NCBI GenBank assembly: GCA_964017065.1 | Contig: OZ024783.1 | Location: forward strand, 17,955,752-18,019,751 | Length of the DNA: 64,000 bases | DNA from: Haliclona indistincta | Lineage: Eukaryota; Porifera; Demospongiae; Haplosclerida; Chalinidae | Direction of reading: 5' to 3' | Shown here: positions 1-64,000 of the stretch, in pieces | Numbering within the stretch: the first letter of the stretch is position 1 | How the letters are laid out: each line of letters starts with the position of its first letter | The notes under the pieces: generated by a model | Told to the model about the DNA's origin: nothing | Database searches by the model: none | Seen by the model: the letters and a program-made list of their open reading frames with translations, nothing else | Program-made: the position numbers and the translations under genes

Positions 1-353
1 TGACTCGGTTGTTTTCACTTCTTTCAGAGATCAAGTCACATTCAAAAGAGTTCTACTCGTCTTTACCTCACAAGACCACACCCACCATCAACAACAAGAA
101 ACTAATAGCTCAAAAACAAGATGTCTGCCAGGTATGCACACAACGCTGTATTGGATATACTACATGTCACATTTACTGTTCTCTCTCTCCCTCTTTCTCT
201 CCCTCTCTCTCTCTCTCTCCCTTCCTCCCGCCCTCCTTCTCTCTCTCTCCCTCTCCCTCTCCCTCCCCCTCTTTCCTCCCCCTCCCTCTCCCTCCCTCCC
301 CCTTCCTCAACCTCCCTCATTTCCTCCCCTCTCTCTCTATCTCTCTCTCCCTC

Positions 354-404
<51 letters not shown>

Positions 405-698
405 CCTCTCTCTCTCTATCAGCTTGTCCGTGACATGGTTGGTGTTAGTGAGACCACTAACTGGTCTCATCGATCAGGACCCACTGCTCAGTATCATGCT
501 CTACGTTGTGATATCACTCCACTTGATCCATCATCTGATGAGTTCAATACTGTTAAAACACTCGTACTTGACAACCAACACAGGTTAGGAATACTAGCTT
601 GCACCCAGACTCAATCACACTGCCCTTCTATTGTTCCTCTCATTCTCTCTCTCTCCCCCTCTCTCCCTCTCTCTCTCTCTCCCTCTCCCCCCCTCTCT

Positions 699-737
<39 letters not shown>

Positions 738-1681
738 TCTCTCTCTCTTTCTCTCTCCCTCTCTCCCACCATTCTTCCCTCCCTCCCTCCCTCCCTCCCT
801 CCCTCCCTCCCTCCCTCCCTCTCTCTCTCTCTCTCTCTAGTTCATCTCCTAGTATTGATATAGTAAGGATACACAGTGTGTGTCGTGCTGTGGAGGATAG
901 TAACTTCACTCACTCAATCTCCAACAAACAACTGCTCTTCCACTCATCACTACCTCAGAACTTTGTCGGCATACTCTCCCGGTTAGCAATCTGATTGGTT
1001 GATCACTCTTTACTAAAACTTGTTATAATCCGTCTGTAACCCAAAATCGTAATGTTTTGTGGTTGCAGTGGTATGTTGCTGCCGAAGATAGTTGTGGACG
1101 ATTTTGGAGGGAGGCGGTCAGACCCAGGCATGCTAGGGGGCGGGATTTACTTTGCCAGGTCAGCAAGCCTGTCCAGCAAGTTCTCTAAACAAGGCAAGGC
1201 TGGTAACGGCACACGACTCATGCTGGTCAACCAAGTTGCACTCGGTAAAGTCAAGGTGAGAATTGTTGTTTCCATGTTTTTAGTCATAGTTTTTTTGGTT
1301 TGTTGAAAGTATGATGTATGGTTTGTTTCGTGTGTTTTAGGAGTTCACTAGTTTTCAGAAGAAGCTCACTGCTCCACCTGAAGGCTACAACAGTGTGAAA
1401 GGGGTTAAAACATCCGAGGAGGAACCATCAGATTTCAAGGTACAGTAATTGCTGCACAAAACCATTTGACCTTACAATACAATAGGTATTGAATAACGTT
1501 ATTCATCGTGTGGTATTGTAGGACAATGAGTATGTTGTATACTCGACCAGTCAGCAGAGAATGAGGTATCTAGTGGAGTTCAACCTGCCAGGAGACCAGG
1601 TCACCATGTCTGATGAAGAGCAAGAGAAGGAGCCATTAGAGGAGAGAGATGAGGAGGAAGAGAGCTCTGGATCAAGTGAAG
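1..1681 (+). CDS. PARP4: PARP4-like exons 1-6: PARP regulatory/catalytic domain
   Basis: This block makes ~293 residues. Exons 1-3 carry the end of the helical regulatory region and the start of the ART fold. The H-Y-E triad of active poly/mono-ADP-ribosyltransferases can be read: His in LLFHSS (exon 3), Tyr in GGGIYFAR (exon 4), Glu in NEYVVY (exon 6). The stretch GMLLPKIV (exon 4) and the close of exon 6 (RMRYLVEF) are typical of PARP4. NAD+ is the expected substrate. Exon 6 ends in an acidic, low-complexity linker. Introns 1 and 2 are nearly pure CT tracts. All three catalytic residues are present, so the domain is probably active; this is inferred from motifs only. Confidence 0.88.
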
Positions 1682-4600
1682 GTGAGACAATAATCTGCTA
1701 GAACTGTATAGTAGCGATACGGAGATAAAAATTGCCCACATAGCTGTGATAAACCAGCCTTTACAATAATAGAACTTACTGTAATTGTACACATTTATAA
1801 TTATTTCTTTGCTTACCTTTGTAAGAATTTTAATAGCTGTACGTACGTCTACTCACCATTAGCGGTATTTTGTGTTCAATCGTCACAGCAGAGCTTGTGC
1901 AAGTTCATCCGTGCTTGCAGACTTTATATGCATACAGTGTTGTTCTCTCAGTGATACTATTTTTGTTTTATTGCAGTGTCATTGTCAGATGTTCGAGACA
2001 TTGCTAATCCTCTTAACAAGGTGGAGGCTGGTCTGAAGGTGGAGGGAGCTGATGTACCACTGCAGGCAGTCCATATCAGGGCACAACTCATCGACCTAGC
2101 CGCCAAGGTGAGACTGAATCATGCTACTAGAACAAGTACGCTGTAGCTGCATTTACTATGAAAATGTTGAACTTGACTGCCATAAATCTGTATTAATCTG
2201 TTCAAGTCTGTATTAATTACTAGATCAAATAATATTGTGAGCGAATTTGATAAAAAGGATCACTTTGCTCCTGCAATTTTGAAGGCACGTCTGTCGTTTT
2301 TGAAATAGCTGCTGCTCAATAAAATTTAGAGGCATGGTACTAAATTTGGCTGATTGGCAGCAAGTTGAAAACATTCATTCGTTCGAAAATTGCAGGAGCA
2401 AAGTGACCCCTTTTTCAAATCCACTCACAATAATGCGTTATAGTGTCCTATCTATTCTTTTCCTAAACATCACAGTATCATGTTATGTACATGTAGGTGG
2501 TGGTACTACAGTCATACAAGAACAACAGCAGTGTAGCTATTGAGGCAAAGTATGTGTTCCCTCTGGGAGACATGGCGGCGGGTGAGATAGAGATGATAGT
2601 GTATATGACTTCTCTTAATGAGGAATGTAATAGCATGTACATTAACCCTTTAAGGCCTATAGCGGCTTTAGCCGCCATAATTGACTCCACCTACTCTAGA
2701 CGTCATAAAAAGTGCTCTAGAAAGGTCAAATCAAGTTTATTTGCAAAAGATGACTACCTGAAAAAACCACCTGTTTTTCGGCGCGCCCTCCCCACTAAAA
2801 CGTACAGAATGGGGGGAATTTTAAAGGGGGTGTCCCCCCGTTAACCTGGGGTTCGAAGGGGCGGAGCCCCTCGACACTTTTGGCATTTTTAAGGCTTCAG
2901 GATGCCCAGAAATGCATATTTGGGCATGGAATATGGTCTAAACTATGCTGTTTGCTCACCTGGACACCACCAGCTTTTTGTATCAGTAACAAGGGCTAAA
3001 CGAAGACCAAAATTGGCTGAAAAATGACGAGGTCGCAGCACTTAAGCGGCTTCAGTTCCGAAGTGGGAGTGGCCAACTCAGAGTTTAGTACATGGTTGTA
3101 AACTTTGACATACCAGGAAACAACAGTGCTAGTTTGGAACAGCTAACGTACTGCATGTTGTAGAAAATGCAAGACAAACTGTCAGTTTAGAGCAAGTCGA
3201 ATTTTCGTCAAAATAATTCAGTCCCTAAAGAGTTAATGTACATGCATGTATGCCAAATATGTACGAGGTGCAAATAATAATTATTTTCATGTGAATAGTG
3301 CATTCACATGTAGTTAGTGATTGGAATAAATACATGTTTATGATATTTTGTTTTCTGTAGTATGTGGTTTTGAGGCGTTCATTAATGGCAAGCACATTGT
3401 TGGTGAAGTGAAAGAGAAGGAGCAGGCTCATCGAGAGTATCGTCAGGCTATCTCTGAGGGTCATGGAGCATATCTCATGGACGAAGAGACACCAGTGAGT
3501 GACAATAATAATACTAGGTGTGTGTATGTATGTACGAAGAAATTAATGTCTGTCCTTATCACTATGGTAACAGAACAATGTATTGTATAACAATAAGTAA
3601 GTCAGAGAGTCTGTTACAATTTTTGCATACAGCGGTTTCACTACTTCTTGCAATCTAAAAGCGTCAACCGTAGAGCGTAAACCGTGTTCAATCTGAATCA
3701 CGCAATGTAATAAACGTTCCAAATAAGGCACGACCACGCTTTACGCTTTTGTGGCATTTGCAAGGCTTTTGTTTTGAAACCGCTGTAAGAAATTAATGTT
3801 TGTCCCAGCTGGTTTGTCCTTATCTTTATGTGTGCATGAGGACAAACAAACTCATTTACGGAACACATATCATGTATTCATACAAAATATTATGTACAGG
3901 AAACATGCGTGTTCATTATTGCGTGACTATATACATGATGTTTGGTGCACAAGATAACATTTTAATTTGCTATATGAAACGCTTTGAAATCATAGATGTA
4001 CATTATGTAGCACATCTTGTTTACCGTTTTAGATTTTAGGATTATTACTAGTGTAAGGATTTTACATCATCCTTACACTTTTTTAGTTATTTTGATAACC
4101 ATTAAAGTCCTCTTGACACCATTTGGTGTCTCTGACCTGAAAATGACTGTCACCATTTTTGTGTGCTAGGAGCTCGTTTACAGTTCGTGAAGAACGTAGT
4201 GGCATGGTTTCTTCACTCCATGCAGATAACATGAAGAACTGCACTTTGTCTTGGTTAGCTCTTCGACACGTCGTGGATCTTTCACAGTGAAAGAAACGGT
4301 CCTTTTTACATTATTCATGAGGGATCTAACTGACATGAACGGCTGTCGCTAATTCATGACGTCAAAGCTGCCGACTCAATGAATTATTAATGAGTGGTCT
4401 AATTCAAAGCTACTACGTACATCTCAAATTGGTGTCTTCTTGTCATGTTACTAATTTCAGTGCAGCAACTGACTTGGATCTGTCTGACATCTTGCTTATA
4501 AAAATATTTCCTGAAAGTGTTACTTGATCATTGCATTACATGACAACATACTTTAACCATTTTTGTTAATAATATTACTAGATTTTTGATTCATTTGTGT

Positions 4601-7600
4601 GGTATACTGTTAATACAAATGGCAGCTAATTAAACTTGTTTGTTAACAACATCCTTTACAGGATTTGGGGTGCCCTGGGATTCTCCCCCTGGAATTTCAC
4701 TAACTCATTTATAAATTGTGTATCTAACTATCAAAAAATGGCAACAAAAGTTATATAATAGCCTATAATACCCTTCAGCTTCTGGGTGCGCAGCCCCACA
4801 GACACAAAACATCCTGTAACCCTGCTTTAAAACCCTGCTGGGAAAACATCCTTTATGAAAATTAAATATTAAGCTCTATTAATAGTATTATTGTATAAGT
4901 TCTTATTACATAAGTTTTTGATTCATTTGTGTGATACTGCACTGCAAAAACTGATTTGTTAATACAACAAAACAGTTTTTGGTAATGACGAATCTCTATA
5001 GATTCATCATTACCACAAACTGTTTTGTTGTATTAACAAATCAGTTTTTGCAGTGTGTTAAGACAAATGGCAGCTAACCTTCTCTGTGTGCTGTTCTGCT
5101 ACTACTGGCTACTGCTGGCTGGTGGTGTAGTGAGTGGGTTCACTCCAGTCACCTATCCTGCTAGAGTATCCTCTGAGTGTGGTCAGTATGACCCACTGCA
5201 GGATGAAAAGTTGTCAGAGGCTCTTATGCAGGCTTATCAGCAGTTTATTCCTGGCAGATCTTGTCAGGACATTCTTCACCGCTTCCCATCAGCTCCCTCA
5301 GGTTATTACCAGATAACTGCTCCCAGTGGCTCACTAGTGCAGGTCTACTGTGACGTGGAGGGGTCCAACTGTAGAGGAGAGGGAGGCTGGATGAGAGTGG
5401 TCTATGTCAATATGTCGCAGTCTGGTGCCACCTGCCCTCAGGGACTGACACAGCGAACCTTCTCTGGACTGACTCTCTGTGGCAGGAATAGTGCAGGATG
5501 TCAGAGCACAGTGTTCTCTACACTAGGATTGGCCTACTCTCAAGTGTGTGGACAACTAAGAGGCTATCAGTTCCGTGCACCAGATGCTTTCCATTATTCT
5601 CTGTTCAACCCATCTGTAAGTATAGACAATGTTTATGTTGATGGGGCTTCCATCACATATGGTAGTGCTCCTCGCAAACACATTTGGACTTATGCTGCTG
5701 GACGTAATCTTTTGACCGGTTCATCAAGGTGTCCTTGTAATACTGGCAGTGTTCTCCATCCTCCTCCTTTTGTTGGTAGTGACTACTACTGTGAGACTGG
5801 AGACAATGATGTCACTTGTTGTGAATCTATCCTTTTCTCTAATGATACACTATGGGATGGACAGCAATGTCCTGGTTTGGAGGCTCCCTGCTGTACTCAC
5901 CCCAACATGCCATGGTTCAAAAAGACACTCAGTGAGACCACCACTGAGGACATTGAACTGAGAGTGTGTGCTACTCAAAGCTCTTCTAGTGAAGACACCC
6001 CTCTTGAACTGATTGAACTTTTTGTACTCTAGCTATATAGTAGTCACGTGAATCAGTGTGCTTGGATCAATGATTTCGATCGTTGAATTGCAGAAAATTG
6101 TTACATGATATTAGCTAGCTTCCCTAAAGTTTTGATCCTCAATTGTAGTAAACAATGTTTTATGTTCACCAGAGTATCACGACACACGATACATGATGCT
6201 GTGCCATATTTATAGGCACAAAAGGAAAGTGGCGGTAACACTAGACTGAAGTAGAACAAGTTATTCGTGTAATATCTTTGCTCTCGTATTTATAGCTACC
6301 CACGAAGTGTTGCAATGATATGTGTATCTTCAATTTGTGTGCCTGTGCTGGTATAGACACTACTATGTTATCGAAGTACATGTATCTCTGTGTATAGAGA
6401 AATTCCACCAAGCCATCTGCAGTTCAGCTGCTTTTAACTAAAGTCTAAATCAATTTTATTTCATGCTACAGCAAAATAATAGTGGTCACATTCTTTGCTG
6501 AGTGTTCAATGTTGATTCCGTTACCACAAAATTATTAGCTGATTTACTGAAAAACCTCTAAAATTGTAATACAGATAAGAGTCTTGCTTATGGGCACAGT
6601 TGACTGTCTAAGCCTAATGTGAATGCTGATCAATTGTTTGACGAAGCACTGGCTAAAAATGGCAGAGCATTCTTACATTGTAGACATACCCATTAAATCA
6701 GCGATCAGCAATGCTAGTTTGGCTTCTGACTGTAATCACAGTTCAACTGTGCTGTGCATTACAGAATAGCTTGATATAGCTTCCAGTGCAATTACTGCTA
6801 ACGTTACTATGGTTAGCACAATAGCATATGTTACTATAATTATTAGCATTTTCAAGCTATGCACATAAATGTTTAGTAATATCACTAGAATTTTTATGAA
6901 GTGTGATTGTTCAAAGTGCTATTTTCAAAGCTACTACGTACATCATAAATTGTCGTCTTGTTGTCATTTTTACAAGATGCTTTGTAAAAGTTTGTAGATA
7001 AAATCGTTTTAGTACAGCAACTGACTTACATGGGTCTGTCTGGAGAGAAAATGTTTCTTACATGAGTTATTTCCTGCTTGATCATCAAAAATTAGTATCA
7101 TTTCAGTACAGCAACAGACTTGGACATGTCTGGAGAGAACATCTTATGCAAGATACTATTTCCTGCAAATGTTGCTTGATCATTGCATTGCATGACAAGA
7201 CATCCTTTAAGCTCTATTAGTTCCCTTATAAAAGTTTTAATTCATTTGTGTGGTATACTGTTAAGACAAATGGCAGCTAACCTTCTCTTTGTGCTGTTCT
7301 GCTACTACTATCTACTGCTGGCTGGTGGTGTAGTGAGTGGGTTCACTCCAGTCACCTACCCTGCTAGAGTATCCTCTGAGTGTGGTCAGTATGACACAGT
7401 GCAAGATGAACAGTTAACAGAGGCTCTTGGTCAGGCTCTTCAGCAGCTGGGTCCTCCTGGTTGCAACCCTCCCAGGAACAGATCTTGTCAGGAGATTCTT
7501 CACTGCTTCCCATCAGCTCCCTTAGGCTACTACCAGGTAACTGCTCCCAATGGCTCACTAGTGCAGGTCTACTGTGACATGAAGGGGACCAACTGTGGAG

Positions 7601-10600
7601 GAGAGGGAGGCTGGATGAGAGTGGCCTTTGTCAACATGTCACAGCCCGATGCCATCTGCCCTCAGGGACTGACGCAGCGAACCCTCTCAGGAGTGACTCT
7701 CTGTGGCAGAATGATCACCGGTGGTGGAGGATGTCGTTCTCCACACTAGGACTGGCCTACTCTCAAGTGTGTGGACAACTACGAGGCTATCAGTTTGGTA
7801 CACCAGAGGCTTTTCATTCGTATGTAGTCGGGCCATCATCTGTAAATATTGACAGAACTTATGTTGATGGGGCTTCCATCACATATGGTAGTGCTCCTCG
7901 TAAACACATCTGGACTTATGCTGCTGGAGTAGATCTTAGGATCGGTTCAGATTCAAGTAGGTGTCCTTGTAATAATGGCAGTGGAGTAGATCCTCCTCCA
8001 TTTGTTGGTAGTGACTACTACTGTGAGTCTGGTAACAATGCTAACACTTGTTGTGATTTTCTATATCCTAATGATCCACTATGGGATGGACAGCAATGTC
8101 CTGGTATTGAGGCTCCCTGCTGTACTCACCCCAACATGCCATGGTTCAAAAAGACACTCAGTGAGACCACCACTGAGTACATTGAACTAAGAGTGTGCAC
8201 TAATCAGATTTCTTCAAGTGAAGAAACTCCTCTTGAACTGATTGAACTGCTTGTACTCTAGCTAAAAATCACATGAATTGTGCTTGGATCAGTAATTTCG
8301 ATCGTTGTAATGCAGAAACATGATATTAGCTAGCTTCCCTAAAGTTGTGATCCTTAATCCTTATGTCACTCAAGTGTAGTAAAACATAATTTTATATTCA
8401 CCAGAGTATCGCTATAATTATAGCTTCCAGTGCAATAGTGTACTTATACTGCTAGCGTTACTATGGTTACCATAGTAATGTTACTGTAACAAATTCAAGC
8501 TATGCACATAAAATATTCGAAGCCTATACTAACCTCACAAGAATTTTTATGAAGTGTGATTTTTCAAAGAGCTATTTTCAAAGCTACTACGTACATCATA
8601 AATTAGTGTCTCCTTGTCATGTTACAAGGTGCTTTTTCGAAAATATAATTTTAGTACAGCAACTGACTTGGATCTATCTGGAGAAAACATCTTGCTTATC
8701 ATGTGCACGATAATTATTTCTTGCAAAATGTTACTTGATCACATGACAACATCCTTTCAACTCTATTAATAGTATTATAGTTCTTATTATACATATTAAG
8801 TTTTTGATTCATTTGTGTGGTACGTATTTTAATGACTATAAGCACACATACGTGATCGTGAGATGCGCCTAATAATAATCGCAAGTGTATTGAGCGCTGC
8901 AACAAAACATGCGCTTAACAGACGATAAGCGAGAATGATGCGCCAATACAGTGATAGGTTTTCAATCTATGCATGTACATTATTTCGAAGCATAGAGTAA
9001 TACCACTCAAATTCTTTTGAAGTATGACTTTTTCAAAGACCTTTTATTGGAAGCTAATACTTGTACGTACATCATAAATTGGTGTGTTCTTTGTCATATT
9101 ACAAGATGCTGCATAGGAAATATAGCTTAGTACAGCAACTGACTTGGATTTGTCTCAGGAGAGAACATCTTACTTATACAAGGTATTTTATTTGATCATT
9201 GACAACATCCTTTGGTCTGCAAGTTTTTGATTCATTCGTGTGATACTGTTAAGACAAATGGCAGCTAACCTTCTCTGTGTGCTGTTCTGCTACTACTGTC
9301 TACTGCTGGCTGGTGGTGTAGTGAGTGGGTTCACTCCAGTCACCTATCCTGCTAGAGTATCCTCTGAGTGTGGTCAGTATGACCCACTGCAAGATGAACA
9401 GTTGACAGAGGCTCTTGGTCAGGCTCATCAGCAGCTTGGTTTTCCGAGTTGTAATCCTCCAAGGAACAGATCTTGTCAGGAGATTCTTCACTGCTTCCCA
9501 TCAGCTCCCTCAGGTTACTACCAGATAACTGCTCCTAATGGCTCACTAGTACAGGTCTACTGTGACATGGAGGGGACTAACTGTGGAGGAAAAAGAGGCT
9601 GGACAAGAGTGGCCTATGTCAACATGTCACAGTCTGGTGCCACCTGCCCTCAGGGTCTGACACAGCAAACCCTCTCAGGACTGACTCTCTGTGGCAGGAT
9701 AGATAGTGGATCATGTCAGAGCACAGTGTTCTCCACACTAGGATTGGTCTACTCTCAAGTTTGTGGACAACTACAAGGTTATCAGCTTGGTTCACCGGAT
9801 GCTTTCTATTCTTATCTGTCCACACCATCTGTAATTACTATTGAGAACGTTTATGTTGATGGGGCTTCCATCACATATGGTAGTGCTCCTCGCAAACACA
9901 TTTGGACTTATGCTGCTGGACTTAATCTTTTGTCCGGTTCATCAAGGTGTCCTTGTAATACTGGCTCTAATTTCAATTCTCCTCCTTTTGTTGGTAGTGA
10001 CTACTACTGTGAGACTGGTGACAATGATGACACTTGTTGTGAATCTAAACTTTACTCTAATGATACACTATGGGATGGACAGCAATGTCCTGGTATTGAG
10101 GCTCCCTGCTGTAGTCATCCCAACATGCCATGGTTCAACAAGACACTCAGTGAGGCCACCACTGAGGACATTGAACTGAGAGTGTGTAGTTTTCAAATTT
10201 TTTCTAGTGGATCCACTCCTCTTGAACTGATTGAACTCTTTGTACTCTAGCTAGTAATCACATGAATCAGTGTGTTTGGATCAATAATTTCGATCGTTGT
10301 ACAGCAGAAACATGTTACATTATATTAGCTAGCTTCCCTAAAGTTTTGATCGTAAACAATGTTTTATGTCCACCAGAGTATCATGACACACGATACATGA
10401 TGTAGTGCCATATTTAGGCACTAAAAGAAAGTGGCGGCAACACTAGACTGAAGTAGAACAAGTTATTCGTTTAATGTCTTCGCTCTCGTACTAAATCAAT
10501 TTTTTTCAAACTACAGCAAAATAGTAATGATCACATTCTTTGGTCATCAATGATGATTCCGTTATCACAAAATTATTTGATTTAAAAAATGAAACTTGTA

Positions 10601-13600
10601 AGACAGATAAAAGTCTTGTCACAGGTTACTGCATAGCGCGTGTAGTACTAATGTGAATCCAAATAAATTGTTTAAGGAAGCACTGGCTAAATGGCAAAGT
10701 GCTCTGACATTGTAGACATGCCCAATGAATCAGCAATCAGCATGGTAGTTTGGCTTCTGATTACATAACTCAGAATCGCCGTGCAACTGTGCTGTGCATT
10801 ACAGAATAGCTTGATATAGCTTCCAGTGCAATTACTGCTAGCGTTACTATGGTTTATAGAATTTTAATATAATAGCATTTTCAAGCTATGCACGTAAATT
10901 ATTCGAAGCCTATAGTTAAAAGTAAAAAAGTTTTAATAAAAAAACTAAAAAGTGTAGGGATGACTCTTGCAAAAGTAAAGGAACAAGATGGGATAATGCT
11001 TGCAAAAGTAAAAGAACAAGATGGGATGATGCTTGCAAAAGTAATGGAACAAGATGGGATGATGCTTGCAAAAGTAAAGGAACAAGATGGAATAATGCTT
11101 GCAAATGTAAAAGTCCCAAGTATCCCTACATCAGCGGCTTGCTGCGATGACGTGCAACGGACAAAATTGATGTGGAATCCTCTTCCTACACCTTTTACAA
11201 CCGTCAATTACTTCATCGGACTGCGTCCTCCAAATACAGCTACCTGCAGCTTATTTACAACTGTCAACTACTTCATCAGACTGCGTCCTCCAAACACAGA
11301 TACCTCTAGTTATTTACAACCGTCAATTACTTCATCGGACTGCGTCCTCCTTCAAGCCGCTGATGTAGGGATACTTGGGACTTTTACATTTGCAAGCATT
11401 ATTCCATCTTGTTCCTTTACTTTTGCAAGCATCATCCCATCTTGTTCCTTTACTTTTGCAAGCATCATCCCATCTTGTTCTTTTACTTTTGCAAGCATTA
11501 TCCCATCTTGTTCCTTTACTTTTGCAAGAGTCATCCCTACACTTTTTAGTTTTTTTATTAAAACTTTTTTACTTTTTTTGTTCCTGTTACTTTTTTGATC
11601 ACTATCAGTTTAAAATTATCAGCTGTATTCTATGCTAGCTGTTATTTCATTTTTACAACTCTGTGAGCAGCAGTTACTAGCTAGTAGATGAGAAGGTGCA
11701 TAGCCTCTCTAGTCAGAGAGTCAAGGAACATGGAATGTTATTATATCGGCAATCACGAAAAGGTTTAAATTAGTTAGAGAGGTTGAGTTGACAACATATT
11801 TCCTAGCACTGTAATGGATGAAGAAGAGACTAACGCTGACAACTCAGTGGAACACTATGGTGATCATGGCTGGAAGACTAGTCCGCCGGGATAGAGCTAG
11901 AGGATTCGAGTAGACACGCCTAGTCGCCTAGTAGAGCCTTGTTGATGTCGATATCACGATCACAGAGGCTTCTAGCCATTTACAATGACCAACGTCCAGT
12001 TGTCAACAGCACAGGGGTCCTATAGGTACAGTTCACGCCACGTAGTGTAAGAAACCAGGCTAGCCTTTGAGATCGGGTAGCATCACCGTCGTCCGGTTCG
12101 CGCCTGCCGTGGGTCATGATGACAGCATAGACAGATCAGTGTTACCCAAGGTATGGTATACTGCTTGTTCATACCTCTAGGCTCTAGCTTGCGCGCTGAA
12201 GCGCCCATGAGCAGAGAGAAAGCGAGAACCGAGCTCACTTTCAAAAGTGATGTGGGCGGAGTCAATGATCAGCAGCGACAAGAGGGTTAATTAATGGAGT
12301 CGCTCTAACATCCCAAAACGGTCCAAAAACCATGTTTTTCAAGGATTACTCGCTTCCGGTAGTGTTTGATGCCTATCTAAGCACTAAGTGCACTACCCCA
12401 GATATATACACGTGCGATGGTGCAGGTTTGATAGTGATTCGTTCACTCAGGACAGCGCTAGGCTTGTCAAAAGAAGAAGAAGAAGAAGAAGAAGAAGAAG
12501 AAGAAGAAAGAAGATGAACAATTCGCGTGGGCGGCGATTTTGTTTTACCTCTTTAGAAACGTCTGCCAGCTTAGCCAAAGGTATTTCCATGCTCAGAACA
12601 ATCGCCTGATCAATCCTAGATGTCTGGAATTTCGATAAACGCTAAAACAGCGAAGATCTGCAACTTGCTCCCTGAGAGTCGCCATCTTGATTTTCGTCGT
12701 CGAGCAAGCAATCCCGGCGACTTTCATGGACTTCCTACAAGCGCTTACACTTCAGATTCCCTCAAAGATGGTTAAAATGCAGTAGAAATGTATAACAAAA
12801 GAGATATGTGCGAAAACTAATTTTCACACATGAGTAGCCGCCATCTTAATTCGTGGTCATCCCTACATATCATTGCCTATCGGCAATGATAATGTCACTA
12901 GAATTTTTATGAAGTGTGATTTTTCAAAGAACTATTTTCAAAACTACTACGTACATCACAAATTGGTGTCTTCTTGTCTTAATTATTACAAGATGCTTCT
13001 AAGAAAAATATAATTTCAGTACTGCAACTGATTTGGATCTGTCTGAAGAGATCATATGCACGATAATTATTTCCTGCAAAATGTAACTTGATCATTGCAT
13101 TACATGACATCATATATCCTTTCTGCTCTATTAATAGTTATTATACTTCTTATTAAGTTTTTTTAACCCTCGGCGCATGTGCGAGGGTTACGGTACTTGC
13201 TCTGTAATTTGTTCGTTCATTCTGTCCATCAAGCCGCAGAGATCAGCGATCACTTCTACGCGTTGGTAAGGTCATGATCATGATAAGCACGACAATGGCT
13301 TGCAATGTGACTCGTGGATTTTGCTAAAGTGCTTTCGTTCTCAAGTTATGTATGGCTAGCTCACCTTGACAGCCATCTTGGACCTCTCTGACTACGAAAA
13401 CACCCATAGTTGACTACCTAGGTACACTGAGGACATTGAACTGAGAGTGTTTGGTTACGTACATGCTGCTACTGGAGGCACTCCTCTTGAAGTGATTGAA
13501 CTGTTTGTACGCTAGCCATTAATTTTGCTTGGCTCATTTCACTTGTGTGCAGGTTTTGTATCACATTCAATTCTGTATTATAACTTTTCAGCTACTTCAC

Positions 13601-16600
13601 ATGTTATAAATTTTGTTGTAACACTGAAAAAAGTTCGATTGTTCTATTGCAAAACATGTTCATTAGATTAAAGGTTTAGTCTTTAGGTTAGCTCAACTGT
13701 TCATCAGAGTATTATGTTGTGCCATATTTTAGGCTTGGCACAATGCGCTATACTAGAGAACAAGGTATTAGTGTCATTTCTTCACTCTAATAAAAATGTT
13801 TAGCTACCCTTGCAGCGGGTTTGTTCCTGATGATAATATATGTACCATAATTATTTCTTCTAAATATTCGGCTTGCTCTATTTTTCGGCACATTGTCGCT
13901 AAAATGCGTACTAAACCTCCAAATGTCGGCAAGTGCTTTGGTTCTTCATCACAGTAAGCCAACAGCTCGACGTGAAAAATCTTCTACTTCATGGAAAAGA
14001 GCTGTAGATGCGTTCTCGTTCAAAACACGTGTACCTCCAAATATTCTGCGCTTCTGGAACTTCTGCCACAATTACCTTCAAATATTGGACAAGCAAATCT
14101 GAAGTTATTTATTTTGCGCCGAATTTTTAGAAGAAATACGGTATGTGATTACATTAAGTCGTAAAAGCTGGTTTACAATGTGGCGTGGTTGCTCGCACAT
14201 TTGAATTGTAATTTGAATTGTATTGAACAATTTGAATTGTAACAATGTAACATGACGCAGAAATAGAACAAATTACCAGATCTGCATTATATTGACGCAA
14301 TGTAGCACAAGCAACTGTGTCAGACTGCCTTAATCAATAATCTATCATGTAGGTACACGAACACGTGCTTTTACATGTATCATGTAAAATGCTTTTTCAT
14401 GAAATTCATACGAAAATTGTGTACAGGAAACATGCGTGTTGATGATTGTGTGACTATGTGCATGATGATGTTTGGTACACAAGATGACATTTTAGATGAC
14501 AAGATGTCATGAGGTGCAAATATTTTAATTTTTATGAAATGCTTTGAAGTCATAGATTAACATTTTGTAGCCTATCTTGTTTACTGTTTAGATTTTAGGG
14601 TTTTTAGTAGCTATACATGTGTATTGCAAACATCATCCTTACTCTTTTTAGTCATTTCGATAACCATTGAAGTCCTGTTGACACCATATGGCGTCACAAT
14701 AATTATGCAAAAATCAGAAAAAAATCCTGAGCACGTACCTCAAGAAATCTTGCTGTATCAGCGTGTATCTCATCACTGTAACTTGTGCAAAGAAGTGATC
14801 ACGTCCTCTTCAGCACTAGAGAACGATCGACTAAGTAACCCTTACACTTGCACCGAGGGTTTGTTACATGCTCACACACAAGACTCCTTTATGAGTGCCT
14901 CTGTTGCATAGGTCCACCTACCAAGACAATTATCTGTAGACACATAATTATTTGAGTGTGTGCAGACTATACTGAACTCATTTGAATTGGTTTCAACCAC
15001 TTACTTCTAACAGCACTGTAGCCAACATGACATTGGCTACTGAGCTGGCTTGCAGACTGTTGACTAAGTGTCCGCAGCCTCTGATGTAGGGATGCATGGT
15101 CTATTAGCCAGTCAATGGTGTTACCATTCCATGTTACCTCCTTGTTGGTTTATATTGTGGACCAGTGGTAGATTTCTACCATTCCTATAATACCCTTTTG
15201 ATTTCGTTAGAAATATTTTAATTTGTAGTTTCTAAGGGAAACCATAGTTTTGTAGTTTTATAGCACATAACGGTGCCTCTCAGCTATAATAATTATAGTT
15301 GTTGCTATTGCTCTTCTTTAAACTAGACATCTCTATTCTATATCCTAGAAATTTTAAAAGAAGAACAATAGCACCTACTATATATTATAGCCGCCATCAA
15401 TGTAACCACTATGATAAAGCCAGCTACTAGGATACTATAGTAGAATAGAGATGTCTAGTTTAAAGAAGAGCAATAGCAACACAGCCGCCATCAGTGTGTT
15501 GTACCTGCCATCTTGTTTTCTGTTTATTCCTATACACCATTCCTAAATAAATTGATCTAGATTGCCTCACTTTTGATCTATATGCAACATAAATTAATAA
15601 AAAATATTGGTTGATCCAGCTTAGAGAACTCCATGAGATTTTAATGAAGTGTGATTTTTCTAAGAAATATTTTCAAAGCTACTACATACATCACAAATGG
15701 ATGTCTTCTTGTCATAGTACAAGGTGCTTTGTAGATATATCATTTAGTACAGCAACAGACTTTGATCTGGAGAGAACATCTTATACTATAGTTATTTCCT
15801 GTAAAATATTTCTTGATCATTACAAAACATCCTCCAAGCAATAATTTTTGATTCATTCGTGTGCTACTGTTAAGACAAATGGCAGCTAACCTTCTCTGTG
15901 TGCTGTTCTGCTACCACTGGCTACTGCTGGCTGGTGGTGTAGTGAGTGGGTTCACTTCAGTCACCTATCCTGCTAGAGTATCCTCTGAGTGTGGTCAGTA
16001 TGACCCACTGCAAGATGAACAGTTGACAGAGGCTCTTATGCAGGCTTATCAGCAGTTTAGTCTTAACAGATCTTGTCAGGAGATTCTTCGCCACTTCCCA
16101 TCAGCTCCCTCAGGCTACTACCAGATAACTGCTCCCAATGTGCAAGTCTACTGTGACATGGAGGGGTCCAACTGTGGAGGAGAGGGAGGCTGGATGAGAA
16201 TGGCTTATGTCAACATGTCACAGTCTGGTGCCACCTGCCCTCAGGGACTGATACAGCGAACCCTCTCAGGACTGACTCTCTGTGGCGGAATGGTAACCGG
16301 TGGTGGATGTCAGAGCACAGTGTTCTCCACACTAGGACTGGCCTACTCTCAAGTGTGTGGACAACTACGAGGCTATCAGTATGGTACACCAGAGGCTTTT
16401 CATTCATATCTAGTCGGGCCATCTTCTGTAAATATTGACAGAACTTATGTTGATGGGGCTTCCATCACATATGGTAGTGCTCCTCGCAAACACATTTGGA
16501 CTTATGCTGCCGCACGTAATCTTTTGAGCGGTTCAACAACGTGTCCTTGTAATACTGGCAATGTTCGCAATCCTCCTCCATTTGTTGGTAGTGACTACTA

Positions 16601-18584
16601 CTGTGAGTCTGGTGACAATGATGACACTTGTTGTGAATCTATACTTTACTCTAATGATACACTATGGGATGGACAGCAATGTCCTGGTTTTGAGGCTCCC
16701 TGCTGTAGTCACCCCAACATGCCATGGTTCAACAAGACACTCAGTGAGACCACGACTGAGGACATTGAACTGAGACTGTGCGGTGACCAATCTGCTACCA
16801 ATGAAGACACTCCTCTTGAAGTTATTGAACTGTTTATACGCTAGCTATTCAGCTCTTGCAATGAAAAATTTTTTTAAATAATAATAAATATTAATGTGCG
16901 CCGCTATGTGAGACAGAAATATCCTCGTACCGATGCACTTTTGGGGAGGTTTGGGTACAAGGTTTTTTAACGTACCTTAATGTTACTATTATTAGCAGGT
17001 ACTAACATCATTAATTTTTATCAAAAAATGTATGATTGCATCATAATTGCTAAAAAATAGTACACGCAAATAGTGTTACATAGTTTAGATATTTTAAGGA
17101 AACACTAAATTAGTACTTGCCAATTCAATTTTGTACCTGCCAATAAAAAGTCTGAAGTGGTTGAAAAGATAAGTGCTTCGATTGTGGTTGGTGTACTCTG
17201 CACGTGGACATCAGACTCTCCTCTGTTTCGGAAGCTTTTGTGCTAATATGATTGCTTCTTTCTAATCTACCTGTTGGTCTTTATCATTTCAGTATGTCCT
17301 CAAATAGAACATTGATTCTTCCCAGGATGTTGTCAATCACTCTCTATATCTCTCTCACTCCAGGATGTGTTCACAGTGAGTGTTGGTAATCTTCCTCCAG
17401 GAGCTAGTGTCCTCATTAAGATCACATACGTTGCTGAGCTCATAGCTGATGGTGAGAACATCGTCTTCTCTCTACCAGGCTCGGTAGCTCCATGGAAGAA
17501 AGAATCAGCTCTTGATCAAACCACACAGAGCGATGTTGAAAAGGTCAAAGTTCACGAGGATTGCGCCAACACTCTTTCTGTTCAAATATCAATTGAAATG
17601 CCGTTTCCAATAAAGACTATTGAGAGTCCAACACATAAGATTAAACTGAAGAAGACTTCGACAATGGCTACTGTTGAGTTGTGTGAAGAGGCGGAGCTGG
17701 GGGCGGGATTTCAGCTGATGATAGGACTGGCTGAGATACACGTACCACGCATGTGGGTTGAGGAGGACAATACAGGACACCACGTGAGTAGAGAGATAGA
17801 CATCACGACTGTAACTATAGCTAGTTAGAGACCTTGCCCTGTTCACCTCTTGCCCAAGTCTATGCATACATGCAAGCCGTGGGCAAGACCTGATTGTTCT
17901 TCTGTGTAGGCTTGTATGCTGACCTTCTATCCTGAATTCGAGGCCGACAGTATCACTGAGAACGAGATTGTGCTCATGTTGGACCTGTCCAATTCAATGA
18001 AGGTTAGTGAGGAAACAAACAAGTGCGTGAATGGGGTGAGCAAGCAAGGGATGAGTAGTGAGTGAGGGAGGGAGGAATCAGGGAGAAATGAGTGAGTGAA
18101 TGAGCAGGCAAGTTGACGAGTAACTGAACGAGTGAGTGAGTGAGTGAGTGAGAGGGTGAGTGTGTTGGTAAGTGGGCACGGAGCGAGCTAGCTTGATAAT
18201 GCTGTCTTTAATCTGTGTAGGGAGAGTCCTTGTCATCAGCTAAGAAGATAGTTCTTCTTCTGCTTCATCATCTTCCTCCAAAGACACTCTTCAACATTAT
18301 CACATTTGGAGCAGGTCTGTACAGCATGTACAGTACAGCATTATGATAGTACCATATCTGATATCTCACTGTGCTTGAATTGTCTGTTTACAGGTTTCCA
18401 GTGTCTGTTTCCAATGAGCATGCCCCTCAATAATGAGACACTAACTACAGCTCAAAAGTTTGTTCAGGTGGGAACATGTATTATTATAATTTTTATTATA
18501 TATTTTTGTATTATTTATCAAGTGTACTTGTGCGCTGCATTTTGCAATAAAATTTAACATGTGCATTTACATAAAGAGTGTCAT

Positions 18585-18637
<53 letters not shown>

Positions 18638-18910
18638 AGGGTTGTGAGGCTAACTTGGGTAGCACTGATCTCTGGCGTCCTCTCCACTCACTCCTGTTGC
18701 TCTCTCCTAGCTCTAGTGGGAGTGGTCAAGACACACTCCCTCCTCGTAGCGTATTCGTCATCACTGATGGTCACATGACAGAGGAGGGCCCCACCCTCTC
18801 CGCTATCAGGACTGGTACAAAGACGTCACGAGTGTTCACATTCGGAGTCAGGTAATGAATAATGTACTCACGGTATGTTTACAGGATTACAATTACTCTC
18901 TTTCTCTCTC

Positions 18911-18954
<44 letters not shown>

Positions 18955-21398
18955 TCTCTCTCTCCTGTCTCTTCTAGTTCCACTGCTAATCGTCATTTCT
19001 TGCGGTCCATGGCTAGGATCGGTGGAGGGTGTAGTGAGTTCTTTGATACTCAGAAGAAGTCTCAATGGCAGGGCAAGGTGAAGGACCAGTTATCAAAGGC
19101 ATACCAACCAGCCCTGACAGATGTGAGAGTGGAATGGAGACAACACGATGATAATGCACCCACTCCTGTACAGGTAAGACAAGATAAGAATAAATAAAAC
19201 ATTTTTTTCATTTTCTCTATAGGCTCCTAAAGAGCTAGTTTCGTTGTTCAGTGGATCGAGACAGGTTGTGTACGGGTTCGTCCCGTACTGTAAACAGGTT
19301 TGTGTTTATTGAATACTCTCTATTATTGCGTAATGCATTCGTCTGGTTGCAAGATGCATAATTATTGTCTCAGTCACTCACTCACACACTCAATCAATCA
19401 CTCACTCACTCACTTGCACACACACTCACCCACTCACTCACTCTTTCTGTCTTACTATAGGCTACCTTGATGGCGTACATTGGTAGGAAGGAAATACAGA
19501 CAATGGTGTCCACATCAGACCTAGCTATGACTAAAGGACGAGTGAGTCTCTTTACCACACAGTACTTTCATATCACCCATAGCAAGAATATTTGCGTCAT
19601 TTTAAAAAGAGCCATATTTTCTACTTGCAGTGAATTTATTATTTCCTGTAGACACTTCACCAACTGACTGCTCGAGCTCTCATTAGGGACTGGGCTGAGG
19701 GGTCTCTCAATATTGATAGAACCCAACACGAGGTACATCAGCCCATGTCACATGATGCTATCACTAACTGCACTGCACTAGGTGATCAAACGTGACATGA
19801 AGTCATTCATTATCAACACCAGCAAGGAGTACACCATTGTATCTCAGTTCACCAGCTTTGTAGCTATTGAGAAAAGAGACAAGGTAAACAACTATAGCTC
19901 ATACATTAGATATTGTGTCTCAGCTGCCTTAGTTTATCGTGAAGATATTTCGCTTTAATTTTCCAATGTTTTCGAATTTTTTTGTTTTTCTCTCTCTTAT
20001 TTTGTATTTTTCTTAATAGGATGAAAAGTTTGACACACACCAAGGCCCTTCTATTGATGAGCTTGTTGCTAAGGAGACGACTGATAAACTCGCCTACATG
20101 GGCTGGGAGGTGGATCAGGGTGCTGACCCTGTCAAGGTGGGTGTGGTCAGTACAAGACTGACTAAGGTTTTCTAAGGGGGTCGTAAAATTTAAAGGTGAT
20201 AGGGTTATAGTTTGAGTTACACTTGGGCAAGGCCGTAAGGGGTGATCTAGAAGTGAACGGCTCCTATTTTGGGCAACAACGAATGCTTTGGCACATGTCA
20301 GAAACTTACAATACATTTTCCACTAGTATACATGGCCGGTGCTTTTATTTCAGTACAGTAAAGGTCATAGTTGCACCTCAAAATCACGCTAGTACCATCA
20401 ACACTATACAATAGCAATGTATATCATGTATACTGTACATGTTAAAATCAAGAAGAGTTCTACGAATTGGATCAAGCCTACACTCGCATTTTGTAGTGTG
20501 CAGTTACATGGCTCGAATTCAATGTAGTAGCAGTGTTTTGTGAAATCTTGATCTTATTAATCTGTGTTATAGATCGCTGCTCGTAATGTGGAGGACACCC
20601 TCAGCTCAATGGCGGTTGTGGTCGACAAGAGTGAGATAGAGCAGACCTATCAGAAGGTGTGGGAGGAGTCTGCTGGAGTACTGGACCCCGCCCATCCTAT
20701 CAGAACTAAGGTAAAGTAACAAAATTTAACATAACATATTTTCTTGAAGAAATACTGGACATTAATTTTATTCAAAATAAAAAATTGTTTTTTCACTAGA
20801 AAAAAATAAATCTCTATTAGTAGTAAAATACTCACATCCGACATTCGAATCAATATTCCTCGCATCTAGAGACCGACTGCTCATTGAGTTCAGCCATTTG
20901 AATATGTTGCTTAGTGCTTACTAATTTCAGCCAGGCATTATTAATTTTATTAAAGCTCGGAGTCTATTCTAGATATTATGGTACATAATCACGTCTGTGC
21001 ATGTTCAATTTTTTTAGATTTACCAAATACTTGTATTTTGTTGAGTGACATTTCTATTTTGAACTGACAATATACCATCAAATTTCCACATTTTTCCCTC
21101 TTCATCAGCTTCTTGGTAAGATGGTGCATAATCTTCTAGCCAGTGATAAGATCGATGAGGCTGACACACTAGTATCTAGTACTGAGAGTGATCTGTGTCT
21201 GGTGTCATCTCTAGAGGGCAATGAGCAGCTCAGAGAGGTTGAGAAGCTACGAACAGCGTGAGTTTACGTAACAGTACTGTATGTTATACTGATCTCTGAT
21301 TTTATTGCTGAGAGCAAGCCAAAAATCTTCATCTTTACATGCCATTGATAATTAATGTCAAAATGGGGTGTTTTTTGCACAATTTAATACCCCTCCCA

Positions 21399-21452
<54 letters not shown>

Positions 21453-24400
21453 TGTAGTATTAGTGAAGTTCAAGCTAAGATCAGACAACAGATGATGCAG
21501 AAGGTAATTCTGATTTTTCCTTCGAAAGAAACATATTAAATTTCAATCATTTTCTTCACAGCAAGCGGAAGAAGAACGGAAACTAACAAAGAGATTGGTA
21601 TGTGTTGCATGTCACAGCATTGGTTGTAAATGTTAATTATTTTTACGAACAACAAGTTATTAAAAAGCGTATTTTTATCTTTTAGGAAGTTTTTGCAGAA
21701 AGACGTTATAGAGAGCGCCGTGCAATGTAAGTCAAGTCTTACTGTACCAATATTAAGTTTCACCAACCTCCTCACTACTAACGTCAGCTTGTACTGTAGA
21801 GCTGTTGTCTTTTGCACTTGTTAAATTTTGTGAATAAAGGACCAAATAGCCCAAAATAAAATCTGAAAATTTTGGTATTCATTCAACTTGCAATTGCCCC
21901 GTCGGCAATACAGAATTTTTCTTGTTGATGTTTTGGGTGGTCGAGTGCGTTCTCTGTTGGCTATGGTTATCAACCATGCTACAGTCAAATATCCATGTGT
22001 CCTTCTCTCTCTCTATTCTATAGTATGTCTGCTCCAAGGGATCTTACAGCTACTGAGTTGGATAAGGTATAGAATGATCAAGTTCATTTATAATTATCAT
22101 ACATATATTTTGTTACAGCGTGTTGCAGCTCTAAAATTAGAATTCGGAGATAATTTGGTATGTTTAATTTTAGATGCGTCCATTACCATTTTTTTCAAAT
22201 GTATTTTGTTAACACAAAAAAGTGAAGGCATCTCGAAGGCAATCGCTGTACTGCATCTCGAAACCCTGCACCAAAATGCTACTGGACATTTACCGCCTGC
22301 CTTGCATGCCTGCATGACATGATATATCTATGTTGAGGGCATTATCAAGAGTAAGATTATGCATTTTTGAGCTTCTAGAGTTTTCTTGTATACAATCAGT
22401 CTTCGAACCTGCTTGTTCTGTATACTGAAAACATAGAAATGTGTTGTTCGATCGTAAAATTAACCGATTTAGCCAATTACTCAGGGGAACGCCCCCAAAA
22501 AACGCGAAATTACTGAATACAGCAATCTGAGAGCAAAATTCGCGAACTATAAACGCCATCAAAAATAATTGCAACGTTTAAGGTAAAAAGACAATCGCAC
22601 TCGTCTGCCTCGTGTGAAAATTACAATACGAAACTGGCACCATATTTGACACGTTAAAGAATACTATACATAACGATAGCTCCTCTTTTAAACAACCGGA
22701 CATTTAAATTTTTCAATGGGCTTTTTGCTATCTCTGCATAGTAGAGTAAGGACATCATTTTAACCACTTAATGCAACTGGTTGCTCACTTCTTTTCTTTA
22801 TTGAACCTGGTGCTTAGTAGAAGAGATACAATAGAGTCTAGTATGACGATCTCTTGTTTTTTTTAGGAATCTGAGTTAGCTAAAGAAGAGAAAAAAATTG
22901 GGTGAGTATCATTTTGTGCATGTTATTTCTGTCACGTGTATGTATTGCTCAGCTATGAGCTGAAGTCTAAATAGATTATAATAGTATGCTTGTACATGCG
23001 GAGTATGAATATGCACACGTTAAGTAAGAAAGTTTTAATAAAAAACTAAGAAGTATAGAAGTATGACGCTTGCAAAAGTATGCAGTAGAAATGTATAATG
23101 TTAGAGATATATGTGATAACTCATTTTCACACATGAGTAGCCGTCATCTTAGTTCACTGTCATCTCTACGTATCATCAATGATTATTATTAACCGTGACT
23201 TTCTTTTATAGAAGATTTTCCTTGTTTCGCAACCAAATGGATGATGACGACGAGGGAGATGATGATTACTCCGCTGCTGTGATTGATATTGGAATGGACA
23301 CTGTGAAGGTACCATCTATATACCTTATAATATTTATTATGAACGTGCTCAAATACAAGCTCAATTGCAATGGTTTTAAATGCAAGCACAGTCAATGCAT
23401 TCGACAAAATTAATTGTGATTTTTTTAATTTTTCACTTTTTAAAACCAAACGTTTTGGGTTTAGAATTTAACTATCATAATTATTATGTTATGTATAAGT
23501 TGTGATTTCTTGATACCTGTATTTTACCCGCACTTAACTGTGCATTGAAGCCAGTAGTGTCAGCTCTATAATAGTTTTGATTCCAATAATATTGTCGACT
23601 AGTTAGATCTTCTAATCCCGTGTAGGCTGGTATGGCTGGTCAGGATGCACCATCAGCTGTGTTCCCTGCTCTAGTGGGACGACCAAGACATCAGGTATAT
23701 TATACATTTGTACATCTATACATTTTTTTAATTTATTTTTTCTCCTTCTATTCTCAGGGTGTCATGGTGGGCATGGGTCAGAAAGACTCATACATTGGAG
23801 ATGAGGCTAAATCAAAGAGAGGCATCCTTACATTGAAGAGCCCGTTTGGACGAGTTAGTAGACTTGCAGTTCAGAGTCAGGGAGGTCGTAGCGTTAGATT
23901 TATAGCTGAAGGTAAGACTGAATGACACACGAAGCTATGCTATAATAGTACATTTCTTGTTTTCTCAACCTCATACATGTTATTTGCCTTGTGTAATTTT
24001 TTTCTCAATTGTTTTAACTGTTATAAAGTTTTATGCATGTTTATACAGTATAGTGCACAAGATGATGAATGTCATACCGTATAGCGGGAAATTTTCGTGG
24101 GAGAAAATTTTCGCGAATGCGCGAGATAGAGCATTTCGCTAATAATATTTTCGCGAATCAGCACTATTGCCCTATCTTTGTCAACAGAAAACAAGACATT
24201 CGCGGATAATATTTTCGCGAATTGCCTGTAATTCGCGAAATTCGCGAAAATTTTCTCCCGCGAAACTTTCCCGCTATACGGTAATTACTTTATTCAAATT
24301 TACTACCTGTATTGTAATAATAGTGTGCTTATCTTAATTCTATAGCGGCTAAGACACAGCCATTGCAACGTGATGGAAGATCGCTAGGGAAAGATGAACC

Positions 24401-27400
24401 AGTGCCTGTTGACTTGATGCCTACATCAGCATCTACTAGAAAGTCTATACCAAAGAAGAAAAAGAGACTACAAACTGGTATGTGTTGATAATCATGAAAT
24501 CTTTCATAATGAACGAATTTCACGAACCCTCGGCGTTTGAGCACCGTTGCAAAAATATTGTAGAGTTAACGTTAGCACTAAGCTCCCTAGTTGGTGATTG
24601 CAGCAGGAGTTTGCAGCTGCTTAGCTTGTAGGCTGTAGCTATATTGAAACTGCACTGCTAACCAGAAGACAGCAAAATTAATGCTGACCACTTTCTAGGC
24701 GTGTCATGTGGGCGTGATCAGGCATGAACCGCACGTGAGTAGGTAGCCATTGCATGCATTGCTAGCTGTAGGCTTTTCCTGAGATATCTACGCACACTCA
24801 GATCTGTCCTGCTGTTCAGATGTAGTCTATAAGTACCTAAAAAGACAACTGTGGGCGCTTTTGTTGTCAGAGACGTCCAAGATGGCTGGCAAGTAAGGTG
24901 AGCCAGCCATAACTCGAGAACGAAAACATTTTAGCTAAATCCACGAGTCACATTGCAAGCCATTGTCGTGCTAAGCCTGTTCATACCTTTACCGAGTTTC
25001 AGAAGTGAGTGATGGTCTCTGTAGCTCGATGGACAGAACGAACGAACGAGTGAGTGAATGAACGACAAACCAAGTACCGTAACCCTCGCGCATGCGCCGA
25101 GGGTTAATTATGATTACGTATACATAGCTTCATAAAATTTAATTCATAAAAATTTAATTAATTAATATTACTTACTGCTTATCACCTACATGTATTTTTG
25201 TCTGACAATGATAACTGCATGTTATTATAACTTCATAATTTTATTATTGAAGTTCGCTTTTAAAGTTCCTAGTTTTGCAAGCATTATTACAAAGTAATAA
25301 TAATTATTATTGTCTAAATTTTGATGGGTCCAATTGTTCATTTCAGAATGCACGTGAAGTAGACCAGCTCTCACTAATTATTTTTTCTCTTGTGAGGTGC
25401 GTTACAAACTAAAGGCGCTTCTGTTAATGATCTTCTCATCCCACGTTTACACTGCCAGCACTGCGCACCAAAAGTGGTAGTGCAAACGTGGAAAAAATTG
25501 GTGCTGTGCTGAGCCAGGGTAACGGTTTTGACCCGGTATCAAAAGCGTGCCGGCACGGCTCGACACCAGTGTTTAGCACACAGTGCAACGATACAGTGCC
25601 TTGCTCGCTGTCCAAATAGTACAGTTTTAGAGGTACACTGCTGTTGCAATTGTGTTTTGGCTCAAACACAAGATATCTGCCTGTAGCAGTCAGGGAAACT
25701 CGGAGAAGGCAGCAAGAAAGCCCTACACTTGGCCTGTATATGTACGTGTATGGACGTCGTTAGTGCGTGCACACGTGCTTGTCGTGTATCTGGGTGTGTA
25801 CCTGCCATGTTCCATTGTCCTGGAGCTCTGAGAAGAGCTAGTAAATGACAGAGAAATTAAGCAACCCAAAAGACACTGCTGTCGCCATGTTATTTTTGCA
25901 ACGCCCAGTTACCTTAAGGGTGCAGACCTTAACAACCATTAACTTATTCAGGAATGTACAAGTTGGACATTGTTACACACCACAAATGATATTCACATGT
26001 TTATACAAGCACATTAACAATACTAATAAGTGACAGTAGCCAGGCAAGATCACAAACAATGCATTCCTCGATAAAACTCTGTCTGTGGCCTTCAGAATAG
26101 ACCCAAACTTGGATATATGACTATTAGCGACCAGATAAAGACGTTAACTTAGAGTTTTTTTTAATAAACTCCCTCTGAGTAGGAAAACCACGAGGTATGC
26201 AGCTCATAATCGCACTTCCAAGCACAATACACGAAAAAGCTCTAAGTTAATGCCTTCGCCTTGTTGAAGTACGTATATATCCACAATCTGAAGTTCTACT
26301 GCCTGAGTGAACGAAAGTTTTATTAGCCTAAAGCGTTGTATCTAGCCGCGCCCGTCACGTTTCCGTCTGGCACTTTCAGCGCTCATAGTTTGCAATGTGT
26401 ACAGCCTTCGCCAGTCTTGTAGCATAGGTCTTTGGTTTCTTGGAATATCAGCAGTAGTTTCTGAGATACAGTCCCCTAGCAACCAGCCAAGAATACATGC
26501 GTGGGTGTGACACTGCACCCTTAAGGTGACTATTATTGGCAGGTACAAAATTTACCGGTTTTTAAAAATAATGAATTTAGCGGGTATTAATTTTAGCGTT
26601 TCGGTATTCAAGTAATTAAAAAAAACATTAAGCAATCAACACCATCAATTGAATTATTGTGTAGCACAATGTCCAATCCAGTTTACTGAAAGAGTCTTTA
26701 TTAGATTGAGCCAATGCAATAATTCCATCACGAATCTCTGACAATGAGTCAGACCTTGCATCAAGTAGTTCACGATAGTTACAATACTGTTACTGGCGAC
26801 ACTACTGCTAGTAGTGCTAGCAAGCTAGCTGTTGCATGCAAACGTACGCGTGGTTAGTTTCTAAATTACTATCTAAATATTGGCGGGTAGTTAATTTAGC
26901 GAAAATATTATAGGTCAATCGCTAAAATTCGCTAAATTAAGTACCTGCTAACAATAGTCGCCTTAAGGTGGCGGGTTATGAATATTAATGAGTTAAATTC
27001 TTTTGTTTGTAACTTTTGACAGAAACTATTTTGCTTTTTTCTCGAGTCCTGAGTTATCGTCGACGAACGAAGAATGTTTGCTAGTGACCCGCGCTTTAGA
27101 ATTCATAAAAAATCTACAAGAGCAAAATTCAAAGAAAGGCCTCGTCATTCCCTCGGCAGTGTCCTTGGCTTGAAGTACAGCGCTTTATTGTAGACGTGCT
27201 ATTGCTGCACGTCGAGAATTTTGGTTCGAAAAATTGCTACAGCGTTCCAGAGATCGCGCGCACTTCTCGGTTTGCAGATCTTGTTGAAAGTCGCTAGTGA
27301 AGCATGGACGCACGTCAGCATGCTCCATAACAAGTAGTGTACTCTGTAATAATTTCTGTCAAAAGTTACAAACAAAAGAATTTAACTCATTAATATTCAT

Positions 27401-30400
27401 ATCGAACGATAACCTGCCACCTTAAGGTAACTGGAAGTGTCCGCTTTCTTGATTGATTATTGGTTCGGCAAAACAGCGTGCAGTGTAAATACAGCCACCA
27501 AAGTGATCAGTAAGGCACCAGCTGGGCTCCAGCATGGCGCTTTGTGGCAGTGTAAATGTGGTATTATACACTTTTGTAACCTAATATTAATGGACTGTCT
27601 TTCTATACTTATATTAGTACAATATGGCGGTACTGATTTAATGAAAGAGTTGATGGACCAGCCTATGGAAGCTATGTTAGCAGAGAATGAACTTGATAAT
27701 GTGAAGTTTCAAGACCAGTCGTTGCTTGCTGATTTTGAATTAACAGAAAAAGGTTGGTGCAAGCTGTCTTGGTTTGAAAATGTATTTACGGTAAACTTCT
27801 TACGCACACACATACAGTAACAGTCACTCTAACCTCTAGCAGCACTGATAAATGGATGCAAGGACCTGAAAGTTCCCTGATAGCTAAACGTGACTCAGGC
27901 TTTCTTCAAACTACAGGTGAAATCTCACCTGCTTACACAGCCACTTCACCAAGAAGCTATCGATCCCTGTCTTCACGTGCTTCACAGGAATCTAATGCAT
28001 ATGGTGAGGATCTGGTGATGCAAACTAGACCTACTTCTAGAGAAAAATATAATTATTCTAAATGGGATTCTATCAGCTTGAGTTCAGATGAGGGCGATGC
28101 ATACTCAATGCTGAAAGAGCAGGGACAGCAATCGCTTGATATCTTAAGTGCCGAGATGATATCAGGTACACACATGAGATTGCTGCTCAAAAACTGTAAT
28201 ATTTATAGTACGCAATACTTAAATCTTTTAAAGTCAGTCGTGCAAAGTCTGCGACACGTATTTTTGCTGCACAATAGCACAAAATTTGCATAAGTACCAT
28301 TGTGTCAATGCCAATTATGTAGCAATATACTAAAGCATTTTATAGATCAAATTTATTTCATTTCACAGAATCTGTTGCTGTTGATGATCTGCTCTCATGG
28401 GACGATTTTGAAAAGGATGACATTTCAACTAACAGCATCGTTTCAGCTCCGCAAGCACAGCGTCGCTCATCAGAAGTATATAAAACATTTGGCCGTGCAA
28501 AGGGACATTCAGGCTCTATTCCTCAGCAACAACAACAATCATCAGTGCTGTCTGCCTCTTCACCAGCACCTCCTCCTCCGCCTGCTCTACCAGTATCGTC
28601 CAAAGCACCAGTACCTATGCCTCTATTCAGGGGAAAGGTGTTACAAGTGTTTGGTTCTACTGAAGGAGCGCAGACGTTCTCCTTTAGTACTGAAGCTGCT
28701 TTTGGTTCGAAAATTTCAGCTATGTCAATTGAAGAACCTCGGCTATCTGTAAGAAATGAGCTTGTTGCATGTGTGTGTATTATAATTATTGAAGTGCTGT
28801 CGCGTTTCTTTGAAATTTTTCATTATCATAAAGTTTGTTAGCTATTCCAATTATTGTATGGTTGTTTGTGTGTTACTAGAGTAATACATTTTAGGCTTTA
28901 AAATTTTGACAATCTCTTGTATTATCTGCCTAAAATGTAGATTGCAGTCTTGTCAACTGTTTCTGTATTTTGTTACTTTTCCTATTATAGTTAAAAAGTG
29001 GTCCGGTTTGGAAGGTCCGTGGAGGTCCACTTCCTCCTCCTCCTAAAGGTGGAGCCCCACCGCCTCCTCCTGTTCCTCCTAAAGCTCAAGGTCCGCCTCT
29101 TCCTCCCGGAGCCTCACTTCCTCCTAGACCTCCTGCTAGAGCCTCATCTATTAGAGCCGCACCTCCTACTGGAGGCAAGCCACCTCCTCCTGGAGCTCCT
29201 TCGAGAGCCGCACCTCCTACTGGAGGCGTGCCACCTCCTCCTCCTCCTCCAGTTATATTTAATAAGAAAGCGGTTTCTAAATCTGCTCGAAATGTTGCTA
29301 GACGATCTACCATAGAACGTGCCCCAAGTCAGGAAATGGAGCAAGGTAATAAATTTACTTTTCTATATCAGTATACACACACTATAATTATTATGTTTTC
29401 TTGGTTGGTTAAGTTCATACCTGTGTACTTCTCTTTACTTCATATTGATCTTGAATTGTTTGTTACAGATGAAGTAAGGTTTGCCCCTGCCGCTATCAAG
29501 ACTAAACGTGTCGACTCCAAAAAAGCTGAAAAGCCAATGCCACGTTCAAAGTTTTTCAATATGCAGGAAGGTAAGGTTCTGCATTACAGTTACAGCATAG
29601 ATGCTTGATTACTGGTTATATTTAATGGTTTTCTAGTCTCAAATTAAGACTTTGTATTCAATTTTTTTCCAGCAGAAAAAGCTGCTCCGCCCCCTCCACC
29701 TCCCCCACCACCTGCCATGAAGCCGCTTTTTCAGGAAAAGAAAGTCAAAGAGGACAAGAAGCTAGTTACTGGTCGAGGAGCCCTACTGCAGGGAATAAGA
29801 TCAGTGAGTAACTCACCACATGTTGCATTGCTGTACAATCAGTATACCGGTGATATCACTCTTTGTGCACATATTTTGATGTTTTTTGATCAATAATAAT
29901 ATATCATTTTGTAGTGTATGTCACTTGATGCACGAATTGTGTACTTCTACTAATGGAGTAGTTCAGTAGTTTGTTGTGCTTTATAATCATGCTGTGCTTA
30001 TGTGACTCACCTAATCACAGGGAACTCAACTGAAGAGTGTGTCTAAATCACAACCGGCCCAGAAGGAAGAGATTGCTGAATCCCTAGCACAGGCTCTAGG
30101 TAATTACACACTGTTTATTGTTTGTTTACAATTCAAAGTGCATTTCACATGTGCCGTCTATGTTTGACTAATGCGGATTTTCGTGCACAAAGCATGATTC
30201 ATAAAATCACTGCCTGCTTTATGCGCACTAGAGCTCTATTGAAAAGTTCTGCGAGCACTCAGACGGGTCACACGAAAATCTATCTGCGCTTTGAGTGTGC
30301 TAGTGTCTGCCGCGTTTTTACTTGTATGGCAATGGACCCCCGGCTTCAAATTTCGCATCAGCCCTGTATCACATGGTGATCTCTTACTATAGCTTATAGA

Positions 30401-31151
30401 TCAGCATCAATAAGAACAGGAGGAGGCGGCTGGGATGGTAGTGATGATGATGATGATTTCAGTGACAATAGCTGTGCTAGCTCATGGGACGAATATTATG
30501 AAGATGGGGAAGAGGTATATGAAGAAGCGGCAGGGACAAAGCTTCAAGAAGAAAACGAGGAGGAAGAAGATGAGGAAATGGGATTTGGTTTGTTTGATTC
30601 TGAGGAAGAATCAGAAAAAACAAAGGTATGTACTATTGACCAGCAATGATAAATTCTTGAAAGTGTTTTGTTGTGCTGCAAGTTTACGGGCTATTGCAAT
30701 TTTGAATGTACAGTACCGCTCACGAGTAAGTGTACTCAAACCCGCGGGCTAACCGCGCGTAACTCGGGGGTGCCCGCGGGTCCGTGAACGTATACCCGCT
30801 GCCCGCACCACACTAACCCGCGGCCCTCATGCAGCCTTGCATGCACTCGCGACCCGCTGGATAGCTAGGCAGACTCACGTTGTCGTTGTGTGGCTTTTGC
30901 GAGCATATACAGTGCTCGCACGTATCCGCACCAGCGCGTGATGCACTCTGTATTCGCATCTACTCGCGGTTAATGATACACGGTTCCGCGGGCAAGACAA
31001 AATTACCCCTGGGTTGCCTGCGAGTCTCCCGCGGGTGTTGGTCCACTTACTCGTGAGCGGTACTGTAAATATGTGTTCGTGCTCCATACAGGAAGAAGAT
31101 GAGAACAAGCGTCCTCAATTGTCAGATGGTGTCATACCTGTTCTATTTGCA
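1..31151 (+). CDS. PARP4: PARP4-like (vault poly-ADP-ribose polymerase) gene, 41 exons, partial at both ends
   Basis: Multi-exon gene with phase-consistent GT-AG splicing. Exons: 1-131, 423-583, 841-981, 1069-1255, 1341-1439, 1522-1681, 1977-2107, 2497-2581, 3361-3494, 17364-17783, 17910-18002, 18221-18314, 18394-18467, 18640-18851, 18978-19173, 19223-19297, 19461-19541, 19652-19732, 19782-19883, 20020-20136, 20573-20710, 21109-21257, 21458-21503, 21562-21597, 21686-21726, 22024-22066, 22119-22157, 22867-22901, 23212-23308, 23626-23694, 23758-23911, 24346-24477, 27618-27756, 27843-28165, 28369-28748, 28991-29345, 29469-29570, 29673-29803, 30021-30099, 30405-30625, 31092-31151. About 1,847 codons lie in the window. 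The order PARP catalytic, VIT, VWA, long tail is that of PARP4, the ADP-ribosyltransferase of vault particles. The N-terminal part (BRCT in the vertebrate protein) would lie before base 1. Exon 1 probably continues upstream; exon 41 runs into the N gap. The actin-like insert and WH2/acidic tail are not part of the family as I know it. Confidence 0.88.
1977..17783 (+). CDS. PARP4: PARP4-like exons 7-10: VIT domain, split by a 13.9-kb intron
   Basis: Exons 7, 8, 9 and 10 encode a vault inter-alpha-trypsin (VIT) domain of the kind always paired with VWA in PARP4, VWA5A and ITIH proteins. Visible hallmarks are AKYVFPLGD (exon 8), a V-C-G-F-E-A core followed by [13 protein letters not shown] and GHGAYL (exon 9), and [10 protein letters not shown] plus ITYVAEL (exon 10). 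Phases match across 2581/3361 (phase 1) and 3494/17364 (phase 0). The intron between exons 9 and 10 interrupts the domain right after a D-E-E-T-P stretch and houses a cluster of unrelated genes. Intron 8 (2582-3360) also contains an inverted-repeat element. Confidence 0.88.
2633..3245. mobile_element. inverted-repeat element in intron 8
   Basis: The ends GCATGTACATTAACCCTTTA (2633) and its near-complement ending at 3245 form ~27-bp terminal inverted repeats. The interior has GC-rich runs of G and C and no coding frame. It lies wholly inside intron 8 of the PARP4-like gene. Non-autonomous DNA transposon or MITE; family not identified. Confidence 0.6.
3630..3785. mobile_element. MITE with CAGCGGTTTCA ends, TA target duplication
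   Basis: A 156-bp element starting CAGCGGTTTCACTAC and ending TGAAACCGCTG, flanked by TA on both sides (3628-3629, 3786-3787). A second member of the same family lies at about 44,268-44,397 in the TUBGCP4 region. TA duplication suggests a Tc1/mariner-type mobiliser. Confidence 0.7.
3880..4145 (+). repeat. upstream segment of the nested-gene unit, repeated at 14,400-14,700
   Basis: About 265 bp beginning ACAGGAAACATGCGTGTT and ending near TTGACACCATTTGGTGTC is clearly related to 14,410-14,700. It marks the boundary of the duplicated unit inside intron 9 and suggests that the array grew by segmental duplication. No coding potential seen. Confidence 0.6.
4940..5055. mobile_element. 116-bp near-perfect palindromic MITE in the leader of fibrinogen-like gene 1
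   Basis: The element runs from CACTGCAAAAACTGATTTG to its complement ending GCAGTG, with a small central loop around TCTATAGA. It is flanked by TG on both sides. The other array members read GATACTGTTAAGACA without interruption here, so this is an insertion into the 5' leader, 11 bp before the ATG. Confidence 0.85.
5067..6032 (+). CDS. nested gene 1: secreted cysteine-rich fibrinogen-like protein, 321 aa
   Basis: Intronless ORF, start at ATG 5067 ([10 protein letters not shown]), the codon shared by all copies. Residues ~1-24 form a hydrophobic signal peptide ([11 protein letters not shown]). Residues ~70-130 resemble the N-terminal half of a fibrinogen-related domain: [22 protein letters not shown], then GGWMRV. 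The rest is a cysteine-rich region with [18 protein letters not shown] and a WDGQQCPG...CCTHPNMPW block, and no canonical fibrinogen calcium site. N-glycosylation sequons (NMS, NDT) suggest secretion or surface display. It lies on the same strand as, and inside intron 9 of, the PARP4-like gene. Family function unknown; fibrinogen-like lectins or contactin-associated proteins are the nearest resemblance. Confidence 0.85.
   Translation: MAANLLCVLFCYYWLLLAGGVVSGFTPVTYPARVSSECGQYDPLQDEKLSEALMQAYQQFIPGRSCQDILHRFPSAPSGYYQITAPSGSLVQVYCDVEGSNCRGEGGWMRVVYVNMSQSGATCPQGLTQRTFSGLTLCGRNSAGCQSTVFSTLGLAYSQVCGQLRGYQFRAPDAFHYSLFNPSVSIDNVYVDGASITYGSAPRKHIWTYAAGRNLLTGSSRCPCNTGSVLHPPPFVGSDYYCETGDNDVTCCESILFSNDTLWDGQQCPGLEAPCCTHPNMPWFKKTLSETTTEDIELRVCATQSSSSEDTPLELIELFVL
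6890..7269 (+). promoter_or_regulatory. conserved 5' flank of nested gene 2 (array-wide promoter candidate)
   Basis: A block with landmarks TTTTTATGAAGTGTGATT, CTACTACGTACATCA, GTACAGCAACTGACTT, AGAGAACATCTT, TTTGATTCATTTGTGTG and GTTAAGACAAATGG precedes each copy. Versions are seen at about 4,350-5,066, 6,890-7,269, 8,980-9,257 and 15,630-15,878, and gene-less versions at 8,530-8,820 and 12,890-13,161. Conservation beyond the coding region suggests that it contains the promoter and leader, although recent duplication alone could explain it. Confidence 0.5.
7270..8261 (+). pseudogene. nested gene 2: fibrinogen-like family member with frameshift
   Basis: It is collinear with nested genes 1, 3 and 4 from ATG 7270 to the stop at 8261. 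Near 7,725-7,740 the sequence GGATGTC joins directly to GTTCTCC. Compared with gene 4 this lacks the ten bases between those two words (and has one extra GGA upstream), so the first frame ends at 7749. The second half continues in another frame ([13 protein letters not shown]). Signal peptide and all other blocks are intact, so the lesion is recent, or is an assembly or allelic difference. No splice signals would rescue it. Confidence 0.82.
8520..8960 (+). pseudogene. orphan promoter copy without a gene
   Basis: From about 8,530 to 8,820 the array promoter block is present up to TTTGATTCATTTGTGTGG. The expected leader and ATG are then replaced by unrelated sequence (TACGTATTTTAATGACTATAAGC onward in short pieces). 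Another full promoter block starts at ~8,980 and leads into nested gene 3. This looks like an unequal duplication that copied only the flank. Confidence 0.5.
9258..10250 (+). CDS. nested gene 3: secreted cysteine-rich fibrinogen-like protein, 330 aa
   Basis: Intact intronless ORF from ATG 9258 to TAG at 10250. It has the same layout as nested gene 1: signal peptide ([11 protein letters not shown]), fibrinogen-like N-terminal block ([23 protein letters not shown]), [25 protein letters not shown] and the C-terminal WDGQQCPG...SHPNMPW block. It differs in a 10-residue insertion (FPSCNPPRN) near residue 60, shared with gene 2, and in the variable loops after GYQ and after [10 protein letters not shown]. 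The third position of the GGWMRV block is changed (GWTRV). Variation is concentrated in these loops. Confidence 0.86.
   Translation: MAANLLCVLFCYYCLLLAGGVVSGFTPVTYPARVSSECGQYDPLQDEQLTEALGQAHQQLGFPSCNPPRNRSCQEILHCFPSAPSGYYQITAPNGSLVQVYCDMEGTNCGGKRGWTRVAYVNMSQSGATCPQGLTQQTLSGLTLCGRIDSGSCQSTVFSTLGLVYSQVCGQLQGYQLGSPDAFYSYLSTPSVITIENVYVDGASITYGSAPRKHIWTYAAGLNLLSGSSRCPCNTGSNFNSPPFVGSDYYCETGDNDDTCCESKLYSNDTLWDGQQCPGIEAPCCSHPNMPWFNKTLSEATTEDIELRVCSFQIFSSGSTPLELIELFVL
10922..11572. mobile_element. 651-bp foldback element with a minisatellite inside each arm
   Basis: Arms of ~220 bp (10,922-11,141 and 11,353-11,572) are inverted copies. Each begins GTAAAAAAGTTTTAATAAA and contains 4-5 tandem ~30-bp units (CTTGCAAAAGTAAAGGAACA...). 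The centre has three tandem ~65-bp units around CAACCGTCAATTACTTCATC. Long ORFs on both strands (repeating K-V-K-E-Q-D-G-x-M-L-A) come from the minisatellite and are not genes. Related short remnants with the CATCCCTACAT terminus are at ~12,780-12,885 and 23,030-23,180. Confidence 0.8.
12471..12516. repeat. (GAA)n microsatellite
   Basis: About 15 AGA/GAA units after a GCGCTAGGCTTGTC motif that also precedes the GAAA expansion at 39,431 and the short GAAAGAAG tract at 62,677, so it is a decayed copy of the same repeat family. Confidence 0.8.
12890..13515 (+). pseudogene. gutted fibrinogen-like copy: promoter and last ~30 codons only
   Basis: Positions 12,890-13,161 match the array promoter (TTTTTATGAAGTGTGATT, CTACTACGTACATCA, CTCTATTAATAGT). 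At 13,167 an AACCCTCGGCG-type repeat begins and runs to ~13,423. Then 13,426-13,515 resumes in the last exon sequence, reading [10 protein letters not shown] ... [11 protein letters not shown] and a stop. The ~290 codons between are missing. Repeat-mediated deletion is the simplest reading. Confidence 0.75.
15068..15225. mobile_element. half of a CATCCCTACATCAG-type MITE
   Basis: The segment from CTCTGATGTAGGGATGCATG to TGATTTCGTTAGAAATA matches the right half of the complete copy at 38,449-38,835 (landmarks GTTACCATTCCATG, GTGGACCAGTGGTAGATTTC). The left half is absent, so this is a truncated copy. Confidence 0.7.
15301..15480. mobile_element. 180-bp palindromic MITE
   Basis: Arms of 39 bp, GTTGCTATTGCTCTTCTTTA at 15,301 and its exact complement ending at 15,480, surround an AT-rich centre. 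No coding capacity. It lies between the decayed copy and nested gene 4 in intron 9. Confidence 0.8.
15879..16844 (+). CDS. nested gene 4: secreted cysteine-rich fibrinogen-like protein, 321 aa
   Basis: Intact intronless ORF, ATG 15879. Signal peptide, fibrinogen-like N-terminal half and cysteine-rich C-terminal half are as in genes 1 and 3. It lacks the GSL triplet before VQVYCDMEG (reads APNVQVYCD) and has [16 protein letters not shown]. The C-terminal variable segment is [20 protein letters not shown]. It is the member nearest to exon 10 of the host gene (519 bp upstream of it). As for the others, the product is predicted to be secreted, with function unknown. Confidence 0.85.
   Translation: MAANLLCVLFCYHWLLLAGGVVSGFTSVTYPARVSSECGQYDPLQDEQLTEALMQAYQQFSLNRSCQEILRHFPSAPSGYYQITAPNVQVYCDMEGSNCGGEGGWMRMAYVNMSQSGATCPQGLIQRTLSGLTLCGGMVTGGGCQSTVFSTLGLAYSQVCGQLRGYQYGTPEAFHSYLVGPSSVNIDRTYVDGASITYGSAPRKHIWTYAAARNLLSGSTTCPCNTGNVRNPPPFVGSDYYCESGDNDDTCCESILYSNDTLWDGQQCPGFEAPCCSHPNMPWFNKTLSETTTEDIELRLCGDQSATNEDTPLEVIELFIR
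17910..18851 (+). CDS. PARP4: PARP4-like exons 11-14: von Willebrand factor A domain
   Basis: The four exons encode the first part of a VWA domain. [13 protein letters not shown] contains the DxSxS metal-ion-dependent adhesion motif, and VFVITDGHM is the later strand with the conserved Asp. In PARP4 the VIT-VWA module is thought to be used in vault assembly or protein contacts rather than catalysis. Intron 11 (18003-18220) contains GAGT-type simple repeats and intron 13 ends in a CT microsatellite used as the polypyrimidine tract. The domain continues into exon 15. Confidence 0.87.
18978..22901 (+). CDS. PARP4: PARP4-like exons 15-28: end of VWA and post-VWA helical region
   Basis: Fourteen exons of 35-196 nt, all phase-consistent, encode about 390 residues. 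Exon 15 completes the VWA fold ([13 protein letters not shown]). Exons 16-22 resemble the post-VWA region of PARP4/VWA5 proteins, with [14 protein letters not shown]...[17 protein letters not shown] (exon 19) and a later dimerisation-like helical part. Exons 23-28 (46, 36, 41, 43, 39 and 35 nt) encode charged helices rich in Glu, Lys and Arg. Such very short exons are easy to miss with automatic gene prediction. Several introns carry AT-rich repeat remnants, for example 22,158-22,866 and 19,884-20,019. Confidence 0.78.
23212..23911 (+). CDS. PARP4-like exons 29-31: embedded actin N-terminal segment (actin residues ~1-68)
   Basis: Exons 29 (23212-23308), 30 (23626-23694) and 31 (23758-23911) encode a stretch that aligns end to end with the actin N-terminus, beginning at an acidic start ([10 protein letters not shown]) and ending at SKRGILTLK. 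Over the ~50 residues from AG(M)AG to TLK I count seven differences from conserved cytoplasmic actin. The DNase-I-binding loop ([11 protein letters not shown]) is unchanged. The ATP phosphate loop is altered: D and G of the D-N-G are kept, but the following S-G is M-D, so nucleotide binding is unlikely. The exon 30/31 junction falls exactly at actin codons 41/42, a known actin intron site. After TLK the sequence is unrelated to actin. The reading frame runs from exon 28 into exon 32, so the segment is part of the larger protein. Confidence 0.85.
24077..24281. mobile_element. 205-bp MITE, CCGTATAGCG ends, TA duplication (intron 31)
   Basis: The element starts CCGTATAGCGGGAAATTTTC and ends CGCTATACGG, flanked by TA (24,075-76 and 24,282-83). 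The interior is built from repeated TTCGCGAA words. A relative with the same ends but a different, TTGGCGG-type interior is at 49,485-49,686. Confidence 0.85.
24346..28165 (+). CDS. PARP4: PARP4-like exons 32-34: linker region
   Basis: Exon 32 (24346-24477) encodes a basic linker ending in a lysine-rich run (IPKKKKRL), a possible nuclear localisation signal. Exon 33 (27618-27756) uses donor GTGCAA at 27757 and is acidic/helical. Exon 34 (27843-28165) is Ser/Thr rich. A tandem NAG acceptor at 27838-27842 could add or drop one residue. Intron 32 (24,478-27,617) is 3.1 kb and is almost entirely made of inverted-repeat elements listed separately. Exon 33 was found by phase matching (phase 1 in, phase 2 out). 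No domain recognised. Confidence 0.68.
24525..25105. mobile_element. AACCCTCGGCG inverted-repeat element (intron 32)
   Basis: The ends AACCCTCGGCG (24,525) and CGCCGAGGGTT (to 25,105) are inverted repeats. The right ~270 bp match, in reverse orientation, the piece at 13,167-13,423 that replaced a fibrinogen-like gene body (landmarks ATGGCTTGCAATGTGACTCG in complement and ACAGAACGAACG-type repeats). Non-autonomous DNA element. Confidence 0.65.
25918..26520. mobile_element. TTAA-flanked MITE 1 (piggyBac-like)
   Basis: Begins GGGTGCAG after TTAA (25,914-25,917) and ends CTGCACCC before TTAA (26,521-26,524). TTAA duplication without extra bases is characteristic of piggyBac-type transposases. 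No ORF of its own. Confidence 0.7.
26525..26962. mobile_element. TTAA-flanked MITE 2 (piggyBac-like)
   Basis: Begins GGTGACTATTATTGGCAGGT and ends ACCTGCTAACAATAGTCGCC, between TTAA at 26,521-26,524 and 26,963-26,966. It shares each flanking TTAA with a neighbouring element. A solitary match to the first word (GTTACTATTATTAGCAGGTA) appears at 16,982, in intron 9. Confidence 0.78.
26967..27421. mobile_element. TTAA-flanked MITE 3 (piggyBac-like)
   Basis: Begins GGTGGCGGGTTATGAATATT and ends AACCTGCCACC, between TTAA at 26,963-26,966 and 27,422-27,425. Long inverted repeats (>60 bp) include AGTTAAATTCTTTTGTTTGT and its complement. Confidence 0.78.
28369..29570 (+). CDS. PARP4: PARP4-like exons 35-37: proline-rich region
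   Basis: Exon 35 begins with an acidic WDDF segment, has a glutamine run and then a short proline run (APPPPPAL). It then has a conserved-looking patch ([18 protein letters not shown]). Exon 36 is dominated by repeated PPPP and GGxPPPP motifs and ends in a basic [10 protein letters not shown] stretch. Exon 37 is short and basic. Polyproline runs of this kind are ligands for profilin, SH3 or EVH1 domains, which fits the WH2 motif that follows. Vertebrate PARP4 also has a proline-rich region here, so the proline content alone is not novel. Confidence 0.78.
29673..31151 (+). CDS. PARP4: PARP4-like exons 38-41: polyproline, WH2 and acidic tail, cut by gap
   Basis: Exon 38 opens with nine consecutive prolines and ends in [10 protein letters not shown]; exon 39 continues [10 protein letters not shown]. 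Together this is a WH2 (WASP-homology 2) G-actin-binding motif, with the amphipathic helix (ALLQGI) and the LKSV variant of the LKKT motif, split by a phase-0 intron at 29,804-30,020. Exons 39-40 then give an amphipathic segment (ESLAQALASIR) and a long acidic tract with tryptophans ([12 protein letters not shown] and [12 protein letters not shown]). That order matches the VCA tail of Arp2/3 activators. Exon 40 uses acceptor 30,403-30,404; the AG a few bases earlier would create a stop. Exon 41 (31092-31151) starts a [10 protein letters not shown] sequence and disappears into Ns. WH2 is firm; the nucleation function is inference. Confidence 0.8.
30711..31065. mobile_element. 355-bp GC-rich MITE in intron 40, TA duplication
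   Basis: Ends CAGTACCGCTCACGAGTAAG and its complement (to 31,065), flanked by TA. The interior is rich in CCCGCG and CGAGTGC words, far more GC than the surrounding introns. It occupies nearly the whole intron between exons 40 and 41. Confidence 0.82.
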
Positions 31152-31174
31152 NNNNNNNNNNNNNNNNNNNNNNN
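31152..31174. other. assembly gap (23 Ns) inside the PARP4-like gene
   Basis: A run of 23 N follows an open exon. The sequence after it is unrelated repeat DNA in another context, so true distance and orientation to the next genes are uncertain. The 3' exons of the PARP4-like gene (vault/MVP-interaction end in vertebrates) are not seen on the other side. Confidence 0.95.
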
Positions 31175-31470
31175 TGCAGTAGCTATCTACGGCTATCATT
31201 TAGGGAGGCACGGTAGTGCCTCCCTGATATGTGGGATGCCAGGAAACAAAATGGCGGCTACATACAATGCATTAGCGTTCAAACGCTGATATTTTGCCTG
31301 GCGATGAATTTTATACGTCAGTCCAAGGACACTTCTGGCGTTGCCCCATCTTACATTATCAAGGAGATTGTTCGAAAGGGTCACTAAAGTGACGAATCTG
31401 GAAACGGTGAAAATTGAGTTTCGTCAGAGCTAGTGCTGGCTTGAGAGGGAAAAGGAAATACCTTCAGCCC
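31175..31470 (-). repeat. GGGAGGCAC repeat family, copy 1 (also 39,235-39,905 and 62,505-62,980)
   Basis: It starts at a perfect hairpin AGGGAGGCACGG/TAGTGCCTCCCT (31,200-31,223) and continues with CAAAATGGCGGCTACATACA and GGCGTTGCCCCATCTTACA. It is the reverse complement of 39,680-39,900. Unknown non-autonomous element. The remainder of 31,470-32,230 shows no coding region; it contains a loose inverted repeat around GGCGCGAACTC (31,870) and GTTCGCGCCGGAGC (32,211). Confidence 0.65.
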
Positions 31471-32229
31471 GACAAAGATTGTCATGAGCAGTAATTTTAC
31501 GGGCCTCATGCATGCAGCAACCTGAAGGGCATGGAGGAGGTTGGACATTGGAGGATTGCCGCAGATAGGACTTAGATTACGGTGACATCCATAACATGTT
31601 TGCACTCAAATAAATCACATATTTTGTAACAAAATTATGGCAGCAAAATATAAGGATTCACACTAACTATAATCTAACTAATAATTATTATTAGCTATAA
31701 TTATTGTAAGAAACTATGACTTCAAATGGCTTGCAGTTTAGCCACTTCAGTCTTCAGCATAATTATTATGCAAACTCGTTGATTTTTTGTTTCCCATCTG
31801 CATCTGGTTATAGCGTATAGCTAACATCTGCAACATTATTACAAGCAATGCCCGAATGTATACATAGCTCCGGCGCGAACTCTCACCTCGTTCAGATTTC
31901 AATGTTACGCCCATTTCAGCTCATGTTTATTCCGATCGGTTGGCAAAAGCTGGTTTCAAGCTGCAATAACTACGGTGAACAACGCTATAGCGACAATCTG
32001 ACTGCTGCTGTCGTCGTTTCTATTACCTAGGGAGCTTTTGTAACTGAATGATGCCGATTAATTTTTGAAAATGCGTTGTTTTGCAACTCGATGGCAAAAG
32101 CAATGCGCCGCTTTTTCAAAAAAATTAATTGACGTCTAACAGTCTTCCTGATAGTAGAACGGCGATGGCAGCAGTCAGATCGTCGCTATAGCGTTGTTCA
32201 CCGTTGTTATTGTTCGCGCCGGAGCTACA

Positions 32230-32528
32230 TGTATCTATAAAGCTTAGCTTGAACTCAGTTCTCTTTTTATTTCTAATTACAATACACTAAACTACCAGCC
32301 TTTTAAAAGACAAAGAAATCCATTATAGAAATAGAAAAATTACGTCTCTTAGGAATATTCCTATATGTGGACAAGTTTGTATGCTATCTGAGAATGACCA
32401 TTCAAATTATGCGCCTTTACGTCATGCGAGAACGACGCATGCGCGAGATCAGATCACCAGAGGTAGGTGGGGCACCGTCGGAGTCAGTTAAAAAGGTTCA
32501 CATCTAGTGACAAGCTCGGAATAAAAAG
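32230..32528 (+). promoter_or_regulatory. conserved 5' flank of coiled-coil component 1 (copy A)
   Basis: The ~300 bp before the ATG is shared with copies C (54,400-54,695) and D (62,975-63,244). Common words are TTTAAAAGACA, GACACCATGTGGACAAGTT (C and D), GAGAACGACGCATGCG, GAGATCAGAT and a TTAAAAAGG stretch ~30-35 bp before ATG that may act as a TATA-like box, followed by GACAAGCTCGGA. Copy B lacks it. Confidence 0.45.
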
Positions 32529-33453
32529 ATGGCAGAGCAGCTGGCTAACTTGTCCGGCACTAACGGATTGGATATTGTGTCACAGACCAAATTATATCTG
32601 AGCAGTGATCCACAGTCGGCAGAGCGCTACTTGGAAACGATTAAAGACAGCATTCCATTGCTGTTGACAAAACTTAAAGAGTACGAAAAAGAACGAGAAA
32701 GTGAAAGAAACGTGCTCATCGAAGAAGAAAATCATCTGATGCGCCAAAAGGGAGAGAAAGAAAGGGAACTATCTAATCTGAGACACAACTTGAATCCGAT
32801 CGTACGAAGTAGAGCGAGCAAGACACAACGCTTTACTTGAGGACGCAAGATCAGACCTTAGTCGAGCTAATGACCAAAAAAGATCGGCCAAGAGAGATAA
32901 GGACGCAGCCATTGGCGGGACTGTTGGCGGTGGACTTGGCGCGGTTGCTCTTGGCATACTGTTCCCTCCGAGTCTATTTGTGACGGTACCTGCAGTAGCA
33001 GCAGCCGGTACCATTTCGATCAAGTCTGCAGACGAAGAAATAGGTCGCTGCAACGGCAAAATCAGTAGTGCCGAGAACAACATTGCAAACGAGAACCGAC
33101 GAATATCAGAGACGAATCGAAGGATATCCAGCATCGAAGGAGATGTGTATACTTTAAAAATAAAGGCGAATACTCTCCACGCTGAAATCGGAGAGAAGCG
33201 AGAGGCAATTGTTTTCTTTCAGAAAGCCTCAACATTCATGGGTAAGTTGATTGCAGCAGTCAACGGCGGCAAAAACGATACAGATTTGCTGCACACCATA
33301 GTATCTGAAGCTAACAAAGAAGAGGAGTACGAGATACTGAGAGATGACGGCTGCAGGGTGATTGTTAATTCATTTGCAGACGCATGGAAGGAAGTGGAAC
33401 GCAAAGTAATGGCTGGTGAAAAGTTTGGATTCTTGAGCATCAAATCAGCTTGA
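32529..33453 (+). pseudogene. coiled-coil/hydrophobic-hairpin component 1, copy A (frameshifted)
   Basis: Intronless copy of the family whose intact member is at 41,173. The first ~85 codons are intact. At ~32,783-32,793 a net 4-base insertion relative to copy D shifts the frame and ends the protein at 103 aa. The rest of the gene is open in the new frame to 33453. It still encodes the glycine-rich hydrophobic hairpin (IGGTVGGGLGAVALGILFPP), the second coiled coil and the C-terminal block ending FGFLSIKSA. It faces component 2 copy A tail-to-tail, 187 bp away. Resemblance to pore-forming alpha-helical proteins is by architecture only. Confidence 0.78.
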
Positions 33454-33640
33454 CTGACTAGTATTGCAGTAGGTGTGTAAACATGCAGATTTGGAAAAAT
33501 TAATTCTAAAGACATTATTTGGTATGCGCAGCGAATTAGTCACTTGACAATTATTATTGCTAACCAACAGCAGCTATTATAACACAACAAGAGAACACAC
33601 TCATTACTATAATGTGTCTACTACATCGTTACAAGACTAG

Positions 33641-34995
33641 CTATTTCCCAGGTATACTTTGAGCTTGCAGTTTAGCAACTTCTTCAGCAGAAGCGAACTC
33701 CTTCTCCTTGATTTTCTTTTGCTCGTTTGCTAGCTCAAGGCCAAATTGACTGGCAAGGTCACGAACATTCTCCCTAGCTTGCTCGTTAGTGGGATTTTCA
33801 GTGAGGTAGCTGTAGAGATCCTTCTGCGTCTCTTTGATCTTGTCCATAATAATAAATACCGCACACATCATCGAGTGCAACCCACTGGCCATAGTATTCA
33901 ACTGCTTCTTGTAGGAAGTATGGATCTTTCCAAAACTCAAGACGATCACTCTTGGGCATCTCAAGGGCAGTGGCAATCAATTCCTGCATTCTTTCCTGAG
34001 CTAGCTGTTCGCAGTGCACTTGAACTTGTTTCCAGAACAAAGCCGCTTTCATCATGACAGCAGACAGCTTTTGGAGTCCTCCCATTGCACTGTGCAGTGC
34101 TTCTATGGCAGCATCATTAAGCTCTGTATCATCCTTGCATTGCGTCAGTCTGGTGGTAAACTCAGCAATTTCTTGCAGAGCTTTACTTCTGTCTTGGCGT
34201 AGCTTGCTCATTTCTTCAAGGTTCTGGATTTGAAGTTGGCGCATTTTCTCAGCCTCAAATTTATCCCCGTCGTTGCTATATGGTTTATAACCAAATGGAG
34301 ATACAACTGCATTGGCTAGTTTCTTTAACGGGTTCATTGAACGCCGGGCACTTCTCTCACATTCGATCTCTTGTTTCACAGCATCATCATACTTTTTCTC
34401 ACAGTTCTTAAATTCTTCTTCGGCAAATGCCTTCTCCTCTCTCGCCTTTGCTTTCTGAGCCTCCAGCTTCTTTTCATCTTCAGCGATTTTCTTCTTTTTC
34501 TTTTCTTCGTCGCCTTTGGCTTCCATCGTTGAGCCGAGGGCTTTCTCAACACGTTCGGACTCAGCATTGAAGTCGCTGTGCAATTCATCAGCAGCAATAG
34601 CCATAGTCTTTGGCAACTTCAGCGACGGCCTTCAGAGTTACAAGCGCCATCTTCTCAAATCCACCAGTAAGAAATCCATACGTACTTTTAAGCCGAGCAA
34701 GTACGCTGGTAGAGGCAGTCTTGAAACGCGAAACAGTCACGGCAGACTTGTCGCATAGCTTCGTTACATCCACTCCAATTGCGCGAATTTCAATCTGCAG
34801 TTCAGTGCGACCAGCACAAGCTACTCCATTGTAGGCTAAGCGAACAAACTTCCCGACTCGACCTAAATCTGTGACCAGCGTTGGAAGATCGACCGATCCG
34901 AGCAATATGGCCTTTTGTTTTAACACAAGTTGCGAGTCGCTTGGAGGGACCTCTTTGATAGAAAACTGTTCTCCATTGATCTTGACTACTGCCAT
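33641..34995 (-). pseudogene. coiled-coil component 2, copy A (two frameshifts)
   Basis: Reverse-strand copy of the 444-aa protein at 58,410-59,744. Start ATG at 34995 (MAVVKING). One extra base near 34,603 ends the first frame after VAEVAKD. A net 4-base insertion near 33,850 ends the second frame at VALDDVCG. The remainder runs to the stop at 33641 (KLQAQSIPGK). Compared with copy C it has a different mid segment (residues ~225-245, KLANAVVSPFGYKP). Both members of this pair are therefore broken, by small indels rather than large insertions. Confidence 0.78.
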
Positions 34996-35464
34996 GCTTG
35001 TTATCTTGGTTTCAACTGAGAGAGTACGTATTCCTGGACTGTACATCGATTATAATATTATAATTTAGTACAATGCTGGCTAGGCGGCCCCTCCCAACCG
35101 GCACCTGACCAATCAAATCAGTGCATTGTACGGCGCGCACATGTAAGCAAATTCGATATGATGTAATAATTAATTTTTTTGCAGCAAGCACGAAATTAAA
35201 CTTGACTTGTTTTGGCGGCAAAAGCGGTAGCTACCATCAAAATAGCATCCACGTTGCAAATATTAAGCAGAAGCTCCAGTAACAGAAATCACTCGAAGCA
35301 AGTCTGTTCAAGCTGAGAGTTGTGGACCTCATGCAAAGAGCTATTTCGAGAGCTAGCCGTTAGCAGTGTGTGGGTGTGTCCACTACAACTACAATGATTG
35401 TAATCTACACGCACAATAATTGGTTTGTGTCAGACAATTATAAACATTACGTCCACCCACAGTA

Positions 35465-35700
35465 GACAATATGCAGCATGTCTTCAGCAATCCTAGCAGC
35501 CGACCCTCTCGAAGCCTACTATCAGGATCCAAACTTATTCCACCGAGCTAACTGTCCCACACACAGATCTGCAGACGGCTGCAACTGCTGGAATAATTGT
35601 ACAGTACAGTCATTATCATGTTATTGTTATTGAGTCACTAATAACAAGAGTATAATAAGAATTCAATGCTTCACAAAATCTTTTACCAGAAGATCAATTG
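35465..35700. repeat. segment shared with 61,870-62,120
   Basis: ATATGCAGCATGTCTTCAGC, CACACAGATCTGCAGA and TTACCAGAAGATCA(A/C)TTGAT occur in the same order at both places, each just beyond a TUBGCP4 terminal-exon copy. This shows that the duplicated block includes flanking DNA. 35,050-35,465 has no other recognisable feature. Confidence 0.6.
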
Positions 35701-36136
35701 ATAATAAATTTAATTTAAAAAGTATACAAACTACAGGTTAAGATGCACTTTGCAGTTTAGTATAATCAAGTCAGGTCGTGATGGCTTGTTGGGTGCTGAA
35801 GAACTTGTTATAGTCCAGTCGCAACAGGAGCTGTGAGAGGTGAGGAGCGGCTCTGTCAGTCTTGATGTTGCTGAGGATGCGAAACAACAGAGAACACTGC
35901 ATGCCGACTGAAATCCTGTAATTAGAAACGCCATAGTGAAGTTCAGGTCACCCAACAACCAAGCGGCAGTATAGTAGCAGAATTACATCTCATTACGATA
36001 AACGCACAATGGTGCACCGTAAATTTACTATTGTGAATACTTTTAAGCATAAAGTTTTCACTATTACAATTAATTTTTGTACAAGAGTGTACCAAAAATT
36101 TTAATTTCCCAAGACCAAAATTTCTAAGCAAGTTAA

Positions 36137-36585
36137 GGGTGCTTGGTACTAATTAATAATCATAAGCCAGCGCCGTTGCTATGGGCTAGATTTTCATATA
36201 ATAACTACTGCTTGCATACCAAGTTTCAGCACGATAGTTTACCTTGACAGACCGGCAGAGACACGACAAAAACAAAAGACTTTACAGCAGAGCTTCCCAG
36301 GTTGCTGAAACCGCGTTTCTGTGGCCATCTCGACACGAGGAATCCAGTAACGGAGAGCTTTTGGCAGTACAGCAGCGACAAACAGTACTTACGTAACTCG
36401 GCTGTCAAGTACGCAATTCAAAACTCTCCGTTACTGTATGGGCCTCGTGTAGCTGGTTACCTTAGTACAGAAATGGTCCAATTCTGACACAAACTGCCAA
36501 AGTCTCATTGAGTTATGCTACTATACTGGGAGCTTTACATTCCATAGCAGCCAGCTGCATACACATTAACTAGTACTGAGCACCC
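36137..36585. mobile_element. TTAA-flanked MITE 4 with an empty paralogous site
   Basis: Begins GGGTGCTTGGTACTA and ends TAGTACTGAGCACCC, between TTAA at 36,133-36,136 and 36,586-36,589. The duplicated TUBGCP4 intron reads GCGAGTTAATGGTACTC at 42,981 with a single TTAA, the uninserted state. Contains a further internal inverted repeat around AGTAACGGAGAG/CTCTCCGTTACTG (36,347-36,436). Confidence 0.85.
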
Positions 36586-38073
36586 TTAATGGTATTCTAT
36601 TCTCAGGTTTGGCTGATAACAGCAACAGGGACCAGGCTTGGTAAAAACATTATGATTATAAGATAAACTATATAGGCTGTGTCACTGTTAGAATGTTATA
36701 ACAGACCATTTCAACATATACCACAGGTGTTCACCTGGGAACAAACATACATGCTTTTACCATGGGAAGCCTTATTTCAAGATTATATACCATACTTGTG
36801 GTTTAGATCAAAGGTGCCCAGTGTTTAATCTAGTCTCAGCATAAACTTCCTGTGCTGGTGTACATTACTGTGCTGGTACCTATGGTCTGTTATACCACCT
36901 GTGGCACTAAGTCAAATCAGGAAAATCCACTGATGAATTTCATTAACAAACAAGAGTTCAATGGAACCAGGAGCACAAAATGAGAGTGAGATTGGTAAGA
37001 AGGAGGGAGCGGGACACTCACATGCACTTGATTAAAAATTACACTTCCTAACATGACGGCCATGTTTCTAAAGATAGACTGGCCGATGGTACACATATAC
37101 GTACAGTTTCATATTAGATGGAACTTAGCAGCTACTAATACAAATTTCTATGTGGGCTATACGTACAATCATCTGATGCACCAAACCGGGCTTCTTGTAA
37201 GGTGAGGTTATCATCGCACCTATAGCTAGAACCTCAACAGACACGAGATGCCAACCAAGCCTCGATTGCGATGCAAAAGACACCCAGACAGCGGCATGCA
37301 AATGCTTACCGGTCTTTACCTTGCAACTACATATCTATACAAGCGGAATTTATCTACAGGCATTCTTTTCCTTTGGCCAATTAAGGCGCTAGATTATTGC
37401 CAAAGCTGCATACGCTTCGACCTCATGCTACGTTCAATTCTGCATCACGTGATCTGAAGTAGGGAATAATTTATTACTATAATTTCAACCATAGTATACA
37501 GAGTGTATATAGTGAAAGTATATATACGACCCTCGGTCTCAGGTCATTATATTTGTGCTATACACTCCGTAACCATGGTTTATACCACATAAAAAAATTA
37601 TACCACTGGTGGTCATGTGACTTCCTGAAAAATCTCAGATATTCCACTGGGCAAAAATAATCGAAATTATCTACCATCCAGAGAGAAAAATAGAAAGGAG
37701 TGAGAGATGTGAGTCAAACTCACCAGGAACAATACAGGTGTGCATGTGACCTTTATTTTTATCCTATACTAACTACGACATCAGTGGGCATTGTGGTTGC
37801 CATGGTACAAGTCAGTTACACCATGCCTACTTGTGGTGTATCATGAATACACCCAGATCATAAGGTGGGCATGGTATAACTGATACATACATATATTATG
37901 ATAATTCTAGCATTCATAAACCTTTGATAATTATGTTGTCAAGGTGAGCAACATCAGCTGAAGTGAGGTTGGTGCTGTCAGACTTTATCATCAAGCTGAG
38001 CAACTTAGAGCACAGCTCAAACATCTCTGATAGAGCTCGTGACACCTGAACACAAAGAGAGGAAGACTTAGAG

Positions 38074-38077
<4 letters not shown>

Positions 38078-38118
<41 letters not shown>
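38078..38118. repeat. (AC)n microsatellite
   Basis: About 20 AC dinucleotides in the TUBGCP4 intron just upstream (on the minus strand) of the exon at 38,045. Absent from the duplicate at 44,610. Confidence 0.9.
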
Positions 38119-38119
<1 letters not shown>

Positions 38120-38448
38120 ATGTTATAACTGTCATCAACGCTAAGAATTAAAAGGAATGGTGTTGCAAATAATGTAATGGAGCAAAACGTTCGGAATAAA
38201 TGCAGCTTTAAGTGCTACAGCATAAGCAGCTAAACTTCTTGCATGCTTGTTAAGTGTTGAAGAATCTAACAATTTTTGAAAAATTGAATGTCTCGCACAG
38301 TTTACTGCAATAGTGAAAGACCAATTACGATAAGACATGACCTCAGGTACGCTTTAGAGGATGGTTGACCACTTGACAACAAGAGTCTCGTGGGTAAACA
38401 TGATCAAGCAACTATTAGGCATAACAATCGTGGTCACTATACAAACTA

Positions 38449-38835
38449 AGAAAATTAAAAAGATTTCTATCGAAATCAAAAGGATGTAGGGTTGTGAAAT
38501 CTACCACTGGTCCACAATGTAAACTAACAAGGAACAAGCATGGAATGGTAACACGATTGACTTGCTAACAGACCATAGATCCCTACATCAGTGGCTGCTG
38601 TGGTTGGTTATAGCTAGTTCAGCTAGTTGCTGTTGACTGACACCTAACGTGCATTCAGCTTGTGACAAAATATTGATCTTATGTACAGCCACTGATGTAG
38701 GGATCTATGGTCTGTTAGCAAGTCAATCGTGTTACCATTCCATGCTTGTTCCTTGTTAGTTTACATTGTGGACCAGTGGTAGATTTCACAACCCTACATC
38801 CTTTTGATTTCGATAGAAATCTTTTTAATTTTCTT
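38449..38835. mobile_element. complete CATCCCTACATCAG-type MITE, ~150-bp inverted repeats
   Basis: AAAATTAAAAAGATTTCTATCGAAATC at the left is matched in complement at 38,800-38,835. Arms include GTAGGGTTGTGAAATCTACC, CCACAATGTAAACTAACAAG and GCTAACAGACCATAGATCCC. Truncated or nested relatives are at 15,068, 48,262 and 49,401. Confidence 0.85.
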
Positions 38836-39234
38836 GTTTGTGTCCTTTTTTTCTTTTTCAGCGAAGTGCAGTTCAATATCATGCACGTACTGAGCTGTCT
38901 TTGTTTCCACCATTGGTTTAGTTTTCCTGTTGTTGGTGGCTTTTCTTTATTATTAAGAATTTTAAACTTGTAGCTAATAATAATTGTTATGCTGTACATA
39001 TCAGCTCGCCTACACCGTTGCATGCAGTGGATACGAGCCCCGCCCACAATTGTTTGTAGACATGTACGGCGGTTGTAATTATCTGGCAAGCGCAGAATGG
39101 TGATCCTATACGAGCTTACCGTTCTTCGAAGACTCCAGACAAATACATGTACATGTATGTGTTCTCCGTGATCCATAAGGCGCGCGCGGCGATACTCAAG
39201 CTAGTGCTTGGTCACGTGCGCTAACCACTGCTTG

Positions 39235-39905
<671 letters not shown>

Positions 39906-40019
39906 ATATGGGACATTATTGGTTTACAGTTGAGACTGATAACAGCATACAGTTGATTAGAACTATCATCACTCAATGAAGATACTAAACAAAACACTGC
40001 CTTCATCAAAATAGTCCCA

Positions 40020-40131
40020 AAAGACACTTTCTCCCCTCCCCCTCTCCCTCTCTCGATCCCCCTCTCTCTCTCCCTCTCCCTCCCTCTCTCTCTCTCTCTC
40101 TCACTCTCTCCCCCCTCTCTCTCTCCCTCTC

Positions 40132-40179
<48 letters not shown>

Positions 40180-40302
40180 TCCCTCTCTCTCCCTCTCCCT
40201 CTCTCTCCCTCTCTCCCTCTCTCCCTCTCTCCCTCCCTCCCTCCCTCCCACCCTCCCTCCCTCTCTCTCTCTCTCTCTCTCTCCCTCTCTCTCCCCCTCT
40301 CA
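40020..40302. repeat. CT-rich low-complexity tract (TUBGCP4 intron)
   Basis: CTCTCTCCCTCCC-type sequence preceded by CACTTTCTCCCCTCCCCCTC. A shorter version occupies 45,050-45,186 in the duplicate, which confirms homology of the two blocks (39,905-40,300 and 44,940-45,186). Confidence 0.9.
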
Positions 40303-41172
40303 CCTCTGGTTGAAGGCAGAATAGCTGTTCTTGTAGTGTGGTAAGGAAGTGCTCATGAGCTAACTTGATAGTCTCATAGTCATGAGTAGATCTGATCTTA
40401 GCTATGAGATGAGAGAACTGAGTCTCCAGAACATCAACCTAACATGAGACTGTAAAGTTACTGTACAGAATGGTTTGACAGTATTTTGACCATTGTGAAC
40501 CAACAGGTTACGTAAGGCGTAGGTAAAACAAGAAACGAACAAAAATCCACGCCTATAATGATGTGTTCTCTGTCTTAAAATCGCTGTTGCCTCGCAGCAG
40601 TTTTCTGTCTTGACCTCGGGGTGTTGATTCACAGCAGGTAGCATGGCTGAAGATTTGTATACGATTGAACGTAGTAGCTATATTTACTACTACTACATGG
40701 CGAAGATGTGATTATGATTTCGTCAGGAGCGAAATGGGATCTTCCCAGAGTTGTTTTTGTCCTCCCTAGGTGAACCGGGAACCACGTGCACTGGGCACGT
40801 GGAAGTGAGCCTGAGCGTTCAGTATATAGCTCCTATTCATACATTGTTACTTGTGGTTTCTCACGCCATTACCCTATGTAAACTACTCACCACACCATTT
40901 ATATTTGGGAAGCCAGAACATCGATCCATTTTTGGCTGGTATATTTTGTACAATCCAAAAGAACTTGTGACCAATAATAATCATTGTTGTACCTCTTTAT
41001 AATTATACTTCTTACTGACGAGAACCTATAGCTGTTATTGTCAACAATCAGCAGTGCTATAATAGTTATTTTATTACGGTACTATCTAAAGGTCACCGAA
41101 CGTGCTCCCTAAAATTGCGGTGAAAAAAGAGGCGGGACTGCCATCTCGTCAGTGCTGCGAAACTGATACAAG

Positions 41173-42108
41173 ATGGCAAATTTCCGCTTAACCATGGGTT
41201 GTTTGAGTCTGAAAGACGCGGCGGTTGAGAAACTAGATGTTGTTTTACAGACTAAGATATACCTGAGCAGTGATCCACGCTCTGCAGAGCAATACTTGCA
41301 AAGATTGAGAGAAAATATTCCAATGCTGTTAACAAAGCTGAAAGAGTACGAAAAAGGAGAATACAAAAGAAACCCTCTATTAGAAGAGGAGAAAGAACTG
41401 ATGCGCCAAAAGTGTGTGAAAGAAAGGGAACTCTCTGTTCTGAGAGACAGAATTAAGTCATACGAGGCAGAAAGAGCAAGATATAACGCTCTACTTGAGG
41501 ACGCAAGATCAGACCTTGATCGAGCTGACCAACAAAAAAGATCGGCTAGGAAAGACATGGAAGCCGCAATTGGCGGGACGGTTGCCAATGGAATTGGCGC
41601 GGCTTTTCTGGGTCTATTGTTTCCTCCCAGTCTATTTGTGACGGTACCTGCTGTTGCTGCAACGGGCACCATTTCGATTAAGTCTGCGGACGATGAAATA
41701 GATCGCTGCAACGACAATATCCGCAGTGCCGAAAAAGATATTGCAAACGAGAACCGACGAATAACAGAGACCAACCAAAGGATCTCCAGCATTGAGGGAG
41801 ATATGTATGCTTTAAGAAGAAAGGAAAAGGCTCTTCACTCTGAAATTGGTGAAAAACGGAAACCTATCGTTTTCATTCAACAGGCATCTGCATTCATGGG
41901 CAAGCTAGTTGTCGTGGTCCACGGCGGGAAAAAGGTAACAAATTTACTACACAGCATTGTAGCCGAAGCTAACAAAGAAGAGGAATATGAAATTCTGAGG
42001 CCGGACAGGCGTAAAGTGATTGTTAAGTCATTTGCAGAAGCGTGGAAAGAAGTAAAACACAAAATTACTGATGGTGAAAACATTGGATTTTTGAGTATAA
42101 AAAGTTAA
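41173..42108 (+). CDS. coiled-coil/hydrophobic-hairpin component 1, copy B (intact, 311 aa)
   Basis: Intact intronless ORF, ATG 41173. Layout: short N-terminal helix; charged coiled coil ~45-130 (rich in Glu, Lys and Arg); a glycine-rich hydrophobic segment ~131-172 with a proline turn (IGAAFLGLLFPPSLFVTVPA); second coiled coil ~175-225 (KSADDEI...RISSIEGD); a partly hydrophobic C-terminal block (FIQQASAFMGKLVVVV). Coiled coil, hairpin, coiled coil is the build of alpha-helical pore-forming proteins (ClyA/HBL/Xax type) and also recalls apolipoprotein L. There is no signal peptide, so the product is presumably cytosolic or leaves by a non-classical route. Copy B has no component 2 beside it and no conserved 5' flank, and is more divergent than A, C and D. 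Function is not known. Confidence 0.75.
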   Translation: MANFRLTMGCLSLKDAAVEKLDVVLQTKIYLSSDPRSAEQYLQRLRENIPMLLTKLKEYEKGEYKRNPLLEEEKELMRQKCVKERELSVLRDRIKSYEAERARYNALLEDARSDLDRADQQKRSARKDMEAAIGGTVANGIGAAFLGLLFPPSLFVTVPAVAATGTISIKSADDEIDRCNDNIRSAEKDIANENRRITETNQRISSIEGDMYALRRKEKALHSEIGEKRKPIVFIQQASAFMGKLVVVVHGGKKVTNLLHSIVAEANKEEEYEILRPDRRKVIVKSFAEAWKEVKHKITDGENIGFLSIKS

Positions 42109-42654
42109 CTGCTATAATTATAATTATACATTGTATTTTGTCTATGCAAATGAGAAAATTAATGACTTTCACAGGTACACTAGGCATAAAGAACTGATAC
42201 GTTGTACGAACCTCTGTTAACAATGCGACACCTTATGATATAGTTCTACACATGCATGCTAATTTGTTACACGTTCTTCTAGTCCTAATGTTTATTGAAA
42301 GGCCATTTTGATACATCATAATATTATGCTTGTGCTTAAGTCTCAACCTCAACAACACTGATTAGGAACCATAAACAACTTAACCTCAATAGGAACACTA
42401 ATGCATGCACAGGTATACAAAAATTAGTCTGCAACGTCTGGCATTTCTGCCAGCAGCTTGGCACAACTGTCTCTTGTTCTGCAAGTTGCAGAACAAGACC
42501 TGTGATCCCATTATGTGCATGCAATGCATTTTGTACAATGGCATGACCTTATTACCATAACAATCCATTTCACATAAAGATAATAAAAATCTGTTGATGT
42601 TATTGAGAACTGGGTACATTACTGTACAGTTCAAATAATTAAAACTACACGTAG

Positions 42655-44588
42655 TCAGGTCGTGATGGATTGTTGGGTGCTGAAGAACTTGTTATAGTCC
42701 AGTCGCAACAGGAGCTGTGAGAGATGAGGGGCGGCTCTGTGAGTCTTGATGTTGCTGAGGATGCGAAACAACAGAGAACACTGCCGACTGAAATCCTGCA
42801 ATTAGAAACGCCATAGTGAAGTTCAGGTCACCCAACAACTATGCAGCAGTATGGTAGCCGCATCACATCTCATTACGATAAACACACAACGGTGCACCGT
42901 AAATTAAGCACAAAGTTTTCACTATTACAATTTTGTACAAGAGTCTACCAAAAAATAATTTCTCAAGAGAAAATTTTGAAGCGAGTTAATGGTACTCATA
43001 AATATGGTCTCCCCTGAACTAACAACTTTTTTTCTCCTAGCTATTTTGTATCATTCCTTACACCACTGCTTTATTTCTTCCATTCATTTTAGCATCCGTA
43101 AACTGGTCTATGCACATTGTATTTCGCATACTTCTACTCATAAAAATAATATATGTATTGTACACTAACATTAAGGTTCAGCTCATAACAGTAACTGTGA
43201 CCAGACTTAGGAAAAACGTTTTCATTGTAAGATACACAAGAGGCTGTGTCACCATTAGAATGTTATAACAGACTAAGTCAACATAAACCACAGCTGGTGT
43301 TCAGTTGGAACCCTTATTTTAAAGGCACCACCAGATGTATAATTATCTGTTATAATTGGGGCGAGCCTGAGCGAGCCCCATACTGGTCGAAAACGTCCCC
43401 CGCGCTATCTATCTATCTATCTATCTATCTATGTATGTATGTATGTATGCGTACGTCATTCCGTAAATGCCCGCGCGTTGTAATTCACCGGATGGTTTCA
43501 ATTTTGCTCAACTGAGACTGAGCAAGCAAGCGCGCGCGAAGAAGGAGCATGAGCGCGATGCCTGGTGCAGAGGCTAAAGAACAAAGAGAAGAGAGGTTAG
43601 GCTAGAGAGAAGAAGCACGAGCGACGTGATGTCAGAGAGATTGAAGAACAGAGAGAGGTTAGGCCAGAGAGTAGGAGTATGAGCGATGTGATGCACGAGA
43701 CTGAAGCCTAACGTTAGCCTAGCTGGCAGTGGCTACAGCAGATGAGAGAGAAGGAGCATGAGCGACGTGGTGAAGAGACCAAAGAACAGAGAGAGGACAG
43801 GCTGCAGCAAATGAGAGAGATGCAGCATGAACGACATGGTACAGAGACTGAAGAACAGAGAGAGGACAGCCGGGCTGCAGCAAACTGAGCCTTCACTCGA
43901 CTGCGACACAATCAGTGCATCACGCCTTCCCAAAAGCACCTCTTCGGCTAAATACCTACTTATGGCTACCAACACTACTCTCTCAGGCTCGCCCCACAAA
44001 TGTCCTGCATTTCACTAGTTATACCACTGGCGGTCATGTGACTTTCTAAAAATATTAGATATTCCACAGGAAGTGCACTGGGCAAAACTAATGATCTACC
44101 CTCTAGAGAGAGAAAATAGGAAGGGGTGAGAGTTGTGAGTGAACCTCACCAGTAAACAATACAGGGTGTGTATTGTGGTTGCCATGGTACAAGTCAGTTA
44201 CACTGTGGTGTATCATGAATACACTCAGCAATAACCACTAATGGTTATTGGTTCTATTCCTGATACAGCAGTTTCACTACTTCTTGCAATCTAAAAGCGT
44301 CAACCGTAGAGCGTAAGCCAAGTTCAATCTGAATCACGCAATGCAATTAACCTTCCAAATAAGGCACGGATCACGCTTTTGTGGGAGTAATAAACCGCTT
44401 CACACCACTAGGTAGCCATGGTGTAACTGATACATACATACATTATGATAATTCTAGCATTCCTAGACCTTTGATATGTTGTCAAGGTGAGCAACATCAG
44501 CTGATGAGAGGTTAGTGCTGTCAGACTGTACCACTAAGCTGAGCAACTTAGAGCACAGCTCAAACACCTCTGATAGAGCTCGTGACAC
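42655..44588 (-). pseudogene. TUBGCP4: TUBGCP4 3' end, duplicate 2 (last two exons intact, upstream exon lost)
   Basis: Exons 44588-44469 (40 codons, phase 0) and 42795-42655 (47 codons with stop) splice in frame to give LDNISK joined to DFSRQCSLLFRILSN ... LLLRLDYNKFF. This is a good match to the C-terminus of GCP4, where the equivalent human region is VKGFSRQSSLLFKILSS. The preceding exon (VDVLETQ) present in duplicate 1 is missing: homology stops at ~45,186, where a LINE fragment begins. This is the better preserved end and could belong to the functional gene whose 5' exons are at 51.9 kb, but the central exons were not found. It is labelled pseudogene only because it is incomplete. Confidence 0.68.
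43358..43996. mobile_element. GGGGCGAGCCTGAG element with degenerate coiled-coil repeats
   Basis: Ends GGGGCGAGCCTGAGCGAGCC (43,358) and CTCAGGCTCGCCCC (to 43,996) are inverted repeats. Inside are a (CTAT)n(GTAT)n tract (43,404-43,449) and then 3-4 decayed ~90-bp units encoding E-x-R-E-x-R-L-Q-Q-M-R-E-type repeats, stops included. This R/E/Q-rich repeat is common in N-termini of transposon-borne helicase ORFs; here it is non-functional. It interrupts the TUBGCP4 duplicate-2 intron. Confidence 0.68.
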
Positions 44589-45186
44589 CTGAACACAAAG
44601 AGAGGAAGAAGACAAACAAACACATCAACGCTAAGAATTAAAAGGAATGGAGTTGTGAAATATTTGAATGAGTCCACAGTATTAAATGCTCTAGGTAGCT
44701 CAACTTCTTGCATGCTTGTTACATGTTGAAGAATCTATCAAATTTTGTAAAATCGTTGTTCAATGTCTCACACTGTTTATTGCAATAGTGAAAGACTAAT
44801 AATGATGAGACATGACCGCCTAGTACGCTGTAGAGGATGGTTGACCAATTGACAACAAGAGTCTCGTGGGTAAACATGATCAAGCAACTATTAGGCATAA
44901 CAATCGTGGTCACTATACAAACTAATACTATGGAACATTATTGGTTTACAGTTGAGACTGATAACAGCATACAGTTGATTCGAACTATCATCACCCAATG
45001 AGGATACTACACAAAACACTGCCTTCATCAAAATAGTCCCAAAAGACACTTTCTCCCCTCCCCCTCTCCCGATCCCCCTCTCTCTCTCTCCCTCTCTCTC
45101 TCACTCTCCCCCTCTTTCACTCTCTCTCTCTCTCTTCCTCTCCCTCTCCCTCTCCCTCTCCCTCCCCCTCTCCCCCCCCCTCCCCC

Positions 45187-46202
45187 TTGAGCACCTTATA
45201 AATGCACCTGCTTCTGTATTTCAGGCTCTAGCTTCCCTTTTTAACGGGATCTTAAAATATCATGTGGTCCCCTCTTCCTTTACCTGCAGTACGGTGATTC
45301 CTATATTCAAAGGAGGTGGCAAAGATCCTGTTTCCCCTGCTAATTATAGAGGAATTTCACTTTCCTCGATTATTTCAAAGCTATTTGAAAAGCTGTTGCT
45401 CGTTCCCTTACAAGACAAACTACTTCACTTAATTCATCCCCTGCAAGGTGGATTAAGACCCGGTTATTCCACGGCGCATACTTCCTTCATACTTCATGAG
45501 GCTATTGCCGAGTGTAAGCTAAATAGGGATATTCCATTTCTTGCGTTAGTAGACGTTCAAAAGGCGTTTGATACGGTCTGGCATAGTGGACTTTTCTACA
45601 AGCTCTTTCATCTGGGGGTGAGGGGGGACCTGTGGCATACCCTATTCAACTGGTATAGCTCTTCAACCTCCTCTGTTCTATGGTATGATCGAGTCTCCAG
45701 ACCATTCCCTGTTCGTCAGGGGGCGGTTCTCTCTCCACTCCTTTACCCCCTTTACGCTGTTTTCACAAGTGAGCTTCTTTTTCTTCTCGAAGCAAGTGAC
45801 CTTGAGGTTCGTATTGGTACCGTCTATGTTGGTTCTCCTACTTTTGCTGATGACATGGCACTCATTGCCTCTTCTCAGGAAGATCTTCAAGGTATGTTAT
45901 CAGTTGTTGATAAATATGCCAATAAGTGGGGATATAGAATTAACCCCTCCAAATCAGCGGTTCTAATATTTTCTAGAAAGAAACTCCCTTCTTACGAGTG
46001 TTCTATTTTTAACTCTTCTATTCCAACTCTATCCTCTGCCCGTCATTTAGGCCTCTTGCTTTCTACATCCTCTTCAACTATTAATCGCACTACTAGATCA
46101 ATCACTTCTTCCCGTAGCGCATATTATGCTCTATCTGCCCTTGGTGCTCGTCATACTGGAGTTAATCTTTGTACAAGAGCTCGAGCCACTGAAGCTGGTT
46201 GA
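45187..46202 (+). pseudogene. non-LTR retrotransposon (LINE) reverse transcriptase fragment
   Basis: Open frame from ~45,187, truncated at both ends. RT motifs: PANYRGISL (finger), LALVDVQKAFDTVWH (motif A Asp), VRQGAVLSPLLY (motif B), TFADDMALIA (motif C, catalytic Asp pair), and the thumb start W-G-Y-R-I-N-P-S-K-S. It lacks the endonuclease and the 3' domain. It starts exactly where the TUBGCP4 duplicate loses homology, so insertion or rearrangement here removed an exon. The 3' end merges into the inverted repeat at 46,168. Confidence 0.88.
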
Positions 46203-46518
46203 CGATGACGGTCTGATTCTTCCAGTAACGGGTTGGTAGAAGAGTACTTTTTTCAAGAAAGTCCCCTAATATTAAGGGTCCTTTTTATGTAAAAAGCCCC
46301 ATCATATTAAGGGACTAGAGTACATAAAAAAGACCCATAATATTAGGGATCTTTTGTACATAAAAAAAGACCCATAATATTAGGGGACTTTTTACATAAA
46401 AAGGACCCATAATATTAGGGGACTTTCTTGAAAAAAGTACTCTTCTACCAACCCGTTACTGGAAGAATCAGACCGTCATCGTCAACCAGCTTCAGTGGCA
46501 CGAGCTCTTGTACAGGTA
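46168..46518. mobile_element. 351-bp foldback joining LINE and gypsy fragments
   Basis: Arms of ~125 bp (from TTGTACAAGAGCTCGAGCC, 46,170, and its complement to ~46,516) enclose four or five imperfect copies of CCCATAATATTAGGG(G) alternating with TTTTTACATAAAAA. The left arm is shared with the end of the RT frame and the right arm with the beginning of the gypsy frame. Confidence 0.8.
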
Positions 46519-46875
46519 CCTTCTGGAAAGGTACCTATCCAGTTACTCAACACCCGGGCTGATACCGTTACAGTGTTTGCAGACACAGAATTGGCAACGC
46601 TAATACCTGTACAGGCGGTGCAAGCTACTAATGACACAGATAAGTCTGACAAGGATACAGGTAAGCTGGAGCAGCTGAGACAGATGGTTAGTGAAACCGA
46701 GACTGACCTGAGCCCAGTTGAGAAGGATACATTTTTTAGTCTACTGTGTTCCTTTGAGGATATCTTTGCAAGGTCAAACTCTGATCTAGGAAATACTAGC
46801 AAGCTGAATCATCGTATCAATACAGAAACCGATACACCCATTCGACAACCTGTTCGTCGTCTACCACCACACTAA
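46495..46875 (+). pseudogene. Ty3/gypsy retrotransposon pol fragment (protease-RT linker)
   Basis: The frame encodes a stretch typical of the region between protease and reverse transcriptase in Ty3/gypsy pol: NTRADTVTVFADTELATL, FFSLLCSFEDIFARSNSDLG, LNHRINTETDTPIRQPVRRL. It stops at the beginning of the RT domain (PPH then stop). No LTRs or other domains nearby. A broken remnant. Confidence 0.82.
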
Positions 46876-47024
46876 TTGAGAAGTGTCGTTGAACATTATG
46901 TTCAAATAGTCAAGTAACATACAATAGTCATGGATCAAACACTTGGTTTAAAACACACAACAAAACAATTAAAATATCCAAGAAAGAAATTGTGTAAAAA
47001 AATTAATTTATATTATGATAATAT

Positions 47025-47353
47025 CTACTTTTTTGATTTCATCCTGTGTTCTGAGTACCATTCACAAAAACTATTAAAATGTGCTCTACTGACGAATGTG
47101 ACTTCTTCATTGAGTCTGGACGGCTGCAGCGTTCGATGCTGTACAATCATTTTGGTGTACTCCAGGTCAGCAGCTTCTGGTGTCTCTGCCGACCAGGTTA
47201 GGACATTCCAAGACTCTGCGTCTGGAGTTTGATATCTTAGCTCTAACTGCAGAGCATTCATCTTCTCATCAGGCTTGTTGTAGAGATGGTTGAACAGCCT
47301 TGTCAAATCGTCGAAAAGCGTGAGACTTTTCGCGACGTACTTTTTATTGTCAT
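47025..47353 (-). CDS. unidentified C-terminal exon (low confidence)
   Basis: Reverse-strand frame ending in KSKK and a stop at 47025. The sequence looks protein-like rather than random: TLFDDLTRLFNHLYNKPDEK, SWNVLTWSAETPEAADLEY, VSRAHFNSFCEWYSEHRM. A possible acceptor lies near 47,367-47,372. It may be the last exon of the gene whose proline-rich exon is at 47,560-47,962. No domain recognised. Confidence 0.4.
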
Positions 47354-47539
47354 CTCACTTGTGCTGGAAAAAGTAGATGCCACATCTACTTTTATACACA
47401 TCTATACACATCTATACACATCTATACACATCGTCATCACATCTATACACATCGTCGAAAACATTGTATGGACAACTTTTGACACAAAAATGTCTCAAGA
47501 TTGGGTTTGAACCAGCCAGATCCTTCCTGGAAATCATGA

Positions 47540-47962
47540 TTGCATGGTTGGATACTTGCTTCGCTGCAGAGGTCGCGACACAAAAGTCTTGGCAGGAGAA
47601 GTCCTGGAGGAAATAGGAAGTGGTAGAGGTGGGCGGTCGTCAATGCTGGATCTTTTTTGAAGAGGAGGACTAGGAGAGGAGACAGGAGGGCTGGCGACCA
47701 GTTTCCTTGTAAGTGCAGGTTTTGTATTAGGCAGAGGAGGAGGCGTGTCAGCTACGGGAGAGTGTTCAGACGATTTGACAGGTCGAGGAGGAGGAGGAGC
47801 GTTGGTTGATCGAGTATGTGGAGAGGATACAGGAGAAGGTAGTGCTGGAGGAGGAAGGATATTTACAGCACCAGCAGGAGCTTGCTTGTTATGCAAGGGC
47901 TCTCGTTTCAATGGTTTAGGAAGAGGCGGAGGGTCAAGAGGAAACTTTGGTCTTTTTACCAC
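47540..47962 (-). CDS. proline-rich exon of an unidentified adaptor-like gene (low confidence)
   Basis: After a CTACAG acceptor (47,963-47,968) the frame encodes VVKRPKFPLDPPPLPKPLKR followed by many PxxP motifs (PPPPRPVKSS, PPPLPNTKP, DRPPLPLPISSRTS). These are candidate SH3-binding sites as in adaptor proteins. The donor is unclear; the frame closes at 47534. It sits on the same strand as TUBGCP4 between its 5' and 3' exons, so it is either a nested gene or a sign of rearrangement. Confidence 0.42.
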
Positions 47963-48261
47963 CTGTAGCAGAAGTGGAATTTTATAGCAAAAGACACAGA
48001 CGCTTACCCCACCCTGAACCAACAGGTGACTGACACAAGGCTTTTGTTTATTCAACTACAGTTATGTCACACAGACGTCATATCAGGGCATCCATAATAA
48101 AATTAATACAGAAACCACATAAAAACTTAGCAGAGGAGTGTTAAATTTGACAGTTGAAGTACAATTTTGACAATCTATAGCTTGTACATGCACACAAAAT
48201 ATTTTTCTATATATTTTTGGGTATTATTTAAACATAATTATTTTTCCTATGCATTCCATAG

Positions 48262-49919
48262 TACCAAAACAAAAAAATAAAAAGATTTCTAACGAAATCA
48301 TAAGGATGTAGGGATGAATGAAATTACCAGAATAAAGGACATCACACGGAATTACGTTTATGCACAGAACACGATTTACTTGTAATGTAACACGATTAAT
48401 ATAACGGGTTGCTAATGACAACCGCTCAGTTCGTGAAGGTCACCTTTGATCATAGTTCACTGTGCGTCTTCTTGCACAATTTCTACTAGTCTCAGTAGCG
48501 TCTGTGGTACTGAAAAGGACTCTTATTGGTGCGCCTTGAACGTCTGCTTCCTTCGCTCTGAACTACAAAGCCTTGTTGCCGTTCGCTAGCATGGTACAGG
48601 TAGGCAACTTCACAGCTCTACAACGCTTGCAGTATAGACGTCCACTGTTTCAACACGGTTGTGTATAGCTATGCTAAGAAGCTCAAGCTTATGTATTACC
48701 TGTAACAATCTTCTTTTCAGAACAGAAAGTAAGAAATCAGAGCTCATAGAGAATGGCGGTCACGAGTGACTTCTGGCCTCCCTCCTGAGCCTTTGCTACA
48801 CTAGAAATGCCAAGTACTAGTTTCTAGACAGTCTAGGAATAGTCTGAGATACTAGCGCTACAGTTTAAACTGAATAATCCATGCTCAAACTGTCCTAAAC
48901 ACAACTGCTGTACTTCATTTCTTCCCGGGCAAAACTTGTTTCTTACCTAACTTCACCTCAAAAGTGGAACCTACTTTTTTCTTTGGATTTCAATTTTGAA
49001 CACACCATTCAAATCACCAGACCCTGTTCTATTAGACCAGGGGTCAAATCAACTCAAAATCGAGTTTAGTTTTTTAGTTACAGTCGCTCAAAAATCGATA
49101 AAAATAACAAATTTGACATCAGCTAATACATTAACAATTGGGTGATAGTTGTGACTTTGAAGTGCGTTTTGGAACGGACTTTTTTCAACTCTACTGCAAC
49201 ATTTTTAGCTCAATTGATAGCTAATAGGCTGAAGTTTGCTATCCTGGGTTGATAAATTGAAAATCTAGTTTGTGGAAGTCAGGACGCCGAGTATAAGTTC
49301 ATCTTCCAATGAACACAATACATTAACTAAAGTGAATATACAGACCTAAGTTTTGATAGTATACGGAAATTGTAACAGGATGTCGTTATTAGCTGGCAAT
49401 GAAATCTGCTACTGGTCCACAATGTAAACCAACAAGGAACTAGCATGGAATATAGTAACACGATTGAATTGCTAACAGACCATACCGTATAGCGATAAAT
49501 TTTGGTGGTCAAAATTTTGGCGGATTTGCTAAGAACAGATTTTGGCGGTTAATATTTTGGCGGATTGATGCCAAGGCGTATATACACGCCCATGTATATC
49601 CGATTTGGCGGTTAAAATTTTGGCGTTTCGAGAGCAATCTGCCAAATCCGCCAAAATTTTGACCACCAAAATTTATCGCTATACGGTAGATCCATAAATC
49701 AGTGGCTGCTGTGGTAGATTATAGCTATTTCAGCTAGTTGCCGTTGACTGACACCGAAGTGCATTGAATTGAATTAAACTTGTCTATGAAAAAATAATTA
49801 TTCATCTTATAATGTACAGCCACTGATGTAGACATCTATGGTCTGTTAGCAAGTCAATCGTGTTACCATTCCATGCTAGTTCCTTGTTGGTTTACATTGT
49901 GGACCAGTAGCAGATTTCA
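48262..49919. mobile_element. MITE-derived region: partial copy at 48,262 and nested composite at 49,401-49,919
   Basis: 48,262-48,320 matches the left end of the 38,449 element (AAAGATTTCTAACGAAATCA, GGATGTAGGGATG). 49,401-49,919 is a second, larger copy, from GAAATCTGCTACTGGTCC to GGACCAGTAGCAGATTTC, into which the TA-flanked element at 49,485-49,686 is inserted. Between ~48,420 and 49,380 I see no gene or repeat. Confidence 0.75.
49485..49686. mobile_element. CCGTATAGCG MITE nested in another MITE
   Basis: Ends CCGTATAGCGATAAATTTTG and its complement, flanked by TA (49,483-84, 49,687-88). The host MITE copy at 38,575 reads CAGACCATAGATCC uninterrupted, which gives the empty site. Confidence 0.88.
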
Positions 49920-50107
49920 GCGATGGCGGAAGCACGGTAGGAGACGAGACAGAGTACCAGCAAGGTGTAACAAGACATGGAAAGCCGTTTAGCGACGTAC
50001 ACTAGCTAAACTCACCTGTGTTTTCCCATCGCTGAAGTAAGGCCGTGTTCTGTACTACGCGCAGTGTCGAAAATTCCTTGTTGGATAGCAACGGTTGCTA
50101 TGCTCTA

Positions 50108-50985
50108 AGCCGGTTAGAGACCTCGGCCAACGGGATCTACGCGGTATAGAAACCCTCGCGTCGCCATAGAACCCTCGCGCTACGCGCTCGGGTTCTATAT
50201 GGCTTTCTATACCACGTAGATCCCTTGGCCTCGGTCTCTAACCTATACTTATTAATACTACGTAACCGGGATAAGAAACTGTGGCAATCTTTTGTCACTA
50301 TGCGCGTTTCGCTTGGAATGACGTCATTCTCGTGAAAATTGTATTACAGCATTCAGTGCCTCAATTAGGCGACCGCACGCACGAGCTTTTTCGTTAAAAA
50401 ACTATGGTTAATGCCTGTTGTAGACTAGTTACAGCGCTTAAATTATGACATTTACACAATCCAATCATCCACCTAACAAAAGATACTGTGGAAGTGAATA
50501 CCAGGTCAACAGATTCTGTACGGTTGTGTTTATACAAAAGTGGGACCAAAAATGGCTTAAAAAGTCGCTGGTGCGAATCCATAGCATCAAGAAGCCCAAA
50601 ATGTATCTATTTACACGCACCAGTACTCGAACTTTACAATAAACTAGGCAGGAACTGCAACAGGCATCTCACAAAGTCATGGATGTGTTTACAAACTATC
50701 TGTTACATCGCCACGCACACAGATTTTGCCTTGTCAACATCACACGCGCCCGTCGTCTATAGCCAATAAAACCTTGATAGTCTTCGACTAGGAGACACTA
50801 GTAGTGAAGAAACACGCTTCTTTCGTCCCAAGAGCAAGTGCTAACGCGAGCAAGAGTTCATATAAACTCCGTATCTGCGCGTTCTTTGTGGTTGTTTGAC
50901 GAAACGCGAAACGCGCATGGGTACACCACTTGCAATACATTTTGATTGACAGTTTCTTATCCCAGTTACGTAGTATTAATAATCT
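50108..50985. mobile_element. two inverted-repeat elements upstream of 51 kb
   Basis: 50,108-50,235 is a palindrome (GGTTAGAGACC...GGTCTCTAACC, with TCTACGCGGTATAGAAA inside). 50,250-50,981 has ends ATTAATACTACGTAACCGGG and its near-complement (CCCAGTTACGTAGTATTAAT). Short ORFs inside do not resemble known proteins. Confidence 0.65.
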
Positions 50986-51002
50986 CTGCTACTATGCATT
51001 AT

Positions 51003-51188
51003 TCAAGTGACCATACTCAGTATACAAGTGACCATGCTCAGTATACTAGTGACCATGCTCAGTATACTAGTGACCATGCTCAGTAAACTAGTGACCATGC
51101 TCAGTATACTAGTGACCATGCTCAGTATACTACTGACCATGCTCAGTATACTACTGATCATGCTCAGTATACTAGTGACCATGCTCAC
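51003..51188. repeat. 21-bp tandem repeat, ~9 units
   Basis: Unit GACCATGCTCAGTATACTAGT repeated with minor changes. It is followed at 51,243-51,435 by a (GGGA)n/(GAGA)n tract. Neither is coding despite long ORFs on both strands. Confidence 0.92.
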
Positions 51189-51656
51189 TTCTTCTAGCTC
51201 ATGTTGTAGATATGAGACGGAGAGCTGAGGGTCGGCAATACACTGGAGAGAGGGAGAGGGAGGGAGGGAGGGAGGGAGGGAGGGAGGGAGGGAGGGAGGG
51301 AGGGAGGGAGGGAGGAGGGAGGGAGGGAGGGAGGGAGGGAGAGAGAGACAGAGAGAGAGAGAGGGAGACAGAGAGAGAGAGAGAGACAGAGAGAGCAAGG
51401 GAGGAAGGGAGGTAGGGAGGGAGGGAGAGATAGATAGAGCGATAACGTAGAAAAAGGACATTCACAAAATGTCATCGCACCAAGAAGCAAAAATGGATGA
51501 AATTGCTAAATCTAAAACTAGATGAGCAAGAGTTTCGAAAGAGAGCCGCAATACACAGCAACAATATCTATAAATCTCTCCCAACAACTCTGATCATCAT
51601 ACTTTTACAGAAGGCAGTGCAACAAGCTCCACCCACAACAATTCTCACTGACTCAC

Positions 51657-51942
51657 CATTCTCGGTTAGCGGGTGATGCGGCGGGAGGGAGCATGTGACG
51701 AGTGATGAACTGGTTCAGGTACTGGTAGTACGCGGCGAGGCGGCATATTCTGTTCACGATACACGCCTCGCTTGGATAGAGGAAAGGAAGGTCATACGAA
51801 ATCTGTAGAATGAGCAGGAAGATGTGGTTACTTTGCAGCCTGAGAGTTTTACAAGGATCTAGATAGAGCACACAGGTTGAATAATACCTCCAGAAAGCCG
51901 CTGTCTCTCGAGTGAGCAAACAGACAACAACTCGTGCAGCAT
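51657..51942 (-). CDS. TUBGCP4: TUBGCP4 exons 1-2 (5' end of gamma-tubulin complex component 4)
   Basis: Exon 2 (51802-51657, phase 0 in, phase 2 out) encodes ISYDLPFLYPSEACIVNRIC followed by RLAAYYQYLNQFI. It matches the GCP4 N-terminal region, where the human protein has DFPFLHPSETSVLNRLCRL. Exon 1 starts at ATG 51942 with MLHELL (human MIHELL). The frame-consistent donor is the GTGTGC at 51,873 (exon 51942-51874, 23 codons); a stronger-looking GGTATT donor at 51,887 would break the frame. GCP4 forms the lateral arc of the gamma-tubulin ring and lacks a large N-terminal extension, consistent with this short start. No continuation to the central domain was found downstream. Confidence 0.8.
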
Positions 51943-52116
51943 GGTGGATCACGTGAGATATTTCCCGCGCACCCGCGCGTAAATAAACGAGAAATGAGCC
52001 TGAGCGAACCAACTTTTCTGTTTTCGAACTACCAAGCTGCTTCCAAGTGAAGTACTCTCAATTATAATTATTATGAAATAATAATTCGTGGAAATCTGTC
52101 AGTGACTGCATAGTGT

Positions 52117-53646
52117 CTATAGTTGAATTGTTCTGAGCATTGATGTAGTGACTGGCCAGCTGCTGCCACTGGACTGCTGGCTAGCTGTATCAAGCTGCTC
52201 TTGTAGTGGAGGGAGATGAACTGAGTCAGGCAGGGACCTCATGGGTACTCTAGACCCCTCAATACATATCAGACCAACATCAATATCTTTACTGGATGAT
52301 TGCTGTTGAAAAAAAAACAAAAAATTAATGAGTGAATTTCACAAACTCTTGGCATGAAATTATATTATTGTAAAATTAAATCCTTGTTTGCAAGCTATAT
52401 TATTACTGTGTGAATATACAACCGTACTGGACCATACTAAGGCAGCAAACCCTGATGACGCTATAATGCAGCCTAGTAAGATTTACAATCAACCACCATC
52501 TAACAGAATGTATTTAAAAAATGCACCCATCACACTCACTGATTTTTAAATACTTATTGCAATTGTAGCTAGCACCAAAATAGGATCATAATTATATTTA
52601 TTCTACCAAGCCTACAAACATTCTCCTATAGTTCCTACATTCTCCTATAGTTCCTACCTGTTGTAGTTTGCACATCCAGGTCACGTTCTGGATTTGAAGT
52701 TCAGTAGCACATTTCTCAGGATCACTGAGCTTCTAAACCAATTGGTGATATTTTTTATTAACTAGAATTTAAGAATGAAGACATGCAACAACAGATGATT
52801 CTGTAACTATTTTTTATTTCATCCAATTATTGCTGATTTGAACCAATTAATTTTATTGATAATCCTTAGCAAATGCCTAAAAAGCTCATGAAATTGCAAA
52901 ATTTTTGACTATCGCCACCTAAATTTAGGCATCCTACCATGCCTATAAATTTATAGGCTGTCTCAAGCAGTTTTATCCAAATTTGAACTAATATCAAGCA
53001 CCCCACCTAAATTTAGGCAACTTTGCTGATGTTCACACAACACCACCTAAATTTAGGTTCCCTTGCTAAATTTTTGAAGATTTTGAAAGAATTTGCAAAC
53101 ATCAACCACCTAAATAAATTTCGGTGGCCTAAAATTTATTTTGATATAAAAATGAGACTTTTTAAGAGGAGGCACCTAAATTTAGCAAGAGTCAAAATTT
53201 ATTCAATTTCAAGAGCTTTCTTAGGTATATATGTTGTGCGCAAACTATGGATCGGGACAATCCATGGATTGCGCTGCCCAAAGTATGGATCCGTGCTTTG
53301 CGCAACAATCCATGGATTGTCTGCTCATGCAATCCATGGATCGCGCAAACGAGGGACTCGAAGTATGGATCTCGGCCAAACCATTGATGCATGGACGCTC
53401 GTCAGAAGCGGAGGACTCTGGCTACAAAACCACTGACGTTCGTCACTAAAGCACCTCCGGCAGCAATGCTGTTCAACTTGATTGCCTATAGTATTCTAGC
53501 TAATAAACATTTATACCTGAGGCAGCAAGGTTGAGATACATGAGATGAATAATATGTATGAGTCTTGAGTTCAGGCTGTAATAGCTGGCAGAGCATGCAG
53601 TGATCACACTAGCAATAGAAGGTCTCATGTAGCCTGCATCTTCTAT
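52117..53646 (-). CDS. candidate 3' exons of an unidentified gene upstream of TUBGCP4
   Basis: Three exon-like frames. 53646-53511 encodes EDAGYMRPSIASVITACSAS followed by YYSLNSRLIHIIHLMYLN, with donor GTATAA. 52735-52661 encodes KLSDPEKCATELQIQNVTWM then CKLQQ, in phase 0 between TTTAG and GTAGG. 52306-52123 encodes a serine-rich last exon (DIDVGLICIEGSRVPMRSLP) ending MLRTIQL and a stop. The second and third splice together in phase 0. The first ends in phase 1 and needs another exon or belongs elsewhere. No family recognised. Confidence 0.42.
52900..53185. repeat. dispersed CACCTAAATTTAGG palindrome cluster
   Basis: The 14-bp near-palindrome CACCTAAATTTAGG or a close variant appears at least five times within ~290 bp (52,917; 53,005; 53,042; 53,107; 53,171). 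Spacer lengths differ, so it is not a simple tandem array. Confidence 0.75.
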
Positions 53647-54178
53647 ACTGACTATAGATATCCCGGGGTTCTTCTCAGTTCAATATCGCTAGTATTACAG
53701 CCTACAAGTTATTAGCAGAGATAGTTCATTGCAAATAATACTTCTTTGAAGAGGACATATCGTGTGCCAGACGAAAACACTGCATATACCATTCAGTGGA
53801 AGACTACTGACCTGACTCTTCCTGCTCCATGCTGTTTTCTTGGCTGATAAACACAATAACTTGAGTTCCTCAGTCCAAGAGCTGCACATGGGTAATCTAA
53901 TAGACGAAATCCACGAGACTTCAGCCAGAAATTGCTCTCCTCAGTCTCACCGTTCGCCAGCCGAAAGATAAGCGACGATTTCCTTTCCTTTCTCTCGACT
54001 GATCACCTTTCTTCTTTTGCATGAATGCTTGACACATGTGTGGTTTTGCGCAATCCATGGATCGCGCAAGTGCTGGGCAATCCATGGATTCCCCGCGCAA
54101 AGCACGGATCCATACTTTGAGCAGCGCAATCCATGGATTGTCCCGATCCATGGTTTGCGCATAACATATATTTGCTAA
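53213..54178. mobile_element. pair of inverted CCATGG-rich repeats flanking a candidate exon
   Basis: 53,213-53,360 (GTTGTGCGCAAACTATGGATCGGGACA ...) and 54,045-54,178 (in complement) are inverted copies. Each has three or four AATCCATGGAT(T/C)GCGC words. They may be the termini of one element or two insertions around the candidate exon at 53,511-53,646. Confidence 0.6.
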
Positions 54179-55284
54179 GGAATATCAATAAAATTAATTG
54201 GTTCAAATCTGCAAAAAAAATTATATTGAACGAAATAAAAATAAAGTGTTGTGAGTGTGATCAAAGATTTCATAATTCATAATGTGAATAATGATTTTTG
54301 ATCGTTTTTCTCCTAGCCTCAGCAACATTATTACAATACCGACTGTATCAAGTTTTCTCTTTCAGTATTATCTCTGCTGCCAGTCTTGAGCCAATTTAAA
54401 AGACACTGTAATCCATTATAGACAGGGGGTTCCAGTACTAAAAGTTTCAGACCCGAAGCCAAAAAAGGGTGGGTGGGTAACCGATTATAGATAAAGTATA
54501 TCTCTTAGGAATACATACCTGTAGTACCTATGACACCATGTGGACAAGTTCGTATGCTACCTGAGTATGACCATTCATATTTTGCGCCTTATACGTCACG
54601 CGAGAACGACGCATGCGTGAGATCAGATCAGAGGTAGGTGGGGCACAGTCGGGCCAGTTAAAAAGGTCGACAGTGACAAGCTCGGAAAGAGAAAGATGGC
54701 AAACGAGCAGCTGACTAACTTGACTGGCACTAACGGATTGGATATTGTGTCACAGACCAAATTATATCTGAGCAGTGATCCACAGTCGGCAGAGCGCTAC
54801 TTGGAAACGATTAAAGACAGCATTCCATTGCTGTTGACAAAACTTAAAGAGTACGAAAAAGAACGAGAAAGTGAAAGAAACGCGCTCATCGAAGAAGAAA
54901 AGCATTTGATGCGCCAAAAGGGAGACAAAGAAAGGGAACCATCTGATCTGAGAGATAAAATCCGATCGTACGAAGCAGAGCGAGCAAGATACAACGCTTT
55001 ACTTGAGGACGCAAGATCAGACCTTAGTCGAGCTAATGACCAAAAAGGATCCGTCATGGAAGATATTGACGCGGCCATTCAAACAAAACGCAAAGGGTCC
55101 CAATTCTGCTCATACGCCGAGATACTTTTGCACTCTAATAAACGCGCACCAAAACGGCAGTTAGGAAGCGTCTAGTCTCGTCCCCAGACCACACCCTCGC
55201 CTATCGCGAGAGAGGGTCTGGTGACTTTAGTCGATTTTCTTGGGCCAGGAAGTAATATCTTCCCCGGAATGTCTGGGAAAGAAT

Positions 55285-55718
55285 TAGTCTGGCCGCTGCC
55301 CCTCCCCGCCTATTGAGTGGGTGGTGGACGGCGTGTAGGGTCTAGCAAACATTGCCATTCACAGTTTCCCAACCGACCAATCAGATTCTACTGCTCAAGA
55401 TCTTGAGCAGTAATATTCATGGATCATGGGCTGGGTTTGATCGTGAATAATATTACAGGCTGTGGCAAAACAGCTACGGTGGGTGAAAGCTAACCGTCGT
55501 GCTGTTGACGATGCTGTCGAACATAGTCTACCGCGATTCAAGCATAGATCGCTTAAACCAGCGTAGTGTGAGGCAATTCGTGCGGTACAATGGCATTGAG
55601 GAAACCCCGCTTATCATTGCAACAATTAAATATAACATCGATGAATGGTAATGTTTGCTAGACCCTACCCGCCGTCCACCACCCACTCAATAGGCGGGGA
55701 GGGGCAGCGGCCAGACTA
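55285..55718. mobile_element. inner MULE-like MITE, 9-bp duplication
   Basis: 434 bp with ~65-bp inverted repeats starting TAGTCTGGCCGCTGCCCC, flanked by GGAAAGAAT (55,276-55,284 and 55,719-55,727). The first bases TAGTCT match the outer element, suggesting one mobilising transposase for both. Confidence 0.85.
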
Positions 55719-55768
55719 GGAAAGAATCTGATTGGTCAGAAGGCCAACTGTTACGTAATACTAACCAC

Positions 55769-56065
55769 ATGGATAGAATGTTGGCGTTGAAGATACCTAG
55801 ATATGACTGTAGTCTTTTGCCGCTGACGTTCTTGACCGTACAATCATGCAGAGCTGCATTTGTCAGCATCGGTTATGAAAGTCTGACTGACAATCAGCGT
55901 CTTGCTATTACTGAGTTTGTCAAGGGAAAAGAAGTTTTCGTCTGCCTCCCGACTAGAGAAGGCAAGAGTCTAAATTTTTGCTACTCGGCCTGCTGTCCGG
56001 CTAGACGTTTTTGCCTTCGTAGATTGTCTCCCACGTCTAACATTACCCCAGACACTTGTGTGTAG
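55769..56065 (+). pseudogene. RecQ-type DNA helicase N-terminal fragment inside a MULE-like element
   Basis: 98-aa frame. GYESLTDNQRLAITEFVKG matches the RecQ motif 0 region (aromatic-x-RxxQ), and VFVCLPTREGKSLNF matches motif I, the Walker A LPTGxGKS, with the glycine after T replaced by R. It ends by a stop before motif II (DEAH), so it cannot be an active helicase. The piece is delimited by the element's inverted repeats, as expected for a captured gene fragment. Confidence 0.7.
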
Positions 56066-56593
56066 CAGGTGCAAATTCCAATTAAGACTTATAAGGATTC
56101 ATTAGTGTTACGTAACTTTATTACACGAAAAGCCCAAGAAAGTGCAACTAAAGTCACCAGACCCTCTCTCGCGATAGGCGAGGGTGTGGTCTGGGGACGA
56201 GACTAGGAAGCGTCGGTCTTCAAACGGCTAGGTCTTCGCTCGTATGATAATACTTGGCCTAAAACTATTTCTTACTCATAGGTCATGCACTCCTGCGTGT
56301 TATCATGTTCATCCGAGAGCAGTAGACGCAGTAATGTTAAAAATATAGTGCAAAACATCTTGAAAGTACTACTTTGCAAAACGGTGGCACGTTTTCGTTT
56401 TTACAGCGATAGGGCAAATTTAAGAACATCTACCACTAGGTCAGACATCCAGGAGCGTATTCTGAAGGTTTCACTCTTGTCGTACATAAACTACTCTCTT
56501 GAGAGGTATTTTTGTTGACCGTCATAATGACCATGTTAATATACAATAATTTCATTCTGATATATAGATAAAGTATAGCTGTGTCTGAAGTAG

Positions 56594-56890
56594 TTGTTTT
56601 TCCTGGGTAAATTGGAGTCCCACCATCCAGGAAGACCTTGTGGGCCATGTTTCTTGTGTAGTAAGATGCAGGGAAGATACTGTCACTTGAATACATTAGA
56701 AGAACAACATCAGGAGTTTTTTCAGCGCTACTCAACCATCCTAGGTGATAGCTGCATGTGCCGTGCGCATAGAATGGAGGCAGTGTTGCATATGAATGAT
56801 GCTCACTATAATTTTTATTCCAAAGTGGAAAAGAAATCATTAATAGTGACGGGCCAGACCAACAGCTTGTCAGCCGTACACAAGGCATAG
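56594..56890 (+). pseudogene. cysteine/histidine-rich transposon-associated frame
   Basis: 98 aa including HHPGRPCGPCFLCSKMQGRY then CHLNTLEEQHQEFF and GDSCMCRAHRMEA. The Cys/His spacing suggests a zinc-binding module like those in DNA-transposon proteins. It lies within the 2.5-kb element and is short and isolated, probably a remnant of that element's own protein. Family not recognised. Confidence 0.5.
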
Positions 56891-58409
56891 CCCTGATGCC
56901 ATAACACCTAACTGAGCACACAGAATTTATTGCTACAGTGATGACAGATGATGTATTGTGCAAAGCATGCTATGATAGGCATTTAACAATATTAAACTTT
57001 AATAGCATTAGCCATAGCGAATCTAAAGAAGCTTGGAGTACATGATGACAATCTGGAGCATGAAAGCAAAGGATGAGGTCACTAAACACCTTACCAAATC
57101 AGTTTTGAGTACTGTACTTTTTGTTGCAAAGAACTTGCAGCAATATAGAGCTGGAATGCATAAAAGGACCAATTGTACGCATAAAACAGTGGCACACTTT
57201 TGTTTTTACACACCTATACCGCAATGAACTACACCAAATTGTAGCTAAATGCCTGTTCTATAACACTACTAGGTTATATAGGGTGTCTGGTTTACCTCTG
57301 TGAAGTGAAGCGCCCTCAAAGCGCAAACCGACAATAGCAAATAGTAGACAGGACTCAGTTGAGATCGCTGTATTTCATATCTACAACACGCTGTCATCAT
57401 CGAGACTCCGCTAAACAATAACTATAACAGTTAGTAAGCAATAGAACGCCAATTTAGCCAACAGTTCAGGAGACAACAGCTGTAATGGCCAAGTTTCCTA
57501 ACACGACTAGCATTCCTCCATCTTCTCCAAGGCCGCGGGGCAACGCCTACTTCCGTTGCAAAACAAATCTAGTAAATTTGGACCCTTTGCGTTTCGCCTG
57601 CATTGGCGGGACTGTTGGCGGTGGAATTGGCGCGGCTCTTCTTGGCATACTGTTCCCTCCGAGTCTAATTTTGACGGTACCTAGCCTGCAGTAGCAACTG
57701 TCGGTACCATTTCGATCAAGTCTGCAGACGAAGAAATACTAGGTCGCTGCAACGACAAAATCAGTAGTGCCGAGAAAAACATTGCAAACGAGAACCGAAG
57801 AATATCAGAAACAAATCGAAGGATTTCCAGCATCGAAGGAGATGTGTATGCTTTAAAAATAAAAGCGAATACTCTCCACGCTGAAATCGGAGAGAAGCGA
57901 GAGGCAATTGTTTTCTTTCAAAAAGCCACAACATTCATGGGGAAATTGATTGTAGCGGTCAATGGAGGCAAGAACGATACAGATTTGCTGCACACCATAC
58001 TATCTGAAGCTAACAAAGAAGAGGAGTACGAGATACTGAGAGATGACGGTTGCAGGGTGATTGTAAACTCATTTGCAGACGCTTGGAAGGAAGTGGAATG
58101 CAAAGTGCCGAGAAAAACATTGAAAAGTTTGGATTCTTGAGCATCAAATCAGCTTGACTGACAAGTAACTAATAGTATTGCAGTAGATGCGTGAACAGAT
58201 TTGGAAAAATTAATATAATCTGTATTATCCTAAGACGTCATTATTTTAGTACGCGCAGCGAATTAGCTAGTCACGTGACAATAATCATGATTTCACTACA
58301 GGTGTTGACAAACTAAGCAACAGCTATTGACATTACAACAAGAAACACACTCACTACGGACTCTAGCCTGGGTATCTACTACATATCTATAATCGTTACA
58401 AAACTATAG

Positions 58410-59744
58410 CTATTTCCCAGGTATACTTTGAGCTTGCAGTTTAGCAACTTCTTCAGCGGAAGCAAACTCCTTCTCCTTGATTTTCTCTTGCTCATCTTTT
58501 AGCTCAATGCCAAATTGACTGGCAAGGTCACGAACATTTTCCCTAGCTTGCTCGTTAGTGGGATTTTCAGTGAGGTAGCTGTAGAGATCCTTCTGCGTTA
58601 CTTTGATCTCGTCCATGTACGTACCACACACATCATCGAGGGCAACCCACTGTCCATAATATTCAACTGCTTCTTGTAGGAAGTATGGATCTTTCCAAAA
58701 CTCAAGACGATCACTCTTGGGCATCTCAAGGGCAGTGGCAATCAATTCTTGCATTCTTTCCTGAGCTAGCTGTTCGCAGTGTACTTGAACTTGTTTCCAG
58801 AATAAAGCCGCTTTCATCATGACAGCAGACAGCTTTTGGAGTCCTCCCATTGCACTGTGCAGTGCTCCTATGGCAGCATTAGTAAGCTCTGTATCATCCT
58901 TGCATTGTGCCAGTCTGGTAGTAAAATCAGCAATGTCTTGCAAAGCTTTGCTTCTCTCTTGGCGTAGCTTACTCATTTCTTCAAGTTTCTGGATTTGAAT
59001 TTGGCGCATTTTCTCAGCCTCTATTTTATCACCTTCGGTATCAAATAATTCCACACCAGCAAAACCATTAACCAATTGCTTTATCGCGTTTATTCCTGAA
59101 TGGGCACTTCTTTCACATTCGATCTCTTGTTTTACAGCATCATCATGCTTCTTCTCAGCTTTCTCAAATTCTTCTTCTGCAATTGCCTTCTCCTCTCTTG
59201 CCTTTGCTTTCTGAGCCTCTAGCTTCTTTTCTTCTTCGGCGATTTCCTTTTTTTTCACTTCTTCTTTGCCTTTGGCTTTCATGGTCGATCCGAGGGCTTT
59301 CTCAACACGTTCAGACTCGGCATTGAAGTCGCTGTGCAATTCATCAGCAGCAGTAGCCATATCTTTGGCAACTTCAGCGACGGCCTTCATAGTTACAAGT
59401 GCCATCTTCTCAAATCCCCCAGTAAGAAATCCATATGTACTTTTAAGCCGAGCAAGTACGTTGTTAGAGGCGGTCTTGAAACGCGAAACCGTCACGGCGG
59501 ACTTGTCGCATAGCTTCGTTACATTCACTCCGATTTCACGAATCTCAATCTGCAGATCAGTGTGACCAGCTACTCCATTGTAGGCTACGCGAACAAACTT
59601 CCCGACTCGACCTAAATCTGTGACCAGCGTTGGAAGATCGATTGATCCTAGCAATATGGCCTTTTGTTTTAACACAAGTTGCGAATCGCTTGGAGGGATC
59701 TCTGTGATAGAAAATTCTTCTCCATTGATCTTGACTAATGCCAT
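58410..59744 (-). CDS. coiled-coil component 2, copy C (intact, 444 aa)
   Basis: Intronless reverse-strand ORF; start chosen at ATG 59744 (MALVKINGEEFS) by agreement with copy A, although the frame is open 22 codons further. Layout: N-terminal globular part ~1-100 (FVRVAYNGVAG, TVSRFKTAS, STYGFLTGGFEKMALVT); long charged coiled coil ~120-220 (KKEIAEEEKKLEAQKAKARE); short less polar segment ~225-245; second coiled coil ~245-300; then a conserved-looking helical domain (MGGLQKLSAVMMKAALFWKQ, VALDDVCGTYMDEI, YLTENPTNEQARENV). No signal peptide. It lies tail-to-tail with component 1 in both pairs, so the two are likely co-functional. A cytosolic two-part membrane-active complex is one hypothesis; cytoskeletal or scaffold roles are possible. 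Confidence 0.75.
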   Translation of the reverse strand: MALVKINGEEFSITEIPPSDSQLVLKQKAILLGSIDLPTLVTDLGRVGKFVRVAYNGVAGHTDLQIEIREIGVNVTKLCDKSAVTVSRFKTASNNVLARLKSTYGFLTGGFEKMALVTMKAVAEVAKDMATAADELHSDFNAESERVEKALGSTMKAKGKEEVKKKEIAEEEKKLEAQKAKAREEKAIAEEEFEKAEKKHDDAVKQEIECERSAHSGINAIKQLVNGFAGVELFDTEGDKIEAEKMRQIQIQKLEEMSKLRQERSKALQDIADFTTRLAQCKDDTELTNAAIGALHSAMGGLQKLSAVMMKAALFWKQVQVHCEQLAQERMQELIATALEMPKSDRLEFWKDPYFLQEAVEYYGQWVALDDVCGTYMDEIKVTQKDLYSYLTENPTNEQARENVRDLASQFGIELKDEQEKIKEKEFASAEEVAKLQAQSIPGK

Positions 59745-59879
59745 GCTTGTTATCTTGGTTGCAACTGAGAGACTACGTACTCCTCGATTGTACATCGATT
59801 TATATATCAAATTCAGTCGATATACCTAGTATTGTATATGGTGTCCGAGAGTTGCGTTACGTATCCGCATTATCTTAAT

Positions 59880-60195
59880 TTCGAAAACGGATTCACAAAA
59901 CGGATTCGCAAAATGGATTCGCAGTCAAATCAGATTCACAAAACGGATTCGCAATTATGGGTTCGCTGTCAAAACGAATTCACAAAACGGATTCGCAAAA
60001 TGGATTCGCTGTCAAATCGGATTCACAAAACGGATTCGCAATAATTATGGGTTCACTGTCAAATCGGCCGGATTCACAAAACGGATTCGCAATATGGATT
60101 CGCTGTCAAATCGGATTCACAAAACGGATTCGCAATAATTATGGGTTTGCGGTCAAAACGGATTCACAAACCGATTCGCAAAATGGATTCTATAT
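59880..60195. repeat. minisatellite, GGATTCACAAAACGGATTCG-type units
   Basis: Units of ~40 bp alternate GGATTCACAAAACGGATTCGC with AAAATGGATTCGCTGTCAAA, with some carrying an extra ATTATGGG. A second, shorter array at 62,385-62,492 lies on the far side of the long-TIR element. Frames through it are repeat artefacts. Confidence 0.9.
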
Positions 60196-60198
60196 TAT

Positions 60199-61646
60199 GA
60201 GCCTCTTTGTCTGCAATCGCAAAGTAGTTCAGCGCTGATCAATGACTGCACTCATGATGGATATTACATGTAGCATTGCTTGCTGATTTGACGAATTCAC
60301 TATAACCATCACTTTAGTCTAGGCCCTGACAAAGAATTGTATGCATTTAATTTAGGAGAGGATAACTCAACTGTTTTAGGGTAATTTGACCCCAAGGAAT
60401 AAGATGTGGTACGTGCCATAAACTATTGTCTATCCACTGCGAAATACCTGAAAATGACCACACCTTTTATCGGCAGTGTCTCTAAACAATAATTGGTTTA
60501 TCTTCTGCAAATAGATCCTCAGATCTAATAAAATTATCTGATTGGTCAATAACATATTATACTCTAAATCATTATTTTTCAGTATAAACCTATTTTCTAG
60601 CAACTGTTCTAAGATAATATGACCCTAAGGAATGTATTGGGATGTCATGACAAAACCAATATTATTTTACTGAAAAAATGGCTACAGCGCTAGCTTTTTC
60701 AGAATTGCATTTACATCTCTATTTTACTGACTGAGTTCAGTATTTTAAGATTCTGATGGTTCGAAAACAGTACAAGTACAGGGTATTACCAACAAAAAGA
60801 CACATTAATTATTTTATTAACTTGAGAAGTCACTTAAATATAAGCTTAGGCAGTATTTAGTATTACGTTCACGTTATTCAGTGATAGGGTTTTTGCAGGA
60901 TTCACCTCCTTTACATGTGCACTTGCAGTATTTGCAACACTGACTTGATTCCAGCTATCCTGCAGCGACTTATCCATTATTGTGGGCACATTTACCACAT
61001 GTACAAGGATCAGGAAGGTCTACAGGCTTGGAGGTAACAATACCAGGAACTATTAAATATAAAATGTGCCCACATAATTATTATCAACAAAATTAGTGAA
61101 ACCATACGACTCAGCGTTCATTTCTAAACCATCTTTAAGTGGGGCTTGTATCCATAGCTGTTGTTGATAATAATTATGCCCTTTCAATATGCTTTCTTGC
61201 ATTGGCTGACGTTCAGAGAATTTTCTCAAAGTCCATTTTGAGGAAATTAAGTTACTGTAGTTGTTAATGCATTTCTGAAAAAGCTGTAGCCATTTTTTCA
61301 GTAAAATTGGTTTTGGCACACATCCCAATACATTCCTTAGGGTCATACTACCTTAGAACAGTTGCTAGAAAATAGGTTACTAAATTAATGGTTAAGAATT
61401 AAGATAGAGCAAATTATTATTGTTAGTGACACTGCCGATAAAAATGGTGTGGTAATTTTCAGGTATTTCGCAGTGGATAGACAATTTGGCACATATCACA
61501 TCTTATTCCTTGCGGCCAAATTACCCTAAAACAGTTGAGTTATCCTCTCCTAAATTAAATGCGTACAAATCTTAGTCAGGGCCTCTACTACTAGTGCAGT
61601 CATTGATCAGCGCTGAACAACTTTGTGAGTGCAGACAAAGAGGCTT
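60199..61646. mobile_element. 1.45-kb long-inverted-repeat transposon
   Basis: The left arm (60,199 to ~60,712) and right arm (~61,266-61,646) are inverted copies. They start GCCTCTTTGTCTGCA and include TTCAGCGCTGATCAATGACT, GAGAGGATAACTCAACTGTT and CTATCCACTGCGAAATACCT. The central part has a reverse-strand Cys-rich stretch (around 60,895-61,015; C-T-C-G-K-C, C-C-K-Y-C-K-C) and a frame at 61,053-61,346 with WTLRKFSERQP, probably remnants of a transposase. Confidence 0.78.
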
Positions 61647-62191
61647 AGAATCAAATTTAACTTCTGGAATGCTCGGTTTACTCAAACACTGGAATACTCC
61701 TTGGAAGCCACACCCACTGTTTTGGTTGTTTGCCCAGCAACACTCAGTAGTGTGCTCATTGTTTCCAACTGACAATAGCTATACAAACTTGCTTGTGTGG
61801 TTAGTACATTCAACCGCAACTCAAACACTGCAAATTAAAGACTTCCCAGAATCTCGACTGGTAGTCAATATGCAGCACCTTCTACACGTCTTCATCACTC
61901 CTAGCAGCTGTCCCACTCCTAGCCCACTACCAGTATCCTTATTCTGCCGAGCTACATGTAGCTGTCCCTGACAGTCCTACACAGATCTGCAGATATCTGT
62001 TGGAATAGTAATTGTCATTATCATGTTGATTGCAATCAACATGATAATTCCCTATAGTCTTTACCAGGGAAGTATTGATAAGCCAAGTCTTTACCAGAAG
62101 ATCACTTGATATTCATTTGATTTAAAAAGGGTACACACACAGACTAGGTTTAAAATGATTTTGCAGTTTAGTATATTTAGATATAATCAAG

Positions 62192-62323
62192 TCAGGTCGT
62201 GATGGATTGTTGGATGCTGAAGAACTTGCTATAGTCCAGGAGCTGTGAGAGGTGAGGAGCGGCTCTGTGAGTCTTGATGTTGCTGAGGATGCGAAACAAC
62301 AGAGAACACTGCCGACTAAAATC
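62192..62323 (-). pseudogene. TUBGCP4: TUBGCP4 terminal exon, duplicate 3
   Basis: A third copy of the last exon (DFSRQCSLLFRILSNIKTHR, SITT then stop). It has a nine-base in-frame deletion relative to duplicate 2 (removing three of the LLLRL residues). The acceptor CAG has changed to CAA, leaving a shifted AAG. No other TUBGCP4 exon accompanies it. It lies just before component 1 copy D, repeating the arrangement at 35.8 and 42.7 kb. Confidence 0.8.
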
Positions 62324-62504
62324 TTGCAATTGGAAACACCATAGTGAAGTTCAGGTCACCCAGCCATGGACGTATTCGCATCTTATTTTCGAAAACGGAT
62401 ACGCAAAATGGATTCGCTGTCTAACTGAAACGGATTCACAAAACGGATTCGCAAAATGGATTCGCTGTCAAAACGGATTCACAAAACGGATTCGTGTGAT
62501 TGGT

Positions 62505-62980
62505 CACGTGCGTATTACGTGCACTTAGCTGACAACTGTTCGTGATCGTGAACTCGTCAAATTCATATCGTCGTTTCGCTAAAAATTAGTTCAAAAGGCA
62601 CATGCCAGGAGAATTTTACGACTGTTCGTGGGTGTTTTGATATCGGCACTGCTCACGTAAAAGTGCTAGGCGAGTGGAAGAAAGAAGAAAACGAAGATAA
62701 CGAAACTCGATTTCAGTTCACCGTTTTCAGGTTCGTCACCTTAGTAACAATTTAGAGTGATCTCCTTGCTACTGTAAGATAGGGCAACGCTAGAGAGCAG
62801 ATCTAAGTGTCTTCATCACCAGGCGAAATATCAGCGTTTGACTGAACGCTAATACTGTATTATTTATGCTAATACATTGCATGTAGCCGCCATTTTGTTT
62901 TCTTGGTCATCCATACTTAGGGAGGCACGGCCAGTAGTGCTGAGAACACAGGGAGGCACTACCGTACCTCCCTAATACAA
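62505..62980 (+). repeat. GGGAGGCAC repeat family, copy 3 (no GAAA expansion)
   Basis: Homologous to 39,235-39,905, with only AAGAAAGAAG at the place of the microsatellite. It ends in two GGGAGGCAC words (62,921 and 62,951) with complementary GTACCTCCCT. It directly abuts the conserved 5' flank of component 1 copy D. Confidence 0.7.
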
Positions 62981-63244
62981 TAAACTGCCAGCCTTTAAAA
63001 GACAAAGAGGTCCATCATACTAAAAGTACATCTTTTAGGAATATAATTATGCATGTACATGTATCTATGACACCATGTGGACAAGTTTGCATGGTATCCT
63101 ATCAAATTATACGCCTTGCACTGTACTAGCTATTCGTCATGCGAGAACGACGCATGCGTGAGATCAGATGAGAGGTAGGCGGGGCATTGTCGCAGGGCAG
63201 TTATATTAGGTACATTTGTAATGACATGCTCGGAAAGAGAAAGG

Positions 63245-64000
63245 ATGGCAAACGAGCAGCTGACTAACTTGAACGGCACTAACACCGGATTGGATATTGT
63301 GTCAAAGACAAAGTTATATCTGAGCAGTGATCCACAGTCGGCAGAGCGGTACTTGCAAAAGATTAAAGACAGCATTCCATTGCTGTTGACAAAACTTAAA
63401 GAGTACGAAAAAGAACGAGAAAGTGAAAGAAACGCGCTCATCGAAGAAGAAAAGCATCTAATGCGCCAAAAGGGAGAGAAAGAAAGGGAACTATCTGATC
63501 TGAGAGGTAAAATCCGATCGTACGAAGCAGAGCGAGCAAGATACAACGCTTTACTTGAGGACGCAAGATCAGACCTTAGTCGAGCAAACGACCAAAAAAG
63601 ATCCGCCGTGGAAGATATTGACGCGGCCATTGGCGGGACTGTTGGCGGTGGAATTGGCGCGGCTCTTCTTGGCATACTGTTCCCTCCGAGTCTAATTTTG
63701 ACGGTACCTGCAGTAGCAACTGCCGGTACCATTTCGATCAAGTCTGCAGACGAAGAAATAGGTCACTGCAACGCCAAAATCAGTAGTGCCGAGAACAACA
63801 TTGCAAACGAGAACCGAAGAATATCAGAAACAAATCGAAGGATTTCCAGCATCGAAGGAGATGTGTATGCTTTAAAAATAAAGGCGAATACTCTCCACGC
63901 TGAAATCGGAGAGAAGCGAGAGGCAATTGTTTTCTTTCAAAAAGCCGCAACATTCATGGGCAAACTGATTGTAGCGGTCAATGGAGGCAAGAACGATACA
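63245..64000 (+). CDS. coiled-coil/hydrophobic-hairpin component 1, copy D (open to window end)
   Basis: ATG 63245, 252 codons open through the end of the window, so the stop lies outside. Same layout as copy B: coiled coil, hydrophobic hairpin (IGAALLGILFPPSLILTVPA), second coiled coil (RISETNRRISSIEGDVY), and the start of the C-terminal block (FMGKLIVAVNGGKND). It is nearly identical to A and C and keeps the conserved 5' flank, so it is the best candidate for the expressed member of this subtype. By analogy with A and C, a reverse-strand component 2 would be expected ~200-250 bp after its stop. Confidence 0.8.
   Translation, partial: MANEQLTNLNGTNTGLDIVSKTKLYLSSDPQSAERYLQKIKDSIPLLLTKLKEYEKERESERNALIEEEKHLMRQKGEKERELSDLRGKIRSYEAERARYNALLEDARSDLSRANDQKRSAVEDIDAAIGGTVGGGIGAALLGILFPPSLILTVPAVATAGTISIKSADEEIGHCNAKISSAENNIANENRRISETNRRISSIEGDVYALKIKANTLHAEIGEKREAIVFFQKAATFMGKLIVAVNGGKNDT

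What the first reader, a model, noticed from the sequence alone, without database searches (positions are those of the whole stretch)
23212..23911. Actin N-terminal segment with intact DNase-I loop embedded in a PARP4-like protein
Three phase-consistent exons inside the PARP4-like gene encode actin residues ~1-68 (about 43 of 50 identical over the best stretch, by eye against conserved cytoplasmic actin). The D-loop is perfect but the ATP phosphate loop is degraded. The 41/42 intron position of animal actin genes is kept, so the piece was probably captured as genomic exons, not as a retrocopy. I know of no PARP with an actin module. The exposed D-loop could mimic an actin subunit's pointed-end contact.
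Basis: partly seen in the sequence, partly recalled or inferred. Interest (0 to 1): 0.88.

Follow-up and report, generated by a model that had tools for sequence, protein, structure and literature searches.

The report
Actin fragment in vault PARP4 tail
A sponge gene for a vault-particle enzyme (PARP4) carries a piece of actin, and relatives of this enzyme in many animals carry pieces of actin, ubiquitin, 14-3-3 and other core cell proteins in the same tail, which look like baits for pathogen proteins and would offer a testable role for the mysterious vault particle.

Summary
In detail: three in-frame exons (23212-23308, 23626-23694, 23758-23911) encode actin residues ~6-70 inside a genuine PARP4 gene. 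But the segment is neither unique nor recent. PARP4s of other sponges, cnidarians, a ctenophore, molluscs, hemichordates, echinoderms and the protist Capsaspora carry it in the same tail. Across 45 distinct segments the D-loop (39-51) is 94% actin-like, while ATP-loop Gly15 is lost in 44 of 44. Against this genome's own actin, 75% of residues match although fourfold sites agree little more than by chance (10 of 28, expected 7): old, and constrained.

The tail holds more. Of 94 non-vertebrate PARP4 tails, 82 carry at least one, and 43 at least two, recognisable kinds of core-protein fragment (actin, ubiquitin, 14-3-3, Hsp70, VAMP, calmodulin-like, P-stalk, Pol II CTD, WH2, FG, H3). Cores of the same proteins are nearly empty of them. 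My best explanation (0.5) is a vault-anchored array of host-target decoys. It fits published positive selection on the same linker in mammals. Actin, 14-3-3 and ubiquitin-related domains in some PARP4-like proteins were reported in 2014; I found no report of the array. No binding data exist.

The parts
1079..1174 (+). Part of the PARP catalytic domain (LPKIVVDDFGGRRSDPGMLGGGIYFARSASLS); the BRCT end of the gene lies upstream of the window
   Evidence: tblastn to the Amphimedon protein P0121; position
2497..3517 (+). VIT domain, first part (exons about 2497-2581 and 3361-3517)
   Evidence: gene model; tblastn to P0121
17326..17783 (+). VIT domain end and following ITIH-like part, after a 13.8 kb intron
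   Evidence: Pfam (VIT E 9e-4, partial, below cut-off)
17910..20136 (+). VWA domain and following PARP4 core exons
   Evidence: Pfam VWA_3 E 2e-16
20573..20710 (+). Exon with a degenerate 14-3-3-like stretch (YQKVWEESAGVLDPAHPIRTK), weak evidence
   Evidence: HMM of 14 PARP4 14-3-3 segments, 10.8 bits, E 2e-4 in a five-sequence search
22867..22901 (+). Exon joining the PARP4 core to the actin segment (the exons between 21257 and 22867 are weakly supported)
   Evidence: gene model; borders
23212..23308 (+). Actin segment exon 1 (acidic lead, then actin about 6-18; ATP-loop residues lost)
23626..23694 (+). Actin segment exon 2 (actin 19-41)
23758..23911 (+). Actin segment exon 3 (actin 42 to about 70: most of the D-loop and the following helix, then non-actin linker)
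24346..24477 (+). Next exon, basic linker
   Evidence: gene model
27925..27969 (+). Degenerate Pol II CTD-like stretch SPAYTATSPRSYRSL (by eye); the Amphimedon protein P0121 has YSPTSPS
28369..29803 (+). Proline-rich exons, ending with the first half of the WH2-like motif (GRGALLQGIRS at 29771-29803)
30021..30099 (+). Second half of the WH2-like motif (GTQLKSV) and following residues
   Evidence: Pfam WH2 22.0 bits, below the cut-off 23.1; N-WASP chains E 1.9e-5 (sum of three weak stretches) and 0.002
30420..30625 (+). Acidic exon with the ribosomal P-stalk-like peptide DEEMGFGLFD (30569-30598)
   Evidence: ribosomal P1 E 0.037 in the PDB; motif in 15 of 110 other tails against 0 in shuffles
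31092..31151 (+). Probable first exon of the MVP-interacting domain (EEDENKRPQLSDGVIPVLFA, by eye), cut by the assembly gap 31152-31174
   Evidence: rest of the domain at G000:C1:18108080 minus

Best explanation
The gene is the PARP4 (vault PARP) gene of a sponge. In most non-vertebrate PARP4s examined, the long linker between the VIT-VWA core and the C-terminus holds one or more fragments of the cell's most conserved proteins. I infer that the fragments work as baits: each shows pathogen effectors, toxins or viral proteins the surface they normally seize (for actin the D-loop, residues 39-51) on a protein that can no longer do the host protein's job. The MVP-interacting domain holds the baits in or on the vault, where bound intruders are sequestered and perhaps ADP-ribosylated by the PARP domain. 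Shown: the segment, its age, its constraint on the D-loop, the loss of ATP-loop residues, the array, and the vault-anchor homology in the Amphimedon relative. Inferred: binding of pathogen proteins, sequestration and modification.
For: Array: of 110 PARP4 tails, actin in 38, ubiquitin 25, 14-3-3 14, Hsp70 12, VAMP 7, calmodulin-like 4; the same queries in the cores of these proteins 0, 0, 1, 0, 0, 0; reversed queries 0. P-stalk 15 and CTD 17 of 110, against 0 and 0.12 in shuffles; in cores 0 and 1. Non-vertebrate tails: 82 of 94 with at least one kind, 43 with two or more, 12 with three or more. Identity of single examples: Dysidea ubiquitin, E 3e-33 and weaker against single ubiquitin chains; Oscarella 14-3-3, E 2e-18; Dreissena H3 tail, E 2e-5. 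Constraint: D-loop 542/575, Lys50 43/44, Gly15 0/44; 75% residue identity with fourfold sites 10/28, 7 expected. Ubiquitin fragments keep 37-49 and 65-76 best (0.67, 0.73 against 0.40-0.46). A separate protein type joins an actin segment and the MVP-interacting domain without PARP (P0060, P0062, P0112, P0116). Of 120 listed DUF4062-NACHT-TPR proteins, 7 carry actin, 6 of them ending like actin; DUF4062 is reported as a TIR-like immune NADase that also acts in the vault (PMC13174449, preprint, passages). In mammals this same linker (exon 30) shows recurrent positive selection and was proposed to recognise pathogen factors (PMC4038475, passages).
Against: No binding, expression or infection data. 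The isolated segment covers about a fifth of actin, and some actin-targeting toxins act on residues outside it (Glu270 in crosslinking, abstract of PMC3448709; Thr148, abstract of PMC9266650). The AlphaFold run of a protein with the segment failed (mean pLDDT 33), so it is unknown whether the segment folds. Ubiquitin Lys63 (1/24) and Thr66 (9/24) are not kept. 12 of 94 non-vertebrate and 15 of 16 vertebrate tails show no recognised fragment. The fragment kinds were chosen after looking at tails, and the 110 tails include isoforms and close relatives, so counts are not independent. Many bilaterian segments are shorter, ending near residue 58, and some fragments are degenerate. The window gene meets an assembly gap before its vault anchor.
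Confidence: 0.5

Rival explanations
1. Hub-partner scaffold: the fragments recruit endogenous partners of actin, ubiquitin, 14-3-3 and the like to the vault as PARP4 substrates or cargo, with no pathogen involved.
For: Same array evidence; the surfaces kept (ubiquitin 37-49 and C-terminus, actin D-loop) are also used by endogenous partners (the use by partners is recalled).
Against: Composition differs strongly between lineages and is nearly absent in the 16 vertebrate tails; the homologous linker is positively selected in mammals, unusual for housekeeping contacts.
Confidence: 0.22
2. Vault-tethered actin regulator: actin D-loop segment, proline-rich stretch, WH2-like motif and acidic tail act together as an actin nucleator or end-binder.
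For: Window and P0121 have actin segment, Pro-rich stretch, WH2-like motif and acidic tail in this order; WH2 by Pfam 22.0 and 21.4 bits, both just below the cut-off 23.1, and 32.6 bits in Oscarella P0052; Perina 2014 also suggested a cytoskeletal link.
Against: WH2 pattern in only 6 of 110 tails, against actin in 38; does not explain ubiquitin, 14-3-3, Hsp70, calmodulin-like, VAMP, CTD or P-stalk fragments.
Confidence: 0.18
3. Neutral exon shuffling: conserved exons landed in a tolerant disordered tail and are drifting.
For: Tails vary in length and order; some fragments are degenerate.
Against: Fourfold sites near chance with 75% residue identity and a D-loop 94% identical over 45 segments while Gly15 is lost in all 44 point to long purifying selection focused on one loop.
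Confidence: 0.05
4. Artefact: gene-prediction fusion, contamination or an actin pseudogene overlapping PARP4.
For: The window has an assembly gap in the gene; the gene model is mine and no transcript was seen.
Against: The same segment, without the rest of actin, in the tails of PARP4s from many independent genomes, from sponges to Capsaspora, and in-frame exons here.
Confidence: 0.03

Closest known systems
PARP4-like proteins with appended actin, 14-3-3 or ubiquitin-related domains (Perina et al. 2014, PMC4245714)
   Same: Same protein family and some of the same appended domains (section 9 read).
   Different: The section lists extra domains in some species and suggests signalling or cytoskeletal links; it does not describe the array, the segment borders, the D-loop constraint, or P-stalk, CTD, Hsp70, VAMP, calmodulin-like and H3 fragments. 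Its figure 1B was not seen.
Rapidly evolving disordered linker (exon 30) of mammalian PARP4 (Daugherty et al. 2014, PMC4038475)
   Same: Homologous position between vWA and the MVP-binding domain; the authors already propose that it recognises pathogen factors and may sequester viral proteins in vaults (passages).
   Different: No host-protein mimicry in the passages seen; vertebrate linkers carry almost none of the fragments found here (1 of 16 tails, FG-like only).
Integrated decoys in plant NLR immune receptors (recalled; host decoys in general seen in titles and abstract starts)
   Same: A host-target homologue without its own activity is built into an immune-type protein.
   Different: Here different fragments sit in one vault enzyme rather than one domain per receptor; no effector is known.
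Actin (Pfam PF00022)
   Same: Residues about 6-70 are homologous, D-loop identical.
   Different: About 80% of the fold is absent and ATP-loop Gly15 is lost.
N-WASP-type VCA tails
   Same: Poly-proline, WH2-like motif, acidic tail with tryptophan (tail make-up by eye).
   Different: The WH2 score is just below Pfam's cut-off; the other WASP domains were not found by Pfam in the pieces scanned.

Membership tests
PARP4 / vault PARP | PARP catalytic domain | tested here: met
   Window 857-1255 aligns with P0121 435-538; catalytic residues not checked one by one
PARP4 / vault PARP | VIT and VWA domains in tandem | tested here: met
   VWA by Pfam, VIT partial by Pfam; both by tblastn to P0121
PARP4 / vault PARP | N-terminal BRCT | tested here: met
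   Sequence upstream of the window aligns with P0121 47-114; BRCT at 5-85 in P0121 by Pfam
PARP4 / vault PARP | C-terminal MVP-interacting domain | tested here: inconclusive
   Not found by HMM in the window or 10 kb either side; probable first exon at 31092-31151 runs into a gap; best matches to the rest about 120 and 160 kb away on the minus strand; domain present in P0121
Actin | D-loop / subdomain 2 sequence | tested here: met
Actin | Complete two-domain ATPase fold | tested here: not met
   Only about residues 6-70 present
Actin | ATP phosphate loop DNGSG | tested here: not met
   DIGMD in the window; Gly15 kept in 0 of 44 segments
Integrated decoy | Built-in homologue of a host target, without its own activity | tested here: met
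   Truncation and ATP-loop loss, by sequence only; several other host fragments in relatives
Integrated decoy | Binds or is modified by a pathogen effector | not testable with these tools
   No binding data
Integrated decoy | Part of an immune receptor or effector | tested here: inconclusive
   Literature links the vault and the PARP4 linker to immunity; nothing tested for this gene
WH2 / VCA nucleation-promoting factor | WH2 motif | tested here: inconclusive
   22.0 bits against cut-off 23.1; N-WASP chains E 1.9e-5 summed, 0.002

The most novel reading that the evidence does not exclude
Vault PARP4 is, ancestrally, an immune trap. Its linker is a modular museum of host-target baits (actin D-loop, non-cleavable-looking ubiquitin, 14-3-3, P-stalk peptide, Pol II CTD, SNARE, Hsp70, calmodulin-like and histone-tail pieces) anchored to the vault wall, so that toxins, effectors and viral proteins of many kinds are captured and ADP-ribosylated; vertebrates replaced the baits with a fast-evolving linker. 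This would give the vault a function.
Probability: 0.4. Interest if true: 0.95.

Novelty: new variant of a known kind. Interest (0 to 1): 0.87.

Why it matters
The vault is a huge, abundant and ancient particle whose function is still described as unknown (PMC13174449). If the PARP4 tail is an array of host-target baits, the question becomes directly testable fragment by fragment, and the array itself would point to the effectors that marine animals meet. It would also extend the integrated-decoy idea from single domains in plant receptors to multi-bait arrays in animals and their unicellular relatives. Even without the immune reading, a 65-residue actin piece that has kept its D-loop and lost ATP-loop residues in relatives as far apart as sponges and Capsaspora calls for a function.

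Tried and rejected
Unique recent insertion: rejected. Retrocopy or pseudogene: rejected by the in-frame spliced exons and by conservation. Window gene identical with Amphimedon LOC100633591 (P0121): rejected. It is 77% identical over the core, and the window's is the only PARP4 locus among the matches scored in its genome (19 of 338 candidates were scored), so P0121 is treated as the orthologue in another sponge. Re-capture from actin in each lineage: not supported. In a tree of 42 rows and 65 columns the 8 actins fall on one side of one branch (96/80) with one change of label; 11 of the 45 distinct segments were left out, mostly near-copies or partial rows (P0043, P0057, P0173, P0178, P0171, P0182, P0158, P0192, P0097, P0208, P0132), and 17 of 33 inner branches are open. 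Structure prediction of P0112, which holds the segment: uninformative, mean pLDDT 33 from a six-row alignment, so no fold search was made. MVP-interacting domain in the window or within 10 kb on either side: not found by HMM. The reading frame at 26997-27170, at first suspected of being that domain, was dropped because nothing supported it. Residue-site prediction for ubiquitin (all toxin sites kept): not met. A literature search on DUB-resistant fusions gave no papers.
Full report
WHAT IS THERE. The stitched exons at 23212-23308, 23626-23694 and 23758-23911 encode a segment that matches 128 distinct PDB sequences (the 60 shown are all actins), best E 2.3e-29 over chain residues 3-73, and Pfam Actin profile positions 2-65 of 410 at 46.3 bits, cut-off 27. 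All borders are AG/GT. A dynamic-programming gene model with hand-set splice weights and codon bias keeps the three exons in one open chain with PARP4 exons on the 5' side (17326 to 22901) and the exon 24346-24477 on the 3' side. The finder is permissive: the same chain also ran through unrelated single-exon genes in an intron and into a gene at 33223, the small exons between 21257 and 22867 score weakly, and exons between 24477 and 27843 are not resolved. The weight therefore rests on the relatives below, in which annotated proteins hold the segment in one piece with PARP4. In the tree the most similar segment is that of P0121 from Amphimedon queenslandica (86% identity over 65 columns).

THE HOST GENE. 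The upstream exons are a genuine PARP4: tblastn with P0121, a predicted Amphimedon protein (LOC100633591 isoform X2), places BRCT, PARP, VIT and VWA parts along 10 kb upstream of the window and 27 to 20151 of the window (P0121 domains). Identity over the VIT-VWA region is 77%. In the window's own genome (144 Mb, 46 contigs) the P0121 matches are this locus, ten rows of a distant VIT-VWA cluster on contig C7 (32-36% identity), and actin exons; 19 of 338 candidates were scored. So this is the only PARP4 locus found, and P0121 is best taken as its orthologue in another sponge. Major vault protein repeats are present on contigs C9 and C2. P0121's C-terminus matches the MVP-interacting end of human PARP4 in the PDB, E 0.0039. 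In the window the reading frame at 31092-31151 (QLSDGVIPVLFA) looks by eye like the start of that domain and runs into a 23-N gap. The remainder matches best about 120 and 160 kb away on the minus strand (39% identity, E 3e-13 each; a third, weak hit lies on C3, E 0.04), which suggests a mis-join but does not prove it.

THE SEGMENT IS OLD AND SELECTED. A protein search restricted to the segment, with candidate length limited to 0.55-1.75 of 1334 residues so that plain actins drop out, gave 156 hits, of which 120 were listed. Besides many tandem or fused full actins, a set carries only the N-terminal segment: PARP4-like proteins of Ephydatia, Corticium, Dysidea, Halichondria, Oscarella, Hydractinia and Bolinopsis (two copies), and other protein types. 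Adding the PARP4s gives 51 rows, 45 distinct (P0071 and P0118 excluded by hand; P0043 is a fungal tandem actin, and P0057, P0060, P0061, P0076, P0097, P0112, P0116 and P0120 are not full PARP4s; several oyster rows are near-copies). Identity to actin is 94% in the D-loop 39-51 (542/575), 75% in 19-32, 70% in 33-38, 47% in the ATP loop 11-18, 64% in 52-62 and 46% in 63-72. Gly15 is kept in 0 of 44, Asn12 in 1 of 44, Lys50 in 43 of 44, Gly42 in 44 of 44. Between the window segment and the genome's own actin, 75% of residues are identical, codon positions 1, 2 and 3 are 0.75, 0.86 and 0.38 identical, and 10 of 28 fourfold sites agree where base make-up alone predicts 7.0. Synonymous sites are thus near chance while the protein is held: an old fragment under purifying selection that centres on the D-loop. 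Capsaspora's PARP4 (P0211) carries it, so it looks older than animals. The tree does not nest the segments among the 8 actins used, with the limits of 65 columns.

THE REST OF THE TAIL. The PARP4 search gave 999 hits at E 1e-20 or better among the 8000 candidates scored; the 120 listed were used. Cutting the tail after the VIT-VWA core of the proteins left 110 tails of 100 residues or more (122 cores found). They include isoforms, partial models and close relatives. Six fragments taken from the tails themselves were used as phmmer queries at E below 1e-3: actin 38, ubiquitin 25, 14-3-3 14, Hsp70 12, VAMP 7, calmodulin-like 4 of 110. Against the cores of the same 110 proteins: 0, 0, 1, 0, 0, 0; the single 14-3-3 hit lies at 1303-1385 of P0143, where the cut probably fell late. 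Reversed queries gave none. Short motifs against residue shuffles of each tail: P-stalk 15 against 0, CTD 17 against 0.12, FG 9 against 0, WH2 6 against 0, H3 tail 1 against 0, actin C-terminus 1 against 0.06; in the cores CTD 1, the other four tested 0. Counting all kinds except the actin C-terminus, 27 tails have none, 40 one, 31 two, 4 three, 6 four, 2 five. Of 94 non-vertebrate tails, 82 have at least one, 43 at least two, 12 at least three; of 16 vertebrate tails one, FG only (the split rests on the species names, and for P0205 on recall). The kinds were chosen after looking at eight tails, so these counts describe the array rather than test a hypothesis set beforehand; the precomputed Pfam lists name the same families independently for actin, ubiquitin, 14-3-3, Hsp70, synaptobrevin, EF-hands and, more rarely, ribosomal P protein and WH2, and also, by recalled accession, SNF7, PDZ, Rpb1-CTD and FG-Nup entries. 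Direct checks: Dysidea ubiquitin aligns with single ubiquitin chains at about E 3e-33 and weaker, the Oscarella fragment with a 14-3-3 zeta chain at E 2e-18, in its C-terminal part, the Dreissena fragment with the H3 tail at E 2e-5; Dreissena Hsp70 95.8 bits and Dysidea synaptobrevin E 5e-13; Pinctada EF-hands E 7e-34 ('calmodulin-like' is by eye). In the 12 tails with three or more kinds the order is often 14-3-3 or ubiquitin first, actin next, P-stalk or CTD after it and WH2 late, but Anneissia has CTD and P-stalk before actin.

In the window itself the tail shows the actin segment, a proline-rich stretch, a WH2-like motif (22.0 bits against a cut-off of 23.1; N-WASP chains E 1.9e-5 as the sum of three weak stretches and 0.002), a P-stalk-like peptide DEEMGFGLFD (ribosomal P1 E 0.037) and weak 14-3-3-like and CTD-like remnants.

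HOW IT MOST LIKELY WORKS. A single actin segment could be an actin regulator. The company it keeps in relatives is hard to explain that way: ubiquitin, 14-3-3, P-stalk peptide, SNARE, Hsp70, EF-hands, Pol II CTD and histone tail share little except being among the most conserved and most often hijacked proteins of eukaryotic cells (general knowledge, recalled). Examples seen in abstract starts: actin crosslinking toxins join Lys50 and Glu270 of actin (PMC3448709), nucleotidyl cyclase toxins are switched on by actin (PMC8595890), and ricin and Shiga toxins bind P-stalk proteins (PMC11946510). The fragments have lost signs of their own activity (actin Gly15) and keep contact surfaces (D-loop; ubiquitin 37-49 and 65-76; in 9 of 24 distinct ubiquitin fragments a proline follows the final Gly-Gly, which should hinder cleavage, a recalled point). 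In mammals a disordered region of more than 300 residues at this position shows recurrent positive selection, read by its authors as an interface that recognises pathogen factors or recruits viral proteins to vaults (PMC4038475, passages). TEP1, another vault protein, carries a TIR-like NADase domain of a family that defends bacteria against phages (PMC13174449, preprint, passages). Of 120 listed DUF4062-NACHT-TPR proteins (358 hits), 7 carry actin, 6 of these end like actin, and Pfam shows a nearly whole actin in the two scanned, P0055 and P0109; only one of the 7 has its organism named by its source (Balamuthia). Among 18 fused or segment actins looked at, a pattern could be read in 12, and Gly15 is lost in 8 of these and kept in 4. 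A protein type without PARP joins actin segment and MVP-interacting domain (P0060, P0062, P0112, P0116: E 3e-28 to 6e-35 with an HMM that these rows may have helped to build; sources unnamed, resemblance to the glass sponge Oopsacas by eye), so actin segment plus anchor can stand alone. I therefore favour a vault-anchored decoy array at 0.5; sequestration and ADP-ribosylation of captured proteins are inference.

WHAT IS KNOWN. Perina et al. 2014 (PMC4245714, section 9 read) report 14-3-3, actin and ubiquitin-related domains in PARP4-like proteins of amoebae, Capsaspora, a choanoflagellate, lancelet and urchin, and suggest signalling and cytoskeletal links. Daugherty et al. 2014 already propose pathogen recognition by the mammalian linker. 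Among the papers listed by the searches (8 to 15 top-ranked of up to 1,877 each; titles and starts of abstracts seen) none is about host-protein mimics in PARP4; passages of PMC10450202 and PMC13174449 do not mention them either. Subscription papers and most preprints are not held. Hence the domain fusions are known in part; the array, its constraint and its reading as baits appear new.

LIMITS. No expression data were available. The gene model is my own. The vault anchor of the window gene sits beyond an assembly gap. The isolated segment's fold is unknown: the prediction failed. The decoy reading rests on pattern and literature, not on binding.

Noticed in passing
window 3517-17326: A 13.8 kb intron splits the VIT domain and holds four similar single-exon reading frames (about 5037-6029, 7180-8258 broken, 9231-10247, 15852-16841) with MAANLL..; another lies upstream of the window. 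They look like a tandem family of secreted proteins (by eye).
   Followed up: no
window 10876-11609: Repeat arrays on both strands coding for VKEQDGMMLAK-like units; similar repeats occur in L028.
   Followed up: no
window 32511-33450, 54621-55172, 57685-58137, 63179-64000: Several related reading frames (MANEQLTNL..., SAERYLETIKDSIPLLLTKLKEYEKERESERN...), coiled-coil-like by eye; a local gene family or mobile element. A different long frame lies at 58413-59825 on the minus strand.
   Followed up: no
window 31152-31174; G000:C1:18108080 and 18149969: Gap of 23 N inside the gene; the best matches to the missing MVP-interacting domain lie about 120 and 160 kb away on the opposite strand, suggesting a scaffold mis-join. 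Only the first of the two places was read.
   Followed up: partly
P0060, P0062, P0112, P0116 (and, by precomputed Pfam, P0097, P0099): PARP-less proteins with actin segment and MVP-interacting domain, a P-stalk-like peptide in P0060 and P0116; the C-terminal domain resembles that of the glass sponge Oopsacas PARP4 (P0206).
   Followed up: partly
P0055, P0100, P0105, P0109, P0117, P0241, P0244: DUF4062-NACHT-TPR proteins with actin at or near the C-terminus; in P0055, P0100, P0105 and P0117 the ATP-loop Gly15 is lost, in P0109 kept.
   Followed up: partly
G000:C7:5385402-5753427: Ten VIT-VWA matches (32-36% identity to PARP4) close together, probably VWA5-like genes.
   Followed up: no
PARP4 tails with ubiquitin fragments: In 9 of 24 distinct ubiquitin fragments a proline follows the terminal Gly-Gly, which should make them hard to cleave (recalled).
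   Followed up: partly
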